Source: a virus
IMG/VR virus record: IMGVR_UViG_3300018080_000028
Span: 1-52,987 of that record
Length of the DNA stretch: 52,987 bases
Strand: one strand, 5' to 3'
In this document: piece after piece, positions 1 to 52,987 of the stretch
How the letters are laid out: each line of letters begins with the position of its first letter
Numbering within the stretch: the stretch's first letter is position 1
The notes under the pieces: model-generated
The model's database searches: none
The model's input: only the letters and a program-made list of their open reading frames with translations
Told to the model about the DNA's origin: nothing
Program-made: the position numbers and the translations under genes

Positions 1-93
1 ATCGATGCTATTGACGAACAGTTTGACGAAGATGATGTGGAGGATTTGTCGGCTGTGCCCGATACCAATTTTCAACCTGAGTCAGTGGACTGA
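1..93 (+). CDS. 3' end of tail assembly chaperone gene (wraps from right end)
   Basis: This is the last 30 codons plus TGA stop of the gene that starts at 52268, repeated here by the terminal overlap. The encoded tail is very acidic. It is not a separate gene. The stretch contains the likely +1 frameshift site (CCC codon at 58-60) that joins it to the reading frame continuing to 445. Confidence 0.85.
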   Translation: MDAIDEQFDEDDVEDLSAVPDTNFQPESVD

Positions 94-123
94 TTATTGG
101 GTTTATCTGTTTGATGTCAGGGC
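1..123. repeat. terminal direct repeat, left copy (circular overlap)
   Basis: Bases 1-123 are identical to 52865-52987. The repeat cuts through the tail chaperone gene at an arbitrary point, which is what an assembly overlap of a circular or circularly permuted molecule looks like. Unique length is therefore about 52,864 bases. Confidence 0.93.
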
Positions 124-445
124 TGTATCCTGGGATAAACGTGGCAGAAAAATTTTTGAGCCTGTTGAACAGAAGTATCTCAGGATCATCAAATTGATGG
201 ATACGCACGCCGCGCACGATCCGCGCATGAAAAAGGTGCGCAAGGCTGTGATGGGCACGCAGGTTGTGCAACGCGCTGATTTTACCTACTGGCGCGAAAA
301 AGCGCGTGCTCAGGCTAAAATTTCTCCTGTAGACTGGGCGGAACTGTCGCTGAATGAACGAGGGAAGTTAACGGCATTTGTCCGTATTGAAAACATGGTC
401 GAAGGGTTGCGAAGGTATCACGATGAGTTAACCCGGAGGTCATAG
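62..445 (+). CDS. tail assembly chaperone, frameshift extension (GT-like)
   Basis: This reading frame is open from base 2 to the TAG at 443-445 but has no credible start: the ATGs at 5 and 32 have no Shine-Dalgarno site and give a basic, cysteine-rich, unconvincing N-terminus. It lies +1 relative to the upstream chaperone gene, which stops at 91-93. Slippage on CCC at 58-60 followed by G gives one smooth fusion. The C-terminal part, with its DWAELSLNERGKL and FVRIENMVEGL segments, resembles the second half of lambda-like G/GT chaperones that recruit tape measure and tail-tube subunits. Its place just before the tail genes fits. The frameshift is inferred, not measured; -2 shifting or independent initiation are alternatives. 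Confidence 0.7.
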   Translation: MPIFNLSQWTDYWVYLFDVRAVSWDKRGRKIFEPVEQKYLRIIKLMDTHAAHDPRMKKVRKAVMGTQVVQRADFTYWREKARAQAKISPVDWAELSLNERGKLTAFVRIENMVEGLRRYHDELTRRS

Positions 446-1047
446 TGCCTGTTATACGGTATTATGCCAGCAAACATAAACGAGAGTTCATAAAAGGGTA
501 TCTTGCCTTTTTGCAGGAATGGGGCGAGGATTTTGCGTTTCAACTGGAAAAAATAATTGAAGAGGTTATTGCTCAAACATTTCGTTTTGCAACCTCATTC
601 GGTTCTACAGGAGCCTCCAATCTCGCCAGTCCAGGTGGATTACAGGATGCGCGAGTTAAAACAAATAAAATTGTGACTACCAATCGACGAGGATTGTTGA
701 TTGAACTTCATGCTTTAGTAATTGATCCCAGTGGTTCCCCACATTTGATATGGCATGTGCTCAGTCAGGGGCGTAAACCATATATTTTTCCGCATGGCAA
801 AGTTTCGCCACCAATCCGTAAACGTAAGGGAAAACGCACTGCCCCAGGACAATTGAAGGTCAGCGCTTTTCCGGGATTTGTGGGTGATGAAACTTATGTA
901 ATTCATGGCGGCACACTGGTGGCAGGAATTCCTGCACGTAACTGGTATGCAGCGGCGGTTAAGGAATTTCGCGGCAGAGTTAAGGCTCTGCCAAATACAA
1001 GCCATATGGAAATCCGGCGCAGTGTGATTAAGGATGTGAGGGCTTAA
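445..1047 (+). CDS. putative minor tail / tail-completion protein
   Basis: 200 residues. The GTG start at 445 overlaps the preceding TAG by one base and has GGAGG at 435-439. It lies between the tail chaperone and the tape measure. The middle contains a basic patch (RKRKGKR) and the C-terminal third reads HLIWHVLSQGRKPYIFP then IPARNWYAAAVKEF, a layout loosely like HK97-gp10-type tail completion proteins, in which a histidine/aromatic strand precedes a P-x-R-x-(F/W) element. No catalytic motif is visible. The family call is weak; a virion role follows from context. Confidence 0.55.
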   Translation: MPVIRYYASKHKREFIKGYLAFLQEWGEDFAFQLEKIIEEVIAQTFRFATSFGSTGASNLASPGGLQDARVKTNKIVTTNRRGLLIELHALVIDPSGSPHLIWHVLSQGRKPYIFPHGKVSPPIRKRKGKRTAPGQLKVSAFPGFVGDETYVIHGGTLVAGIPARNWYAAAVKEFRGRVKALPNTSHMEIRRSVIKDVRA

Positions 1048-1049
1048 TC

Positions 1050-4000
1050 ATGCCAAGAACAGCCGGTTTAACTCTCCAACTAAACAATTATAAAGCCTTC
1101 GGCGGGCAGTTAAAAACTCTGGATCGTGCTCTGGGTGATATTGACAAAAGAGTAGATAAAGCCGGTGACGCTTTTGATAAATTAGAGCGTGATCTTGATG
1201 GTACCAACCGTAGCATGGTTCAGGTAGAACAACGCAGCAGCCGTCTCAAAGGTGCTCTGCGAGGTTTGTCCAGCGGCGCACTGGCGATGGGTGCTGCTAT
1301 TTCAGGACCGCTTGCTCTTCTACGAGGCGCGGCCTTATCCGCTGCTGTTGAATTTGAAGATGCTTTTGCTGGTGTGGTGAAAACGCTTGATACTACCGGA
1401 CTCACCGCCGTACAGACCAGCGAATTTCTGGCCGAGTTGTCACAGGATTTGCGCGATCTGGCAACATCAGCGGACAGTCCTGTTTCCAGCCTGGAGAATG
1501 CTCATATTGAATTATCCAGAATAGCGGAACTCGGCGGACAGCTTGGCATTGCCCGTGACGACTTGTTAGGATTCACTGAAACTATCGGTATGCTGACTAT
1601 GGCTACTGATCTTTCTGCTGATTCAGCAGCTATGATGACGGCACAATTTGCCAATATTTTACAAACAAGTGAATTTGGTAGAATTGGTGATGTGATCGTC
1701 GAACTCGGCAATAACATGGCGACCACTGAAAGCCAGATTTTGGAATTTGGGCAGAGGCTGGCAGGCGCTGGCGGAACTGCTGGCATGACCGAAGCACAGA
1801 TACTGGCGTTGGGCGCAGCTATGGCAAGTGTTGGTATCAATGCAGAAGCTGGCGGTAGCGCAATGACCAGGGTTATCAATGAGATGACTACGGCTGTCGC
1901 AACAGGCAATGACCATCTGGCCGTATTCGCTGAACTGGCCGGACAGACTACTGAAGAATTTGCCGAGACATTTCGTAATGAACCAATCGTGGCAATTCAG
2001 GAATTTATTGATGCGCTTGGGCAGTTGGGCAACGAAGAGCAAGTGTTGGCACTGGACAGCTTAAGTCTGGATGGACTTCGTGTGGCCGATACATTACGTC
2101 GTATGGCAGGTGCTGAAGGATTGTTGACTGACGCAGTAGATATGGCAAATCTGGCGTGGGAAGAACAAACTGCGCTGATGACAGAGGCTGAAAAACGCGC
2201 TGAAACTACTAAATCTCAAATGAATTTTCTGAAAAATAATTTGAATGATGTTGCCATCACTATCGGCAATGAATTGTTGCCGGGTTTGAATAATACAATC
2301 TCGCGGCTTGTGCCTTTTTTGCAAACTCTGGCTGACACCAATCCAGAACTCATTCGTATGGCTATTAAAATCGGCAGCGTGTTAACGGTATTGCCGCCAC
2401 TGGTTTTTGGATTATCTCAGGTTGGCTTAGCCCTGGGATCTATCGTAGCGATTGTCCCTTTACTTGGCGGAATTGGAGTAATATTCGCTGGACTTGCGCT
2501 GGTTGTTTCCCAGTTTGGAGATCAAATCGCCGATGCTTTCGCTGAGGTGCGCGGGTTTGTTGAATTTGCAGGAACTGCTATGGGGTTTCTGCCGTCGCAA
2601 ACAACTGTTGGTACTGCTGATCTGCAACGGCAAAATGAGTTGCTTGAGCGCCGGACCGGGATTATGAATCGCCTGTACCTGATGGAAATGGAACAGGCTG
2701 AAAACATGTTGCGCATCGATGAACATCGTATTGAAGCCGGTGATACTCTATGGGATTTGGCACAAGAATACAATACTACCGTTGAAGAACTGCGGCGGCT
2801 TAATCCTGATCTTGATCCAAATCTGCCAATTGGCACAATGTTGACCATCGATAGCCAGGTTGACATTGATACTGAAGCATCACAGCGACAGATTGATGAA
2901 TTAAATGCAGAACTGGAAGAACTGGATCAGACGCTTGAAGAAATGGGACCACCCCCGCATCTGGTAGATTTTGTGGATCGGTTTGCTGAAACCGGATTGT
3001 TTTCGGTTCTGTTTGGTGATGATGTCGGAGCGATTGATCGCGCCCGCGAAACATTTACTTTGATGAGTGATAAAGCAGCCGAATTCAGCGTCCATATCGA
3101 AGATATTCGTGTCGGGTTTTCCAACATTTTCGCTGATGATTTTGAGGCCAGCGGTGAATCGGTACAGCGAGGGCTTGATCTCATCAAAAATGGACTTGCA
3201 TCTTTTATTGAAGGTGATTACGCAAAATCTGTTAGCGAACTCGGCGGAGCAATTGACCAGTTTAAATTGGCCCTGACTCAATTGTTTTCGGAGGATGTTG
3301 AAGGCAGTCTGAACAGGATTCGTACTGGACTGGATGGACTTATTGAAACCGCCGCCGATTTAATGAACATCTGGGGCGGACGTAATATGGGTGATGTTTG
3401 GGCTATTGGTGATGATCTGACTACTGTTCCACAACGCGGTGCTGAACAATTGGGCGGCGGCGGGTTTGTTGATATGATTGGCAATCAGTTAAGGGCTGTG
3501 GCTGAGTTTGATTTTAGCGAACTGGAACAGGCTATTGCTGACAACCTTGCCAGTATAATCCGTGGTGCTGTTTCACTGGCAGGAATTGTGTTGGGTGGCC
3601 CAGTGGGAATGGGACTTGGTTTTGTTAACATTGTTTTGATGGCAATCGAAAATGATTTTCTTGGTATTGGAACTGCTCTTGAAAAAACAGGTATACTGCA
3701 AACAATACGGGATGCGGTCACTGTTGTTTCTGATGCTATCGAAGGGATTTTCATGACAGAAACCGGCGAGTTTGATTCTGAGGCCGGTCAACAATGGGTT
3801 GATTTACTTGATAATATCAGAATAGTTTTTTCATCGATTGGTAGTGCATTAGCCAGTCTGTTTGGGCCAGCAGTGTCCTCAATATTGGAGGGCATTGTCA
3901 CCGATATTATCCCAGGCATTCTTGATATAGCTAACGGCATTTCGGAATTTTTTGCGATTCTGGCTGGTAAGGAAGGTGAAGGAACAGCTCAGGACGCAGA

Positions 4001-5630
4001 AGATGCGGAAAGTGCAATTGCAACTTTAGGTCGTGTTCTTGGTGTAATTGCGGACCTTGGTGTAAGCATTGTTGGCGGAGCATTAAGTGGGATTGGTGAT
4101 GCCCTGCCAATCATAGCAGATTCCATTGTTATGTTCATTCAGGCTATTGGTGAACTTGGCGAAGGAGACGTTGATTCTTTTATAAGGCTTGTACATGAGG
4201 GATTTGGCAATCTGGCCGGAGCATTGCTTGCTATTCCTGCTGGTATAGCAGATTCACTAATTGAAATGCTCGAAGGGCTTTTTGGTATTGAAATGTTAGA
4301 TGTATCTCAGGTGGTTGACCTGATTGAAACTGGGTGGAATATTATTTCGATTGTGATTGATCGTATCGTCAGAGAATTGAGCAGCAAAATCGTAGATTTC
4401 CAGGTCATGATTGTCACACAGATCGCAGAACTTGAAGAGCTTCTTGGCGGAGTGTCTGATCCAACCAGAGGGCAATTGGAAACTCTTATTACTCAACAAC
4501 AGGCCACGGCTCAGGCCGATGCTTTTACAGATGCGTTACAACAACAAATTAATGCCAATATGCTTGATTTTGATATGCACATACCAGTGGAAAGTTTTAC
4601 TCCTGGCATGGAAGGGGTTGATGCTGGCGGCGCAATGATGCAATTTTTGCGTACACCTCATGTAATCGATGCAATGGGGACTGAGGCTCGACTGGCAATT
4701 GAGGATGCACTGGCGTTGATGGCTTCGGAAGGGATAACTCCGCCAGAAGAGTTGCTTGCAGCGGCCAGCGAAATTGGAGCAATGATACCGGACAGTATAG
4801 TGAGTAGTATGGCTGAAAGACAGGAAGAGCTTAATGCCGCCGCTGAAGCATCGATAGCTGAAGTAACTGAAACTATTTCTAGTTTTCTCGACACAATAAG
4901 TGAAGGAGAAGAAACAACTTTTGGTTCCAAAATTCCCGATGGTCTTATTCTGGGAATTGAAGAAGGCCAAGAGGATTTGAACCAGGCTTTTATTGACGCT
5001 GCCAATGAAGGACTTAATTCAATGCGAGATGCTTTTGCAACACATAGTCCTTCTCAGGTTACAGCCTCAATAGGTATTGATGTGCTGGCCGGACTTGGAG
5101 CTGGAATGATGCAGGGCATCCATTATCTGGATAGTCCTCTGGCTGCTGCTGTCTCCCGATTTGTGCTGATTACCAATGCCGGGAAACGGATGGAAAATCA
5201 GCTTACTCAATCGTGGGCGCATATCACTGCCGCAATTGTTCGCGCTACCGATGCGATGCGTGAATTCCTGTCATTATCCGGCGGCGGTGCCAATGTCCCA
5301 GGCGGTGGTCGGCAGTTTGGCGGATCAGTGGAGGGACGGCAGCATGGCGGCGGTGTATATCGTTTTGGTGAAGGCGGCAACCATGAGATTTTTAGCACCA
5401 GGAGTGGACGCAATTACCTTCTTCCGGGAGAGGGAGGCCATGTATATCCAGGCCGGGTTTCCGAGGTCCAGGCTGTAGGCGGCGGCGCTCCCATGATTTC
5501 ATACAATGTTGATTCGATCAGCATTCACCCTAACGCCGGTGATACCGTAACTCCTGAATTGATTGCTGAGGGATTACAATTGCACGCTGAAATGTATCCG
5601 CCGCAACGCAGAATGAGGAGCAGACTCTGA
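1050..5630 (+). CDS. tail tape measure protein with embedded LysM domain
   Basis: 1526 residues, the longest gene in the genome. ATG 1050 has GAGGG at 1038-1042. The N-terminus is coiled-coil-like; residues about 95-270 match the phage tail tape measure family (FEDAFAGVVKTLD, then alternating helices rich in Ala/Thr/Met). Long hydrophobic Gly/Ala/Ile stretches in the middle are typical of the part that threads the tail tube. Residues about 561-600 (nt 2730-2850) read as a LysM peptidoglycan-binding domain: GDTLWDLAQEYNTTVEELRR, then an LNPDLDPNLP-type end. The C-terminus is Gly-rich with a GEGGNHEIFSTRSGRNYLLP element. It sets tail length and is delivered during DNA ejection; the LysM part may contact peptidoglycan. 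It overlaps the next gene by one base (TGATG). Confidence 0.95.
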   Translation: MPRTAGLTLQLNNYKAFGGQLKTLDRALGDIDKRVDKAGDAFDKLERDLDGTNRSMVQVEQRSSRLKGALRGLSSGALAMGAAISGPLALLRGAALSAAVEFEDAFAGVVKTLDTTGLTAVQTSEFLAELSQDLRDLATSADSPVSSLENAHIELSRIAELGGQLGIARDDLLGFTETIGMLTMATDLSADSAAMMTAQFANILQTSEFGRIGDVIVELGNNMATTESQILEFGQRLAGAGGTAGMTEAQILALGAAMASVGINAEAGGSAMTRVINEMTTAVATGNDHLAVFAELAGQTTEEFAETFRNEPIVAIQEFIDALGQLGNEEQVLALDSLSLDGLRVADTLRRMAGAEGLLTDAVDMANLAWEEQTALMTEAEKRAETTKSQMNFLKNNLNDVAITIGNELLPGLNNTISRLVPFLQTLADTNPELIRMAIKIGSVLTVLPPLVFGLSQVGLALGSIVAIVPLLGGIGVIFAGLALVVSQFGDQIADAFAEVRGFVEFAGTAMGFLPSQTTVGTADLQRQNELLERRTGIMNRLYLMEMEQAENMLRIDEHRIEAGDTLWDLAQEYNTTVEELRRLNPDLDPNLPIGTMLTIDSQVDIDTEASQRQIDELNAELEELDQTLEEMGPPPHLVDFVDRFAETGLFSVLFGDDVGAIDRARETFTLMSDKAAEFSVHIEDIRVGFSNIFADDFEASGESVQRGLDLIKNGLASFIEGDYAKSVSELGGAIDQFKLALTQLFSEDVEGSLNRIRTGLDGLIETAADLMNIWGGRNMGDVWAIGDDLTTVPQRGAEQLGGGGFVDMIGNQLRAVAEFDFSELEQAIADNLASIIRGAVSLAGIVLGGPVGMGLGFVNIVLMAIENDFLGIGTALEKTGILQTIRDAVTVVSDAIEGIFMTETGEFDSEAGQQWVDLLDNIRIVFSSIGSALASLFGPAVSSILEGIVTDIIPGILDIANGISEFFAILAGKEGEGTAQDAEDAESAIATLGRVLGVIADLGVSIVGGALSGIGDALPIIADSIVMFIQAIGELGEGDVDSFIRLVHEGFGNLAGALLAIPAGIADSLIEMLEGLFGIEMLDVSQVVDLIETGWNIISIVIDRIVRELSSKIVDFQVMIVTQIAELEELLGGVSDPTRGQLETLITQQQATAQADAFTDALQQQINANMLDFDMHIPVESFTPGMEGVDAGGAMMQFLRTPHVIDAMGTEARLAIEDALALMASEGITPPEELLAAASEIGAMIPDSIVSSMAERQEELNAAAEASIAEVTETISSFLDTISEGEETTFGSKIPDGLILGIEEGQEDLNQAFIDAANEGLNSMRDAFATHSPSQVTASIGIDVLAGLGAGMMQGIHYLDSPLAAAVSRFVLITNAGKRMENQLTQSWAHITAAIVRATDAMREFLSLSGGGANVPGGGRQFGGSVEGRQHGGGVYRFGEGGNHEIFSTRSGRNYLLPGEGGHVYPGRVSEVQAVGGGAPMISYNVDSISIHPNAGDTVTPELIAEGLQLHAEMYPPQRRMRSRL

Positions 5631-6781
5631 TGCCAAGAACTATTATGCAGATGCCAACCATTGCTCAGATTGGGGATTTGCCGTTACATATGCACCTATC
5701 TGAATGGCATGGACGCGAACTGTCGGCGCAGGGTAAATCATATGAATTGACCACTTCTTATCGCGCTGCCATAGCGCATAATCCTTATATCCCGGAAATG
5801 CAGGATGTGTCGTTGAAGGTCGTTATTTATGCTGTGCATGGATTGAGCGTATCACATTTGCGCAATCTGCTCGAACGTTTGCTTGGCAGGCATCTTGATA
5901 TTTTTGCTTACGAGATGATTGGATGCCAGGACGATTTTGGATATTGTTGTTGCCAGTACGGATACGCTGACCTGCTCTGGTTAAAAACGGTTGGCCGGTT
6001 GACTGATGTCAGATTAAATTCATCTGATTTCAGATTTTTAACCGGAAGAATCGATCTCGAATTACACAGCTACTGGACACCGGTTTCAACTGCCATCTGG
6101 AAGATCGGCAGCAAAGACTATGCCACACCAGCGTTTACTGATGATGAAACTATAGCCGCACCTTATGAGGATCACATTACCCCCTACCCCGGACCTGAAA
6201 AATGGTTGCGGACCAAAACTTTACAATCGTGGTATTCGCTCAGACCGGTCGATAGATCGTTTGTTTATGACCCTGACTACGGAGTGGCGCTATGCAACAA
6301 ACATGATCCAAATCTACCGCGCTGTCGTTATGCCAGCACATGGGCAGTTTGTCCAGGTGGGAATCCGCCGTCTTACGCGGTTTTTGCTACTCAACCGCGC
6401 TGGTCTGCGCCGCCGTCGTCACTTTATATGTTTAAGGGATTTGAGAATGGAGATACCGATCTTCTGACGATCGAGGTCCGCCGTGAAGATGAAATCTGGG
6501 ATATTGCTCAAACTACCACAACCATCGATGTCGGGGAAATAGATGATTTGATGACGACTGCCGGTTACACGCTCGCTACCACTGATGTGATTGTGGTTGG
6601 AGATGTATTGCAACAACCGGGTTTTGTATTACGCGCCGGAGAGAAACTGGTGTTTATCGGATCAGCCGTAACACGAGATGGTGGAATGTGGCCGGGCCAA
6701 TTGGCACCGGGTTACAACCGGATTGTGATTGATTCGAGCGACGGTTATCACGCACAGCATCATGTGTTCAGGAGTCTGTAA
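5630..6781 (+). CDS. distal tail protein (Dit-like)
   Basis: 383 residues. ATG at 5630 overlaps the tape measure stop. Position directly after the tape measure is that of the distal tail protein joining tube and tail tip in siphoviruses. The N-terminal 170 residues alternate beta-strand-like segments (SLKVVIYAVHGLS, FRFLTGRIDLELHSYW), compatible with a Dit/tail-tube-like fold; the C-terminal half looks like an added domain. The call rests on gene order and on the Tal-like gene that follows with another one-base overlap (TAATG). Confidence 0.65.
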   Translation: MPRTIMQMPTIAQIGDLPLHMHLSEWHGRELSAQGKSYELTTSYRAAIAHNPYIPEMQDVSLKVVIYAVHGLSVSHLRNLLERLLGRHLDIFAYEMIGCQDDFGYCCCQYGYADLLWLKTVGRLTDVRLNSSDFRFLTGRIDLELHSYWTPVSTAIWKIGSKDYATPAFTDDETIAAPYEDHITPYPGPEKWLRTKTLQSWYSLRPVDRSFVYDPDYGVALCNKHDPNLPRCRYASTWAVCPGGNPPSYAVFATQPRWSAPPSSLYMFKGFENGDTDLLTIEVRREDEIWDIAQTTTTIDVGEIDDLMTTAGYTLATTDVIVVGDVLQQPGFVLRAGEKLVFIGSAVTRDGGMWPGQLAPGYNRIVIDSSDGYHAQHHVFRSL

Positions 6782-8331
6782 TGTATCTAATGCGTTTGAA
6801 TGGCCGGGATTTGCCCGTTTCAAAACTGTCGTTAAAGATTCAGCAGTCTAAAATACCGACCTTTGAAGCGATTGTCCCTCTTAAACTGGTTGGAGCAACA
6901 CCTGAAGAACTGTTGTTTGCCGACACTGCGATATATGAAGATGGGCAACTTGTGATTGCCGGAATAGTGTCTGGCATTCCGATACCGGTTCTTTATGATG
7001 GCAATGTCGGATTTTTGCGTATTATGGCCGACGATAGCCTGGGATTGCTTTATCTCGAAGAAGCTGTAGACCTCCATTTCCAGAATACCAATATCAGCGC
7101 TGCTCTAACGCTGTTGCTCGCCACCACAACTTTATCGACGTGGGCTGTTGGAGATACGAGCACTCTGGTCAATGATCCTATTACAGTTGACGTTCGTAAT
7201 AAAGAAACATTGTGGGCGCAAATTCAGGGATGTGTTGCAGCGCTTGAGAACCCGACATACGTTCGGTATGGTGGGATCGTTGCCGGAATTCACCAGCTTG
7301 ATCTCGGCAGTTTTGGCGAAAACAACCCGGATTTAAGGGCAGTTCAGGGTGATAACTTGATTGATATGCCAAAATTTAAACGCGCAAATACAGACCCGAT
7401 AAAAACCATGCGCCCGATTTCAGGCAAGGTTGGTGGAGCAGTAGTTGATTTGTCGCGGGCTTTAAACATTCAGCCTGGTCTGGCGGCTGATCCAGATTAT
7501 CCGCTTAATGCAGGTTCGCAAACTATTACAAACAATACCATCACAGTTGGTGTGCGAGTGCGAAAAACATTTACTACTGTGAAAACCAGCAATGCCAGCG
7601 CCCCGACTGATGCGGAACGCGACGAGGCTGCGCTCTGTCTGTACTATACGGCAGTGCGCGAGATCAAAAGACGCAATCCCAAAACACAGTGTTCTTTTGA
7701 TGTTTTTTTGCCGCAACTGCCGCCCGTAAATGATAAAATCTGGGTCGATTTTACGGTGTATGAACGTATGTACGACGAGTATCAGGAAATATGGGAATAC
7801 ATACAAACATCTGAATTGCGTGGATGGTTTCGGATAACGTCTGTTTCTGCTAAAATTACAAGTAATGTCTCATCGTCGGATATGATCGAAGAACAAAAAA
7901 CGGATGGACAGATATACGCAATAACCGTCACAGATGGTGACGATGCTGACATTTATGATGCCAATGATGTGTTGTTTTCTAAGCTAGATGAAAACGAACT
8001 TGAAGATGCTGCGGACGGGATCACCGGCGTAATCTGGGCCACATCGGTTGATGTTACATGGTTTGGTGTTGGCGGGAACTGTGATCGTGGTGGTGGTGCC
8101 GGGCCAAACAGCGGCAGGATATTCAGTTTTCCAATGCCAACCATTCCGGCTGGCGCAACGATTGTAGATGCGATGATCACTAACAGGTCTGACTCAACGA
8201 CACAATGGATTGTATTAACCAATGCAGCATTACCGGCCACCAATTATAGCATCTGCTCAAGCGGTTCAGGACCTGCGAATTGGGGAGTTGGTGACAACAT
8301 TACTTATCGAGCAACTTATGTGTTTAGGTAG
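6781..8331 (+). CDS. tail-tip hub protein (Tal / gp27-like)
   Basis: 516 residues. The first 380 residues have the look of the baseplate-hub fold of Tal/gp27-like proteins: a short N-terminal beta unit (MYLMRLNGRDLP), IAGIVSGI, then a DNLIDMPKFKRANTDPIKTM segment typical of the third hub domain. The last 120 residues form a separate Gly/Thr/Ser-rich beta domain that may reach the receptor-binding proteins. No peptidase motif stands out. Its place between the Dit-like gene and the paired tail-tip genes supports the role. Confidence 0.65.
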   Translation: MYLMRLNGRDLPVSKLSLKIQQSKIPTFEAIVPLKLVGATPEELLFADTAIYEDGQLVIAGIVSGIPIPVLYDGNVGFLRIMADDSLGLLYLEEAVDLHFQNTNISAALTLLLATTTLSTWAVGDTSTLVNDPITVDVRNKETLWAQIQGCVAALENPTYVRYGGIVAGIHQLDLGSFGENNPDLRAVQGDNLIDMPKFKRANTDPIKTMRPISGKVGGAVVDLSRALNIQPGLAADPDYPLNAGSQTITNNTITVGVRVRKTFTTVKTSNASAPTDAERDEAALCLYYTAVREIKRRNPKTQCSFDVFLPQLPPVNDKIWVDFTVYERMYDEYQEIWEYIQTSELRGWFRITSVSAKITSNVSSSDMIEEQKTDGQIYAITVTDGDDADIYDANDVLFSKLDENELEDAADGITGVIWATSVDVTWFGVGGNCDRGGGAGPNSGRIFSFPMPTIPAGATIVDAMITNRSDSTTQWIVLTNAALPATNYSICSSGSGPANWGVGDNITYRATYVFR

Positions 8332-8340
8332 GAGTTAATC

Positions 8341-9453
8341 ATGGTGCTTGGCGATTGTGTGGCATGGAACAGTCTTTTTCCTCTGGGAGATGGTTGTGAT
8401 GTACTTGATAAAATAAAACGGGCAATGTTGTTGCTTGATACATCTATCTGTGGCGGCTGCGTTGCAGAACTGGATGCCGCTGTTCTTCCGGCTGCGTTTT
8501 TGGCGACCGGTTGGGGTGGTGATGCCCCGGAGCTGTGCAACGTCTTGTGGGTGTTTCGTAGCGACGGCAATATTTATATCAGTTGGGATTACGGAATAAC
8601 ATGGCAACTGATTTTTGGCGGCACAGGTGCGTCGGTGAGCAGTGTTATTTTGACTGACATAACCAACAATTCCGGTGCCAATTTGATACAGGGTGATGTT
8701 GTTGTCTGGGATTACACTCTGGATAAGGCTGTGAAAACTACGACGCAACTGGACCATCCCGATATTGCAGGTGTGTGGCAAAGCGCTAACACATTACACG
8801 GCAATACAGGCCAGATGATGGTGCTCGGTATCATGGATGTAGACTGTGATATGGCAATGAGTCGCGGTGATAAAGTAATCACATCTACGACTGCTGGAGA
8901 AGGAACTGCTGCTTATAGCGGTCATGTAATCGCTATTGCTCTGGAAAATACAGGCGCTGCCGGATTTTGTGAATGTTTTGTGGCACCACAATTTATGCAG
9001 ACCGGCGCATTGTACACCCACGAGTTGGCTGCAGGCGTTGGTGCACCGGCAATTGTCGCCGGGGTATGGACTACGATTCTTTACAATACCCTTAAATACG
9101 ATCCTCACAGTCTGGCTGTACTGGCCGCAGGACAGTTTACACTCGATGCCGGGGTCTATGATATTGTTGCGGGGCACGATTCCTATCGCTGTGGCAATAC
9201 AGCTTTGCGGTTGCAGAACGTGACGACCGCTGCAACACTGGTTGATGTTTGCCACTGGATACAACACCAAACGACTAATGTCTGGTCTGAACATGTTCAT
9301 TTAGCAGGGACTTTTGTGTCTAATGGAACTGATTTATTAGAAATCCAGATCATGGCATCAATATTTGGTGGAGTTGGATCACAGGGGAATGCCTGTACGC
9401 CTCCAAATGGTGGAAATGAAGTGTATGGTTACGTTCATTTCGTCAGGAGATAA
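8341..9453 (+). CDS. tail-tip / receptor-binding protein, paralog 1
   Basis: 370 residues, ATG with GGAG six bases upstream. It is clearly paralogous to the next gene of exactly the same length; the proteins align end to end without obvious gaps, sharing elements such as CNVLWVFRSDGNIY, DIAGVW, QTGALYTHE, AGQFTLDAGVYD, HDSYRCG, TALRLQNVTT and ACTPPNGGNEVYGY. The final third has the pattern of a phage tail-fibre beta-sandwich (fine-grained Gly/Asp/Thr strands), so cell-surface recognition is likely. Several conserved cysteines could bond. Which receptor is unknown. Confidence 0.7.
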   Translation: MVLGDCVAWNSLFPLGDGCDVLDKIKRAMLLLDTSICGGCVAELDAAVLPAAFLATGWGGDAPELCNVLWVFRSDGNIYISWDYGITWQLIFGGTGASVSSVILTDITNNSGANLIQGDVVVWDYTLDKAVKTTTQLDHPDIAGVWQSANTLHGNTGQMMVLGIMDVDCDMAMSRGDKVITSTTAGEGTAAYSGHVIAIALENTGAAGFCECFVAPQFMQTGALYTHELAAGVGAPAIVAGVWTTILYNTLKYDPHSLAVLAAGQFTLDAGVYDIVAGHDSYRCGNTALRLQNVTTAATLVDVCHWIQHQTTNVWSEHVHLAGTFVSNGTDLLEIQIMASIFGGVGSQGNACTPPNGGNEVYGYVHFVRR

Positions 9454-9455
9454 AT

Positions 9456-10568
9456 ATGTCTGGTGGTGACTGTTTAGTAAAAAGCAATCTTTTTCCAGTA
9501 GGGTACGGATGTGATGCCATTGATAGGATCAAAGCCTTTTTTTTGTTGATGGATACAGCCGTTTGTGGAAACTGCTGGAGAGAGCTTAATGCTGCTGTTG
9601 CGTTGCCAGATTTTATAACCGTTGGTTGGGGAGGCGATCCCCCGGAAATGTGTAATGTTTTATGGGTGTTTCGCAGTGATGGCAATATTTATGTGTCTTG
9701 TGATTACGGTGTTACATGGACGCTGATTTATTCGCCTGCTGGACCAGCGCTGGTAACACAGATTATCGTCAGTGAAATCACAAACAACTCAGGGGCAGCT
9801 TTACTTAAAGGTGATGTCGTTATCTGGGACCCGACAATTTACAAAGGGGTTACGACTACAACACAGATTGACCACGCTGATATTGCCGGTGTATGGTACA
9901 GCGCCAATACACCGCATGGCGGATCAGGCGAGATGCTTGTGCTTGGCATTACAGATGTTGATTGTGATGCTGCTGTAACTCGTGGGGATAAGTTAGTCAC
10001 GTCTACAACTGCTGGCGAGGCTACCTCTGCGTACAGCGGGCACGTAATAGCGGTTGCTCTCGAAACTACAGGTGGAGCAGGGTTTTGTGAGGCGTTTGTT
10101 TCGCCACAGTTTTTGCAGACGGGTGCATTGTACACTCATGAAACAGCCGCCGGTGTAAATGCTGGCGCGACCGTCGCTGCAACGTGGGTGACATTGCCGT
10201 ACAATACGCTAAAATATGATCCACACAATCTGGTTGCGTTGGCCGCAGGGCAGTTTACGCTTGATGCTGGCGTATATGACGTTGATATAGTGCATGATTC
10301 CTATCGCTGTGGAGACACCGCTTTACGATTACAAAATGTCACAACAGTTACAACTTTAATTGATGTCTGCCATTGGATACAGCATAATACAACCAGCATT
10401 TACTCCGAGCATTGTCATCTGGTGGGGACTTTTGTTTCTAACGGGACAGACTTGTTGGAGATACAAATGATGGCATCGATCAACTGGGCTACCGGACAGG
10501 GAGCTGCTTGTACTCCACCAAATGGCGGAAATGAAGTTTACGGTTACGTTAGATTTGTCAGGAGGTAA
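9456..10568 (+). CDS. tail-tip / receptor-binding protein, paralog 2
   Basis: 370 residues, two bases after the previous stop, with AGGAG before the ATG. It is the tandem duplicate of the preceding gene: the C-terminal half is nearly the same (AAGQFTLDAGVYD, HDSYRCG, VCHWIQH, GTFVSNGTDLLEIQ) while the N-terminal 80 residues and scattered surface-like positions differ. Keeping both full-length copies in one operon suggests either a hetero-oligomeric tip or two receptor specificities. Confidence 0.7.
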   Translation: MSGGDCLVKSNLFPVGYGCDAIDRIKAFFLLMDTAVCGNCWRELNAAVALPDFITVGWGGDPPEMCNVLWVFRSDGNIYVSCDYGVTWTLIYSPAGPALVTQIIVSEITNNSGAALLKGDVVIWDPTIYKGVTTTTQIDHADIAGVWYSANTPHGGSGEMLVLGITDVDCDAAVTRGDKLVTSTTAGEATSAYSGHVIAVALETTGGAGFCEAFVSPQFLQTGALYTHETAAGVNAGATVAATWVTLPYNTLKYDPHNLVALAAGQFTLDAGVYDVDIVHDSYRCGDTALRLQNVTTVTTLIDVCHWIQHNTTSIYSEHCHLVGTFVSNGTDLLEIQMMASINWATGQGAACTPPNGGNEVYGYVRFVRR

Positions 10569-10570
10569 TC

Positions 10571-10993
10571 ATGACAGATTATTTGATTGTAATAGCACAA
10601 CTGGTCGATGAGGGTTATTTTACCGGCTGGGAGGAAGATGAGCGCGAAATCGGTGTGAACGGTCCGCCTGACGATTACGATTCAATTGACTGGCGCGAGA
10701 CAGAATTCACCGCACCGTCACAGTCCACTCTGGATGATGAATGGTACAATCATCCAGAAAAGTATGATCGCGTGCTGTTTCGTATTGTACCGTTGCCTGA
10801 TGGTCGTTGGGAAATCACCCCAACAAAACCATACAATATTGATGGCGCAACAGAAGTAACCTTAACGGTGAATGGCATCCCCCTGCCCTCTCCAACCACT
10901 CTTGGTGATGCCGTCATACTTGATCCATCGTCCAATGTGAAAATTGGGGTGTTGGAAAATTATCCGCATGTTGAAGAGATGATAAGGATTTAG
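10571..10993 (+). CDS. hypothetical protein in tail operon
   Basis: 140 residues, ATG with GGAGG eight bases upstream. Acidic, rich in Asp/Glu/Pro. It starts with TDYLIVIAQLVDEGYF and has a central RVLFRIVPLPDGRWEI beta segment. No family recognised. Position after the tail-tip genes and before the membrane/lysis cassette suggests a small tail-fibre accessory or chaperone. Confidence 0.7.
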   Translation: MTDYLIVIAQLVDEGYFTGWEEDEREIGVNGPPDDYDSIDWRETEFTAPSQSTLDDEWYNHPEKYDRVLFRIVPLPDGRWEITPTKPYNIDGATEVTLTVNGIPLPSPTTLGDAVILDPSSNVKIGVLENYPHVEEMIRI

Positions 10994-10995
10994 TG

Positions 10996-11241
10996 ATGGC
11001 ACAACTGACAGAAAAACAGATTATGAGAGCATTACAATCAGTGTTCATACTGGTTGAGGACGCGCCCGGTGAGTACAGCGCCGAACTTGAGATCCCAGGT
11101 GGTTACACTCTGGGGGACCTGAACAACATCTTTAAAAACACAGATGTTTGGGATGCCTTGCCCTCTTTAGAAAAGGGAGAGGTGCTTTACGCGCTGGTGC
11201 GTTTGTTGGCTGCAGCGATTATGATACTTTCAGAAGATTAA
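10996..11241 (+). CDS. hypothetical small protein
   Basis: 81 residues from ATG 10996, chosen over the GTG at 10993 because AAGG at 10984-10987 is better spaced. The helical C-terminal half ends in LVRLLAAAIMILSED, amphipathic or weakly membrane-binding. The middle PGGYTLGDLNNIFKNTDVW is soluble in character. It ends the tail transcript before a separate promoter. No family recognised. Confidence 0.65.
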   Translation: MAQLTEKQIMRALQSVFILVEDAPGEYSAELEIPGGYTLGDLNNIFKNTDVWDALPSLEKGEVLYALVRLLAAAIMILSED

Positions 11242-11275
11242 AGTATTACGCTGATTATGCTGTTGCAACTTTATG

Positions 11276-11284
11276 TGTTATAAT
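11276..11284 (+). promoter_or_regulatory. extended -10 promoter for lysis/membrane cassette
   Basis: TGT immediately followed by TATAAT (11279-11284) in the 78-base gap before the gene at 11320. The upstream -35 is poor, as is usual with extended -10 sites. An imperfect repeat of CTTTTAAG follows in the leader. Confidence 0.5.
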
Positions 11285-11319
11285 AACACTGTGCTTTTAA
11301 GTTCTTTTAAGGCAATAAA

Positions 11320-11973
11320 ATGGATGAGGATATTGTAGTATCACAATCAAAAATAGAGGCTATTTCACCTGATCCAGACAAGGCTCCGGTTACTCATGCT
11401 GAACTGGCACAGACAGTCAAACCTTTTCTTACCAGAACACAGGTAATGGAAATTGTTGATCAAAGAACTGAACCTATTTTAAAGAGTGTAAAAAAAGTCT
11501 CGGAAGAATTTGGTGAAATGACAAAAACGATTAACGCTCTGACTAAAACAATCACTATGTTAACCGGGCAGGTTGAGATTTTGACCCAACAGCGCAATAG
11601 CGATATTGAAAGACTCCAAAGGGAAGCGGAAAAACTGAGTAAAGGACATGAAGAACAGGGCGAGCGACTTGTTTTTCTTGAGTCGTGTCAGGAAAATATG
11701 CAAAAGATCACTGACAGAGTTACAGCAGCCCTGTTTGGCAGCAACAGCACTCCAGGTATAAGTGAAACCTTGCGCATACAGGGGAACGCTCTTGGTATGG
11801 TGAAAAAAGATATTGCCGAGATAAATCAATCTCTTGTAGGTGTTGTGCAATTTGCCGAAGATGTTAAAACAACTCTGAGCAGAACAAAAAAATTTATTAC
11901 AAGTTGGAGATTTTTAGTTCCGTTAGGCGGTAGCACAGCAGCAATCATAGAAGCTATATTCGATTTGCTTTAA
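11320..11973 (+). CDS. coiled-coil protein with C-terminal membrane segment (XhlA-like)
   Basis: 217 residues. Residues about 45-120 are a heptad-rich coiled coil (KSVKKVSEEFGEMTKTINAL, then VEILTQQRNSDIERLQREAE). The extreme C-terminus, WRFLVPLGGSTAAIIEAIFD, is a probable single transmembrane helix. A long coiled coil followed by a C-terminal membrane helix next to a small polytopic membrane protein resembles the XhlA/XhlB-type phage lysis pairs, though this protein is longer than XhlA. It has its own promoter. An alternative is a membrane-anchored superinfection factor. Confidence 0.55.
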   Translation: MDEDIVVSQSKIEAISPDPDKAPVTHAELAQTVKPFLTRTQVMEIVDQRTEPILKSVKKVSEEFGEMTKTINALTKTITMLTGQVEILTQQRNSDIERLQREAEKLSKGHEEQGERLVFLESCQENMQKITDRVTAALFGSNSTPGISETLRIQGNALGMVKKDIAEINQSLVGVVQFAEDVKTTLSRTKKFITSWRFLVPLGGSTAAIIEAIFDLL

Positions 11974-11982
11974 GGAGTGAGT

Positions 11983-12336
11983 ATGGACATCCAATGGACG
12001 CTTTTAATTGCCATGTCCACTTCAGTATGGACTTTCACCCAGATATTGAAAGGGATACTGGACGGAATACTGGCAAAGGCCGGGCTTGAGATAGCCAGAG
12101 AGTTCCGCGACTATGTGTTGCTGATTATAGCAATGGCGGTCGGCATCCTCACCGTGGCTGCATCTGGCGACGGCGTAAGCATACTTGGCGACGCAGTGGT
12201 TCCGTTTCCGGAAGTGACGCATACTATTGTCACCGGGATCGCAATTGGCGCTGGCGCAAAGTTTTTGCATCTGGTGCGCGATTTTTCAGCTGTCGTCATG
12301 TCTTTTTTGAAGCAGAGGGTGTCGCTTAATGAATAG
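11983..12336 (+). CDS. small polytopic membrane protein, holin candidate
   Basis: 117 residues from ATG 11983, which has AAGGAG at 11972-11977; the GTG at 11977 lies inside that site. Three hydrophobic segments are visible: about residues 5-25, 45-62 (YVLLIIAMAVGILTVAA) and 78-98 (IVTGIAIGAGAKFLHLV). Size, topology and position behind the tail genes fit a holin. No endolysin was recognised nearby, so the assignment stays tentative. It overlaps the next gene by eight bases. Confidence 0.55.
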   Translation: MDIQWTLLIAMSTSVWTFTQILKGILDGILAKAGLEIAREFRDYVLLIIAMAVGILTVAASGDGVSILGDAVVPFPEVTHTIVTGIAIGAGAKFLHLVRDFSAVVMSFLKQRVSLNE

Positions 12337-13129
12337 GTTGATAATCGCACTGCTATTGTTTCTGGCCGGATGCCGTGTAGCAGTTATTCAACCAATGACA
12401 CCAACACATGAGGATGCTACACCTACGCAGGAACTGTCTCTGGAAGAATTGTGGGGGCCTGGAAATACAATCAACCCACACAGCGACAGCGATTACGCTT
12501 TGATCGCTGTTAATGAAAACAATGAACTCGATGCTGGTATTGCGGTGCGGGAAAAAGCCTGTACGGAAATACCGGACCAGTCTATTCAGCGCTGCACATG
12601 GGTTGAAACGCCGCTGCCATATGGCCTTTACCGGTGGTTTTTTGAAATGGTTGCAATTGATGGTGAGTGTGAGTTTTACGGTGCAGCTCCATATGTGCGT
12701 CAGGTAGAGAATGGTTTTTCTGTCGATATATCCGGCATGAGTGGTTTCGCTGGATTGGATTTGGTACACCAACAGGTGTATGGCGGCGCTGGCGGATTAG
12801 GCCGTTATGTCGTGGGCATGGAGTTTCTCTCTCACGAATTAACGCCATATGAACCTGGCATTTCGCTCACAGAGTCCATTGATAAAATCTGTTTTGTGAT
12901 GGTCGATAATGGCTCAACCATTCGGCTGTCACCGCAACCATGGTCAGGCGAAACACCTGAATCGGCGGTTTATGTGTTGCAGTTTGAATCACCGCACTCT
13001 TTTTTGTTGCGTTGCGGTGTAAATTTGCGTTATGCTGGTATCAGTGGAGATGTTGTGTTTGACCGATTTTTTGTTGCGCCTGTTGGTCCTGAATATGGTT
13101 CTGAGGGGTATGTGACGACCGTCCCCTGA
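12329..13129 (+). CDS. secreted lipoprotein
   Basis: 266 residues. The N-terminus is a textbook lipoprotein signal: MNR, hydrophobic core LIIALLLF, then LAGC with the lipidated cysteine at position 15. A Pro/Thr-rich linker follows, and a beta-rich domain (GLYRWFFEMVAIDGECEFY, then RYVVGMEFLSHEL) with four cysteines that could pair. It is probably anchored on the outer face of a membrane. Roles to consider are an outer spanin-like lysis protein (unusually large), a surface-exclusion lipoprotein made in lysogens, or lysogenic conversion. It is the last gene before a strong terminator. Confidence 0.7.
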   Translation: MNRLIIALLLFLAGCRVAVIQPMTPTHEDATPTQELSLEELWGPGNTINPHSDSDYALIAVNENNELDAGIAVREKACTEIPDQSIQRCTWVETPLPYGLYRWFFEMVAIDGECEFYGAAPYVRQVENGFSVDISGMSGFAGLDLVHQQVYGGAGGLGRYVVGMEFLSHELTPYEPGISLTESIDKICFVMVDNGSTIRLSPQPWSGETPESAVYVLQFESPHSFLLRCGVNLRYAGISGDVVFDRFFVAPVGPEYGSEGYVTTVP

Positions 13130-13165
13130 TATTACGGATAGTCGTGCTGCTCATGTTTTCTCCGT

Positions 13166-13200
13166 AAAAAGTGCTCATACCTGCCCGTTGAGTACTTTTT
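13166..13200. terminator. bidirectional rho-independent terminator
   Basis: 12-bp stem 13166-13177 / 13189-13200 (arms AAAAAGTGCTCA and TGAGTACTTTTT, one G:T) with an 11-base loop. The A-tract before and T-tract after make it work in both directions. It ends the late operon and insulates the opposing minus-strand genes. Confidence 0.85.
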
Positions 13201-13213
13201 ATGTATATGTGAA

Positions 13214-13235
13214 AGCGCCGCCATGAGGCGGCGCT
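13214..13235 (-). terminator. GC-rich hairpin terminator for minus-strand gene
   Basis: Perfect 9-bp stem 13214-13222 / 13227-13235 (arms AGCGCCGCC and GGCGGCGCT) with a 4-base loop. Read on the minus strand it is followed by TTTCACA. It lies just beyond the stop of the gene at 13284-13700. Confidence 0.7.
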
Positions 13236-13283
13236 GGGAAGTTAACGAATCACCCGTAAAGGTGAAAGGTTCCGCCAAGTATA

Positions 13284-13700
13284 TCACACCTTGGTGTAAA
13301 CGGTGAATGATCTGTCTGCCGCCACTACCGCAGGATCACCGGCAACATCGACTGTTTGCAGACGCATCAACCATCCGTGCTCTGTATCCGGTGTGCCGTT
13401 CCACTGACCCTGCGCGTATCCATTTACGCCGTCTACCAGTGTGGTGATCAGTTGCGCTTCGGCCACCAGTAAAGGGCCAAAAGAAATCAGCGCTCCGGTA
13501 TCGTCGAGAACGTCAAACCATGTGGTGCCGCCGTCGTCGCTAACCTGCATAGCCAGATACACAGCATCCATTGGGTTTGGGGTTTTGACCTGCATGTGTT
13601 CCATATCAGAGTCGATACGCCAGTCGGTTGAATAACTTTCGCCAAGCGCAATTTCAACTCCAACACGTGTGTATGTTCGTGCAGCTACGTCGTGAGACAT
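13284..13700 (-). CDS. moron-like hypothetical protein, beta-rich
   Basis: 138 residues, ATG with AAGGAG ten bases upstream. Rich in beta-strand patterns: DAVYLAMQVSDDGGTTWFDV and GWLMRLQTVDVAGDP. The 'DGGTTWFDV' turn is common in bacterial and phage surface beta-sandwich proteins. It is the only gene between its own promoter (13762-13790) and its own terminator, in opposite orientation to the late operon, which is how morons are organised. A virion decoration or surface protein is possible; no family recognised. Confidence 0.75.
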   Translation of the reverse strand: MSHDVAARTYTRVGVEIALGESYSTDWRIDSDMEHMQVKTPNPMDAVYLAMQVSDDGGTTWFDVLDDTGALISFGPLLVAEAQLITTLVDGVNGYAQGQWNGTPDTEHGWLMRLQTVDVAGDPAVVAADRSFTVYTKV

Positions 13701-13761
13701 GGAAATATTACTCCTTTTATTATTTGGTCGGGAGTGTAAGTATAATCGTTACACTGAGTCC

Positions 13762-13790
13762 AGTATAACAGAAATCGATTGTGGTTGCAA
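13762..13790 (-). promoter_or_regulatory. sigma70-type promoter for 13284-13700
   Basis: On the minus strand: TTGCAA (13785-13790), 17-base spacer, TATACT (13762-13767) preceded by TGT (extended -10). It starts about 55 bases upstream of the gene's ATG. Confidence 0.75.
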
Positions 13791-13795
13791 AACGA

Positions 13796-14167
13796 TTAAT
13801 TTGGAGGCCAGTGGGAAATATCTTTACCCATTCCGGTAACAGCGATAACTACTTCGGCAGTGGTCACAGCGTCCAGTTCCAGTTGCAGAAAACGTGATCC
13901 TTCGGCGTGTGAAAATATAAATTGAAACCCGTTGGGAGAAACAACAGAAGACCATTGTGTTGATGGGTCATCTCTTTCGTAAAGGTCTACCAAGTCATCT
14001 TCCGGGTTAACGGAAGCGTAGACATTCATTGCAGTTCCACCTGGAATTCCCCCGCTGTCGTCACAGTGGAGTACAAAAGAGCGGTAATTGTGTTTAAAAT
14101 CCAATACGTTGCTTGTCATTGCTCCGAGAGCGATGGTCGCTTCTAGTGTTGTGCTTCTGTTAGCCAT
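13796..14167 (-). CDS. moron-like hypothetical protein, beta-rich
   Basis: 123 residues. Alternating strands (SFVLHCDDSGG, FQFIFSHAEGSRFLQLELDA, EVVIAVTGMG) suggest a small beta-sandwich. Its overall layout resembles the next minus-strand gene at 13284: an early strand block with an Asp/Gly turn, then an aromatic strand block ending in Val/Thr-rich sequence. They may be distant paralogs. It has its own promoter (14200-14229). Confidence 0.75.
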   Translation of the reverse strand: MANRSTTLEATIALGAMTSNVLDFKHNYRSFVLHCDDSGGIPGGTAMNVYASVNPEDDLVDLYERDDPSTQWSSVVSPNGFQFIFSHAEGSRFLQLELDAVTTAEVVIAVTGMGKDISHWPPN

Positions 14168-14199
14168 AATATGACCCTTGGATGATTAGCATTGCAATC

Positions 14200-14229
14200 A
14201 GTATAACCGAAACGGCCTGCATATCGCAA
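14200..14229 (-). promoter_or_regulatory. promoter embedded in terminator hairpin
   Basis: On the minus strand: TTGCGA (14224-14229), 18-base spacer, TATACT (14200-14205). The -35 falls in the loop and the spacer in one arm of the inverted repeat 14207-14239. Confidence 0.6.
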
Positions 14230-14239
14230 GCCGTTTCGG
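14207..14239 (-). terminator. inverted repeat, probable terminator of the replication/modification operon
   Basis: Perfect 10-bp stem 14207-14216 / 14230-14239 (CCGAAACGGC / GCCGTTTCGG), 13-base loop, followed on the minus strand by TTATAC. It lies just past the stop of the methyltransferase at 14274 and overlaps the next promoter. Confidence 0.6.
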
Positions 14240-14273
14240 GTAAAGTAAATCTGCTCTCTGCAATGCAATACTA

Positions 14274-14906
14274 TCATACTCGATAACAGAAAGTTTTACC
14301 ATGCCACGGGCCGGAATAACCTTTATACCAGTGATACATGGCGTGGATGTTGGGGTTGGCCGTCCCTTTGCCGACAAAATGAATACGATTGGCGCTGACG
14401 TGCAGTTCATGTAATGGGATGTCGCGCCAGAGTCCGTTGTGCCGTTTGGCACTGGAGATAAAATCAAGCGGCAACAAAAAGTAAATGCTGCCCCCGGGTT
14501 TACACAATGCCCACGACCGCCGCACAAATTTTTCGGCCAGGTCGGGTATCAATGTGCCGTTTTGTTTGCCATATGGTGGATTGCCCACAACCAAGTCAAA
14601 CAGTTCGTCGAACAGGCAACGGTCGCTCAAAAAGTCTTCGTTGCGCCAGACATCGTAATGGGCAGGTCGTTCTATCTCACGAATTTCCACACCGGTTACT
14701 TTGCAGCGGGGAAAATACTCTTTGACCCCCCTGCCCCACACGCCTGAGCCAGCGCCTGGATCAAGGCAACGGTAAAGACGATTGTAGAAAGGCAAATTCT
14801 TGAGAGCCGCGCGCACAAATTCAATCGGCGTTTCGTAGTGGTCGTTAACATCCCTTTCCGGCAGCTTGTCTAAGGTTTCGTTTGTTGCGTAAATGATAGG
14901 CATCAT
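14274..14906 (-). CDS. N6-adenine-specific DNA methyltransferase
   Basis: 210 residues. Motif I (AdoMet binding) is LDPGAGSGVWG near residue 48 and catalytic motif IV is NPPY near residue 110, the signature of amino-methyltransferases, usually N6-adenine. Motif I precedes motif IV (gamma-like order). No restriction endonuclease is adjacent, so this is probably an orphan enzyme protecting phage DNA or altering regulation. It starts MM; the second ATG at 14903 is equally well spaced from GGGAG. The short C-terminus leaves little room for a target-recognition domain. Confidence 0.85.
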   Translation of the reverse strand: MMPIIYATNETLDKLPERDVNDHYETPIEFVRAALKNLPFYNRLYRCLDPGAGSGVWGRGVKEYFPRCKVTGVEIREIERPAHYDVWRNEDFLSDRCLFDELFDLVVGNPPYGKQNGTLIPDLAEKFVRRSWALCKPGGSIYFLLPLDFISSAKRHNGLWRDIPLHELHVSANRIHFVGKGTANPNIHAMYHWYKGYSGPWHGKTFCYRV

Positions 14907-14927
14907 TTTTCTCCCATGTGAAAAACA

Positions 14928-15233
14928 TCAACCTGCTTTCCTGATAGCATCATGTGTACCGGTAGAAGCCCCGTCCCAAAACGCGGCCAGCCTGTCACAG
15001 TTGTTGACGACATCACTGTTGCGCAACATTCCGGCAGCACGACCGTACCTCTCCCAGTCTGGACAAAAAACCCGGACATTAAGCCCGCGCTTCTTTCCGG
15101 CCTTTTCTGCTGCTTTGTCTACACCCCTGGCTCCGCCAGTGATGATGGTGTCTTCGGCTTTGAGCGTCTGGACGTATTTCTCTACTTGTTTGAGGGGAAC
15201 AAAGTCCCGCGAACCTACGATTGCTACTCGCAT
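14928..15233 (-). CDS. SLOG-superfamily (DUF2493/YspA-like) nucleotide-binding protein
   Basis: 101 residues from ATG 15233. It begins with MRVAIVGSRDF and continues TIITGGARGVDKAAEKAG, VRVFCPDW, YGRAAGMLRNSDVV, AAFWDGASTGTHDAI: the conserved Rossmann-like signature of the SLOG/DprA-like family. These bind nucleotides or nucleotide sugars and occur in many phages and in nucleotide-signalling defence contexts, with no general function known. The upstream in-frame extension lacks family resemblance and a ribosome site, so the shorter start is used. Overlaps the exonuclease gene by ten bases. Confidence 0.8.
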   Translation of the reverse strand: MRVAIVGSRDFVPLKQVEKYVQTLKAEDTIITGGARGVDKAAEKAGKKRGLNVRVFCPDWERYGRAAGMLRNSDVVNNCDRLAAFWDGASTGTHDAIRKAG

Positions 15234-15823
15234 GTGTCTGCCCATTCCGCCATGGCTTTTAAAACACCGCGCGTGAGATGACAATCGACCAGCGCGTCAT
15301 GTGCACCATCCAGGCTCACTTTTAACTGGTCGGCGACCTCGGTAAGTTTTACCCATTTGAACGATTTATACCTGGCGTTCCAGTTGCCGACAAATTCACT
15401 GACCGGCTGCATAGCATCGATCCAGCGTTCGGGTCGGAACGGGGGTAGTTTTGCTGTTTCGCAGTGGTACTGCAATATCTGCGAATCGTAGTTGGCGTTG
15501 TAGATTACCACCATTTTGCCGTTGATCAGTGGTTTTAGTTCAGGGTAAATCTCGGCAAATGTAGGAGATGATGCCACGTCATCGTCGGTGATTCTGTGAA
15601 TTTTGGTGGACTCCGGTGGAATTGGTTTGCCGGGGTTCACCAGTTGGTTGATCAGCACCTTCCCGTCGTGAGATAGGATGCCGATCTGTACAATGTCGGC
15701 GCTGTCGGGAAACTGGCTGGTTGTCTCCAGATCGAGATAAATCAATCCCTGATAACGTGTCAAGGCTTTGGACCAACTTGCTGCACTTCGTTTCATGTCG
15801 TCAAACCAGCTTGCGGGGGGCAT
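15224..15823 (-). CDS. DEDDh 3'-5' exonuclease (DnaQ-like)
   Basis: 199 residues, ATG with AAGGAG seven bases upstream. The catalytic set is visible: YLDLETTS (Exo I, Asp and Glu), IHRITDDDV, YNANYDSQIL (Exo II), and GAHDALVDC (Exo III, His and Asp). This is the RNase T/DnaQ proofreading-exonuclease family. No DNA polymerase gene was recognised, so it is probably a free-standing nuclease for replication, repair or end processing. Residues 1-25 precede the domain. Confidence 0.88.
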   Translation of the reverse strand: MPPASWFDDMKRSAASWSKALTRYQGLIYLDLETTSQFPDSADIVQIGILSHDGKVLINQLVNPGKPIPPESTKIHRITDDDVASSPTFAEIYPELKPLINGKMVVIYNANYDSQILQYHCETAKLPPFRPERWIDAMQPVSEFVGNWNARYKSFKWVKLTEVADQLKVSLDGAHDALVDCHLTRGVLKAMAEWADTCE

Positions 15824-15943
15824 ATCTTTTCTCCTTTTCTAACTTGATTACTTGTTCCTATACTTTCTCATGTATTCTCTATTGTATTTTCTTCTGTTTT
15901 TTTTCACGCCTGGTCTCTGCTGGCAGTAGATTAACCGCCATAC

Positions 15944-16501
15944 CTATACCTCTCCTCCATTCCCCTGATAAGGGTGATTTAACTCAGTAAATTCTAACCA
16001 CTCCCGGATCGCCACAGCCAGTGGAAACACCTGCGCCGGAACAACCGCATTGCCCAATGCTTTCAATCTCTTCGCCCTATACGGCGACGAACCCGATACC
16101 CGCGGTGGCTCCCACGATTGCTGTTTTTCGCCCGGTCTGGCGGGCCATCGTCTAACAATGTCCACCCTATCGGGAATCCCATTAGTGCCTCTACGAAATC
16201 GGGGTTTAATCGTTCTCCTGGCTTTGACGCGACCTGTACATTTAGTTGAAGTTTGTTTGTTTTGCCCCACCTGGATTGGGGGGGCGTTTTCTTTTGAATC
16301 TTGTACCATTGGCGTGCGCCATAGTTTTACGACTTCGGATAGACGGGCGAAGGATTGCCCACCATTGTATCTCTGCCGTATATTCCCCGTCTGGGTGATA
16401 TGTATCTTGTCCGCGCGACCATTCATTTTCCCCGCCACGCTGAACGGCTGACACGGGAACCCCGCTGTAATCACATCTACATACGGCAGATTTGTGATCA
16501 A
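15944..16501 (-). pseudogene. decayed C5-cytosine DNA methyltransferase
   Basis: 185 codons from a TTG overlapping the upstream stop. Only fragments of the m5C enzyme remain: motif IV TAGFPCQPFSVAGK with the catalytic Cys, and motif X RLKALGNAVVPAQVFPLAVAI. Motif I (FxGxG, AdoMet binding), motif VI (ENV), motif VIII and any recognisable target-recognition domain are missing, and the middle switches abruptly through basic, low-sense sequence. A normal enzyme is 300-400 residues. The pattern suggests an N-terminal loss plus internal deletions. It could still be translated, but catalysis is unlikely. Flanked by live modification genes. Confidence 0.75.
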
Positions 16502-17332
16502 TCATGTAAAACAAGCTCCGCTATCACACTCACCTTGTCCCCAATCAGGAAAGGGTAAGTGGTACTGCAACCCTACCGCTTGCTTGAGTGGTTTCAGGTC
16601 GGGATGAATATACACTTGTCCCCGCTTCAGGTCTGCTAATTTTAAGTTGATGTATTGCTCAACTAATACCGCTCGCCTGAATAATGCCGGATTGTAAGCC
16701 CGCATCCGTAACCATTCGTTCCGTTTGGTAAAAGGGCAGAAATAACAACTGGATTTTGGCGGTGTTGGTAATCCCGCTTTAGATATAATACGATGACAAG
16801 TGTTTCGATTAATTTTTAAATCTATTAAAGGGTGTTCCATTTTTTGCCAAAACCCTAATTTCTTTTTGCCGATGGTATCCTTCCAGAATTCACCCTTCAC
16901 TCGTGTATACTCATCTAAACTGATGCCTAGCCCCGTTATGCAATGCGTATACCCGATTTTTTTTATGTGCTGATTAATGGGTACTATCTTAAAATCATAG
17001 GTGCAAGCGCGTGTTCCAGGCGGAGAACCATTGCCACTAAATACCGGAATAACCATGCTCCGGTGCGTTCGGTAAATGTATTGCAGCAATGTCTCGGCCC
17101 TTTTTCTAGTTGTTTTTTGTACCTCTACTAACCGTATCCCGTGTTTTTCCATATATGGGCGGGCATATCTATTGATGTATTCAAGCGTGGCAGGATTCTC
17201 GCTATCGTTACCGACGTTGGCAAAGATAAAATAATCAAACGGTTCTATTTTGCCTTGGGCTTGCAGTACCATCACAGCATTGGATTGTACGCCACCGCCG
17301 TAGTTATATATTCGTACAGGTTTTTCTGGCAT
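16502..17332 (-). CDS. PP-loop / PAPS-reductase-family protein
   Basis: 276 residues. N-terminal YNYGGGVQSNAVMVL is the PP-loop ATP-pyrophosphatase motif of the adenine-nucleotide alpha-hydrolase superfamily; GTRACTYDFKI and PPKSSCYFCPFTKRNEW are typical of the phage PAPS-reductase-like branch with its Cys pairs. Phage members are usually linked with DNA modification rather than sulfate assimilation. Neighbours here are three methyltransferase genes, one of them broken. A role in nucleic-acid thiolation or modification is inference. The stop overlaps the TTG of the decayed methyltransferase. Confidence 0.8.
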   Translation of the reverse strand: MPEKPVRIYNYGGGVQSNAVMVLQAQGKIEPFDYFIFANVGNDSENPATLEYINRYARPYMEKHGIRLVEVQKTTRKRAETLLQYIYRTHRSMVIPVFSGNGSPPGTRACTYDFKIVPINQHIKKIGYTHCITGLGISLDEYTRVKGEFWKDTIGKKKLGFWQKMEHPLIDLKINRNTCHRIISKAGLPTPPKSSCYFCPFTKRNEWLRMRAYNPALFRRAVLVEQYINLKLADLKRGQVYIHPDLKPLKQAVGLQYHLPFPDWGQGECDSGACFT

Positions 17333-17379
17333 AATTTACCTTTCTCAACTTGACTACCTATAATCGTTATGATATGTAA

Positions 17380-18558
17380 TCAACTCTCGTTGTTTCCAAA
17401 TAAACTAAGCTGCACATCGCCATCATCCCCTACCGGTGTAGGCTGATAAGGGTCAAAGTCCGCTATTCTGCGTTCTGCCATTTCCACATACTCCGGGCTA
17501 ATATCACATCCAATGTAATCGCGCCCGTGCCTGATGGCGACCAGCGCCACGGTCCCGCTTCCCATAAATGGGTCGAGCACTAGGCCCGGAACAAAGCCCG
17601 CATCGCAGTCGCAGGTCGGGCGAAAGCCGGTGGTGGTAGATTCGTGTGGCTTGACCATTTTCCCAGAAGCAGCCGTATTGCCATATTTACCTAATAATTT
17701 CCCCCGATTTGACCGCTCTATTATCATTGGTGACACTTCCACCACCCGCACAACCGGCGCTCCGCACTTGCTGCACACTTCACGCGGGCATCCCGCCAGC
17801 AGGCAAGGTTCGACTAGTTTCTGGGGAAATGCAGCAAAATGCGCACCGCTGTAGGGTTGCGTGGCGACTGTCCAGACTGTGCGCCTGTTGCGGCGTGGAT
17901 ATGTCTGGCTGCCGGGCCGAACCCCTGCAATCACCTCAGTCGGAAGACGTTTATTGCCATTTTTAGACCTTGCTTTTCGATTGTCTTCTGGATAGGTCGA
18001 TTTCTCCCGCACCGCATCAGCATCATAAAAATATCTTTCCCGCTTGGTCAATAAAAAAATATATTCGTGCGACTTGGTCGGCCTATCAGTCACGCTCTCC
18101 GGCATCGGATTCGGCTTGTGCCAGATGATGTCGCTCCTCAACCACCAGCCATCCTCCCGGAGCGCAAACGCCAGCCGCCACGGCTGCCCCACCAAATCTT
18201 TCGGTTTTAATCCCGTGATGACTTTGCCCCGTCCTATACCACTGCTCCCATGCAATCCCGACGCATGTTTTCCCCCGGTACTGCCCCCCCATTTCCCATC
18301 GTTGGCGTAACAATCCCCCATATTCAACCATAGCGTGCCCGTAGGTTTCAACACCCGCCGCACCTCACGAAAAACGGCAGTCATCTTCGCCACGAACTCC
18401 CCCACCGTCGGCTCTAATCCCAACTGCCCCGCCACACCATAATCTCGCAGTCCCCAATAGGGCGGACTCGTAATAACACAATCCACACATTCATCAGGCA
18501 ACGAGCGCAGATAATCCAGCACATCAGCGCATGTTATTTTGTTACGAACAATCGCCAT
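17380..18558 (-). CDS. DNA methyltransferase, N4-cytosine/N6-adenine (beta-class order)
   Basis: 392 residues. Motif IV comes first: TSPPYWGLRDYG (about residues 31-42); motif I is C-terminal: LDPFMGSGTVALVAI, then GCDISPEYVEMAERRI. That order marks the beta class, which includes N4-C and N6-A enzymes; SPPY favours N4-cytosine but does not prove it. A central CSKCGAP and a later CDCDAG could form a zinc-binding insert. It is typical of phage modification methylases without a partner nuclease. Its 5' end overlaps a 51-codon ORF by 17 bases. Confidence 0.88.
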   Translation of the reverse strand: MAIVRNKITCADVLDYLRSLPDECVDCVITSPPYWGLRDYGVAGQLGLEPTVGEFVAKMTAVFREVRRVLKPTGTLWLNMGDCYANDGKWGGSTGGKHASGLHGSSGIGRGKVITGLKPKDLVGQPWRLAFALREDGWWLRSDIIWHKPNPMPESVTDRPTKSHEYIFLLTKRERYFYDADAVREKSTYPEDNRKARSKNGNKRLPTEVIAGVRPGSQTYPRRNRRTVWTVATQPYSGAHFAAFPQKLVEPCLLAGCPREVCSKCGAPVVRVVEVSPMIIERSNRGKLLGKYGNTAASGKMVKPHESTTTGFRPTCDCDAGFVPGLVLDPFMGSGTVALVAIRHGRDYIGCDISPEYVEMAERRIADFDPYQPTPVGDDGDVQLSLFGNNES

Positions 18559-18697
18559 GGTTCTGTCTCCAGATTTTTTGCCACCAGTCTCGTATTTTAA
18601 GCAGGTACTCGGTGGATATGCCGCCGGTCAACATGTGCAGGGCAAGCATCAGATGGGTGAGCAAACCGTGAATGATATTCTTTATAGACCTTAACAT
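18542..18697 (-). CDS. small hydrophobic peptide (51 aa)
   Basis: A 51-codon reading frame with a very good ribosome site (GGAGGG six bases before ATG 18697). It opens MLRSIKNIIHGLLTHLMLAL and ends in a Trp/basic amphipathic segment WWQKIWRQNHGD. The first half could be one membrane helix. It overlaps the upstream gene by seven bases and the downstream methyltransferase by 17, like other genes of this operon, so translational coupling is likely. Function unknown. Confidence 0.6.
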   Translation of the reverse strand: MLRSIKNIIHGLLTHLMLALHMLTGGISTEYLLKIRDWWQKIWRQNHGDCS

Positions 18698-18897
18698 TTT
18701 TTCCCTCCAATCAGTTTACGGTTCAATCGCAACCGCCGCCGTTTCACTACATGGTGATTGTCATACGCATCAATCACCAGCGCCGTTGCGAATTTCGCCG
18801 AGACAATGCAGCGACCATCCAATCGCCGAACTGGATCACATTGCATCCCTCGTAAACGGAGATCGGTCAGCCCATCACCAAGGTATGTGTAACGCAT
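18691..18897 (-). CDS. small basic hypothetical protein
   Basis: 68 residues, ATG preceded by GAGGT. Very basic at the C-terminus (VVKRRRLRLNRKLIGGKK), suggesting nucleic-acid contact. The first part, MRYTYLGDGLTDLRLRGMQC, looks beta-like. Lies between a zinc-binding membrane protein and the 51-residue peptide with small overlaps. No family recognised. Confidence 0.6.
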   Translation of the reverse strand: MRYTYLGDGLTDLRLRGMQCDPVRRLDGRCIVSAKFATALVIDAYDNHHVVKRRRLRLNRKLIGGKKC

Positions 18898-18900
18898 GTT

Positions 18901-19140
18901 CTACCTCACCACCTCGATAATTACGCGAATTATTAGTGCCAATACAACCCCGCACCATACAGGTGCGAACCACAGGTATCCGCTACGGTGCGCCTTTTTG
19001 CCTGTCCGGTAGCTTGTGTCTGTCGGTTTTGGCCTGCCCCGATAATTCGTAACACATTCACAACACAAAGGAATACTGGGTGATGAGTGTTTTACCGTTA
19101 AACACGCTTCTCTTTTTTTACAAACCACACATTTAGTCAT
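18901..19140 (-). CDS. small zinc-ribbon protein with C-terminal membrane helix
   Basis: 79 residues, GAGGTG before ATG. CVVCKKREAC and CCEC give the Cys pairs of a small zinc-binding unit; the C-terminus YLWFAPVWCGVVLALIIRVI is one strong membrane segment. A cytoplasmic zinc knuckle tethered to the membrane is the simplest reading. Nine bases after the helicase gene stop on the opposite side; co-transcribed with it. Confidence 0.65.
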   Translation of the reverse strand: MTKCVVCKKREACLTVKHSSPSIPLCCECVTNYRGRPKPTDTSYRTGKKAHRSGYLWFAPVWCGVVLALIIRVIIEVVR

Positions 19141-19149
19141 AGTGCACCT

Positions 19150-21180
19150 CTACTGTACTACTTCAAACATAAGCTGGTCTGATTTGCGGCGCATTTTAAC
19201 GTAGTTGGGCGCAGCCGCCATGCTGTTTTTCATCACTGCGATGATGACGTTGCCGGTTGGGTACGGTTCACCCTGCTCGTTCAGCAACAGTTCATGAACG
19301 GTTTTCCCCCGTTTTTCTACAGGTTCGCGCAAATATTCGGGATTCATCGACACAAACAGGTTAAAGATGTCTCCCCTGCCCCAGTTCATGTCCTGGACAC
19401 CGATGAAGCGGCCACTGCCATCGCTCCGGGCTTTTTCTTCGGCGGCTTTATTGACCTGCCCGACGATCAGGGTGAACAGGTTGGCTTTGGCCGAGACCTG
19501 TTTGATATGTTTTTGTTTGGCTTCTTCTTCGTTGCGCGAAAAAGTGTCCAATCCGGGCAGGGCCTGGAGATAGTCCAGAACTGCAATACGGCAGGGCAAA
19601 CCCTGTTTGCGCAGGGTTGTGGCAGTGTCGGCAATATATTCCATTCTACGGCGCAATTCGGACAGTTCTCCTGATTCGTTGTTGACGAACTGTTGCTGGC
19701 CTTTTTGAGACTGGATCAGTTTTGCGAACTTGACTAATTTTTCCATCCGTTCGTTTTTGATTTCTTTCGCCATTGGCAACACCGGTTCCAAACCCTGTTG
19801 TTTGCGGTGAATGACGTGCATATGCAACAACATATCCATGTAGGTGATTTCGCCGCCGCTGAGTTGTTGGATGTCGCGCATAATCGATTCGGGAGGCAAC
19901 CATTCCGGTTTGTCGGAGATGGGGTACTCGTCGATAGACAGCCAGTACCGGATCATTTGTTCAATCATGGTAGTTTTGCCCACGCCGGTCCCGCCCACCA
20001 GAGCCGCCGCTTTACGCATTGACAGCACCTGACAGTACCCTCCCAGGTGCCACATTTCCGGGATCGGCCACACAATCGGCGCTCCGAACACGTCAAAATT
20101 TCCTTGCAGCGCCTTGAGCAATCCGCTAACCGCATCCGGCGTGCTCATAACAGGTTTGACGGCGGCGGGGTCGAGTGTGGGGGCGGCATTACTTTTTTTG
20201 TTGTTTTTATGCCACTCGGCCACACGTTTTTTACGGTAATCCAGCCATGGTTCCACTTTTAAAGCGGAAGCGATCTGATCCCATGCGTTTTCAATGTCCT
20301 GTATACCGCAGGAACACTGCGGTTTGCCGTAACCGCTCTCATCATAACTGATGCGGAAGCTGGGGTGTTCATCTTTGTGAGAGGGCAACGGACAATGCCA
20401 GCGTTCTACGCCTCCCTCTTTTTTAGCTGATGGTCCCAGCGCGGTTACAACCAACCCGATCCAGTCCTTCATGAATTGTTTGAAGTCTGGTTGCGGCGCG
20501 ATCGTAGGAGGGCCTGGCGAAGACGGTGGTACGGGATCACCGTTCCACAGGACTGCTTCCAGTTCCTCGACCTTTACGGTGTTAATCAGTGCCAGTTTAA
20601 AATCTCCGGGTTGAAACTGCACCTGTTGCCAGACAGAGTTGACATCGTTGCCGCTTTTTTCCACAATCGGTCCGGGAACCTGATAGACGGCCAGTTTTAT
20701 CCCGCTGGCCAGCAGCAGGTGGTGCAGCTTGGATGCTGCCCGGCATCCGGTCAGGTCACGGTCGGGATAATAACGCACCTGTTCAACGCCCAGTTCTTGC
20801 AGGTCGGCGACCAGCGTTTGCGGGACGCTGGTTTCACCATTCAACCAGCACAATACATTTCTGATTCCGGCGGCGATGAAGGTGAGCACGTCAGGTTCTC
20901 CGGCTGCGATATGTAAAGTGCCAAGGTGTTCTGCGATGATGGTTTTGATGTCGGGCAGGTGATAATAGGGATGTTTGCAGCTTTGAGGCCATGCGTATTT
21001 AAGTTTGTCCGATTTGGGATCGAACGATTTCCAGCGGGTGCCAACCTTTTCCCCGTCGAAATTAAAGATCGGGTAATTACATCCCGCCAGACCTTTATAT
21101 GCAGGAGTGACGATTTCCCAATCCAGTTCAATTGAGGCTTCCAGTATTCCGCGATCTTTACGGCTTTTAGGCGGGTTCAT
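19150..21180 (-). CDS. primase-helicase: TOPRIM + CHC2-like zinc + DnaB-like ATPase
   Basis: 676 residues from ATG 21180, which has GGAGG; the longer frame is not used because it runs into the preceding gene without a ribosome site. Domains: residues about 85-170 TOPRIM-like (HIAAGEPDVLTFIAAG with the Glu, YYPDRDLTG with Asp-x-Asp); about 257-290 a zinc site HCPLPSHKDEHPSF...CSCG; about 385-600 a RecA-fold helicase with Walker A VGGTGVGKTT (near 395), Walker B VLDYLQAL (near 533) and the DnaB-like LIVGQVNK element. It should unwind and prime at the phage origin. The order TOPRIM then zinc then helicase differs from the usual zinc-TOPRIM-helicase. Confidence 0.85.
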   Translation of the reverse strand: MNPPKSRKDRGILEASIELDWEIVTPAYKGLAGCNYPIFNFDGEKVGTRWKSFDPKSDKLKYAWPQSCKHPYYHLPDIKTIIAEHLGTLHIAAGEPDVLTFIAAGIRNVLCWLNGETSVPQTLVADLQELGVEQVRYYPDRDLTGCRAASKLHHLLLASGIKLAVYQVPGPIVEKSGNDVNSVWQQVQFQPGDFKLALINTVKVEELEAVLWNGDPVPPSSPGPPTIAPQPDFKQFMKDWIGLVVTALGPSAKKEGGVERWHCPLPSHKDEHPSFRISYDESGYGKPQCSCGIQDIENAWDQIASALKVEPWLDYRKKRVAEWHKNNKKSNAAPTLDPAAVKPVMSTPDAVSGLLKALQGNFDVFGAPIVWPIPEMWHLGGYCQVLSMRKAAALVGGTGVGKTTMIEQMIRYWLSIDEYPISDKPEWLPPESIMRDIQQLSGGEITYMDMLLHMHVIHRKQQGLEPVLPMAKEIKNERMEKLVKFAKLIQSQKGQQQFVNNESGELSELRRRMEYIADTATTLRKQGLPCRIAVLDYLQALPGLDTFSRNEEEAKQKHIKQVSAKANLFTLIVGQVNKAAEEKARSDGSGRFIGVQDMNWGRGDIFNLFVSMNPEYLREPVEKRGKTVHELLLNEQGEPYPTGNVIIAVMKNSMAAAPNYVKMRRKSDQLMFEVVQ

Positions 21181-22165
21181 GTTTAACCTCCGCTTCCGGC
21201 AGCGCCGGGGGTGACGTGCGGTTGGCATCAATAGCTGCCATTAGTTCGGCAGTGTCTGGACATACCTCAGCCGCCGGTGGATTTTCCTTGAGAGCTGCCT
21301 GCCTGTGGTTCAACAGAGCGCGTGGGGTGAAAAAGTTAAAGCGCTCATCGCAGTAGTTGTAATAAGTTTTTACCATGTCCGGGGTGTCTCCGAGCTGGCA
21401 GAGTTCAGATGCCGTCTGTTGCACAAACTTTTTTTCAGCACTGGTCAGTTTGGTTTTCCAGACCAGATTAATTTCATCAGCAGTCATGTTCGGGTTAGTC
21501 CAGTTAAAACTGTGGGTGATGGCGTTTTTCATAGCGGTCATACTTTTTTTGTTTACGGAAACGCCTATAGATGTACTACTTTTAATACTTGTACTACTTT
21601 GGGTTGACTTAATAGAACTTACTCCGGGTTGTATGTTCGGCTTAGTAGAACTTACTCCGGGTTGTATGTTAGACTTAGTAGAACTTACTCTGATTGTGGA
21701 TGATCCGCGTTCCATATCCCATTTTATGGATGTTAATATGCTGGCTAACAGGGCATAGTCCGGCGACTCAAGCGTTTTAAGCAGCGTCAGGTGTGCTTTT
21801 AACACTTCCGGTTTTCGTCCAAAGTGAATGGTGGGGGTAAACTCGTTTTCGCCGACCTGTAAAATCCCGGTGATCTGGTACACATGGCGATTTCCGCGTG
21901 GTTCCCCCTGGATCCGTTTGTCTGGCGGCACGAGCAACAGCCCGTGGTTGTTTTTCCACCATTTGGTCGCGTCCCCGATCACTGATTTGCAGACTCCGAC
22001 CTCTTTGGCGAGCGTGTCCTGCGTCGGCCACGCTCGCAGGAACTGGTTGCAGTGCAGGTACAGGATGGTAAAAAACCATCCACGACATTGTTGGGCTTCA
22101 TCTCCACGACCGCCCAGCAGATGCCCGTGGGAGCGCAGGGTATACGAAATGGGTAATGATGGCAT
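21167..22165 (-). CDS. replication initiator-like protein with internal origin repeats
   Basis: 332 residues from ATG 22165 (AAGG upstream), two bases after the previous stop; longer starts lack a site. Residues about 30-110 look like a winged-helix: WPTQDTLAKEVGVCKSVIGD is a helix-turn-helix, followed by GNRHVYQITG. A Ser/Thr/Lys-rich linker (about 165-200) holds two copies of SSTKxNIQPGV plus degenerate copies, encoded by the 33-bp repeats. A C-terminal helical domain (NMTADEINLVWKTKL, MVKTYYNYCDERFNFFTP) recalls DnaD/DnaT-like loader domains. Location next to the helicase and repeats inside the gene parallel lambda O. It probably binds the origin and loads the helicase. Confidence 0.7.
   Translation of the reverse strand: MPSLPISYTLRSHGHLLGGRGDEAQQCRGWFFTILYLHCNQFLRAWPTQDTLAKEVGVCKSVIGDATKWWKNNHGLLLVPPDKRIQGEPRGNRHVYQITGILQVGENEFTPTIHFGRKPEVLKAHLTLLKTLESPDYALLASILTSIKWDMERGSSTIRVSSTKSNIQPGVSSTKPNIQPGVSSIKSTQSSTSIKSSTSIGVSVNKKSMTAMKNAITHSFNWTNPNMTADEINLVWKTKLTSAEKKFVQQTASELCQLGDTPDMVKTYYNYCDERFNFFTPRALLNHRQAALKENPPAAEVCPDTAELMAAIDANRTSPPALPEAEVKHEPA
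21609..21691. repeat. 33-bp tandem iterons, candidate replication origin
   Basis: Two and a half direct repeats: 21609-21641, 21642-21674 and a partial at 21675-21691, each opening TTARTAGAACTTACTC. Nearby GTACTACTTT occurs twice (21573-21582 and 21591-21600, 18 bp apart). They lie inside the replication-initiator gene, as lambda origin iterons lie in gene O. Confidence 0.65.
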
Positions 22166-22166
22166 A

Positions 22167-22802
22167 TCAAATATCCTTACAATGTGCGCATAACAATTGA
22201 TGATTGACAAACTGGCAGGTCAGGTCAGGCTGGTGGATGAGATTCCCGCAATTGTCACAGGGGGTATCCAACAAAGACAGTATACCAATATCGGGCACCC
22301 ATCCATCGTCCCAGAATGCGTGTGTTATCCTGGATGCCAGTGCTGTATCGATTCTGTCCGGGTAAATCATCAGGTTAACGTTGTTGATGGTTATCCACTG
22401 GACATCGGTAGCTGTCGGGTTATAAAAATCGTGTTTGCCGGTGAATCCCCACATGCGGTAGGGGTGAACAAAACTCCACCGTGTATCAATGACCAGCACA
22501 ACCGGCAGCGGGCGGATTGGCAGGGGGCACAGGAACATGGGAGCCTCCACCAGCTCCACGTTATGCGACCGGGGACGTTTTGGCAACTGTTGTACAAATG
22601 AAACCAGCGTGGTCACAATGTCGGGGTGCATCTTATACCACGACATGCTGTAGAGCGTGCAGATGCCCCAGTCGGTCTGGACGGCTTGGGAAAAACAAAA
22701 CAGATTTCGCTTGCGCAGGTCGCGTTCGCGGCTTTTGCCGTAAAACTGGAGCATGGCGGTATCCGCGTTAAAACGTGTGATTTCAGCGTAACAGTCGCTC
22801 AT
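22167..22802 (-). CDS. hypothetical protein with C-terminal zinc ribbon
   Basis: 211 residues. The start ATG overlaps the upstream stop (ATGA). The C-terminus has TPCDNCGNLIH and LLCAHCKDI, a four-cysteine zinc ribbon. The middle contains PLPVVLVIDTRWSFVHPYRMWGF with Pro/Trp-rich beta character. It sits in the replication operon next to the initiator. No family recognised. Confidence 0.7.
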   Translation of the reverse strand: MSDCYAEITRFNADTAMLQFYGKSRERDLRKRNLFCFSQAVQTDWGICTLYSMSWYKMHPDIVTTLVSFVQQLPKRPRSHNVELVEAPMFLCPLPIRPLPVVLVIDTRWSFVHPYRMWGFTGKHDFYNPTATDVQWITINNVNLMIYPDRIDTALASRITHAFWDDGWVPDIGILSLLDTPCDNCGNLIHQPDLTCQFVNHQLLCAHCKDI

Positions 22803-23068
22803 GGCGCATTCTTTCGCAACATTCTGGAGACGTGCCCCTGTCCCAGCGTTTCGATCAGGTCTGCCAGTTTTTGCAGGGTCAGGCCGGTGAACATTGTATC
22901 CAGGTCGAGTAAAACTTCATCCGGTTCATCCGGGTCAAATATTTGCAGGAACAGACCGCAGGCATGGTCTTCTCCCCACGCGATTTCGTAGTTGATACCG
23001 GGTAACAGGACCACTTCCTCTACGGTAGTTTCCTGTTCGGGGGTGAAATAAAACGTGTCGCGGCTCAT
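22799..23068 (-). CDS. hypothetical acidic protein
   Basis: 89 residues, AAAGG before ATG. Strongly acidic in the middle (FDPDEPDEVLLDLD). The C-terminal helix LTLQKLADLIETLGQGHVSRML looks like a protein-interaction helix. Overlaps the next gene by four bases. No family recognised. Confidence 0.7.
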   Translation of the reverse strand: MSRDTFYFTPEQETTVEEVVLLPGINYEIAWGEDHACGLFLQIFDPDEPDEVLLDLDTMFTGLTLQKLADLIETLGQGHVSRMLRKNAP

Positions 23069-23123
23069 GTTTTAGCCTTTCATTTTGGCAGCAAGTCAAA
23101 ATTCCCGCACTCGCAAAAGTTGT

Positions 23124-24299
23124 CTAAAAGGGTGGTTCGCCTTCTGGTATTTTGGCGGTTTCCGGCGCTGGTTTTTTCTTAGCTTCGGCGATGCCGGATT
23201 CGATTTCTTCGCGCACGACATTCCATGCGTCGCGCCAACCGGTTTTGGTTTTGATATGGTCCATGTCGATTTGTTTGGCTTTCAGGCGGGTTTTGATGTC
23301 GGCGCGGGTTAGTCCGGCGCGTTTAGCCAGGTAACAAATAGCGCTGTCGATGGCTTCATTGGGGTTGGTCAATCCCTCAAATATTTTTTCCTCCATCATC
23401 TTTTTCCAGCGCCCGGTGAACCAGTATCCATCCGCTTTACCTTCTTTGACGCAGATCACCTTTTTAACAAAGGGGATGACGAACTGGTTGAGGGCCTGCC
23501 CGGTAGACGGCACTTCGTCGGGGATGGCATTCTGGTCGGGTGCGGGTTGCGCTGGTTGATTTGATTGTTGCGTTGCGGGGGCATGGTCTTCCATATCAAC
23601 CGTGAATCGCGCCGACAACATTGCGATTGATTTAGCAGCCTGCACCAGTGCTCGTTTGTCGGCCATTTTGCGGATGCTGTTGACGGAATCGAAAACTACC
23701 ATGGGATCGTTTATTTTGCCAGGCGGGGGTTGCGATGTAATGCTTTCGGTGTTGTAGGGGAAGTTAGCGCCGCAACCTCCGGTTTTTTCCCAGCAATACC
23801 ATCCCAGTTCAGCGTCGGGCGGATCGTTGGATCGCGGTTTACTGCGCCGAATATTTTCCGCCCCGCAGGTCGGGCAGGTGAGCAGCCGGTCGCGCCAGTA
23901 GTTGGGTTCGCGGCTGTTGCACACGCCGTTGCCACGCGCCACCACGGTGCTACTTGCTGTTTGCACCAGTTCACATTCGACCTCATAGGCAAAATAGGGT
24001 GCGTCGGGGGTATGGTCGCGGGTTACGTGTACCAGATTATACTTGGGAGCCAGTCCCATTAGAGTGAGAACAACCTCGGCACCGGCCTGGTAGAGCGTTG
24101 GTTTTTTGGTGTTGGGCACGATGCCGTAATGCACGTCTTCGGCGAACACGCGGTTGATCAGGTCGTCAATTGCGTCGCGCATGGTAACAGCGCGGTTCAC
24201 GGCCTGCATTGGCGTTTCGTCGTTGTGCGGTACGATGGTCAGGCAGGTGGCCGGTTCTTCTTCTTCAACTGCAACTTCAATTACTTGGGTATCATCCAT
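23124..24299 (-). CDS. putative single-strand DNA annealing/binding protein with zinc ribbon
   Basis: 391 residues, GGAGGATC before ATG. Residues about 40-75 (DLINRVFAEDVHYGIVPNTK, then KPTLYQAGAEVVLTLMGL) match a conserved phage/plasmid family with a DYGxIPGxxKPTLxxxGAE signature, often near recombination genes. LTCPTCGAENI and a later CWEKTGGCG form a zinc ribbon. A Gln/Pro-rich linker precedes a helical C-terminal domain. The last residues, PEGEPPF, imitate the acidic-PF tip of SSB proteins. A DNA-annealing or recombination-mediator role is inference from family neighbourhood and this tail. Confidence 0.55.
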   Translation of the reverse strand: MDDTQVIEVAVEEEEPATCLTIVPHNDETPMQAVNRAVTMRDAIDDLINRVFAEDVHYGIVPNTKKPTLYQAGAEVVLTLMGLAPKYNLVHVTRDHTPDAPYFAYEVECELVQTASSTVVARGNGVCNSREPNYWRDRLLTCPTCGAENIRRSKPRSNDPPDAELGWYCWEKTGGCGANFPYNTESITSQPPPGKINDPMVVFDSVNSIRKMADKRALVQAAKSIAMLSARFTVDMEDHAPATQQSNQPAQPAPDQNAIPDEVPSTGQALNQFVIPFVKKVICVKEGKADGYWFTGRWKKMMEEKIFEGLTNPNEAIDSAICYLAKRAGLTRADIKTRLKAKQIDMDHIKTKTGWRDAWNVVREEIESGIAEAKKKPAPETAKIPEGEPPF

Positions 24300-24537
24300 T
24301 AGCTGATCCTCCGATCACTGTTTCCAATACCTGTCGTTTTTTGTCGGTCGGTAATTGCGGCAGGGGCTGGTCTGGGTACATTATTCTACGAATAGCCAGC
24401 AGCCCCAGCGTGATAATTTCGCGGTCCTTAAAACCGCGTGTGTGCAGTTCATCCAGCGTGTTTATGGCTTCGGTTTCCATATCCACGCCTTTTTTAAGTC
24501 GAGCCTGCACAAAACGGTTGCGGTCATTGTCAGTCAT
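24292..24537 (-). CDS. hypothetical small helical protein
   Basis: 81 residues, GGAGG well spaced before ATG. Highly charged helices: RNRFVQARLKKGVDMETEAI, FKDREIITLGLLAIRRIMYP. Immediately downstream of the actin-like gene in the same operon, it could be an adaptor or second partition component, but it lacks the clear N-terminal strand of ribbon-helix-helix ParR proteins. Overlaps the next gene by eight bases. Confidence 0.7.
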   Translation of the reverse strand: MTDNDRNRFVQARLKKGVDMETEAINTLDELHTRGFKDREIITLGLLAIRRIMYPDQPLPQLPTDKKRQVLETVIGGSANG

Positions 24538-24568
24538 ATAATGCCTCCAGCATATAATGCAACCAGCG

Positions 24569-25690
24569 TTAATGCTGGTTTGCCAGTGCCATTCTTAATC
24601 CACCTGCTGCATTCATGTCCATTAGCCGGACACCCTTCAGGGTTTCGACAGCGCTGTGGTCAAAAATCAGGTCCCCGTACATTTGGCGCAGGTGTTTTTG
24701 AATGAGAGCTGCCCCGCCGCCAACCACAATCACGCTGCGGCAGGTACGCGATGCCTCATACCCTGTATCGATGATGACGTTGGCGACCCAGTTGGCGTAC
24801 AGGTTGCAACGTGACTCAAACATACGTCCCAGCTTGACCGTATTTTGTGGGCCGTACAACTGGCAGTCCTGTTTACACTTGTCACAGGGGTTGCGCGATT
24901 TCGATGGGAAACAGGTTGATTTACGTTTCAACCAGCGCCGCAAAACCTCATCGATGTCACACCAGTTAAAATGGTCAAACTGTGAGCTTTCTCGTTGCAG
25001 GTCGCGCAAAACTGGCAACAGGACGTGGGATTTGATTCCGCCGTCGGTGCTGGTTTGAAACGCTTCCGGGTTAAACTGCCCGTCCTGGATGATGAAATGA
25101 TCGCTGGTCAACACGCCAAGGTCAATCACCAGATTTCTGCCGCTGAGAGCATTGGTCGGCACCTGCTCGCCGTTTTCATTGAGCACAAAACAGGCGATTG
25201 CGCCCAATCCTTCGGGCCATACTGTTACCGACCTGTAGGTCCACGTGCGCGGGTTTTTGTCGCGCTTGAACTGAATATAGGCTCGGTGGTCCAGGAACTC
25301 TTTTTTGATTTTGTTTTTTCGTCGGGCGTATACTCCGGGCGGGCAGAATACGGTCAGGTCGATGGGTTCGGGCTTCACGTGGAATTTTTGCATAATTTTG
25401 GCGATGGTTACGTCGGTCAAAAACATATGTACGCCGTCGCCATAACGCAACAGCGACTGGTGCATTTCGACTCGGCGGCGCGAGATACGCATTACGTCGT
25501 CGCCTACTACAAACCTGCCTTCAGGGGTTTCAACCCATTCAAATGACAATTCACGTTTGCCCAGTCCGAGACTGTCTCCGGTGACACTGGCGCGGATACT
25601 GGGCAATTGGAAACCGTGGATACGGCCTGAATTGTCTCGGACAAACACGTTACACATCCCGTTTCCGGTGTCAGCGCTGCCGATAATCAT
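24569..25690 (-). CDS. parM: actin-like ATPase, ParM/StbA-type segregation protein
   Basis: 373 residues, GAGGAG before ATG. The actin-fold nucleotide signatures are in order: phosphate-1 GSADTGNG (residues 3-10), phosphate-2 NLVIDLGVLTSDHFII (about 188), and adenosine motif SVIVVGGGAALI (about 325) followed by MNAAGGLRMAL. A Cys cluster (CDKCKQDC) near residue 265 is unusual and could bind metal or an Fe-S centre. ParM-type filaments push plasmid copies apart, so this supports maintenance as a low-copy circular element. Partner candidate is the one-base-overlapping gene upstream. Phage filament systems that position DNA during lytic growth are an alternative. Confidence 0.85.
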   Translation of the reverse strand: MIIGSADTGNGMCNVFVRDNSGRIHGFQLPSIRASVTGDSLGLGKRELSFEWVETPEGRFVVGDDVMRISRRRVEMHQSLLRYGDGVHMFLTDVTIAKIMQKFHVKPEPIDLTVFCPPGVYARRKNKIKKEFLDHRAYIQFKRDKNPRTWTYRSVTVWPEGLGAIACFVLNENGEQVPTNALSGRNLVIDLGVLTSDHFIIQDGQFNPEAFQTSTDGGIKSHVLLPVLRDLQRESSQFDHFNWCDIDEVLRRWLKRKSTCFPSKSRNPCDKCKQDCQLYGPQNTVKLGRMFESRCNLYANWVANVIIDTGYEASRTCRSVIVVGGGAALIQKHLRQMYGDLIFDHSAVETLKGVRLMDMNAAGGLRMALANQH

Positions 25691-25989
25691 TATAAACTCC
25701 TCATCTGGTCTAAAAAGCTGGTTGAAGTATCTGCGGTATGTTGTTCCAGGGAGGGTGTCTCTACAGGCGAAACATCCGGCGGAATCGGACGCGCTCCGTT
25801 CAGGTGTGCGCGTAAAAGCGGGAACAGTTCAAAAAGAACGGATGTATCACCTGTTTTGAGCGACAGGTACAAAATCAGCGCGTCTCTCAGGGTTGGTGCA
25901 AACAAGCGTGACTCCATCAAAGATTTGATTTCCGTATACAATTTGAGTTGTTCCGGTTTGTCGGTGTCTAACCAGAATTTAACCATCAT
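25690..25989 (-). CDS. ParR-like partition adaptor/repressor candidate
   Basis: 99 residues from the first of two ATGs at 25989/25986, GAGAGGG upstream. It begins VKFWLDTDKPEQLKLYTEI, then LFAPTLRDALILYLSLKTGDTSVLFELFPLLRAHL: a strand-helix-helix start as in ribbon-helix-helix proteins, then a Pro/Thr-rich tail ending FLDQMRSL, which resembles the C-terminal ParM-binding peptide of ParR proteins. It overlaps the actin-like gene by one base (TAATG) and has a promoter with tandem repeats just upstream, as expected for an autoregulating centromere-binding partner. Family assignment is by context and pattern only. Confidence 0.6.
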   Translation of the reverse strand: MMVKFWLDTDKPEQLKLYTEIKSLMESRLFAPTLRDALILYLSLKTGDTSVLFELFPLLRAHLNGARPIPPDVSPVETPSLEQHTADTSTSFLDQMRSL

Positions 25990-26009
25990 TCTCACAATAC
26001 CCTCTCCCA

Positions 26010-26027
26010 GAGTATATAGAGTATATA
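26010..26027. repeat. tandem 9-bp repeat in partition-operon leader
   Basis: GAGTATATA occurs twice in tandem (26010-26018, 26019-26027); 26021-26028 is also the palindrome GTATATAC. It lies just downstream of the minus-strand -10 and upstream of the ParR-like start. Candidate centromere/operator, though far fewer repeats than a classical parC. Confidence 0.45.
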
Positions 26028-26035
26028 CCTTATAC

Positions 26036-26064
26036 ATAATAACACGGGGTTTGGGGTTTGTCAA
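26036..26064 (-). promoter_or_regulatory. strong sigma70 promoter of the leftward partition/replication operon
   Basis: On the minus strand: perfect TTGACA (26059-26064), 17-base spacer, TATTAT (26036-26041). It is the best consensus promoter in the genome and drives the ParR-like, ParM and downstream replication genes. Confidence 0.85.
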
Positions 26065-26079
26065 ACAATCTGCTATAAT
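26051..26079 (+). promoter_or_regulatory. divergent promoter for 26116 gene
   Basis: TATAAT at 26074-26079 with a weak TTGGGG (26051-26056) at 17-base spacing. It overlaps the leftward promoter, so the two probably compete or are co-regulated. Confidence 0.55.
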
Positions 26080-26084
26080 TAGTT

Positions 26085-26098
26085 GTGACAATTGGCAC
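26085..26098. promoter_or_regulatory. palindromic operator candidate, copy 1
   Basis: GTGACAATTGGCAC, one mismatch from a perfect 14-bp palindrome and 13/14 identical to 34633-34646. It starts five bases after the -10 of the rightward promoter, covering the expected transcription start. Confidence 0.6.
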
Positions 26099-26115
26099 AT
26101 CTGGGAGGTTAGATT

Positions 26116-26742
26116 ATGGCAGCAATGCTGCAAATAGTTCCAAAAACTTTTGCCCAACACGACAAAATTGTGGCGCAGGGGATTACGGCCTTTGATGCCG
26201 GGATGGAGTCGTTGATTTATATTCTGGATCACGAGTTGTGGGATGGTGAGTATGACAGCGAGACCGCGTACCTGCGGGAGGTCGCTCTCCGCCACGAAAA
26301 ATCGCGTACATGGGTAATCCGGCAGGTGTCTATGGCGCGGGGCAAATCGACAGTGGGTAAAGAGTATGAGGACCTGCTGCTCGAATCGCACTGGCGCGAG
26401 TTGCAAAAATTTGACACGGAACACCTGACATCCATTGTGCAGACGGTGATCAACCGTTACGGAGGCATTACGGCCTCGCGCATCCGGCGCGTGGGTGAGG
26501 ATATGGCAATGCAGGCTCTGGGCAATTCGAGCGAGCTGGACATGGCCGACCAGGAAGCTCGTGAACGGCAGAGGGAACACATTGCCCAGTCTACCGGGTT
26601 CACCCGCGAGGTCATTACATCCTGGTGCAAGTTGTCGGAATTGCCGCTGCGCCAGTTGCGCCAGTTGCGCCAGCAGTCTGACGTGTACATTACAATATAT
26701 CGGCAAGTCCCAACACCTCCAGCGCCTCTTGCGCTGATTTAA
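26116..26742 (+). CDS. candidate regulator, only plus-strand gene in the early region
   Basis: 208 residues, GGGAGG eight bases before ATG. Helical and charged throughout: TAYLREVALRHEKSRTWVIR and FTREVITSWCKLSELPLRQL could be helix-turn-helix regions like those of ParB/KorB-type or immunity regulators. It is transcribed divergently from the ParR/ParM operon across overlapping promoters with a palindrome at its start, the classical layout of an autoregulated repressor. The C-terminus contains LRQLRQLRQQ from a 9-bp triplication (26648-26674). Its last 53 bases overlap a convergent nuclease gene. No family recognised. Confidence 0.6.
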   Translation: MAAMLQIVPKTFAQHDKIVAQGITAFDAGMESLIYILDHELWDGEYDSETAYLREVALRHEKSRTWVIRQVSMARGKSTVGKEYEDLLLESHWRELQKFDTEHLTSIVQTVINRYGGITASRIRRVGEDMAMQALGNSSELDMADQEARERQREHIAQSTGFTREVITSWCKLSELPLRQLRQLRQQSDVYITIYRQVPTPPAPLALI

Positions 26743-26968
26743 CCACGGCAACCTGCCCGTTCCATTCGGCGTGCCACTGCTGCTGTCCTTCCGACAGTTT
26801 GCCGTATTTGCCTGATTTAACTTCCATCAGATAGTTCTGGCTCCTCCAGCCGACCAGCAGGTCGGGGATGTCCTTATCATCCAGTTGTGCGACGGTCGCT
26901 CCGATAGCTCGCAGGGTCTGGATGATGTCCCTTTCGGCGCTGTCTCGTTTGGGTGCTTTACGGGGCAT
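26690..26968 (-). CDS. VRR-NUC / Holliday-junction-resolvase-like nuclease
   Basis: 92 residues, AAGGATAATC before ATG. The PD-(D/E)xK core reads DIPDLLVGWRSQNYLMEVKSG (Asp, then Glu-x-Lys), preceded by a basic N-terminus and AERDIIQTLRAIGATVAQLD. This matches the small stand-alone VRR-NUC proteins of phages, thought to cut branched DNA or act as Holliday-junction nucleases. It probably serves recombination-dependent replication or packaging. Overlaps the plus-strand gene tail by 53 bases. Confidence 0.85.
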   Translation of the reverse strand: MPRKAPKRDSAERDIIQTLRAIGATVAQLDDKDIPDLLVGWRSQNYLMEVKSGKYGKLSEGQQQWHAEWNGQVAVVKSAQEALEVLGLADIL

Positions 26969-26990
26969 TGTGATTATCCTTTCACATAAA

Positions 26991-27015
26991 GGGGCACTGG
27001 TGTGCCCCCCTTTTT
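26991..27015. terminator. hairpin terminator, usable in both directions
   Basis: Stem GGGGCAC 26991-26997 / GTGCCCC 27002-27008, 4-base loop, followed on plus by CCTTTTT and on minus by TTTATG. It ends plus-strand transcription from the 26116 gene and may attenuate the leftward small-gene operon. Confidence 0.7.
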
Positions 27016-27027
27016 CGTCGGTGCGGC

Positions 27028-27408
27028 TTACAGCGGTTCTGGCATATACTCGCTGAGGTCGCGTTTGATGGTGGTCTTCTGGATGGTCCTGCGCGTGATT
27101 CCGGGCAGGGTTCCTTCGGCCAGCACCTTAGCCGCCTTTTTATAGGCGGTTTCGTCGAGTTGCACCTTGATCCACTGTCCCTGCCCGATGGCGTAAGGCA
27201 GGGCGACATCTGTATCGACCTGCACCTCATCGAATGTTTTGATGGTCAGCGCGGGGTGTGGTCGTGTTGTTTCCGGTTTTTCCGGGTCATACTGGTCCAT
27301 CGCCAAAACACGTAGCAGGTCTTCGGTTTCTAGCACACGTTCCCGGAAGTATTTTGCTCTTTCGCGGAAATAGGCCAGGTTCTGGATTGTGGCTTCAAAA
27401 TCGTTCAT
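27028..27408 (-). CDS. hypothetical protein
   Basis: 126 residues from ATG 27408 with AGGAG; the upstream extension lies in the previous gene. N-terminal helix (FEATIQNLAYFRERAKYFRE) is coiled-coil-like, followed by a beta region ending IKRDLSEYMPEPL. First or second gene of the leftward small-gene array; overlaps its upstream neighbour by 14 bases. No family recognised. Confidence 0.7.
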   Translation of the reverse strand: MNDFEATIQNLAYFRERAKYFRERVLETEDLLRVLAMDQYDPEKPETTRPHPALTIKTFDEVQVDTDVALPYAIGQGQWIKVQLDETAYKKAAKVLAEGTLPGITRRTIQKTTIKRDLSEYMPEPL

Positions 27409-27778
27409 GGGTTTGCTCCTGTACATAATTGGTCCGGTAATTGATAGTGATAATGCAACGCAATTCGGGAAACTCGCCGTAACGTACTACCTCTTCCGGC
27501 GAAAAGTCCGACCGGTGTTTGATAGACAGTCCGGTCATAAATCGACCCTGGTCACTACCCACCATACGGCCCATGATGCCGCCAGCGCGAACGGCAGCTC
27601 GCATGGAGTCAAAAAAAGCCTGGCTGTTGTTGATCTCACTGAAGCACAAAAAGCTGATCGATCCGTTCCAGAAGACGGGGGAAACCCTGTCCTGCTGGAC
27701 ATGGGCCTGCACCTGTGCTTCAATCATGGTCGCCGACGAGTTTTTGCCGTAAGGGAATTCTATGGTTCTTTCAGTCAT
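27395..27778 (-). CDS. hypothetical protein
   Basis: 127 residues. Mixed alpha/beta with VSPVFWNGSISFLCFSEI and RCIITINYRTNYVQEQ. Its start lies within the end of the upstream gene (eight-base overlap) and has only a weak ribosome site, suggesting coupled translation. No family recognised. Confidence 0.7.
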   Translation of the reverse strand: MTERTIEFPYGKNSSATMIEAQVQAHVQQDRVSPVFWNGSISFLCFSEINNSQAFFDSMRAAVRAGGIMGRMVGSDQGRFMTGLSIKHRSDFSPEEVVRYGEFPELRCIITINYRTNYVQEQTHERF

Positions 27779-28121
27779 GGTCGCCGTCCCCCATGGTCTC
27801 GTTAAACCGGAAGTTTTCCCCGTTGATTTCGCGGATCAGGTCGTTAAGAATGGTGACAACTTTAGCCTCAAAGTAGGGGTGGGTGTATTTGCCGAACAGG
27901 GTGAAATTGGTATGCTCCTCCATGTCGTCGGTCGTCTCAAAGATGATGTAGGCTACCGTGTAGCGGTACGAGTATTTGCGGATTGTCATTTCGGCATCCA
28001 CCCACGGGTTGATATGTGGCAGAATCAGGTCGTCGATGTCGGCTTCCAGGAATTCGTCAAATTTAGGCGGCGGTTTATACTTCTGCCACTTCAGGGTGTC
28101 CAGGTCAACTTTGGTCAACAT
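27771..28121 (-). CDS. hypothetical protein
   Basis: 116 residues, AGAGGT before ATG. Pattern YSYRYTVAYIIFETTDDMEEH and FEAKVVTILNDLIREING indicates a small alpha/beta fold; the last residues (ETMGDGDHD) are acidic. Overlaps both neighbours by 7-8 bases. No family recognised. Confidence 0.7.
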   Translation of the reverse strand: MLTKVDLDTLKWQKYKPPPKFDEFLEADIDDLILPHINPWVDAEMTIRKYSYRYTVAYIIFETTDDMEEHTNFTLFGKYTHPYFEAKVVTILNDLIREINGENFRFNETMGDGDHD

Positions 28122-28315
28122 AAGACACCTCTAGGGTGCACCCAGACAAATCGTTTACGGCGTTTGTGAAAGGACAGCAGTTTTGCGTCCGGGGAGGCTT
28201 TAGCCACGGTTTTTGCTGTAGCCACAATCAGTTTCCAGTCGCGGTCTGACAGGCGGTGGCCGGGCGTTTTTTTCCTGGCTCGCGCCAGCGTTTTAGCCGG
28301 TCGTTTATCGTACAT
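28115..28315 (-). CDS. small basic hypothetical protein
   Basis: 66 residues, GGAGG before ATG. Strongly basic: RPAKTLARARKKTPGHRLSD at the N-terminus and LLSFHKRRKRFVWVHPRG at the end. A nucleic-acid-binding or host-takeover peptide is plausible. Overlaps the upstream gene by 11 bases. Confidence 0.7.
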   Translation of the reverse strand: MYDKRPAKTLARARKKTPGHRLSDRDWKLIVATAKTVAKASPDAKLLSFHKRRKRFVWVHPRGVLC

Positions 28316-28820
28316 CTCGTAATTCCTCCAAAATCCAGTCTAACAGGTCGGAAGCTGAATCAAACTCTCTCACCAGCGCCCACGGGTACTGGTTGTCCGG
28401 GTCTTCCGGGTCAGCGTTGTCAGAATAGAGTGAGATTGAATTGGAAGTCAGGCGCAACTGGTAGTCCACGAACCGGGGCAATTGCGCAAGCTGTTGTTGT
28501 AATTGTACAACATTAACGTCGGTTTTCATTGCAGCCGAACGGTAGAGGGGTTGGTAGTTGCGGCGGGACTGGTCAAAACGCATGAGCGTGTATGACATTC
28601 CCATATTATCGAGAGCGTCCGTAGTTGCGATTGTGACCTCTGTTAATCCGGTGTAATACAGTTCAACGTCCACGTCAGGGTGTTCCAGCGCCCATTTTCT
28701 GGTCGCGTGGTAAGCCTCAGCGTAGGCTTTTTGTCCGTGGGATTGGATGTCTGACAGCAGGTATTCGTCAACTGGCATATCGTGGCGGGCGCTGATGGTT
28801 CCGAGTTTAATGGTAGGCAT
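28305..28820 (-). CDS. hypothetical Rossmann-like protein
   Basis: 171 residues, GAGGAGG before ATG. Alternating strands and helices: VDVELYYTGLTEVTIATTDA, then LDNMGMSYTLMRFDQSRRNY. The TGLT-x(10-15)-helix-strand pattern with a following MRFDQ resembles a small family of phage proteins carrying a 'VxxTGLT...LTLxHxDR' motif whose function I cannot name. Interesting as the only array member with recognisable motif conservation. Confidence 0.7.
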   Translation of the reverse strand: MPTIKLGTISARHDMPVDEYLLSDIQSHGQKAYAEAYHATRKWALEHPDVDVELYYTGLTEVTIATTDALDNMGMSYTLMRFDQSRRNYQPLYRSAAMKTDVNVVQLQQQLAQLPRFVDYQLRLTSNSISLYSDNADPEDPDNQYPWALVREFDSASDLLDWILEELRDVR

Positions 28821-29136
28821 TAAATTCCTCCTCTATGCTGTCCGGGCGTTCGCCCAGCAGGAACATCCGGCGCGGGTAGGGGCGTGTCTGCAGACTAAAG
28901 CGGATGCCCAGGATGGTGAATCTGCGTCTGAGCGAGTAGATTGAGGCGATTTGATACAGCGCCTGCCACACGTCCCACGTAACGATACGGCGCGTGTTTT
29001 TCCAGCTGGCATACTGGTAGACAACCGTGAAGATGGGATAGGTGAACGTCCCGTCTTCGTTGTCGGTATGGGTGAGGGGCGGTTCGTCATCCATTATGTT
29101 ATCGTCAACGAAACCGCCGGGTGTCAGTTTAAACAT
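28807..29136 (-). CDS. hypothetical protein
   Basis: 109 residues from the second of two close ATGs (29136), which is six bases from GGAGG; the first touches the site. Basic, aromatic C-terminal half (IYSLRRRFTILGIRFSLQTR). Overlaps the upstream gene by eight bases and the downstream one by 14. No family recognised. Confidence 0.65.
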   Translation of the reverse strand: MFKLTPGGFVDDNIMDDEPPLTHTDNEDGTFTYPIFTVVYQYASWKNTRRIVTWDVWQALYQIASIYSLRRRFTILGIRFSLQTRPYPRRMFLLGERPDSIEEEFNAYH

Positions 29137-29506
29137 CCTCATCCTCCACCATGTCCTCCAGTTCCAGTATCCACCATGTACAGCGGCGGCCACAATCGTG
29201 ACACTGCGGGTTGTGTTCGTGTCCGGCGGTGGTATTGGTTGCGTTACAGTAGGGGCATGTCCATTTCCGGTCGGGGAAATGATAGGGCAGGGTCATGGAA
29301 AACTTGTAGGGCGGCATATCGTTGCTCTCGTAGTTTTCAACTTCCCACCTGATCATGTCGTTTTCCGGTTGGGGGATGTCCTCCGGGTTTGAGAGCCAGA
29401 TTCGGAATTCATATCCGTTGCTGGATTCAAACTGGCAACCATGTGCGCCGTCCGTATGGGATGATATGTAATTAAATTCCTCCAGGGCGGAATCAAATTC
29501 ATTCAT
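29129..29506 (-). CDS. hypothetical zinc-ribbon protein
   Basis: 125 residues. WTCPYCNATNT and PQCHDCGRRC form a four-cysteine zinc ribbon in the C-terminal part; the N-terminus is acidic and aromatic (MNEFDSALEEFNYISSH). Ends in an acidic tail LEDMVEDEDV. Could bind nucleic acid or host protein. Eight-base overlaps on both sides. Confidence 0.7.
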   Translation of the reverse strand: MNEFDSALEEFNYISSHTDGAHGCQFESSNGYEFRIWLSNPEDIPQPENDMIRWEVENYESNDMPPYKFSMTLPYHFPDRKWTCPYCNATNTTAGHEHNPQCHDCGRRCTWWILELEDMVEDEDV

Positions 29507-30044
29507 AGGACGTATTCTCCCGGTAGGTCAGAAATTCATCCAGTGCTTCGATGAGCTGCTGGCCGAGATTTATTGGCGGTTCGGAGGTTTGGCATTCGGC
29601 CAGATATTTTTCGCGGTCGGCTTTTTGGGCCAACAATTCGTCGATTATGTCGGCGATGTCGGCCTGCAACTTGCTGATGGCTTTTTCGTTGGGGCGGTTA
29701 ACGGAAATATAAGCGTTCGGCGAATATATGCCGCTGTGGTCCCCCAACAGTTTGACGTAAACTGCTATGCGCCACACCGGATAATCTTCCGGGTCTTCCG
29801 ACCTGTAGTTCTGGTTGAGGTCCACTGATACTGAGGCTGTCAAACTCACCAGTCCGTCGGGCGAAATAAACTCGTTTTTATCGAGTTCTCCGTGTGGGAT
29901 GCCGAGCCAGTCCAGCACCTGTTCCAGTTGTTGTCCTTCGAGCCTGTCCTGTATGGCCTGCATTTTAGCCAGTTTCGCCGCTTCTTCAGCGGCTTTTTGT
30001 TGGGCGGCTTTTTGCGCTTTGCGTAATTCAGCCTGCCATGTCAT
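29499..30044 (-). CDS. hypothetical protein with coiled-coil N-terminus
   Basis: 181 residues, AAGGAC before ATG. Residues 5-40 are a Lys/Ala/Gln-rich helix (LRKAQKAAQQKAAEEAAKLA); then a beta domain (VSLTASVSVDLNQNY, WRIAVYVKLLGD), then two helices. Overlaps its upstream neighbour by 17 bases. No family recognised. Confidence 0.7.
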   Translation of the reverse strand: MTWQAELRKAQKAAQQKAAEEAAKLAKMQAIQDRLEGQQLEQVLDWLGIPHGELDKNEFISPDGLVSLTASVSVDLNQNYRSEDPEDYPVWRIAVYVKLLGDHSGIYSPNAYISVNRPNEKAISKLQADIADIIDELLAQKADREKYLAECQTSEPPINLGQQLIEALDEFLTYRENTSYE

Positions 30045-31143
30045 GGTATTGTCCTTTCACTCGTAATTTGACGGTAAATTTATCGGGGCGATCTTCAGCC
30101 CCGCGTATTAACAGGATATTCTGTTGCGGGGCAAAACGGAACTCCAGCAGCTCGGAAAACGTTTCCAGCAATGAGGGGTTGGTATAACGCGGTCGGGTGC
30201 CCCCCTGTTTTTTGGTGGCCGATTTCATCCGTTTCACAATGGCGAGTCCGTCCATGACGGTTTCGGTGATAGCGGGAATGGTGTGTTCTAGTTTATGCCA
30301 ACCGGCATAAGCCGAGTCGTCGGTCAGCACAAAAACGTCGTTTGACACCCAGTACCACACCCTCACTGGTTCGTCGGGCAAGAGAGCGGGTCCGGGTATT
30401 CCTGCGCCATTAACTTTGTTCAATTTGTATTTGGTCTCACGAGCCAGTTTCCAACCTGTATCCGGCAGTTCCGGGTGTTTGGGGTCAGTGGTGCGTTGCA
30501 CCAGTCTGTGGATGTCGATTTCGGCGCAGGTGCAACCGGTTTGTACCGTTAGCGGTTTACAACTGGCGGGTGTGGCTCCCACGATGTCCAGTCGGTTGTT
30601 TTGCCGGTCAAATTTCAGGACAGCGCGGTCGGCACTTTTCATTCCCTTTCGCGCTTTTTTGATGGCGTTTATCAGGTCCAGTCTTCGGACTCTGGCAACC
30701 AGCGGGGCATTGTCCACGCTCTGTTGTTGTGCTCGTTGTTCGGCTTCGGTTTCGCGTCTGCGGCGCAATTTATCAAGGTCGTTTGTGACCTTCTGGCGCT
30801 GTTTGGCAAAAAATTCCAACCAGAAAGCATCTCCTTCACCGTTGGTGCCGGGTTTCGCGCCGATGGCGATGAATAAATCAGAGCTGTATGTGTGCCTCCA
30901 TGTCCACGTCATACCGGCGGACACCAGCAATTTTTGGAATATGCGCGACTCCATCGGTTGTGGTTGATATCCCGGTTTGATGCGCTCCAGCATTTGTTGG
31001 TATTCTTCCTGCTGGTATTGTTGGGTGAGGTCACCTAACAAACGGTCGTATTCGCAGGCGCGCCATGTTCGTTCGCCGTCTCTGGGCAGGACTCTGCGCC
31101 AGTAGGCGGGTTCGGGTTTGTTGAATGTTGGTTTAGGGAACAT
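30028..31143 (-). CDS. hypothetical protein, largest of the small-gene array
   Basis: 371 residues from ATG 31143 with AGGAGGT; the upstream extension has no site and overlaps the previous gene. The centre contains a helical basic segment (KVTNDLDKLRRRRETEAEQR) and repeated Lys/Arg-rich strands; CTCAEIDIHRLVQRTTDPKH may be a metal-binding loop. C-terminal half is beta-rich (VWYWVSNDVFVLTDDSAYAG). No family recognised despite its size. Confidence 0.7.
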   Translation of the reverse strand: MFPKPTFNKPEPAYWRRVLPRDGERTWRACEYDRLLGDLTQQYQQEEYQQMLERIKPGYQPQPMESRIFQKLLVSAGMTWTWRHTYSSDLFIAIGAKPGTNGEGDAFWLEFFAKQRQKVTNDLDKLRRRRETEAEQRAQQQSVDNAPLVARVRRLDLINAIKKARKGMKSADRAVLKFDRQNNRLDIVGATPASCKPLTVQTGCTCAEIDIHRLVQRTTDPKHPELPDTGWKLARETKYKLNKVNGAGIPGPALLPDEPVRVWYWVSNDVFVLTDDSAYAGWHKLEHTIPAITETVMDGLAIVKRMKSATKKQGGTRPRYTNPSLLETFSELLEFRFAPQQNILLIRGAEDRPDKFTVKLRVKGQYHDMAG

Positions 31144-31150
31144 GGTATTA

Positions 31151-31987
31151 TTACCTCCTGAGCAACAGTTGCAGAACGTCGGACATACATGATTGTTCGG
31201 TGTCACGTTTGAACACGGAACCGCAATCGCTTTCGATTCCCCATACGGACGATTCATCGATAATCCGGTGGTCGATTGTCAGAACGGCTATACAAACTAG
31301 GTGAAAAAGTCTGTCGTTCTTGAAATTCATGAGTCGTTTCATGTCCTGGCGTGCAATTGAACGGGCATACCGGCAAGCATTGGCCCAGGGCTGGTGTTTT
31401 TGTGAGAGTTTTTTATGCTTACTGGCGGGCATATCGTCAGTGATTCCGGCTTTGACGCACAACAGTTTGTAGTGGTAGTCACGGATGCTTTTGAAACTAT
31501 TGCATTCGTTATAGTACCAGTGGTCGTTGTATCGCGGTGTTGGCGGCACACGGATAGCTCCTACAATATCCGGTTTGCCTTTGACGATTTCGCCCAGGTA
31601 GTATGTGTCCGGGGAGGGGTCGATTTCCCAGCGGGTTCGGATTTTAACACCTGGTAGAGCCGCCAATAATTCAGGCGGCATTGGTATATCCGGTTCGGTG
31701 GGATTTTTGGCGGTTGTTGCAAATAAAAATCCGAGCAAACGAGTGCCCAGTGGATTCCAGTCCACAAAGGCGATGGGGGCTGCGCGTTCCGGGTGACGTA
31801 TCAGTGTATCGCGCACAGCGTAAAGACGATTCAGCAGGTGTCTGGCATATCCTGGTTCAGACAACACCAGAAATGAGTCTGCCGATTCAATGATTTCACG
31901 GGCGCGAAAAATTACGCGCGCCAGTGATCCGGTGTGCATCGGAAAACGTTGTCCTGTTAATGTTCGCAGGTAAAGTATACAGTCCAT
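31151..31987 (-). CDS. hypothetical protein
   Basis: 278 residues, AAGGAG before ATG. Helical N-terminal third (SLARVIFRAREIIESADSFL, RHLLNRLYAVRDTLIRHPER) and a His/Lys/Arg-rich centre (HKKLSQKHQPWANACRYARS). No catalytic motif recognised. Followed by a seven-base gap to the next gene. Confidence 0.7.
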   Translation of the reverse strand: MDCILYLRTLTGQRFPMHTGSLARVIFRAREIIESADSFLVLSEPGYARHLLNRLYAVRDTLIRHPERAAPIAFVDWNPLGTRLLGFLFATTAKNPTEPDIPMPPELLAALPGVKIRTRWEIDPSPDTYYLGEIVKGKPDIVGAIRVPPTPRYNDHWYYNECNSFKSIRDYHYKLLCVKAGITDDMPASKHKKLSQKHQPWANACRYARSIARQDMKRLMNFKNDRLFHLVCIAVLTIDHRIIDESSVWGIESDCGSVFKRDTEQSCMSDVLQLLLRR

Positions 31988-31990
31988 AAT

Positions 31991-32164
31991 TCAACTCCTT
32001 TTGGGCAATTGCCCGGTATGGTGCAGATAGTCGAGTGTCCGCCCTTTCACCCAAAAAACCCAGGTCAACCGGACTTTTGGGTTCGGGTGGGCAATGGATA
32101 TGGCAAAACGGTTGGTAATCACAATTCCATGCCATTGATCGGGTTCGCTCCAGTTAGACAACAT
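31991..32164 (-). CDS. small hypothetical protein (57 aa)
   Basis: 57 residues from ATG 32164, GGAG eight bases upstream. Beta-like and aromatic: WHGIVITNRFAISIAHPNPK, VRLTWVFWVKGR. It fills the gap between two larger genes with an 11-base overlap to the upstream one. No family recognised. Confidence 0.65.
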   Translation of the reverse strand: MLSNWSEPDQWHGIVITNRFAISIAHPNPKVRLTWVFWVKGRTLDYLHHTGQLPKRS

Positions 32165-33008
32165 GTGATTTCTCCAGCCTGGTTGTGACAAAACGGTGTT
32201 GGTGGCGGCGGTAGATTTTCAGGTTGGTATATCCGATGTCCACCAGTTCGGCAAGCAGTTTGCCGTAGCGGTAAGCGGGTGCGGGTTCTGTCAGTTTCAG
32301 GCAATGGTGATAATCGGCTGCGCCGTGTTGTCCGACGTGTTCATAGGACATACACTGGCCCGGATGTACAACGCTGGCGGGTTCAGTCGGGAAAAACGCG
32401 ATGATTTTGTTTCCGGTTTTCCATTGGCGAAAGATGACCGGCGTTTCCGGTTCATCTGATTTGAGATAACCCAGCACCATCATGGCGGCGCGAATTTCAT
32501 CGTGGGACATATAATCGGGTGACGTTTCGTAGTTCAGTTCGCCCATTTCGTACAGGACGTGGTAGCTCCAGTTGGGGGGCGGGTTGTCGATAACCTCGTG
32601 ACCGTATCCTGTCCTGATGTCGTTGGCGGCGATTTCCTGTTCAGTGTTTGAGTAGTGTTCCTCGTCCGCAATCGGGTAATCATCGAGTCGCTGATACCAT
32701 TCGACCATTCGGAGTCCTGCGCTGGTAAGCTGCCCGTCTTCGGTCAACAACCGGACTCCGAGCGCTTTCAGGTGCCCAAACATTGTGAGGGCTTCCAGTA
32801 TTTCCCAGTCGGCGGCTGGTTCGTGTATCTTCAGGTCGCCGGAAATGACAGCAAAATTACTGAGAGCAAGTGCCCCTGCTCCGTGTCCGCACAGTTGCAC
32901 GACTGCCCATGTTTTGCCGTATTTTTCGCCGCCGTCAAATTTAGCGACATATCCGCCGTAGGTGTTCGCCAGCATTTCTTGAGCGATTTTCATTTCATCT
33001 TGAAGCAT
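32154..33008 (-). CDS. hypothetical protein
   Basis: 284 residues, GGAGGAG before ATG. Acidic, with His/Tyr-rich stretches (MSYEHVGQHGAADYHHCLKL) that could bind metal, and a helical N-terminus (MKIAQEMLANTYGGYV). No family recognised. Preceded by a strong hairpin at 33048-33074. Confidence 0.7.
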   Translation of the reverse strand: MLQDEMKIAQEMLANTYGGYVAKFDGGEKYGKTWAVVQLCGHGAGALALSNFAVISGDLKIHEPAADWEILEALTMFGHLKALGVRLLTEDGQLTSAGLRMVEWYQRLDDYPIADEEHYSNTEQEIAANDIRTGYGHEVIDNPPPNWSYHVLYEMGELNYETSPDYMSHDEIRAAMMVLGYLKSDEPETPVIFRQWKTGNKIIAFFPTEPASVVHPGQCMSYEHVGQHGAADYHHCLKLTEPAPAYRYGKLLAELVDIGYTNLKIYRRHQHRFVTTRLEKSHVV

Positions 33009-33047
33009 GTTTTTTTTCTCCTCCAGATAGTAACAGGGGCGGGTAAC

Positions 33048-33074
33048 CCAGTCCCGGCCCGGTGCCGGGACTGG
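33048..33074 (-). terminator. intergenic stem-loop
   Basis: 11-bp perfect stem CCAGTCCCGGC (33048-33058) / GCCGGGACTGG (33064-33074), 5-base loop, extended further with one bulge. No T-tract on the minus strand, so a pause, processing or mRNA-stabilising hairpin is as likely as termination. Confidence 0.6.
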
Positions 33075-33089
33075 TTATGTTTGGCGGGA

Positions 33090-33677
33090 TTATTTAAGCA
33101 TATCCTGCACCGCTGCCATTAGGCGCAAGGCCCATCCGGGTTTATCGCCAGTGGTTGCGTGTGTGGTGCGAAACAGGACTCCGTCGGTCAACCGGATGAG
33201 GGTGTAATAGCGGGTGTTGTATTTCCGGCTGCCAGCACACGTCATGACCAGATACACAGCGTCCCGGTCGGTGGTTCTGACAGTGCCGTCTGAAACGAAT
33301 TCGCCCTCATACATGTAGCCGTCGTCATGTTCGGGGTTTACCCGGTCGATTCGTTTTACCCATGACGTAAATCGGCTGTCAACCGGACTGCCCGCAACCC
33401 TGATGAGTTTTGGCAGCAGGTCGTCAATCGGATATTCCACGGCAATCCCGGCTGCGATTTCCGCTTCCCGCCGGTCGTGGTTTATCGCCCTTTGAGCGCG
33501 AGCCTTGGCATCCGCCAGTTGGGGATACCACGTGTCCATGGGTTCCCCGTCGCGGTAGGGTGTCCACGTCTCTTTGCGATACGGTTTTTCCGAGATGACG
33601 TGTTCAATGTAGTACCGGTTGTCCGGCTTATACACGAGCCGACCAGCCTTTTCTTCTGTCCATTTATCTTGGTTCAT
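33090..33677 (-). CDS. hypothetical protein
   Basis: 195 residues, GGAGGG before ATG. Charged N-terminus (MNQDKWTEEKAGRL), beta-rich centre (DGYMYEGEFVSDGTVRTTDR, RYYTLIRLTDGVLFRTTHAT) and a C-terminal helix. Flanked on both sides by stem-loops. No family recognised. Confidence 0.7.
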   Translation of the reverse strand: MNQDKWTEEKAGRLVYKPDNRYYIEHVISEKPYRKETWTPYRDGEPMDTWYPQLADAKARAQRAINHDRREAEIAAGIAVEYPIDDLLPKLIRVAGSPVDSRFTSWVKRIDRVNPEHDDGYMYEGEFVSDGTVRTTDRDAVYLVMTCAGSRKYNTRYYTLIRLTDGVLFRTTHATTGDKPGWALRLMAAVQDMLK

Positions 33678-33713
33678 TATTCCCTCCGTTCTAAAGGGCG
33701 GTTATTCGCCCGA

Positions 33714-33745
33714 TTTGACTCCCAAACCCGGCATTGTGCCGGGCT
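33714..33745. repeat. 32-bp stem-loop repeat, copy 1
   Basis: Identical over 32 bases to 34672-34703. Core hairpin CCCGGC-ATTGT-GCCGGG. Located between genes of the leftward array; on the minus strand the stem is followed by TTTGGGAG. Confidence 0.85.
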
Positions 33746-33774
33746 GGGAGCTACTGTTTTATGTCGAGATGGGA

Positions 33775-34368
33775 TTAGCAGTGAAATGATGCGAGTCCTA
33801 TGGCGGCGTTGGCATCGTGTATCCTGTCAAGGGGTTCAAGGTATGAATCCCAACAGATATAGGGCCATGTCAGCAGGGGAAAATCTATATCTGTGCTGAA
33901 CGGGAAAAATGAACCGGACTCGGCGGCGGCCTGAAAATCGTTCAGAGTCCATTTGAGGGTATTCAGATTAAGAAAGGGGGTTTCCGTGTCAGTTTGCAGG
34001 GCGTTGATTGCGGATTGTAGTAGGGCGGTCATGGTGGGGATGTACTGACGCGAAAAATGTGCGGTTGCCTGGCTGGTGTCGGCTGGCGGCTCGATGGCGA
34101 GTCGTCGGAATGCGTTGTTAATGGACATGTCCACAAGCGCGGTGTAGGGGTCTTTGCTGGTGCGGATGGACTCCGGTAGGGGGTTGTTTTTGTCTCCGTC
34201 GGTCATGAGTCCTGATTTACTGAGCGCTCCAGCGTGGTGATACCAACTGTCGCCGGGCATTCCGTGTAAGTCAGCATAATCATCAAACACCCCTTCAGCG
34301 TCGTCTTTCAGTTCGGCGGGTGATTGTGCGTTATGCGAAAATAAAAAAGCGAGCGTGACATATCCCAT
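33775..34368 (-). CDS. hypothetical protein
   Basis: 197 residues, CGGAGG before ATG. Mostly helical (TMTALLQSAINALQTDTETP, LNDFQAAAESGSFF) with acidic loops; may be a small globular helical protein. No family recognised. Lies between the two copies of the 32-bp stem-loop with the next gene. Confidence 0.7.
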   Translation of the reverse strand: MGYVTLAFLFSHNAQSPAELKDDAEGVFDDYADLHGMPGDSWYHHAGALSKSGLMTDGDKNNPLPESIRTSKDPYTALVDMSINNAFRRLAIEPPADTSQATAHFSRQYIPTMTALLQSAINALQTDTETPFLNLNTLKWTLNDFQAAAESGSFFPFSTDIDFPLLTWPYICWDSYLEPLDRIHDANAAIGLASFHC

Positions 34369-34372
34369 GCGG

Positions 34373-34618
34373 TTAGCCTCCGATATCTAGAATAGTGTGG
34401 ATGACAAAGGCGACGACTCCGGCGGTGGTTGGTTGCCCGCGGTGCTGGACTCTGGCGTACAATGAGACGGTGGCGAGTCGGTCGTCAAGCTCTTGCTGCC
34501 AGTGGAGTCCGCCCGATACGGGCAAAGTGTCTTGGGGTTCGTAGGCTTTGCTTACGATGTGCGCCCAGTCCGAGTCATGTTCTGTTATACTGTCCAGATG
34601 TTTTTGTAGTTTGGTCAT
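34373..34618 (-). CDS. hypothetical small protein under palindromic operator
   Basis: 81 residues from ATG 34618 with AAGGAAAGG; the upstream ATG at 34639 lies in the palindrome and is not used. HLDSITEHDSDWAHIVSKAY is helical; ends in hydrophobic VVAFVIHTILDIGG. It is directly downstream of a 14-bp palindrome and a TATAGT -10, so it may be separately regulated. Confidence 0.7.
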   Translation of the reverse strand: MTKLQKHLDSITEHDSDWAHIVSKAYEPQDTLPVSGGLHWQQELDDRLATVSLYARVQHRGQPTTAGVVAFVIHTILDIGG

Positions 34619-34632
34619 GAACCTTTCCTTCT

Positions 34633-34646
34633 GTGCCAATTGGCAC
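34633..34646. promoter_or_regulatory. palindromic operator candidate, copy 2, with overlapping -10
   Basis: Perfect palindrome GTGCCAATTGGCAC. On the minus strand a TATAGT -10 (34645-34650) abuts it, giving the same promoter-then-palindrome order as at 26085-26098. The matching -35 is poor. Confidence 0.6.
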
Positions 34647-34671
34647 TATATTCGGCGTGGTAGCCGGTCGT

Positions 34672-34703
34672 TTTGACTCCCAAACCCGGCATTGTGCCGG
34701 GCT
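34672..34703. repeat. 32-bp stem-loop repeat, copy 2
   Basis: Identical to 33714-33745, same orientation, 958 bases away and again intergenic. Probable minus-strand terminator or processing hairpin. Confidence 0.85.
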
Positions 34704-34729
34704 AGGTGATGCTTCGTTATGGCTGGCGG

Positions 34730-35353
34730 TTAGTTGGGATTGGCTGCGGGTTTTGTCGGCATGTCGGCAATCAGTTTATCTACAATCTGGACACAGGCCA
34801 AAGCATGCGCCAGTGAGACTCCGCCGGGCAGCACAACGTCCGGCAATGTTGCGGATTTTTCCAGTTCGGCGAGTATATCGGGGATGTCCTCATTCAGCAG
34901 TTTTTTCCCGCGTTGCTGGTCGTTCGGGTCTGGAGATGCGGTCAATTGGACTCCCTTGATAGTGCATAATATCGCCCCGATATTGGCAAGTTGGCGCATT
35001 TTGTGGTTGTGGGGGTTTATATGGACGGTCGCTCCGCTTGCCGCCGGGGGTAATTCAACCGAAAACACCGAGCGGCGGGTATCGGTGCCCTGGCGCAATG
35101 TTTCGCAATTGGGGCAAATTGTGACGGATTCGTCTGTATAACGCTCTCCGCATATCCGGCATGATTTGCGTTTTGATTTCCCGTTGTACTGGCGTTCTCC
35201 CAGTACATCCGCCTGGACATAGATAGAGACATTCGAAGCCTGCCCGTTGTCGGTATTGAGGCGGGCATAAGCGGAGTCGTTTTTCCCTCTGCCGCCAATC
35301 CTGAGACTCCTGTGCTCGTTTCCTGCGGTCAAAAAAACGTTGACTCGTGTCAT
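34730..35353 (-). CDS. hypothetical protein with zinc ribbon
   Basis: 207 residues, AGGAG before ATG. Residues about 64-84 carry CRICGERY and ICPNCETL, a four-cysteine zinc ribbon. N-terminal domain is beta-like (TRVNVFLTAGNEHRSLRIGG); the C-terminus ends in an Ala/Pro-rich helix. Could be a regulator or DNA-binding accessory. No family recognised. Confidence 0.7.
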   Translation of the reverse strand: MTRVNVFLTAGNEHRSLRIGGRGKNDSAYARLNTDNGQASNVSIYVQADVLGERQYNGKSKRKSCRICGERYTDESVTICPNCETLRQGTDTRRSVFSVELPPAASGATVHINPHNHKMRQLANIGAILCTIKGVQLTASPDPNDQQRGKKLLNEDIPDILAELEKSATLPDVVLPGGVSLAHALACVQIVDKLIADMPTKPAANPN

Positions 35354-35371
35354 GACTATTATCTCCTGTGA

Positions 35372-35629
35372 CTAGTGCAAATATACGATTTGTGATTCCA
35401 CGTCTTCGCGGCTTTTGGTCATGTAAACGTCAGCGGGGTTCTGCGTGTCTTTGAGTGTGTAATGATGCTGGCGTTCTGTTCCAATGATGGTTATCTCTAG
35501 ATACCAGTCTGATACTTTGACAGTTTCCCGCTGCCATGTTACGCGGCGATTCTCCCACAATATTTGGTAGGATACTGTCCTGTCCATTTCGTTTAGCACG
35601 TGTAGGATGTGCTGGTTTGTGTTTATCAT
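35372..35629 (-). CDS. hypothetical small protein
   Basis: 85 residues from ATG 35629 with AGGAAGG; the longer frame overlaps the upstream gene. Beta-rich (QILWENRRVTWQRETVKVSD, YLEITIIGTERQHHY). No family recognised. Confidence 0.7.
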   Translation of the reverse strand: MINTNQHILHVLNEMDRTVSYQILWENRRVTWQRETVKVSDWYLEITIIGTERQHHYTLKDTQNPADVYMTKSREDVESQIVYLH

Positions 35630-35648
35630 GTGTTTTCCTTCCTGGTTA

Positions 35649-36119
35649 CTACGCCAATGAAACCGTGAGCGCGTCATTATTACCGGCGACAATATAGCAG
35701 ATTGCCCCGTGTTGCAATTCCCGGCGGGTTATGGTGTGCAACGGGCTCACTACTGTGTAGGGCTCGTCGTCAAAATACCAATTGCGCCAGTCTCTCAATT
35801 GTTCCCGCATCTCGGAAATAGTTTCGCAATGGTAAATTTCGTTGGGCATATAGAGTCCACGTTGGCCTATTTGCACAACGATTCGCCGCTGAGTTCGTTT
35901 ACGCGGGTAAACCTGGTGGTATGGTGTGGTTGCGAGATATGGCGCGTTATAATCGGTGACCCATGTTTCGGTGATTTCGGCATTGCCGACAAGCCGAAAA
36001 GCGCCCGTTATGTCGCCGTCTGTGTAATACTCGTTGGCGATTTGCTCTAATTCGCCGATATCGGTCGTGTAGTGGTATTTCGAGGTAAATTCGCTGGCCG
36101 TACGTGTTTTTGTGTTCAT
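35649..36119 (-). CDS. hypothetical protein
   Basis: 156 residues from ATG 36119, AGGAG 11 bases upstream. Thr/Tyr-rich beta pattern (ASEFTSKYHYTTDIGELEQI) with basic stretches (YPRKRTQRRIVVQIGQRG). The 5' 173 bases overlap the end of the upstream frame, which is long for this operon. No family recognised. Confidence 0.65.
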   Translation of the reverse strand: MNTKTRTASEFTSKYHYTTDIGELEQIANEYYTDGDITGAFRLVGNAEITETWVTDYNAPYLATTPYHQVYPRKRTQRRIVVQIGQRGLYMPNEIYHCETISEMREQLRDWRNWYFDDEPYTVVSPLHTITRRELQHGAICYIVAGNNDALTVSLA

Positions 36120-36717
36120 TTCTGATTTGACTCCTGTATTCAATCGGTCGTTTTTTACCTGCGTCTGATTTCTCGTTTTCTGCCCGTAGCGCGTCATAAT
36201 CCCGGCGGCAATCGTCAAGCCGGGCCTGCAGTGTTTGTATAGTCTCGCGTGTTTGCTGGTTTAGTTCAGCGCTCCGGCGATTCAGTCGTTTTCGGTAGTC
36301 GTTTAGCTTGGCGTATAATCTCGCGTTTTCTGCTTTCAATTCGTGCATCTCGTTGTCATTCATGGTCGATTCCGTGGATTGTGTAGGCGCGTTTGTGGGT
36401 GTGCTCGCGTGTGTATGTGCGCGCGCGGTATTTTTAATAGTCTCGGTTGACCCGTCAAAACTGGTGGACATCTGTTCTGATTCGGCCTGTTCTGTTGTGG
36501 GTGATTTTGGCCTGGTGCGTATGCGCCTAATTACCCATTGCCCGTAGCGGTATGATTTGTCGGCTTGTATGGTTAGTAGGATAGAGTCAATGTCGGTATT
36601 CGGCAATTGGCGCATGTGCTGTAATTCGGCTATACGCCTACGCAACCACGCTACAGACGTATAGCGGTATAGCTCATAATTGCTATGTGACACTGTATAG
36701 GTGTAGCGTGTCTTCAT
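35947..36717 (-). CDS. hypothetical basic coiled-coil protein, first gene of leftward operon
   Basis: 256 residues from ATG 36717. N-terminal basic domain (YELYRYTSVAWLRRRIAELQ), Thr/Ser-rich linker, then a coiled coil (MHELKAENARLYAKLNDYRK through ETIQTLQARLDDCRRDYDAL). The last 57 codons are Arg-rich, overlap the next gene and may be a chance extension. As promoter-proximal gene it could be an early DNA-binding or host-takeover protein. The ribosome site is weak. Confidence 0.55.
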   Translation of the reverse strand: MKTRYTYTVSHSNYELYRYTSVAWLRRRIAELQHMRQLPNTDIDSILLTIQADKSYRYGQWVIRRIRTRPKSPTTEQAESEQMSTSFDGSTETIKNTARAHTHASTPTNAPTQSTESTMNDNEMHELKAENARLYAKLNDYRKRLNRRSAELNQQTRETIQTLQARLDDCRRDYDALRAENEKSDAGKKRPIEYRSQIRNEHKNTYGQRIYLEIPLHDRYRRIRANRQRVLHRRRHNGRFSACRQCRNHRNMGHRL

Positions 36718-36799
36718 CACGGATTTTTCCAGTAAAATCGGGTTGTGGTGTGGAGTTTTTGATGCTGCGAGCAGACCGATTTTATTATGTTTTGATGAT

Positions 36800-36828
36800 A
36801 GCTTAGCACGTATTTTGCATTTTTGCAA
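36800..36828 (-). promoter_or_regulatory. candidate early leftward promoter
   Basis: On the minus strand: TTGCAA (36823-36828), 17-base spacer, TAAGCT (36800-36805) preceded by TGC. About 85 bases before the first leftward gene. The -10 is imperfect. Confidence 0.4.
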
Positions 36829-37391
36829 TAGGTTATTCTGATATTTACGTTTAACAATTCTATCTCAACTATTGACAATTCTATTTTTATTTTCAACATT
36901 ACGGCGGAGATTACAACGACAAACGCAAACAATAGCACGTAAGAACAAGTGCACAATCTAAATGGTATCTAATCAAACGCACAACACGCACAGTGAGATG
37001 TAAACAGCGCAACGGATACAAACACACATGCAATCTAGATAAACAGCGTAAAAGGTACGTTAAATGATGTAATGGGTATGGCTAATAGTAGGGGTATTAT
37101 AACAAACAGGATTACAATAACACATAACATAACAATAAGCATTACAAACACAATCATATAACAACAGATATAACGCTATAACAAGGGACGTTACAATACA
37201 CAATATAAGACAAAGCGCAACACTGTAACACTGAAGATAATTGTTTATGTTGCAAGTTATGTTGTGTGTAATGTGTGGTGTGTATGTGTAGCGCTATTAC
37301 GTGAGTATAAGGTTCAAACGCTGAGGCCAGTTCCGGTGGGAGAGTCTTTTGTTCGACAGGTACTTTTCAAAAACATTTTAACGGCAAATTG
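36829..37391. other. A/C-rich noncoding region (possible origin, cos/pac or control region)
   Basis: About 560 bases without a credible gene. From about 36890 to 37240 the plus strand is very rich in A and C, with recurring TTACAA (near 36913, 37113, 37143, 37191) and ATAACA/TATAACAA motifs; after about 37240 it turns G/T-rich. Position just upstream of the packaging genes makes a cos/pac site plausible; strand asymmetry and AT content also suit an origin or leader. Confidence 0.6.
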
Positions 37392-37400
37392 TGGTATAAT
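37392..37400 (+). promoter_or_regulatory. extended -10 promoter of packaging operon
   Basis: TGG then TATAAT (37395-37400), an extended -10 site without a good -35. Transcripts from it begin just ahead of the inverted repeat 37410-37483. Confidence 0.6.
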
Positions 37401-37409
37401 CTATCTATT

Positions 37410-37483
37410 GCAGAGGGTTTCACCCCAAATGGTAACGGCGTAGGTATACAAAACAGGACAAACAATAATTAGAAACCCTCTGC
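37410..37483 (+). promoter_or_regulatory. long-range 12-bp inverted repeat in leader RNA
   Basis: GCAGAGGGTTTC (37410-37421) pairs perfectly with GAAACCCTCTGC (37472-37483) across 50 bases and is followed by ATTTTAC. It spans the 5' leader of the packaging transcript; the terminator-like 3' arm suggests attenuation, antitermination or a protein-binding RNA. Confidence 0.6.
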
Positions 37484-37512
37484 ATTTTACAACAGGGGAG
37501 GGGGATAATCCA

Positions 37513-37806
37513 ATGCCAAGACTATCACCGGTACAACGAAACCAGATGGTAAGCACAGTCAAAGACCTGTTACGCTCCAATGGTTTAACAGATCGGGCAT
37601 CGATGTACATTTTTTCAAGGTTATTCCAGAGACGGGTGCCAAGTGCTCAACATCTTACTTACCAGGACTGGTTGATGTTTCGGGAGACTGTATATCCTGA
37701 TTGGCAGAGCGGGTCATGGGATGTAAGTGAGCGGTTTAAGTTAGCGGTGATGGAATTGTGTTATCATTTTCGTGAGGAGATACTGGGACAGAAGAGGCTG
37801 TTATGA
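37513..37806 (+). CDS. hypothetical protein, first gene of packaging operon
   Basis: 97 residues, GGAGGGGG about nine bases before ATG. Helical and basic: VQRNQMVSTVKDLLRSNGLT, ASMYIFSRLFQRRV; ends FREEILGQKRLL. Could be a DNA-binding component near the packaging site. Overlaps the next gene by four bases (ATGA). No family recognised. Confidence 0.7.
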   Translation: MPRLSPVQRNQMVSTVKDLLRSNGLTDRASMYIFSRLFQRRVPSAQHLTYQDWLMFRETVYPDWQSGSWDVSERFKLAVMELCYHFREEILGQKRLL

Positions 37807-38015
37807 ATTGTCCAAAATGTTTGAGTTGGCGGGTTGTCAGCAAATCGCACTTCGATGACCGTTTACGCAAAGATATTCCGGTTAACAGGCAGATGCCGGA
37901 CACGCTGGTTACGGGGTGGAGGGCGATGTGCCTCAACTGTGGTTATCGCTGGAACGTGGCTGCAACAAAGGGGACGTATCCTGTCGAAAACGCCACTACC
38001 GATAAGGAGACATAA
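37803..38015 (+). CDS. small zinc-ribbon protein
   Basis: 70 residues. CPKC at the N-terminus and CLNCGYRW at about residue 43 form a zinc ribbon with a basic loop between. Similar to small phage zinc-finger proteins. Its stop overlaps the ATG of the TerS-like gene by one base (TAATG). Confidence 0.75.
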   Translation: MNCPKCLSWRVVSKSHFDDRLRKDIPVNRQMPDTLVTGWRAMCLNCGYRWNVAATKGTYPVENATTDKET

Positions 38016-39028
38016 TGTATTGTATGCGTTGCGGGGAATTACTTACTCCGCAGGACAACGGCAGATTCTGGTGTGCTAAGTGTGACCGTTTTTACCTGCC
38101 GGAAGAACACGAGTTGTTAAAACCATATCAGCATACGGCTCCTGTCGAAGATGCCACCACTGACCTTGCAGTTTTGGACGATGATGAATTTGAACATATT
38201 TTAGCGTTGGAAAGAACGCTGCAACCGTTGCATCGCAAATTTCTTAATGAGTACCTGCGCCATTTTAACCGGTCAAAAGCAGCCAGGTCTGTTGGTTTTG
38301 ACATCGGCACCGGCTACAGGGTGCTCAATCGACCGGATGTTCGTAAAATTGTGAGTTTTTACCTTGAACGGGACCTGCTCAGCGCCCGTGAAACAATGCG
38401 TGAACTGGGGGATATTGCGCAGAATGCAACACTGGAAGAGGCGTTCGATTCTAATGGCGATTTTGATTTTCGGCTTGCCCGTGACAATGGTGTGGCGCGA
38501 TTTATACAACGTGTTCGTTTTGATGGCAAAACCGGCCAGGTGATCGAAGTGGCAATGCTCGATCGCACTAAAGCTCTGGCGGTGATGGCAAAGGCCCATG
38601 GGCTGTACGATCATAGAAAGGAAGCGGATTGGCGTGGAGAACTTAAAAAAGCTGGAATCGACGAAAAAAACGTCCTCACAGCCCTCGTCCAGTTCCTGGT
38701 CAACAAGCAGCTTGAACGAAATGCTGGAGAAGCTGGAACCGGAAGTGCGCGGGTCGTTGTCGGAGAAGGCAATTCACAGCCTGTTGAGCGAAGCGGTGGA
38801 ACAGTCGCGGCAACAGATGGAGGTGATAGAGGCCGAAGGGTTGAAAGATTACCAGCCCTACGGAGCAGCGAAGAGTATCCAACAATGCCAACACGACGAG
38901 ATTCTGATCTGGGGTCCGGCGGGGACCGGCAAAAGTCTGGCCTGCCTGAAAAAAGTTCACAATCTGATGGTGAGTTATCCGGGGGCGAGAGCGCTGGTAG
39001 TGCGCCAGACCAGGACATCCCTTTCTGA
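38015..39028 (+). CDS. terminase small subunit-like protein (TerS)
   Basis: 337 residues. N-terminal zinc ribbon (CMRCGELL, CAKC), then residues about 65-120 with PLHRKFLNEYLRHFNRSKAA and VLNRPDVRKIVSFYL: the DNA-binding helix-turn-helix pattern of terminase small subunits. ALAVMAKAHGLYDHRKEADW is the usual central end of such proteins. From about residue 235 the sequence turns Gly/Ser/Arg-rich and is read in another frame over the terminase large subunit gene, finishing in an SSB-like DQDIPF. The overlap is about 395 bases. The tail may be real or a chance run-on. Confidence 0.75.
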   Translation: MYCMRCGELLTPQDNGRFWCAKCDRFYLPEEHELLKPYQHTAPVEDATTDLAVLDDDEFEHILALERTLQPLHRKFLNEYLRHFNRSKAARSVGFDIGTGYRVLNRPDVRKIVSFYLERDLLSARETMRELGDIAQNATLEEAFDSNGDFDFRLARDNGVARFIQRVRFDGKTGQVIEVAMLDRTKALAVMAKAHGLYDHRKEADWRGELKKAGIDEKNVLTALVQFLVNKQLERNAGEAGTGSARVVVGEGNSQPVERSGGTVAATDGGDRGRRVERLPALRSSEEYPTMPTRRDSDLGSGGDRQKSGLPEKSSQSDGELSGGESAGSAPDQDIPF

Positions 39029-40157
39029 CACCGGACTGGTCACTTTTGAACGTCATGTGCTTGGCGAGTCTTCACCGATTGTTGGCAACCTGAAACGTAT
39101 CAATCGCCATTCCTACCATTATCCCAATGGTTCAGAGATTGTGATTGGCGGTCTCGACAAACCATCCAGGATTATGTCGGGTGAATACGACATCATTTAT
39201 ATCATGGAAGCCACTGAAATCTCTATTGAGGCGTGGGAGATGCTGTCTACAAGGTTGCGTAATCAGGTTGTTCCTTACCAGCAACTGCTGGCGGACTGTA
39301 ATCCTTCCCATCCCAATCACTGGCTGCGCAAAAGATTCCTCGACGGAACGTTGACCGCTTTTGAAAGCAAACACAAAGACAATCCTCTCCTGTACGACCG
39401 CGATGGCGAACTAACGGAATTCGGCGAAACCTATATGGGGAAACTGTACAAACTGACCGGGCACCGCAAACAGCGTCTTTTGTACGGGAAATGGGCGCTG
39501 GCGGAAGGCGTGGTTTTTGACCAGTTTAATGAATTGATACACCACATCGAACCGTTTACCATTCCGCGCAACTGGCCCCGCTTTTTGAGTATCGACTTCG
39601 GCTATCGCAACCCGTTCTGCTGCGGCTGGTGGGCGGTCTCGCCGGAAGATGTTTTGTATCTGTACCGTGAAATTTATATGCGCGGCAGACTGGTGCGCCT
39701 GCACGCTGAACAGATTATGGATTTGTCGGCCAAAGAAAAAATCCAGTTCGCGGTCTGTGATCATGATGCCGAAGGACGTGATGTGTTCACCAGTATCACC
39801 GGTATTCGCACCGTCGCGGCGCAAAAATCGATCAATGACGGCATCCAGGAGGTGCAATACCGTCTCGACCCGTTTGATGCGCCCACTCCTAAAATATTCT
39901 TTTTTAAAGGAGCGCTGGCCGAAACCGACCACGGTCTCGCGGAAAATATGCTGCCAACCTGTACCGTGGAAGAGTTTGGCGCGTATGTCTGGCGGCAAGA
40001 CCTCGACGGTCGCACCAACAAAGAAGAACCAATCGACGATTTTAACCATGGTATGGATATGATGCGTTATGCAGTTATGCAAATGTATAAAGGACGCAGA
40101 GTGCATGTGATGACCTACCCGCAGTTTTTGCAAAAGGTGAAAGGAGTTGTGGCATGA
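38634..40157 (+). CDS. terminase large subunit (TerL)
   Basis: 507 residues from GTG 38634, preceded by AGGAAG; ATG 38598 lacks a good site and later ATGs (38721, 38817) are possible. ATPase Walker A WGPAGTGKS (about residue 92) and Walker B DIIYIMEATEI (about 185), then the nuclease domain with LSIDFGYRNPFCC (about 320) and CDHDAEGRD. It packages DNA into proheads. The N-terminal 90 residues overlap the TerS frame. Next gene overlaps its stop (ATGA). Confidence 0.92.
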   Translation: MENLKKLESTKKTSSQPSSSSWSTSSLNEMLEKLEPEVRGSLSEKAIHSLLSEAVEQSRQQMEVIEAEGLKDYQPYGAAKSIQQCQHDEILIWGPAGTGKSLACLKKVHNLMVSYPGARALVVRQTRTSLSDTGLVTFERHVLGESSPIVGNLKRINRHSYHYPNGSEIVIGGLDKPSRIMSGEYDIIYIMEATEISIEAWEMLSTRLRNQVVPYQQLLADCNPSHPNHWLRKRFLDGTLTAFESKHKDNPLLYDRDGELTEFGETYMGKLYKLTGHRKQRLLYGKWALAEGVVFDQFNELIHHIEPFTIPRNWPRFLSIDFGYRNPFCCGWWAVSPEDVLYLYREIYMRGRLVRLHAEQIMDLSAKEKIQFAVCDHDAEGRDVFTSITGIRTVAAQKSINDGIQEVQYRLDPFDAPTPKIFFFKGALAETDHGLAENMLPTCTVEEFGAYVWRQDLDGRTNKEEPIDDFNHGMDMMRYAVMQMYKGRRVHVMTYPQFLQKVKGVVA

Positions 40158-40237
40158 AAGGTTGTGCAAGGTTGTTTAAGTGGCTGCTCTGGATAACGCT
40201 GGCCCTGATCGCGCTGGAACTGTTGCTTAAACTTTAA
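40154..40237 (+). CDS. 27-residue membrane peptide
   Basis: 27 codons with AAGGAG seven bases before an ATG that overlaps the terL stop (ATGA). It reads KWLLWITLALIALELLLKL after a short basic start, a single membrane helix. Spacing and coupling are those of a translated gene. Its last 11 bases overlap the convergent gene. Function unknown. Confidence 0.55.
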   Translation: MKGCARLFKWLLWITLALIALELLLKL

Positions 40238-41300
40238 CCCATAAATTTAATGGGCGTTTCAGTCCAGGTTCGGTGCGTTCCAACTTGAACCCGATTCGCC
40301 AGTAAAACCCGTTGGAAAAGTTGTCTACCGGGCATTTTAATCTGATTGGCGGCGGAATGGAATTGATCAGGCTGCTTCCGATGTTCTGTCCTGTGTGGTG
40401 TGGATGAACTGCAATTTCGTAAATTGTGCTCCAACCGTCCAGCCTTTGATGCCAGTTGCAAAAACCAACTGTTCGATGCCCGTAGTTGGCAACATACAAC
40501 TCGCGCTTTTTGATACCACTCCGAAGTGATGGATATGTCACATACCCAAGTTCATTGTTGTAAAAATGTGCTAACTTTTTTATGGCGATTATGTCTTCCT
40601 CAACCGCCCATCTGATGCCAGTCGGACAACCGTTCCAGGCGGCTTGAATGTTGATGCACGACAATTCAAACGCCATATAAGGGGCATCGCGGGAGATGTT
40701 CCCATAAACTGATTCCTTTAACTGCGGCCAGAACCTGTTTTTGGACCATCTTGCCGTACCACCCGCCCAAAAAAACTGGTTGCGGGATGTTGCCATTTTC
40801 ATCGCATAGTTGCCGTCTGCGCTTTTCACATCCATGTATCTGGCCAGCTCCATCTGTTTTTGTGGACTGCCGCCTAAAAGATGTACCGGCCAACCGGCAA
40901 AATCCCATAATGGCAGCGAGGTCCCGGCGTACCCTGTCGGAACGCTGTAACCCAACCTGATCTGTTTTCTGCCAATCTCGCGCGGAATTTGGGATATAAT
41001 GCCCTGAACTTTTGGGATAATTATGATTGCCTCTTTTACAAACGGGGCTGCTTCTGTGCCCCAAGCCAGCACCTGCTCCAACTGGTTCTCGTTTTCTAAA
41101 TCCAAAACAGTTGCCAGGTCAGGTTCGTGTTGCGCCAGCGCAGATATATATTTGTTTTTGTCCGGGTTACGCCAGTCCTGGTCGATAAAAGATGGTGGAT
41201 AATATATTGTGTTCGGCATCTGAGCACCATAACTAAAACTATGTCGAAGGGCTATTTCGGCAAATCTGCGATTTCCTGCTGCACAGTAAATCAGGCGCAT
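40227..41300 (-). CDS. DUF6610-like domain fused to GNAT acetyltransferase
   Basis: 357 residues from ATG 41300; the longer frame runs back through the integrase gene. Residues about 1-215 match, from memory, the DUF6610 phage family: RLIYCAAGNRRFAEIALRHS, QMPNTIYYPPSFIDQDW, RLGYSVPTGYAGTSLPLWDF, GWPVHLLGGSPQKQMELARY. The strand/loop series and LGYSVPT/HLLGG signatures suggest a TIM-barrel-like fold. Residues about 225-330 are a GNAT domain (IYEIAVHPHHTGQNIGSSLI, the acetyl-CoA loop). Mom-like GNATs modify phage DNA bases, so DNA or host-protein modification is conceivable. Five bases after the integrase stop, without a clear ribosome site. Confidence 0.65.
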   Translation of the reverse strand: MRLIYCAAGNRRFAEIALRHSFSYGAQMPNTIYYPPSFIDQDWRNPDKNKYISALAQHEPDLATVLDLENENQLEQVLAWGTEAAPFVKEAIIIIPKVQGIISQIPREIGRKQIRLGYSVPTGYAGTSLPLWDFAGWPVHLLGGSPQKQMELARYMDVKSADGNYAMKMATSRNQFFWAGGTARWSKNRFWPQLKESVYGNISRDAPYMAFELSCINIQAAWNGCPTGIRWAVEEDIIAIKKLAHFYNNELGYVTYPSLRSGIKKRELYVANYGHRTVGFCNWHQRLDGWSTIYEIAVHPHHTGQNIGSSLINSIPPPIRLKCPVDNFSNGFYWRIGFKLERTEPGLKRPLNLWVKV

Positions 41301-41305
41301 GGGGT

Positions 41306-42292
41306 CTAATATGGCAAAAACAGGCTGTGAGATGCCTGTTCCATCTTTTTGTCTCCGCGTTTGTCGTAACGCATGGTGGTGTCTACCGAGGAATGACCGG
41401 CCATTCTTGCGACTGTGATAGCGTCGATCTCTTCTAGCATCAACGAAACAAACGTGTGACGAAGATCGTGGGGAGAAAATTGTTGGATTCCGGCTTGTTT
41501 TGCGCGATCTTTTGTCATGTTGTAAACGGATTGCGCCGATAACCTGCGCCATTCAATTCGCCCGCCGCGCCTCACAGGTAAAAACAGCGGACCGTTACCG
41601 GGCATCGGTTGAAACTCATCGTCACGCGCTTTGGAATGAATGATGGCTTCAGTGCGAAAACTTAACCAGTCCTTAAGCGGTTTTTCAGCGCCGCCAACAA
41701 AAGTTTTTCGTTCTTTGTTGCCTTTGCCGTGTTTGATCCGCAACTCGCCGGAACCTTCAGAATAATCTGCCCAGTTTAAGTTCACAAGCTCGTCGCGCCG
41801 CAACCCGCAGATGTACATGATGCCGAGCATGGCTGCGTCACGAACACCTTTGTGCTGGTTCTGGTCTGCTTTGCAGGTGTCCATCAGCGCTTTTATTTCA
41901 CCTATCTCCAGCTTGCGTCCGGCGGGCAACCTCTCGTCACGAACTCCCGTTACGGCGGCGAGCCTGTGATAACTCTCCGAGTTGGACTGGCCGAGTAGCC
42001 ACGCCTGTTTACAAACGCTGCGCAAAAAAGATAGTTCGCGGTTGATGGTCGCCGGAGCGTATCCCGCTTTTTCAAGCCATGCTCTCACCATGACGGCGTG
42101 CTGGTATTCTAACGATCCCCAATCAATTTCTTCCGGGTTGTTATTCCTGCCGCTGGTTAAAATGTCGGACAGTTTGATCAAACTGTCGCGGGCAATCCGC
42201 CGCGAGCTGGTTGACAGCGTAGCGAGATATACCAGATAGGCGTTGTCGCTGAGCGATTTTTCTGGCTTTTTAGTTAAATTGCTGGTACTCAT
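41306..42292 (-). CDS. int: tyrosine-family integrase/recombinase
   Basis: 328 residues, GGGAG before ATG. The catalytic residues are all visible: Arg in YICGLRRDELVNL, Lys in GKGNKERK, His-x-x-Arg in HDLRHTF, His in AGHSSVDTTMRYD with the nucleophilic Tyr. The N-terminal SAM-like core-binding domain precedes them. XerC/D-like in size. It should integrate or excise the phage genome. Neighbouring excisionase-like gene and small genes form a lysogeny module. The attachment site is not obvious. Confidence 0.93.
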   Translation of the reverse strand: MSTSNLTKKPEKSLSDNAYLVYLATLSTSSRRIARDSLIKLSDILTSGRNNNPEEIDWGSLEYQHAVMVRAWLEKAGYAPATINRELSFLRSVCKQAWLLGQSNSESYHRLAAVTGVRDERLPAGRKLEIGEIKALMDTCKADQNQHKGVRDAAMLGIMYICGLRRDELVNLNWADYSEGSGELRIKHGKGNKERKTFVGGAEKPLKDWLSFRTEAIIHSKARDDEFQPMPGNGPLFLPVRRGGRIEWRRLSAQSVYNMTKDRAKQAGIQQFSPHDLRHTFVSLMLEEIDAITVARMAGHSSVDTTMRYDKRGDKKMEQASHSLFLPY

Positions 42293-42482
42293 AAATGCTC
42301 TCCCTCAATTTACGACCGGCTTCAAGGGCCAGTTTCTCCCGTCCTCTGGTTCTGTCCCACTGGCAGAAACGTAAGTATCTGAATAAAATCATATTCGCCT
42401 GAATGTCGTTTTCCCAGATAGCATCGATTGCCAGCGCCAACCCGTACTGCCTGACAAACTGCACCGCTTCCTGTATGGTCAT
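42270..42482 (-). CDS. hypothetical small helical protein
   Basis: 70 residues, GAGGT before ATG. Helical (TIQEAVQFVRQYGLALAIDA, WDRTRGREKLALEAGRKLRE). Overlaps the integrase gene by 23 bases, indicating coupled expression. Could be a small regulator of the lysogeny module. No family recognised. Confidence 0.65.
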   Translation of the reverse strand: MTIQEAVQFVRQYGLALAIDAIWENDIQANMILFRYLRFCQWDRTRGREKLALEAGRKLRESIYEYQQFN

Positions 42483-43066
42483 TTGATTACCTCTATGTAA
42501 TACGGCGGGGCTACTGATCCGGTAAAATAACCGGCTATTTTAAGGGCATTGACTATTCCGCTTGTTGGCGAGCCTATAACTCCGCTGGCAATCGAGTTCT
42601 GTTTAGCCATTGACTGGTAAAACCGCATAACTCCAAGTGCGTATTCGCGCCCCGAACCAAGCGCCTGTAAACCGTCTTCGGTCTGGTGGACCTGAAAATC
42701 ATCGTAAATGGTGAAAAGCTGCCCTTTAAACCCAATCAGGAACCTGCCGTTTTCGCTGATGTTTTCGGTCTGGTTTTCGGTGTGAATGTAACCGTGTTTT
42801 CTGATGGCCTTGCGCAGTTTGGGCACGAATAACTTGCAGAGATATTCTTCCGCCTCAAAAGTGCCGAATGGCGGCGGTTTAAAATTGTACTGTAAAATCT
42901 GAGTCATACGGCCACTGCCGGAAGCACCAACCAGAATCTGCGCGTTTTTGCCGATGAAAAATACCTTTTTGCCTTTTATGGTGCGCGTTTCGTAACCTGC
43001 TGTGGTGCAACTGTCTCCGCCCATGTATACTCTGCCGTCTTCTTCCAGGCCAATGATGCAGGTCAT
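42479..43066 (-). CDS. HslV / proteasome beta-like Ntn hydrolase
   Basis: 195 residues. MTCIIGLEEDGRVYMGGDSCTT mirrors the start of HslV and proteasome beta subunits, with Thr2 positioned as N-terminal nucleophile once Met is removed, and GD-x-x-T nearby. IKGKKVFFIGKNAQILVGAS corresponds to the central beta sheet, and QALGSGREYALGVM to the conserved C-terminal GSG...A helix. No HslU/ATPase partner is present, so it may be a self-contained peptidase, form rings, or interact with host HslU. Overlaps neighbours by four bases. Confidence 0.75.
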   Translation of the reverse strand: MTCIIGLEEDGRVYMGGDSCTTAGYETRTIKGKKVFFIGKNAQILVGASGSGRMTQILQYNFKPPPFGTFEAEEYLCKLFVPKLRKAIRKHGYIHTENQTENISENGRFLIGFKGQLFTIYDDFQVHQTEDGLQALGSGREYALGVMRFYQSMAKQNSIASGVIGSPTSGIVNALKIAGYFTGSVAPPYYIEVIK

Positions 43067-43791
43067 TTGATTTTTTTACTCCTCTGTTTTTGCCAGCGAA
43101 AACTGCCGTCCGGCTGTTTGACAACACGACCGCGCACAGTTTCACCTGTGACCGGTGATGCAAATGATAGGTTAACGTTGCTGCGTTTTACGTGCAGCTC
43201 TTTAAAAACCTTCAACTCCCGCTTGTGATGCACCCTGTATCTGCGTGCGTCTTTCGGCGGGATAACCGTGTTTACCAGTTTTACGTTTGAACAGTTTAAC
43301 AGGTCCAGAGTGCGTAATGAATACGGCAAAGCCTGTGACAGTAAACTTCCGTATTCGCGGACCAGTTTGTCGATCTTTTTTTGCGAATCGACCATCTCGC
43401 CAAAGTTGATTGGCGAATACAAAGTTAAATTTTGTATGTCCCCAACTACGACTCCGTCTTGATCAACGGTCAGGGTTGTGTACATCGGGTTGACCACGAC
43501 CTGTTTTTTTTGCATCATGGCGTTTTTAATTTTGTATTGTATCCCCGATTTGGATCGCGTGACGTAAAAAAAAGTGCAGGTGTGAAAATCTGCAATTGTG
43601 GAACTGGCCTCAATGACAAAATGATCCGATGGCGGCAACAGGCAGTTAAATTGGGTCGCGTACCAGTCTGGCATTTCTGTGGCCTTGTCGATTTCTTCCA
43701 GCACGTAATCACCAATGATCAACTCGAAAAGCTCTTCGTCGTCCTCCAGGTACTTCTTGCGCAATAACCAGTCAAAAAACCTTTGTGCCAT
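43063..43791 (-). CDS. hypothetical protein in lysogeny module
   Basis: 242 residues, AAGGAACGG before ATG. Alpha/beta, with basic C-terminal region (VKRSNVNLSF, ETVRGRVVKQPDGSFRWQKQ, RSKKIK) that could bind nucleic acid. It overlaps the Ntn-hydrolase gene by four bases, so it may be its substrate or partner. No family recognised. Confidence 0.7.
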   Translation of the reverse strand: MAQRFFDWLLRKKYLEDDEELFELIIGDYVLEEIDKATEMPDWYATQFNCLLPPSDHFVIEASSTIADFHTCTFFYVTRSKSGIQYKIKNAMMQKKQVVVNPMYTTLTVDQDGVVVGDIQNLTLYSPINFGEMVDSQKKIDKLVREYGSLLSQALPYSLRTLDLLNCSNVKLVNTVIPPKDARRYRVHHKRELKVFKELHVKRSNVNLSFASPVTGETVRGRVVKQPDGSFRWQKQRSKKIK

Positions 43792-43804
43792 TTGTCACCG
43801 TTCC

Positions 43805-44008
43805 TTATTTAAAATGATTCGGCCAGAACTGTTTGAGAGACTCCATCGTAAAAAGATACCCGTTTGAACTGCGGCGGTAATGGACATATTCAATCATGGC
43901 GCATCTTTCTACTCGCTCGCGCACCGTGTTGGGATGAACTCCCAGAAGTTTCGCAGCTTCGACTGTCGTCAACACCTGCTGTAATGGGTAATTGCTGTAC
44001 ATATCCAT
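43805..44008 (-). CDS. excisionase-like helix-turn-helix protein
   Basis: 67 residues, AAGGG before ATG. TTVEAAKLLGVHPNTVRERV is a winged-helix/MerR-type DNA-binding helix pair, followed by a short wing (YVHYRRSSNGYLF) and a final helix: the size and layout of Xis/AlpA excisionases. First gene of the integrase operon. It could direct excision or regulate the module. Confidence 0.78.
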   Translation of the reverse strand: MDMYSNYPLQQVLTTVEAAKLLGVHPNTVRERVERCAMIEYVHYRRSSNGYLFTMESLKQFWPNHFK

Positions 44009-44059
44009 GGAATTTCCCTTTTTGTTGATTGGTTTTGAAAATTACCCTTTGCATAAGCT

Positions 44060-44088
44060 ACTTTACCACAAAAATTTGCCGGTTGCAA
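44060..44088 (-). promoter_or_regulatory. promoter of excisionase/integrase operon
   Basis: On the minus strand: TTGCAA (44083-44088), 17-base spacer, TAAAGT (44060-44065) preceded by TGG. Confidence 0.6.
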
Positions 44089-44090
44089 GC

Positions 44091-44123
44091 ACAGAACCCT
44101 CTCCATGCCTGAGAGGGTCCTGT
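44091..44123. terminator. hairpin terminator between integrase promoter and portal
   Basis: Stem ACCCTCTC (44096-44103) / GAGAGGGT (44111-44118) plus outer ACAG/CTGT pairing, followed on plus by TTTCTTT. It separates the minus lysogeny module from the plus head operon. Confidence 0.65.
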
Positions 44124-44160
44124 TTCTTTCCGGGGGTGCGAAAAGATAATCGTATTATAA

Positions 44161-44188
44161 CAGAAATCCTCCGGGCGGAGGATGTCTG
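44161..44188. promoter_or_regulatory. second stem-loop upstream of portal promoter
   Basis: ATCCTCC (44066 apart, at 44166-44172) / GGAGGAT (44177-44183) with a 4-base loop and outer CAGA/TCTG pairs. It lies between the terminator and the portal promoter; operator or RNA hairpin. Confidence 0.45.
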
Positions 44189-44230
44189 TCATTCTGGGAG
44201 ATATATTGCTGCCTTTATTCTAAATTAAAT

Positions 44231-44260
44231 TTGCAATATTAGCAAGACCTGTGTTACAAT
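44231..44260 (+). promoter_or_regulatory. promoter of head-gene operon
   Basis: TTGCAA (44231-44236), 18-base spacer, TACAAT (44255-44260) preceded by TGT (extended -10). Confidence 0.7.
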
Positions 44261-44302
44261 TTGTTGTATCTCCGGGGGTATTACAGAGGGGGAATATCCC
44301 CT

Positions 44303-45901
44303 ATGGTTCGCGCACGTAAACTGGTGCCGTTTACAGACAATGCTGCAACAATCAATCCATCGATTGCTGTTAATATTTTTGATTTGTTTTACGACTCACA
44401 GGAAAAAATCTCCCCGTGGTGGTCTCCGAGACGTGATATCAATCTGCGCGAACTGGTGAAAAAAAGTGATCACCTTTCATCTGCGATGGGCAAGGTTACA
44501 TCTTACGTTGCCAGCACCCCGATTAAAATTAAAGCGAAGGATACCCGCAGCGAACGTTTTGTCCGTAAGGCCGAAGAACTGACTGCGCGGTTGCATACCT
44601 TTTCCGGTGACGGTTTTATGCGCGGGTTTTACCACGCTTTTGTTAAATTCCTTAACGATTATTACACCTGTGACAACGGCGCTCATTGCCTGATTATGGG
44701 ACCGGGATCTGCCAATAAACCTGTTACCGAGGCATGGGGCATTTATCCTCTCGATAGCAATCGTTGTACGCGCACCGGCAATTGGGAATACCCTGTCGTT
44801 TACCGCCATCTCGACAATAAAAAATACAAATTGCATTACACTAAAGTGATCACGATGGAACGGTTAGCGTCAACCCAGGCCGAAATGTTTAACGTCGGGT
44901 TTTCTTCTGTTTCAAGTATTGTTGAAACCATCCTCACCCTGACCGGCATGGAGCACTACCAGCAAGAGCGCGTCGGCAGCAGGTCCCCGAATATTATCGC
45001 CCAGTCCTCATTGCCCGCCGAAAAAATCTTTGAGGCGTTTTATCAGGCTGAGCAGATGGCAATGGCGAAAGGGTTTAAACATTACAATAAAATGGTGGTG
45101 ATCGGCGAGGTCAACAAAGATGAAAGAGTGGAATTTAAACACGTCAATGACGGTGCCGACCAGTTTGACTACCGCATGAAAATAGTGCTGTCGATGTTTA
45201 CGATGTCTCTGGCCTTTGGCGTGGGCGCACGATTGTTGTGGCCTAATTCGGATGTCGGCGCAACAAAAGCTGATGCCATGATCCAGAATTTACAAACCCG
45301 CCACAGCAGCCCCGGACAGATTCTATCTGAATTCACAAACCAGTTGACGTTAAGATATTGCCCCAAAGGATATGAGGCAGCGGCTGATTACCAGGACGAT
45401 GAACAGCGCCTGCTTAACGGGCGTATTTCGGACCTGCACAGCCGCGCCAGAGAACGTGACGGCAAATCAGGTACGTTTTCGATGCGTACCATGCGCCAGC
45501 AGGCGCTTAAGGATGGTTCGATTACGGCTGAACAGTTTGAGTTTGATGAGCTGGAGGACGGGCGTTTGCCGGATGGCAGCGAGGTGTTGAACCTGTTCGT
45601 GCTTGACAACCCCGCCATGCGAGAACTGTTGAACGTTGACGTTGACAACCCGCTGCTCGTTGATGAAAATGACGCTGAGACCGTGTTGAAGGCAATTGAA
45701 CGGCAGATTGTTGTCTGCCGTGAGTTGATCGCCAACGCCCGGAAACGCGAAAAAGAACGCGCTATTTTTGCAAAACACGCCCTGATCGAATTAAAAAAGT
45801 TGTACGCTCCCGAAACGATTGTTGAGGAAGACCCTGACGAAGAATTACCGGAAGAAAATGAGGAAAATGATGAGGAAAACAGCGAAACAGATACTGATTG
45901 A
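44303..45901 (+). CDS. portal protein
   Basis: 532 residues from ATG 44303. Large acidic C-terminus; the central portal-type pattern includes NDYYTCDNGAHCLIMGPG, the GIYPLDSNRCTRTGN and LHYTKVITMERLASTQ strands and the long helix around MEHYQQERVGSRSP. Head-gene order (portal, protease/scaffold, capsid) supports the call. The ribosome site GGGGG (44288-44292) can pair with CCCC directly before the ATG (44298-44301), which may hide it in a small hairpin. Confidence 0.85.
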   Translation: MVRARKLVPFTDNAATINPSIAVNIFDLFYDSQEKISPWWSPRRDINLRELVKKSDHLSSAMGKVTSYVASTPIKIKAKDTRSERFVRKAEELTARLHTFSGDGFMRGFYHAFVKFLNDYYTCDNGAHCLIMGPGSANKPVTEAWGIYPLDSNRCTRTGNWEYPVVYRHLDNKKYKLHYTKVITMERLASTQAEMFNVGFSSVSSIVETILTLTGMEHYQQERVGSRSPNIIAQSSLPAEKIFEAFYQAEQMAMAKGFKHYNKMVVIGEVNKDERVEFKHVNDGADQFDYRMKIVLSMFTMSLAFGVGARLLWPNSDVGATKADAMIQNLQTRHSSPGQILSEFTNQLTLRYCPKGYEAAADYQDDEQRLLNGRISDLHSRARERDGKSGTFSMRTMRQQALKDGSITAEQFEFDELEDGRLPDGSEVLNLFVLDNPAMRELLNVDVDNPLLVDENDAETVLKAIERQIVVCRELIANARKREKERAIFAKHALIELKKLYAPETIVEEDPDEELPEENEENDEENSETDTD

Positions 45902-47000
45902 TTTGTTGCCCGGTCTTGGAATAGGTCCTGGCTACCAGGTCGTCAAAAGCGCCGACAGCCTGTTGTTGCTGAAAGCGAAAGATCGTCATTTTTTGTTCGG
46001 GTTGCCTTCAAACAATGCCTGGGACGGGTGGAGCGTTATCACCGAAAGGGCGCATCACAGATATATAAATTTTTTGAATGAACACCCGAACGCCGCCCCG
46101 TTTTTGAATATATGGCATGTGCCAGGATCACAGTTCGGAAAAAAGGCTGACTGGTGGGATTTTACAACGGGTGGCTTTTTGGCCCTGTTGTGGGAAATTG
46201 AAAAAGGTGATATGCCGGTAGTGGATTTCATTAGGAATACTTTTTCTCCCGGAATGTCGGTTGAGGGAATTGCCATGTATTCCAACTGGGGTGAAATTTC
46301 ACATTACTGGTTAAATTTTGTTGCTGTGCTCGCACAAAGCGCCGCCCAAAATAAATGGGCGAACTTTGTTATTTTTGAGGAGAGGTCTATGGCCTTATCA
46401 GATGAAGGACGCTCCAGTCTTGCTGAAAAATTTGACGAAACCGTTGTTGCCGCTATCGAAGAACAGGTCGCCAGATCCGAAGAAGATATGGAAAGAGACG
46501 CACCGCTTCGGATGGATGCCCCAACCGAGGACAAAACTTCTGACGAAGATTCAACCGGAGAAGATAAGCCGGAGAACGAAAACTCGTCGGAAGAAATACA
46601 GGAAGAACCGCAAACAGAGGTTGTTTATACAACCCCTGACGAGGTTGCCAGCGCCCTGGCAACATTTGGCGTTGAATTAACGCGTCAAATCAGCGAAGAG
46701 CTGACACGTCAATTGACGGAGCAGCTTGAAAAACAACTGCAGGCCGGTCTTGCAAAGGTCGAAGAACGCCTGGCTAAAATGCAGGAGCAGGAAGAAAGCA
46801 GGCCGAACATTGCAGCCCTTGCTATGCAAAACATGACTCCGTTTGATCGTACTGATGGTGATGACAGCGCTAAAATCGATGGACGCAGCGCACTCGCCAA
46901 AAGTTCGCCTGAAATAACTGAAGCCGTCGATAAAGGATATGGCGGCATTGGACTTCATTCGTTAGGGAAAAAGGCCGATAAAGCCGAGGAAGAGGAGTAG
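45870..47000 (+). CDS. putative prohead protease fused to scaffold
   Basis: 376 residues from ATG 45870, best spaced from GAGG. Residues about 30-190 resemble head-maturation protease-like proteins (LNIWHVPGSQFGKKADWWDF, EGIAMYSNWGEISHYWLNFV). The remainder is acidic, then coiled-coil (VELTRQISEELTRQLTEQLE, AKVEERLAKMQEQEES), as in scaffolds; the end is Gly/Lys/Glu-rich. The serine/histidine catalytic pair is not certain, so the front half could be an inactive or different head protein. Directly before the capsid gene. Confidence 0.6.
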   Translation: MRKTAKQILIDLLPGLGIGPGYQVVKSADSLLLLKAKDRHFLFGLPSNNAWDGWSVITERAHHRYINFLNEHPNAAPFLNIWHVPGSQFGKKADWWDFTTGGFLALLWEIEKGDMPVVDFIRNTFSPGMSVEGIAMYSNWGEISHYWLNFVAVLAQSAAQNKWANFVIFEERSMALSDEGRSSLAEKFDETVVAAIEEQVARSEEDMERDAPLRMDAPTEDKTSDEDSTGEDKPENENSSEEIQEEPQTEVVYTTPDEVASALATFGVELTRQISEELTRQLTEQLEKQLQAGLAKVEERLAKMQEQEESRPNIAALAMQNMTPFDRTDGDDSAKIDGRSALAKSSPEITEAVDKGYGGIGLHSLGKKADKAEEEE

Positions 47001-47002
47001 TT

Positions 47003-48325
47003 ATGTATATCGAACAGGTACAACAAAGGAAACACGCGGAACTAATCCGCAGCAAATGGCAGAACCGGCCAGGAGCGACTGCTCCTCTGGTGAAAGCGGC
47101 TCTTGGGACATCGGATGCCAGCACACGATTGCGTACATTGTTTGGTGATTGCACCGAACCGGACATCCTGAGTATCATTCAACATGATATTTATGGAATT
47201 ATGAACGTGATCCCGGCCATACCATCTACCCAAACTGCCTACACATTTGGGTATATCGTCGGTTTTGGCATCAACCAGGAAGATGCCGATGAACCGGACA
47301 CCCCCTGTGATGATGGTCCAAGCGGTGTGTGGTCTGAATGTGAATACACATTCACCGGGTTTGGACGCATCCAGCGTGATAGCGTCACCATCGAGTTGAC
47401 CGAGGCCATGATGCGTGCCGATGCCTGTGACGATGATTTTTTCCTGTTGAATTCGTTGCAGCCGGAGGTTTTTAATCCGGGCGGCGAGTTTTCCGATAAA
47501 CTGACATCGGTGTTAAACGTAGTTGCTGAGAGCGAAACCTCAATGATCGGTTTGCTTTTGCAGCAGCAGGCTATGGACAACCTCTGGAATGGAAACCCGG
47601 CCAACAACAACGGCACCGGTTATCTGGAAGAGCCCGGCTTCGACATGCTGATCGACGAGGGACTGGTGCAGGATTGCCCTGATCTTGACAGTTACCTGTA
47701 CGACATGGACCATCTCTGTGTATCAGACCCCGCGGTCTGGGACCAGGTGAAGGCCATGGAGCGCGAACTGTGGGTGCGCGGCAAACGTTCGCGCCTGATG
47801 CCCGGCACTGTTCTGTGTATGCGTGAAGAGCTGTTCTGGGAATGGACCGAGTACCTGCCCTGCCAGATGGCGGTCGAGGGTTGCCGTGTGACTGATGGTG
47901 ATGGTGAACACATCATTCTTGATGCCCGCAATGAAATTGCCGTCCGGCAACAGATGCGGGACAGCCAGACCCTGATAGTTAACGGTCGCGCTTACCCGGT
48001 GATGCTCGACGACGGCATTGCCGAGGGCGTTGGTACAACGTGCGCCAATTCCAGCACGATTTATATGTTAAACTTGACCATCCTGAACGGGTTCCCGACA
48101 ACCTATGTCCACCACAAGGACTACCGTAAACTGACGGTCCCGCTTGGAGCACGCGAAGCAGAAATGCGTCCCTGGATCCCTTGCTGGTCTAATGAGGGGC
48201 AGCTTCTCTGGCGGCAGCAATTTGACCGCAGTTGTATCAAGTTTGATGGTACGGTCGAGTTCCGGCCTATCATACGGTGCCCGCAATTGTGCGGCAAGAT
48301 CACGAACGTTGAATACGACGCTTAA
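47003..48325 (+). CDS. major capsid protein
   Basis: 440 residues, GAGGAG before ATG. Position after scaffold/protease and the beta-rich, acidic body (VTIELTEAMMRADACDDDFF, NLWNGNPANNNGTGY, FEFRPII-type ends) fit an HK97-fold capsid subunit; repeated Cys residues are notable. The N-terminal 100 residues are helical and may be cleaved or act as delta domain. Assigned mostly by context. Confidence 0.75.
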   Translation: MYIEQVQQRKHAELIRSKWQNRPGATAPLVKAALGTSDASTRLRTLFGDCTEPDILSIIQHDIYGIMNVIPAIPSTQTAYTFGYIVGFGINQEDADEPDTPCDDGPSGVWSECEYTFTGFGRIQRDSVTIELTEAMMRADACDDDFFLLNSLQPEVFNPGGEFSDKLTSVLNVVAESETSMIGLLLQQQAMDNLWNGNPANNNGTGYLEEPGFDMLIDEGLVQDCPDLDSYLYDMDHLCVSDPAVWDQVKAMERELWVRGKRSRLMPGTVLCMREELFWEWTEYLPCQMAVEGCRVTDGDGEHIILDARNEIAVRQQMRDSQTLIVNGRAYPVMLDDGIAEGVGTTCANSSTIYMLNLTILNGFPTTYVHHKDYRKLTVPLGAREAEMRPWIPCWSNEGQLLWRQQFDRSCIKFDGTVEFRPIIRCPQLCGKITNVEYDA

Positions 48326-48339
48326 TTGAGGAGAAGGTT

Positions 48340-48576
48340 ATGCCGAATGTCAGTGTGAAAGTTATGGGTGATGAAGGTCGCCTTGTAATGGTGCGCGGTC
48401 GCTCTACTCGCACATTCTATGGGCACTTCAGAACCGGTTCGATTGTGTCGGTTGATTCGCGTGATGTTGACGGCAAACTGTTGGTCGAGGCCAAAACCGA
48501 TAACGGCAAACACCGCGGACGGCCTAAAAAGGTGAAAACCGTACCGGAAGAAACCGATGAAGCGGCATCGTCCTAG
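48340..48576 (+). CDS. small AT-hook-like / head accessory protein
   Basis: 78 residues, GAGGAG before ATG. A short beta domain (VRGRSTRTFYGHFRTGSIVS VDSRDVDGKLLVE) is followed by KHRGRPKKVK, an AT-hook-like basic motif, and an acidic end. It is paralogous to the frame ending at 48808. Position behind the capsid gene suggests a head decoration or DNA-compaction role. Confidence 0.7.
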   Translation: MPNVSVKVMGDEGRLVMVRGRSTRTFYGHFRTGSIVSVDSRDVDGKLLVEAKTDNGKHRGRPKKVKTVPEETDEAASS

Positions 48577-48626
48577 CGGTTGAGGGAAAAAGCGGAAAAG
48601 AAGTCCGCCGCGACGTGTCACGCCGC

Positions 48627-48808
48627 ATGATGCCAAAAAAATCCTGGCAGAATTTCGACCTGTTGACAGACATGGAGAAGTTTTACCGGGATTACATAGT
48701 GTACGCGGTCTCAAGACCAAACAATTTTACGGGCACTTTAAAGCCGGGATGTTCATCTCGGTTTATGAAACTGATGCCCTGTCTGATGAAAGGCTTGTAA
48801 TACCGTGA
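48627..48808 (+). pseudogene. paralog of 48340 gene split by A7 run (frameshift candidate)
   Basis: Starting at ATG 48630 (frame 3) the sequence meets seven A's (48635-48641). A -1 shift there continues as KKILAEFRPVDRHGEVLPGL, then HSVRGLKTKQFYGHFKAGMF, aligning with the paralog from MP onward (shared VRG, FYGHF, G, SV). The -1 frame ends at TGA 48806-48808, overlapping the next gene's GTG, as if translated. Neither frame alone works: frame 2 has no start, frame 3 lacks homology. It is either a programmed -1 shift or a homopolymer indel. No ribosome site is evident. Confidence 0.55.
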
Positions 48809-49155
48809 GTATATGGATTTTTGTCCAGCTTGCATTGGCAGCATCTTTACTTACAATGCTGCTGGTTGAGGAACGTGGACCGTTTAAGGTTTTCCGGCGA
48901 TTTAGATTACGACTCGGAATTCGTTATCACGGATTGTCGGAAAACCCCTCCGATCTTTTAGGACAGGCAGACCTTGAAAACAACGATGCTTACGCACTTG
49001 GCGAACTGGGCGAGTTGTTTTTGTGCTCGCGCTGTACCGGGTTGTGGGTCTCGTTTATTCTGTTTGTCCTTGTCGAAATATCAGTTGTCCCGTTTTGGAT
49101 AATTACCATGCTCGCAGGCGCTAAACTGGTTATCTTGATAGAGGCGTATTCGTGA
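48805..49155 (+). CDS. membrane protein, DUF1360-like
   Basis: 116 residues from GTG 48805. Two hydrophobic ends (FVQLALAASLLTMLLV at the N-terminus, VSFILFVLVEISVVPFWIIT at the C-terminus) and a conserved-looking FLCSRCTGLWVS loop, recalling DUF1360 membrane proteins with a Cys pair. Overlaps both neighbours by four bases. A membrane protein within the head operon is unusual. Confidence 0.6.
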   Translation: MSIWIFVQLALAASLLTMLLVEERGPFKVFRRFRLRLGIRYHGLSENPSDLLGQADLENNDAYALGELGELFLCSRCTGLWVSFILFVLVEISVVPFWIITMLAGAKLVILIEAYS

Positions 49156-50399
49156 GAAGTGATACAGCTTTAACCCTGGCCGAGTTTGGCCGATGGCTCG
49201 GAGCCAATCCATGGCAACTGGCTCAGATAGATTACGGCGAACAAAAAATTGCCGGTGCCAGTTGTGATGGTGATTGCACGTATCAATACATGTGGCAGGA
49301 CGGCGTTAATTCGCGTGAAACACTCATTGATGCTATCAGAGCTGCCGAGTTTTTGTTTCGCTTCTGGACTAGCAGATACCCCTGCCCTACCGCAATCGTC
49401 GATGACGAAATTGATTTCCCATTTCCAGAACGCGGGTTTTACGATGCCGAGGGAAAACTTAAAGTCTTCCGCCCACACTGGCATAATGTGATTGAATTTG
49501 GCACAGTCTCTCTTACGCAAATCGCCGACGACGAACCCCTGGACCGCGATGCGCCAGATCCCCCTGCCGATGTGTTTTATATCACAGGATTAGCCATACC
49601 TGACGATACCGAAGCCGATGATGTTATCGTCGCGCTCACCCCGGCTGATGGCGGTTATACTGACGGGGCTGAGCCTGAATTACAATACCAGATACGCCCC
49701 TTAACGGTGACAATTGACAGTTCGGGCGGCGCTGGAAACTGGACCGCAGATATTGAGGGGGATGCCTATCTTTTTGTATTGCCATCATTATATGAAGCGG
49801 TAGAACCCGTGTGCCAGGAACATTTGCTCGCCACTTATGTCGAAGAGGTGGATGTATGGGTTAAATCGGTTGACACAACCGACCACGGGCATTACGTTCT
49901 CAATCAGACCGATTGCGGAGACGACCTCTGCACCGAAAGCACACAAACTTTTTGTATCGAAAGAAAGGCCATCGGCATGTATGCCGGACGACCGGCTGAT
50001 TACGATGGTGGATGGTCAAGGGTCTGTCTGCAATTTGTGCCGCAGTTCATAAACCTGAACTATGTGGCCGGTGAGCCAATGTCTTACGGCGGCTTTTTGG
50101 ACAAATTTGTGGTGCAGATATTGTCATTGATTACTGTTGGAATCATGGCGGTTGACTGGGAATTGTGTTGTAATGCCTGTTTCACTGAAAAGTTTATGTT
50201 TTACAACCGCGCTCAGAAAGAAATTGTGACCGGCATGACCCATGCCAGCACCTCAATTCGTGGCGCTGAACAGTATCAGCTTTTAAAATCGGCCCCATTT
50301 TTAGATCAATGGGGATACGACCCGACTCGCGGTTTGATCAAGGCTTACTTTGATCTTAAACAGTCGGGATGGATAAGTCCTTCCGGTGTTAGTGTGTGA
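49152..50399 (+). CDS. putative virion (head-tail joining) protein
   Basis: 415 residues from GTG 49152 overlapping the previous stop. A Trp/Asp-rich start (FGRWLGANPWQLAQIDYGEQ), beta-rich middle (IRPLTVTIDSSGGAGNWTAD) and Cys-rich regions (TDCGDDLCTEST, LCCNACFTEKF). Location between capsid and tail genes suggests a connector or neck protein. No family recognised. Confidence 0.6.
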   Translation: MRSDTALTLAEFGRWLGANPWQLAQIDYGEQKIAGASCDGDCTYQYMWQDGVNSRETLIDAIRAAEFLFRFWTSRYPCPTAIVDDEIDFPFPERGFYDAEGKLKVFRPHWHNVIEFGTVSLTQIADDEPLDRDAPDPPADVFYITGLAIPDDTEADDVIVALTPADGGYTDGAEPELQYQIRPLTVTIDSSGGAGNWTADIEGDAYLFVLPSLYEAVEPVCQEHLLATYVEEVDVWVKSVDTTDHGHYVLNQTDCGDDLCTESTQTFCIERKAIGMYAGRPADYDGGWSRVCLQFVPQFINLNYVAGEPMSYGGFLDKFVVQILSLITVGIMAVDWELCCNACFTEKFMFYNRAQKEIVTGMTHASTSIRGAEQYQLLKSAPFLDQWGYDPTRGLIKAYFDLKQSGWISPSGVSV

Positions 50400-50406
50400 G
50401 GTAATT

Positions 50407-50688
50407 ATGGATAACGACAGTAAATCTTCCGATAAGGGAAAAAAGGAAACTGAGTCGCCAATTGAGGCAAAAGCGAAAAGTGTTCCTTCTTTGCGCAGAC
50501 GTTCCAGCACCTCCAAATTGGAGGCGGCAGTGAACAGGCATCTGCCAAAGGCCAGTGATTTTTTTACAGAATTTGCTCGTCGAGGGATCACCGACGAAGA
50601 ATTCCACGCACAACTGTTGCGTCGTGCAGCAAATCTGGTTTTCGTTCGTTTTCTGACCGCAGTAGTTAAAGATATGGCGGAGGAGTAA
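50407..50688 (+). CDS. small charged hypothetical protein
   Basis: 93 residues from ATG 50407 with GAGGT; upstream ATG lies in the previous gene. Basic, Ser/Lys-rich N-terminus (SLRRRSSTSKLEAAVNRHLP), helical end (AANLVFVRFLTAVVKDMAEE). Possibly a head-tail connector. Spaced one base from the next gene. Confidence 0.7.
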   Translation: MDNDSKSSDKGKKETESPIEAKAKSVPSLRRRSSTSKLEAAVNRHLPKASDFFTEFARRGITDEEFHAQLLRRAANLVFVRFLTAVVKDMAEE

Positions 50689-50689
50689 A

Positions 50690-52192
50690 ATGCCAAGTGA
50701 AAAGATAGACCCAAGACTAAAAAGCAGGCCGGAAAGTATGTCCGGTCCTGAAGCAGTGGATACGCATTATCCACTGTTTATCGAAGAAGAGTATCCAATG
50801 CTGGTTCAGCTGGACGGGCACTCTCTTGTACAGACCAACGTACAAGAAACCTCTCCGCCTGAAATCCCATTGCCTATTGTGCTTGACGGCAAAATCATTA
50901 TGTCGTCGGTTATCAGCACAAAAAGGTATATCGCACGCACAGATTACGACATTGGAATGCCTGCGTGGGATTACAGTGTTCTAGAGGAGTTTGTCGAAAC
51001 GGGGCAGATTTACCCTATCCTGCGCATTCGTAATGAATGTGATCCGTGTGATAAATCTGCTTATGCTTACACACCGACAACGCCTTTTTCCGATGTGAAA
51101 ACCTCAGACAATCTGACGGCTGGCGGTATTGACACGGCTGAAAATATCATCGGTAAAACCACCAGTTTTTCCGTGGCCGTGGTTGAACGTATTATGGGAC
51201 TGCGTTTTTCGCTGGCCCGCGATGATATTTTGCAACCACTACACGCCGTTGTGTGGATTGAAGGAGATCATTGCCATGATCTCGACTTTTGCCCAGACGA
51301 TATTGCAGTTGGCGGTGAAAGCAGCCTGCTGGACTATTACGCTACGACAACGACCAAGTGGGATACCGACACAGCAATAGCCGGTCTAACACCTGCCATG
51401 ATTGTTACCGATCTGAAACTCTATAAGGGCATCCTGGTCGGCACTTATGCCGATGATCTTGATCCGGCGGTTGCCCTGACCGGCGGTATTTTTTACGTTC
51501 AGGATGGAGTTCTAACCATATCCACTTCCGGTGGATTGGCGATTGGCGCTGCCATGTATGGCGTGGACTACATCGACAATCAGTGGGTTGCGGTTGGTCA
51601 GAATGCCGCAATCCATAGCACAACCACAGATGCCCTGGCTGATTGGACCGCAATCGTGACAACAGTCACGGCCACTCACCTGATGTGTATCGCAGGTGAC
51701 ATCTGGAATGATGTGTTTTACGTCGGGGACAGCGTTGGTGGAGCGTTTACTATCAGCCGGTCGGTTGTGGCTGATATTACGGCGCTGGTTGACGCAGGTG
51801 GACTCCTGGCATCGGTTTTAAGTGTGGCTGTCGTTGACGACGACTTTGTGCTTTATGGTGGTGACAGTGGTTATGTGATGGAGAACACTGCGGCGAGCGC
51901 TGGTGGTGTTTACACCGTCTATAATCTGGGCGCAAACGACGTTAATGCCATTGCGGGTTCCAGATGGCGGCAGCTTTTTGGACATGGTGACGAAATCATT
52001 GAACGATCGTTATTGACGGTTGAACATGGCCGACTCACTTTTGACACCGTTGATTTTCTCGGTGGACAGGCTCCTTCTGGGAACATTATGGATATGGATT
52101 TTGTCAGGCGTTACAACGGCGCAAACTTTTTTGTGGCCGTGACCGACGGAAATGAACTGATCTTCATATCCATTTGTTTGTCGAAGTGCTGA
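50690..52192 (+). CDS. major tail protein with beta-propeller-like C-terminal domain
   Basis: 500 residues, GGAGGAG before ATG. Position before the tail chaperone is that of the tail-tube protein; residues about 1-210 have the strands and VAVVERIMGLRFSLARDD helix expected. Residues about 215-485 contain repeats such as YIDNQWVAVGQNAAIHSTTT, DIWNDVFYVGDSVGGAFTIS and LSVAVVDDDFVLYGGDSGYV, reminiscent of YCF48/BNR-type propeller blades. Tail-tube proteins with propeller extensions on the outside are unusual and could bind cell-surface sugars or matrix. Confidence 0.6.
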   Translation: MPSEKIDPRLKSRPESMSGPEAVDTHYPLFIEEEYPMLVQLDGHSLVQTNVQETSPPEIPLPIVLDGKIIMSSVISTKRYIARTDYDIGMPAWDYSVLEEFVETGQIYPILRIRNECDPCDKSAYAYTPTTPFSDVKTSDNLTAGGIDTAENIIGKTTSFSVAVVERIMGLRFSLARDDILQPLHAVVWIEGDHCHDLDFCPDDIAVGGESSLLDYYATTTTKWDTDTAIAGLTPAMIVTDLKLYKGILVGTYADDLDPAVALTGGIFYVQDGVLTISTSGGLAIGAAMYGVDYIDNQWVAVGQNAAIHSTTTDALADWTAIVTTVTATHLMCIAGDIWNDVFYVGDSVGGAFTISRSVVADITALVDAGGLLASVLSVAVVDDDFVLYGGDSGYVMENTAASAGGVYTVYNLGANDVNAIAGSRWRQLFGHGDEIIERSLLTVEHGRLTFDTVDFLGGQAPSGNIMDMDFVRRYNGANFFVAVTDGNELIFISICLSKC

Positions 52193-52193
52193 T

Positions 52194-52223
52194 TTGCGAT
52201 TGTAAGCTAAAACGTAGTATAAT
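52194..52223 (+). promoter_or_regulatory. promoter of tail operon
   Basis: TTGCGA (52194-52199), 18-base spacer, TATAAT (52218-52223), directly before the stem-loop 52224-52249. Confidence 0.7.
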
Positions 52224-52249
52224 ATAGAGGCTCAGTATTGAGCCTCTAT
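52224..52249 (+). terminator. perfect 11-bp stem-loop between tail-tube and chaperone genes
   Basis: ATAGAGGCTCA (52224-52234) / TGAGCCTCTAT (52239-52249), 4-base loop, followed by TACTTTCC. It could terminate the head transcript or stabilise the 5' end of the new tail transcript. Confidence 0.7.
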
Positions 52250-52267
52250 TACTTTCCGGGAGGAAGC

Positions 52268-52957
52268 ATGACAGATAAAAAACCATCGTCACGTAAAGAA
52301 GCTCTGCAGGAAATGTCTTTTACCGAAGAACTTGTGCTCGATGACGGCAAAACAAGAGTTGTGGCGCATTACGATCAATTAGCGGCAAAACGTGCTTTTG
52401 AATTGTCACGGGAATTACGTTTTGCTCGCGGTATAAAGGAAGCTGGAGACATCTCCATTTACACTCCTGATTTTGAGCGCCTTATGAGTGATTTTGGCCT
52501 GGATATGAAAGACCGGGGCGAACGCCAGCTGGCCGAGGAGCTGCTGGAAGATTTTGCCGGACATCATCGGAACTTGGGTCGTGTTGCGTTTACTGAAGCT
52601 ATGATGGTTGCCGTGTTGCAGGACCTCTTTTTTGTGCAGAGGGTTGGGAAACAGGATGTTGTTAAACTGAAAAAAGGGGTTAAGGCCAAGGTGTCTGAAA
52701 CGTATTTTGAAAATCCCCCTGCCCTGCCGAGAATTCCTGCACCGCCGCGCCGGTTAAAAAACAGCGTCGCCGAACAGATGGTCGCGCTTATGACGGTTGT
52801 GCTGACAGATAACCCGGAGTTCCAGAAGAACATCAACGATCTAGTATTGTCAATGCGTCATATGATCGATGCTATTGACGAACAGTTTGACGAAGATGAT
52901 GTGGAGGATTTGTCGGCTGTGCCCGATACCAATTTTCAACCTGAGTCAGTGGACTGA
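52268..52957 (+). CDS. tail assembly chaperone (G-like), 0-frame product
   Basis: 229 residues from ATG 52268, GGGAGGA upstream (the ATG at 52238 lies in the stem-loop). Helical, charged domain (AAKRAFELSRELRFARGIKE, RQLAEELLEDFAGHHRNLGR), then a strongly acidic end (DEQFDEDDVEDLSAVPD). This is the abundant product; ribosomes that shift +1 near its end make the longer form that continues to 445 across the circle junction. Pairs of this type assemble around the tape measure before tail tube polymerisation. Confidence 0.75.
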   Translation: MTDKKPSSRKEALQEMSFTEELVLDDGKTRVVAHYDQLAAKRAFELSRELRFARGIKEAGDISIYTPDFERLMSDFGLDMKDRGERQLAEELLEDFAGHHRNLGRVAFTEAMMVAVLQDLFFVQRVGKQDVVKLKKGVKAKVSETYFENPPALPRIPAPPRRLKNSVAEQMVALMTVVLTDNPEFQKNINDLVLSMRHMIDAIDEQFDEDDVEDLSAVPDTNFQPESVD

Positions 52958-52987
52958 TTATTGGGTTTATCTGTTTGATGTCAGGGC
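52865..52987. repeat. terminal direct repeat, right copy
   Basis: Identical to 1-123. See the left copy; together they show the contig closes on itself. Confidence 0.93.

What the first reader, a model, noticed from the sequence alone, without database searches (positions are those of the whole stretch)
24292..26098. Actin-type partition pair together with integrase: phage-plasmid-like lifestyle
ParM-like and ParR-like genes overlap by one base under a near-consensus promoter with tandem 9-bp repeats, while the same genome carries integrase and excisionase. The phage may persist both as a segregated plasmid and as an integrated prophage, or use filaments to position DNA in lytic growth.
Basis: partly seen in the sequence, partly recalled or inferred. 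Interest (0 to 1): 0.75.

Follow-up and report, generated by a model that had tools for sequence, protein, structure and literature searches.

The report
Phage DNA-segregation actin, adapter gene first
A virus that probably infects Anaerolineae bacteria carries a two-gene actin-type DNA-moving machine whose only close relatives are in mobile or plasmid-like DNA of those bacteria, so it probably moves or shares out circular phage DNA; the evidence that the virus also integrates into the host chromosome is weak.

Summary
The gene pair is real. The actin-like gene is 24569-25690(-). Its small partner, 25690-25995(-), lies upstream and overlaps it by one base (TAATG), behind a TTGACA-17-TATTAT promoter.

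No other virus searched has a close relative. One Anaerolineae family does: 18 of 98 genomes, up to eight copies each, against 1 of 400 drawn across the phylum (itself from that family). The actins are 27-41% identical to the phage's. Of 22 relatives with all three genes, 20 have a partner homologue directly upstream of the actin: one conserved, adapter-first module (the order of AlpAC, the reverse of parMR). Most relatives also carry a MerR-type, probably coiled-coil third gene, recalling TubY. The phage lacks it, and alone has a four-cysteine insertion in the actin.

The "integrase" is Xer-type, closer to plasmid and host recombinases than to phage integrases; no att site was found. The "excisionase" is a weak HTH match. 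The 9-bp repeats are near chance.

Best reading: a segregation cassette shared with Anaerolineae mobile DNA that partitions a circular, probably extrachromosomal prophage. Early positioning as in CGP3 is the main rival.

The parts
24569..25690 (-). actin-like ATPase (ParM/Alp type), 373 aa
   Evidence: Pfam ALP_N above cut-off; profile hits solved ParMs and Ta0583; DTGNG, PEG, DLGVLTSD and VVGGGA motifs conserved; 27-41% to Anaerolineae relatives
25690..25995 (-). adapter (ParR/AlpA-like), about 101 aa, GTG start (or ATG at 25989/25986)
   Evidence: homologue upstream of the actin gene in the relatives, blastp E 7e-14 to 8e-10; conserved N-domain plus C-terminal tail TSFLDQMRSL / NFLxSLxAL; low-confidence model: extended start, three helices, linker, C-terminal helix
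24863..24913 (-). codons of C260-x8-C269-x2-C272-x3-C276, a four-Cys insertion in the actin, possibly zinc-binding
   Evidence: absent from all 27 Anaerolineae relatives
26036..26064 (-). sigma-70-type promoter TTGACA-17-TATTAT of the adapter-actin operon
   Evidence: 11 of 12 match, extended -10
26009..26026 (.). two tandem AGAGTATAT copies between the -10 and the adapter start; possible operator
   Evidence: close to chance
26084..26099 (.). palindrome TGTGACAATTGGCACA, candidate operator or centromere site
   Evidence: only perfect match of its pattern in the window; relatives carry GTGCCATTGGCAC-type sites before the adapter
34632..34647 (.). second near-perfect copy of the palindrome (TGTGCCAATTGGCACT), intergenic
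26116..26742 (+). divergent 208-aa gene in the place where relatives have a MerR-like gene; candidate regulator, not homologous
   Evidence: no MerR-profile hit, no family, no relative in 98 genomes of that family
41306..42292 (-).
   Evidence: NCBIfam XerC 1.4e-35 over residues 19-316; 41-50% to Anaerolineae recombinases
43805..44008 (-).
   Evidence: phrog_2655 1.3e-6; MerR-like 2.8e-4
24292..24537 (-). 81-aa downstream gene in the same operon; not part of the conserved module
   Evidence: no homologue; predicted helical

Best explanation
An adapter-first, actin-type DNA segregation module of Anaerolineae mobile DNA, carried by a phage of (probably) Anaerolineae. Inferred working: the small upstream protein dimerises, binds sites in the 120-bp region between it and gene 26116, so marks the circular phage genome and represses its own operon. 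Its C-terminal helix docks on the actin-like protein, which polymerises with ATP and moves or separates phage DNA copies. With the Xer-type recombinase keeping genomes monomeric, this most likely keeps an extrachromosomal circular prophage through cell division. Shown here: gene identities, pairing, order, conservation, distribution and intact nucleotide motifs. Inferred: DNA binding, filaments, segregation, prophage state.
For: Actin family and motifs. Adapter homologue directly upstream of the actin in 20 of 22 complete relatives. Distribution: 18 of 98 genomes of one family, up to 8 copies per genome, against 1 of 400 phylum-wide. One relative lies beside a MobA relaxase and a VirD4/TraD-type coupling ATPase. 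Xer-type recombinase with closest matches on plasmids and lone host loci, the type seen in plasmid prophages (PMC8026635, PMC6669507). Complete circular assembly. The operon continues into a primase-helicase gene.
Against: No replication initiator, CI-type repressor or sure centromere array was identified. The phage lacks the MerR-like third gene of its relatives. The adapter hits no known ribbon-helix-helix profile and its model is poor. Actin genes also occur in Bacillus phages Troll and G, which I know as lytic. Most bacterial relatives are on fragments of metagenome assemblies, so plasmid location is shown only in part.
Confidence: 0.58

Rival explanations
1. AlpAC-like positioning: the pair is an early gene set that tethers circular phage DNA to filaments for efficient replication after infection or induction, with no plasmid prophage.
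For: Same adapter-first order and promoter-proximal binding as AlpAC of Corynebacterium prophage CGP3 (PMC4446434); the pair heads an operon that runs into replication genes; Bacillus phages Troll and G carry actins.
Against: CGP3 is an integrated prophage with a putative integrase, while this recombinase is Xer-type; the bacterial relatives lie outside phage genomes.
Confidence: 0.28
2. One reading: the phage both integrates (integrase plus excisionase) and persists as a segregated plasmid.
For: The tyrosine recombinase falls in PHROG integrase families, and Xer enzymes can integrate elements (PMC8026635). An HTH gene with a weak excisionase match lies upstream of it.
Against: Xer architecture without an arm-binding domain; best matches are plasmid-borne and lone host enzymes; no tRNA or dif-like site; weak Xis match.
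Confidence: 0.1
3. A passenger cassette without a present role, degraded after capture (MerR gene gone, adapter shortened).
For: The phage adapter is about 101 aa against about 145-207 aa in the first relatives, and the third gene is missing.
Against: Nucleotide motifs, start/stop overlap, strong promoter and C-terminal tail are intact; deep divergence (27-41%) without decay suggests purifying selection.
Confidence: 0.04

Closest known systems
AlpAC-alpS of Corynebacterium glutamicum prophage CGP3 (PMC4446434)
   Same: phage-borne actin with the adapter gene upstream in one operon; adapter binds repeats near its own promoter
   Different: CGP3 is an integrated 187-kb prophage with a putative integrase; no sequence comparison with AlpA or AlpC could be made here; this phage has an Xer-type recombinase
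parMRC of plasmid R1 and the ParM/RHH pairs of Bacillus phages B83 and IEBH (PMC6669507, PMC8026635)
   Same: actin-like ATPase plus a small partner; B83 also pairs ParM with XerC/XerD-type recombinases and a MerR-domain gene
   Different: in parMRC the small gene follows the actin gene (PMC6669507), as in all four parM relatives read here; sequence identity is only 17-23% to distant plasmid and phage ParMs
TubZRC-TubY type III systems (PMC7762940)
   Same: bacterial relatives of this module carry a MerR-type, probably coiled-coil third gene next to adapter and cytomotive protein
   Different: the motor is an actin, not a tubulin; this phage lacks the third gene
Anaerolineae adapter-actin family found here (genomes G027, G284, G773 and others)
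   Same: homologous actin and adapter, same order
   Different: no four-Cys insertion, longer adapter, MerR-like gene present in 25 of 28 loci

Membership tests
bacterial actin-like proteins (ParM/Alp) | actin-superfamily profile match and conserved phosphate-1, phosphate-2 and adenosine motifs | tested here: met
bacterial actin-like proteins (ParM/Alp) | ATP-dependent filament formation | not testable with these tools
   needs purified protein
type II partition (parMRC) | motor gene followed by adapter gene | tested here: not met
   the adapter lies upstream here and directly upstream in 20 of 22 relatives
type II partition (parMRC) | ribbon-helix-helix adapter | tested here: inconclusive
   no profile hit; single-sequence model pLDDT 54
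type II partition (parMRC) | centromere with repeats next to the operon | tested here: inconclusive
   two 9-bp repeats near chance; palindrome at 26084 above chance
AlpAC-type phage actin | adapter first, co-transcribed with the actin | tested here: met
   one-base overlap and single promoter; co-transcription inferred
AlpAC-type phage actin | sequence homology to AlpA and AlpC | not tested
   sequences were not in the libraries used
phage-plasmid | partition system plus Xer-type (dimer-resolving) recombinase | tested here: met
   resolution itself not shown
phage-plasmid | own plasmid-type replication initiator | tested here: inconclusive
   primase-helicase found; 21167-22210 has no family match
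phage-plasmid | circular extrachromosomal prophage in cells | not testable with these tools
   the 123-bp end repeat shows a circular assembly only
integrating temperate phage | phage-type integrase with arm-binding domain | tested here: not met
   XerC profile covers residues 19-316 of 328 from profile position 3
integrating temperate phage | attachment site (tRNA or dif-like) | tested here: not met
   other kinds of att site are not excluded

The most novel reading that the evidence does not exclude
An unreported three-protein actin segregation system (MerR-type coiled-coil protein, adapter, actin), an actin counterpart of TubY-TubR-TubZ, is spread in several copies per genome through mobile DNA of one Anaerolineae family. 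A phage carries a two-gene version in which a different divergent gene replaces the MerR protein and the actin has gained a metal-binding insertion.
Probability: 0.4. Interest if true: 0.65.

Novelty: new variant of a known kind. Interest (0 to 1): 0.5.

Why it matters
It shows an actin partition module shared between a phage and mobile DNA of a hardly studied bacterial phylum, and defines an adapter-first family with many members for experiments. It gives a test for the open question whether phage actins serve plasmid-prophage inheritance or replication positioning. The MerR-type third gene in the relatives suggests that actin- and tubulin-type systems have recruited the same kind of helper.

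Tried and rejected
Direct searches with the actin alone found nothing in viral contigs, genome contigs or the phage collection, and only distant ParMs in plasmids or at high E-values. The relatives appeared only after the terminase pointed to Anaerolineae.

The downstream 81-aa gene was considered as the ParR and rejected: no homologue.

Foldseek with both small-protein models gave nothing.

phrog_691 is not specific to ParM.

No other virus of this family was found: 24 terminase relatives lack an actin, the phage sharing gene 23124-24299 lacks it, and a degenerate scan of viral contigs was empty. That scan is insensitive.

dif-like sites: best 17-19 of 28, no better than background.

Tandem repeats as a shared centromere were not found in the relatives; they have short GTGCC-type sites instead.

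MobA relaxase occurs in only 2 of 16 actin-bearing genomes, on an actin contig only in G284, so a conjugative location is not general.

Full report
1. The observation. The window is a virus record with a 123-bp direct terminal repeat, so a complete circular assembly of 52,864 bp. The actin-like gene (24569-25690, minus strand, 373 aa) matches Pfam ALP_N above its cut-off and a PHROG called 'partition protein'. That PHROG also rings in 13 of 14 control genomes, so it is not specific. A profile of the family hits Ta0583, pCBH ParM, Alp12, Dh-cParM1 and, weakly, R1 ParM among solved structures. The nucleotide motifs are intact: DTGNG, PEG, DLGVLTSD, VVGGGA. The small gene 25690-25995 ends in TAATG, sharing one base with the actin start. 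The promoter TTGACA-17-TATTAT is the best in the neighbourhood.

2. Corrections. The two AGAGTATAT copies are close to what chance gives. The recombinase is real, but it aligns to XerC and XerD over nearly its whole length (below the curated equivalog cut-offs, so Xer-type rather than XerC itself). It is 38-41% identical to plasmid-borne enzymes and at most 32% to the listed phage integrases. In the Anaerolineae family it has 41-50% relatives; the six read in context stand alone in ordinary gene neighbourhoods. The catalytic R, K, H-x-x-R, H and Y residues are visible in the sequence. The 'excisionase' is a short HTH protein with weak matches. No tRNA or dif-like site was found.

3. Finding the relatives. 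Searches with the actin itself were empty or very distant. The terminase led to Anaerolineae, and one of those genomes held an actin at 40% identity, E 3e-76. A sample of the class gave 4 of 396 genomes, the family of G284 gave 18 of 98 with up to eight copies in one genome, and 400 genomes drawn across the phylum gave 1, from that same family. Six of nine genomes with a close relative of the Xer gene are among the 18 with the actin, P = 0.001. The host is therefore probably in or near this family; that is an inference.

4. The module. In the first five relatives read, the gene upstream of the actin is a homologue of the window's small gene: blastp 7e-14 to 8e-10, with a conserved N-terminal domain (FWLDxxK ... 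RDGIRLixDLraGxtDVLxELFPw) and an amphipathic C-terminal tail (NFLxSLxAL; TSFLDQMRSL in the phage). Across 28 loci, 22 have actin, adapter and a MerR-type gene, and in 20 of those 22 the adapter is directly upstream of the actin on the same strand. The MerR assignment is by Pfam (MerR_1, 8e-8 and 4e-10); the coiled coil is read from the sequence. The phage has no MerR hit; in that place stands a divergent 208-aa gene of unknown family. The phage actin alone has C260-x8-C269-x2-C272-x3-C276.

5. Where the relatives live. None of the neighbourhoods shares the window's structural genes. One contig (G284:C6) has a MobA/MobL relaxase and a TraD/TraG-type coupling protein. The G027 contig has a Prim-Pol primase and a D5-type helicase-primase. 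The G027 and G284:C1 contigs, read by eye, carry ImuA-ImuB-DnaE2 cassettes. Several copies per genome fit mobile or plasmid DNA, but most contigs are short fragments, and the relaxase is found in only 2 of 16 genomes.

6. Control DNA. The intergenic region holds TGTGACAATTGGCACA at 26084. The pattern GTGNCAATTGNCAC is perfect at only two places, 26085 and 34633, both intergenic (4.5% of the genome), and at none in 30 shuffles; the longer pattern with up to 2 mismatches gives 4 against 0.56 expected. Three relatives have GTGCCATTGGCAC-like sites before their adapter. This may be the adapter's binding site or that of a regulator; which one is open.

7. Mechanism and rivals. The order adapter-actin is that of AlpAC (PMC4446434), whose authors stress that it differs from parMR. 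AlpAC positions excised phage DNA for replication. Confirmed plasmid prophages carry partition genes and mostly Xer-type recombinases (PMC8026635; B83, PMC6669507), and the same source warns that partition genes alone prove nothing about the prophage state. I weigh extrachromosomal prophage maintenance above early positioning because of the Xer-type enzyme and the plasmid-like relatives, but only moderately.

8. Novelty. Actin partition in phages and adapter-first order are both known. New here, as far as the searches reach, are the Anaerolineae family, its three-gene form and the phage member without the third gene. A literature search for ParM with Chloroflexi found nothing on point.

Noticed in passing
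L174:13111-13716(-), L182:11029-11700(+), L183:3904-4467(-), L184:6553-7146(+): MerR-type, probably coiled-coil gene next to the adapter-actin pair in 25 of 28 bacterial loci, recalling TubY of type III systems.
   Followed up: partly
window 34632-34647 and 43784-43799: Further copies of the 26084 palindrome, one near-perfect and intergenic, one weaker at the start of gene 43063; possibly a phage regulon shared with the adapter-actin operon.
   Followed up: partly
window 21606-21690: 33-bp direct repeat, 2.6 copies, inside a gene (21167-22210) that looks like a replication initiator, next to the primase-helicase; candidate origin.
   Followed up: no
window 36830-37510: About 680 bp without genes, the most A+T-rich stretch of the genome, with ATAACA/TTACAATA-type repeats and a 13-bp perfect inverted repeat (37409-37484), just before the terminase genes.
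   Followed up: no
window 42479-43066: HslV-like (proteasome-type peptidase) gene close to the recombinase (phrog_1040, 8e-16).
   Followed up: no
window 40227-41303: Fusion of DUF6610 with a GNAT acetyltransferase directly downstream of the recombinase.
   Followed up: no
window 16502-17332: PAPS-reductase-like gene (phrog_424, 1e-26) near DNA-methyltransferase genes.
   Followed up: no
L187 and L175 (G027:C6), L182 (G284:C1): DNA polymerase III alpha (DnaE2-like) with ImuA/ImuB-like genes on the same contigs as the actin module in two genomes.
   Followed up: no
L231 (G027:C2) 5970-6473 and 6662-7201: Adapter and MerR-like genes without a recognisable actin beside them.
   Followed up: no
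L007: A 4.3-kb viral contig whose terminase is 100% identical to the window's over 253 residues.
   Followed up: no
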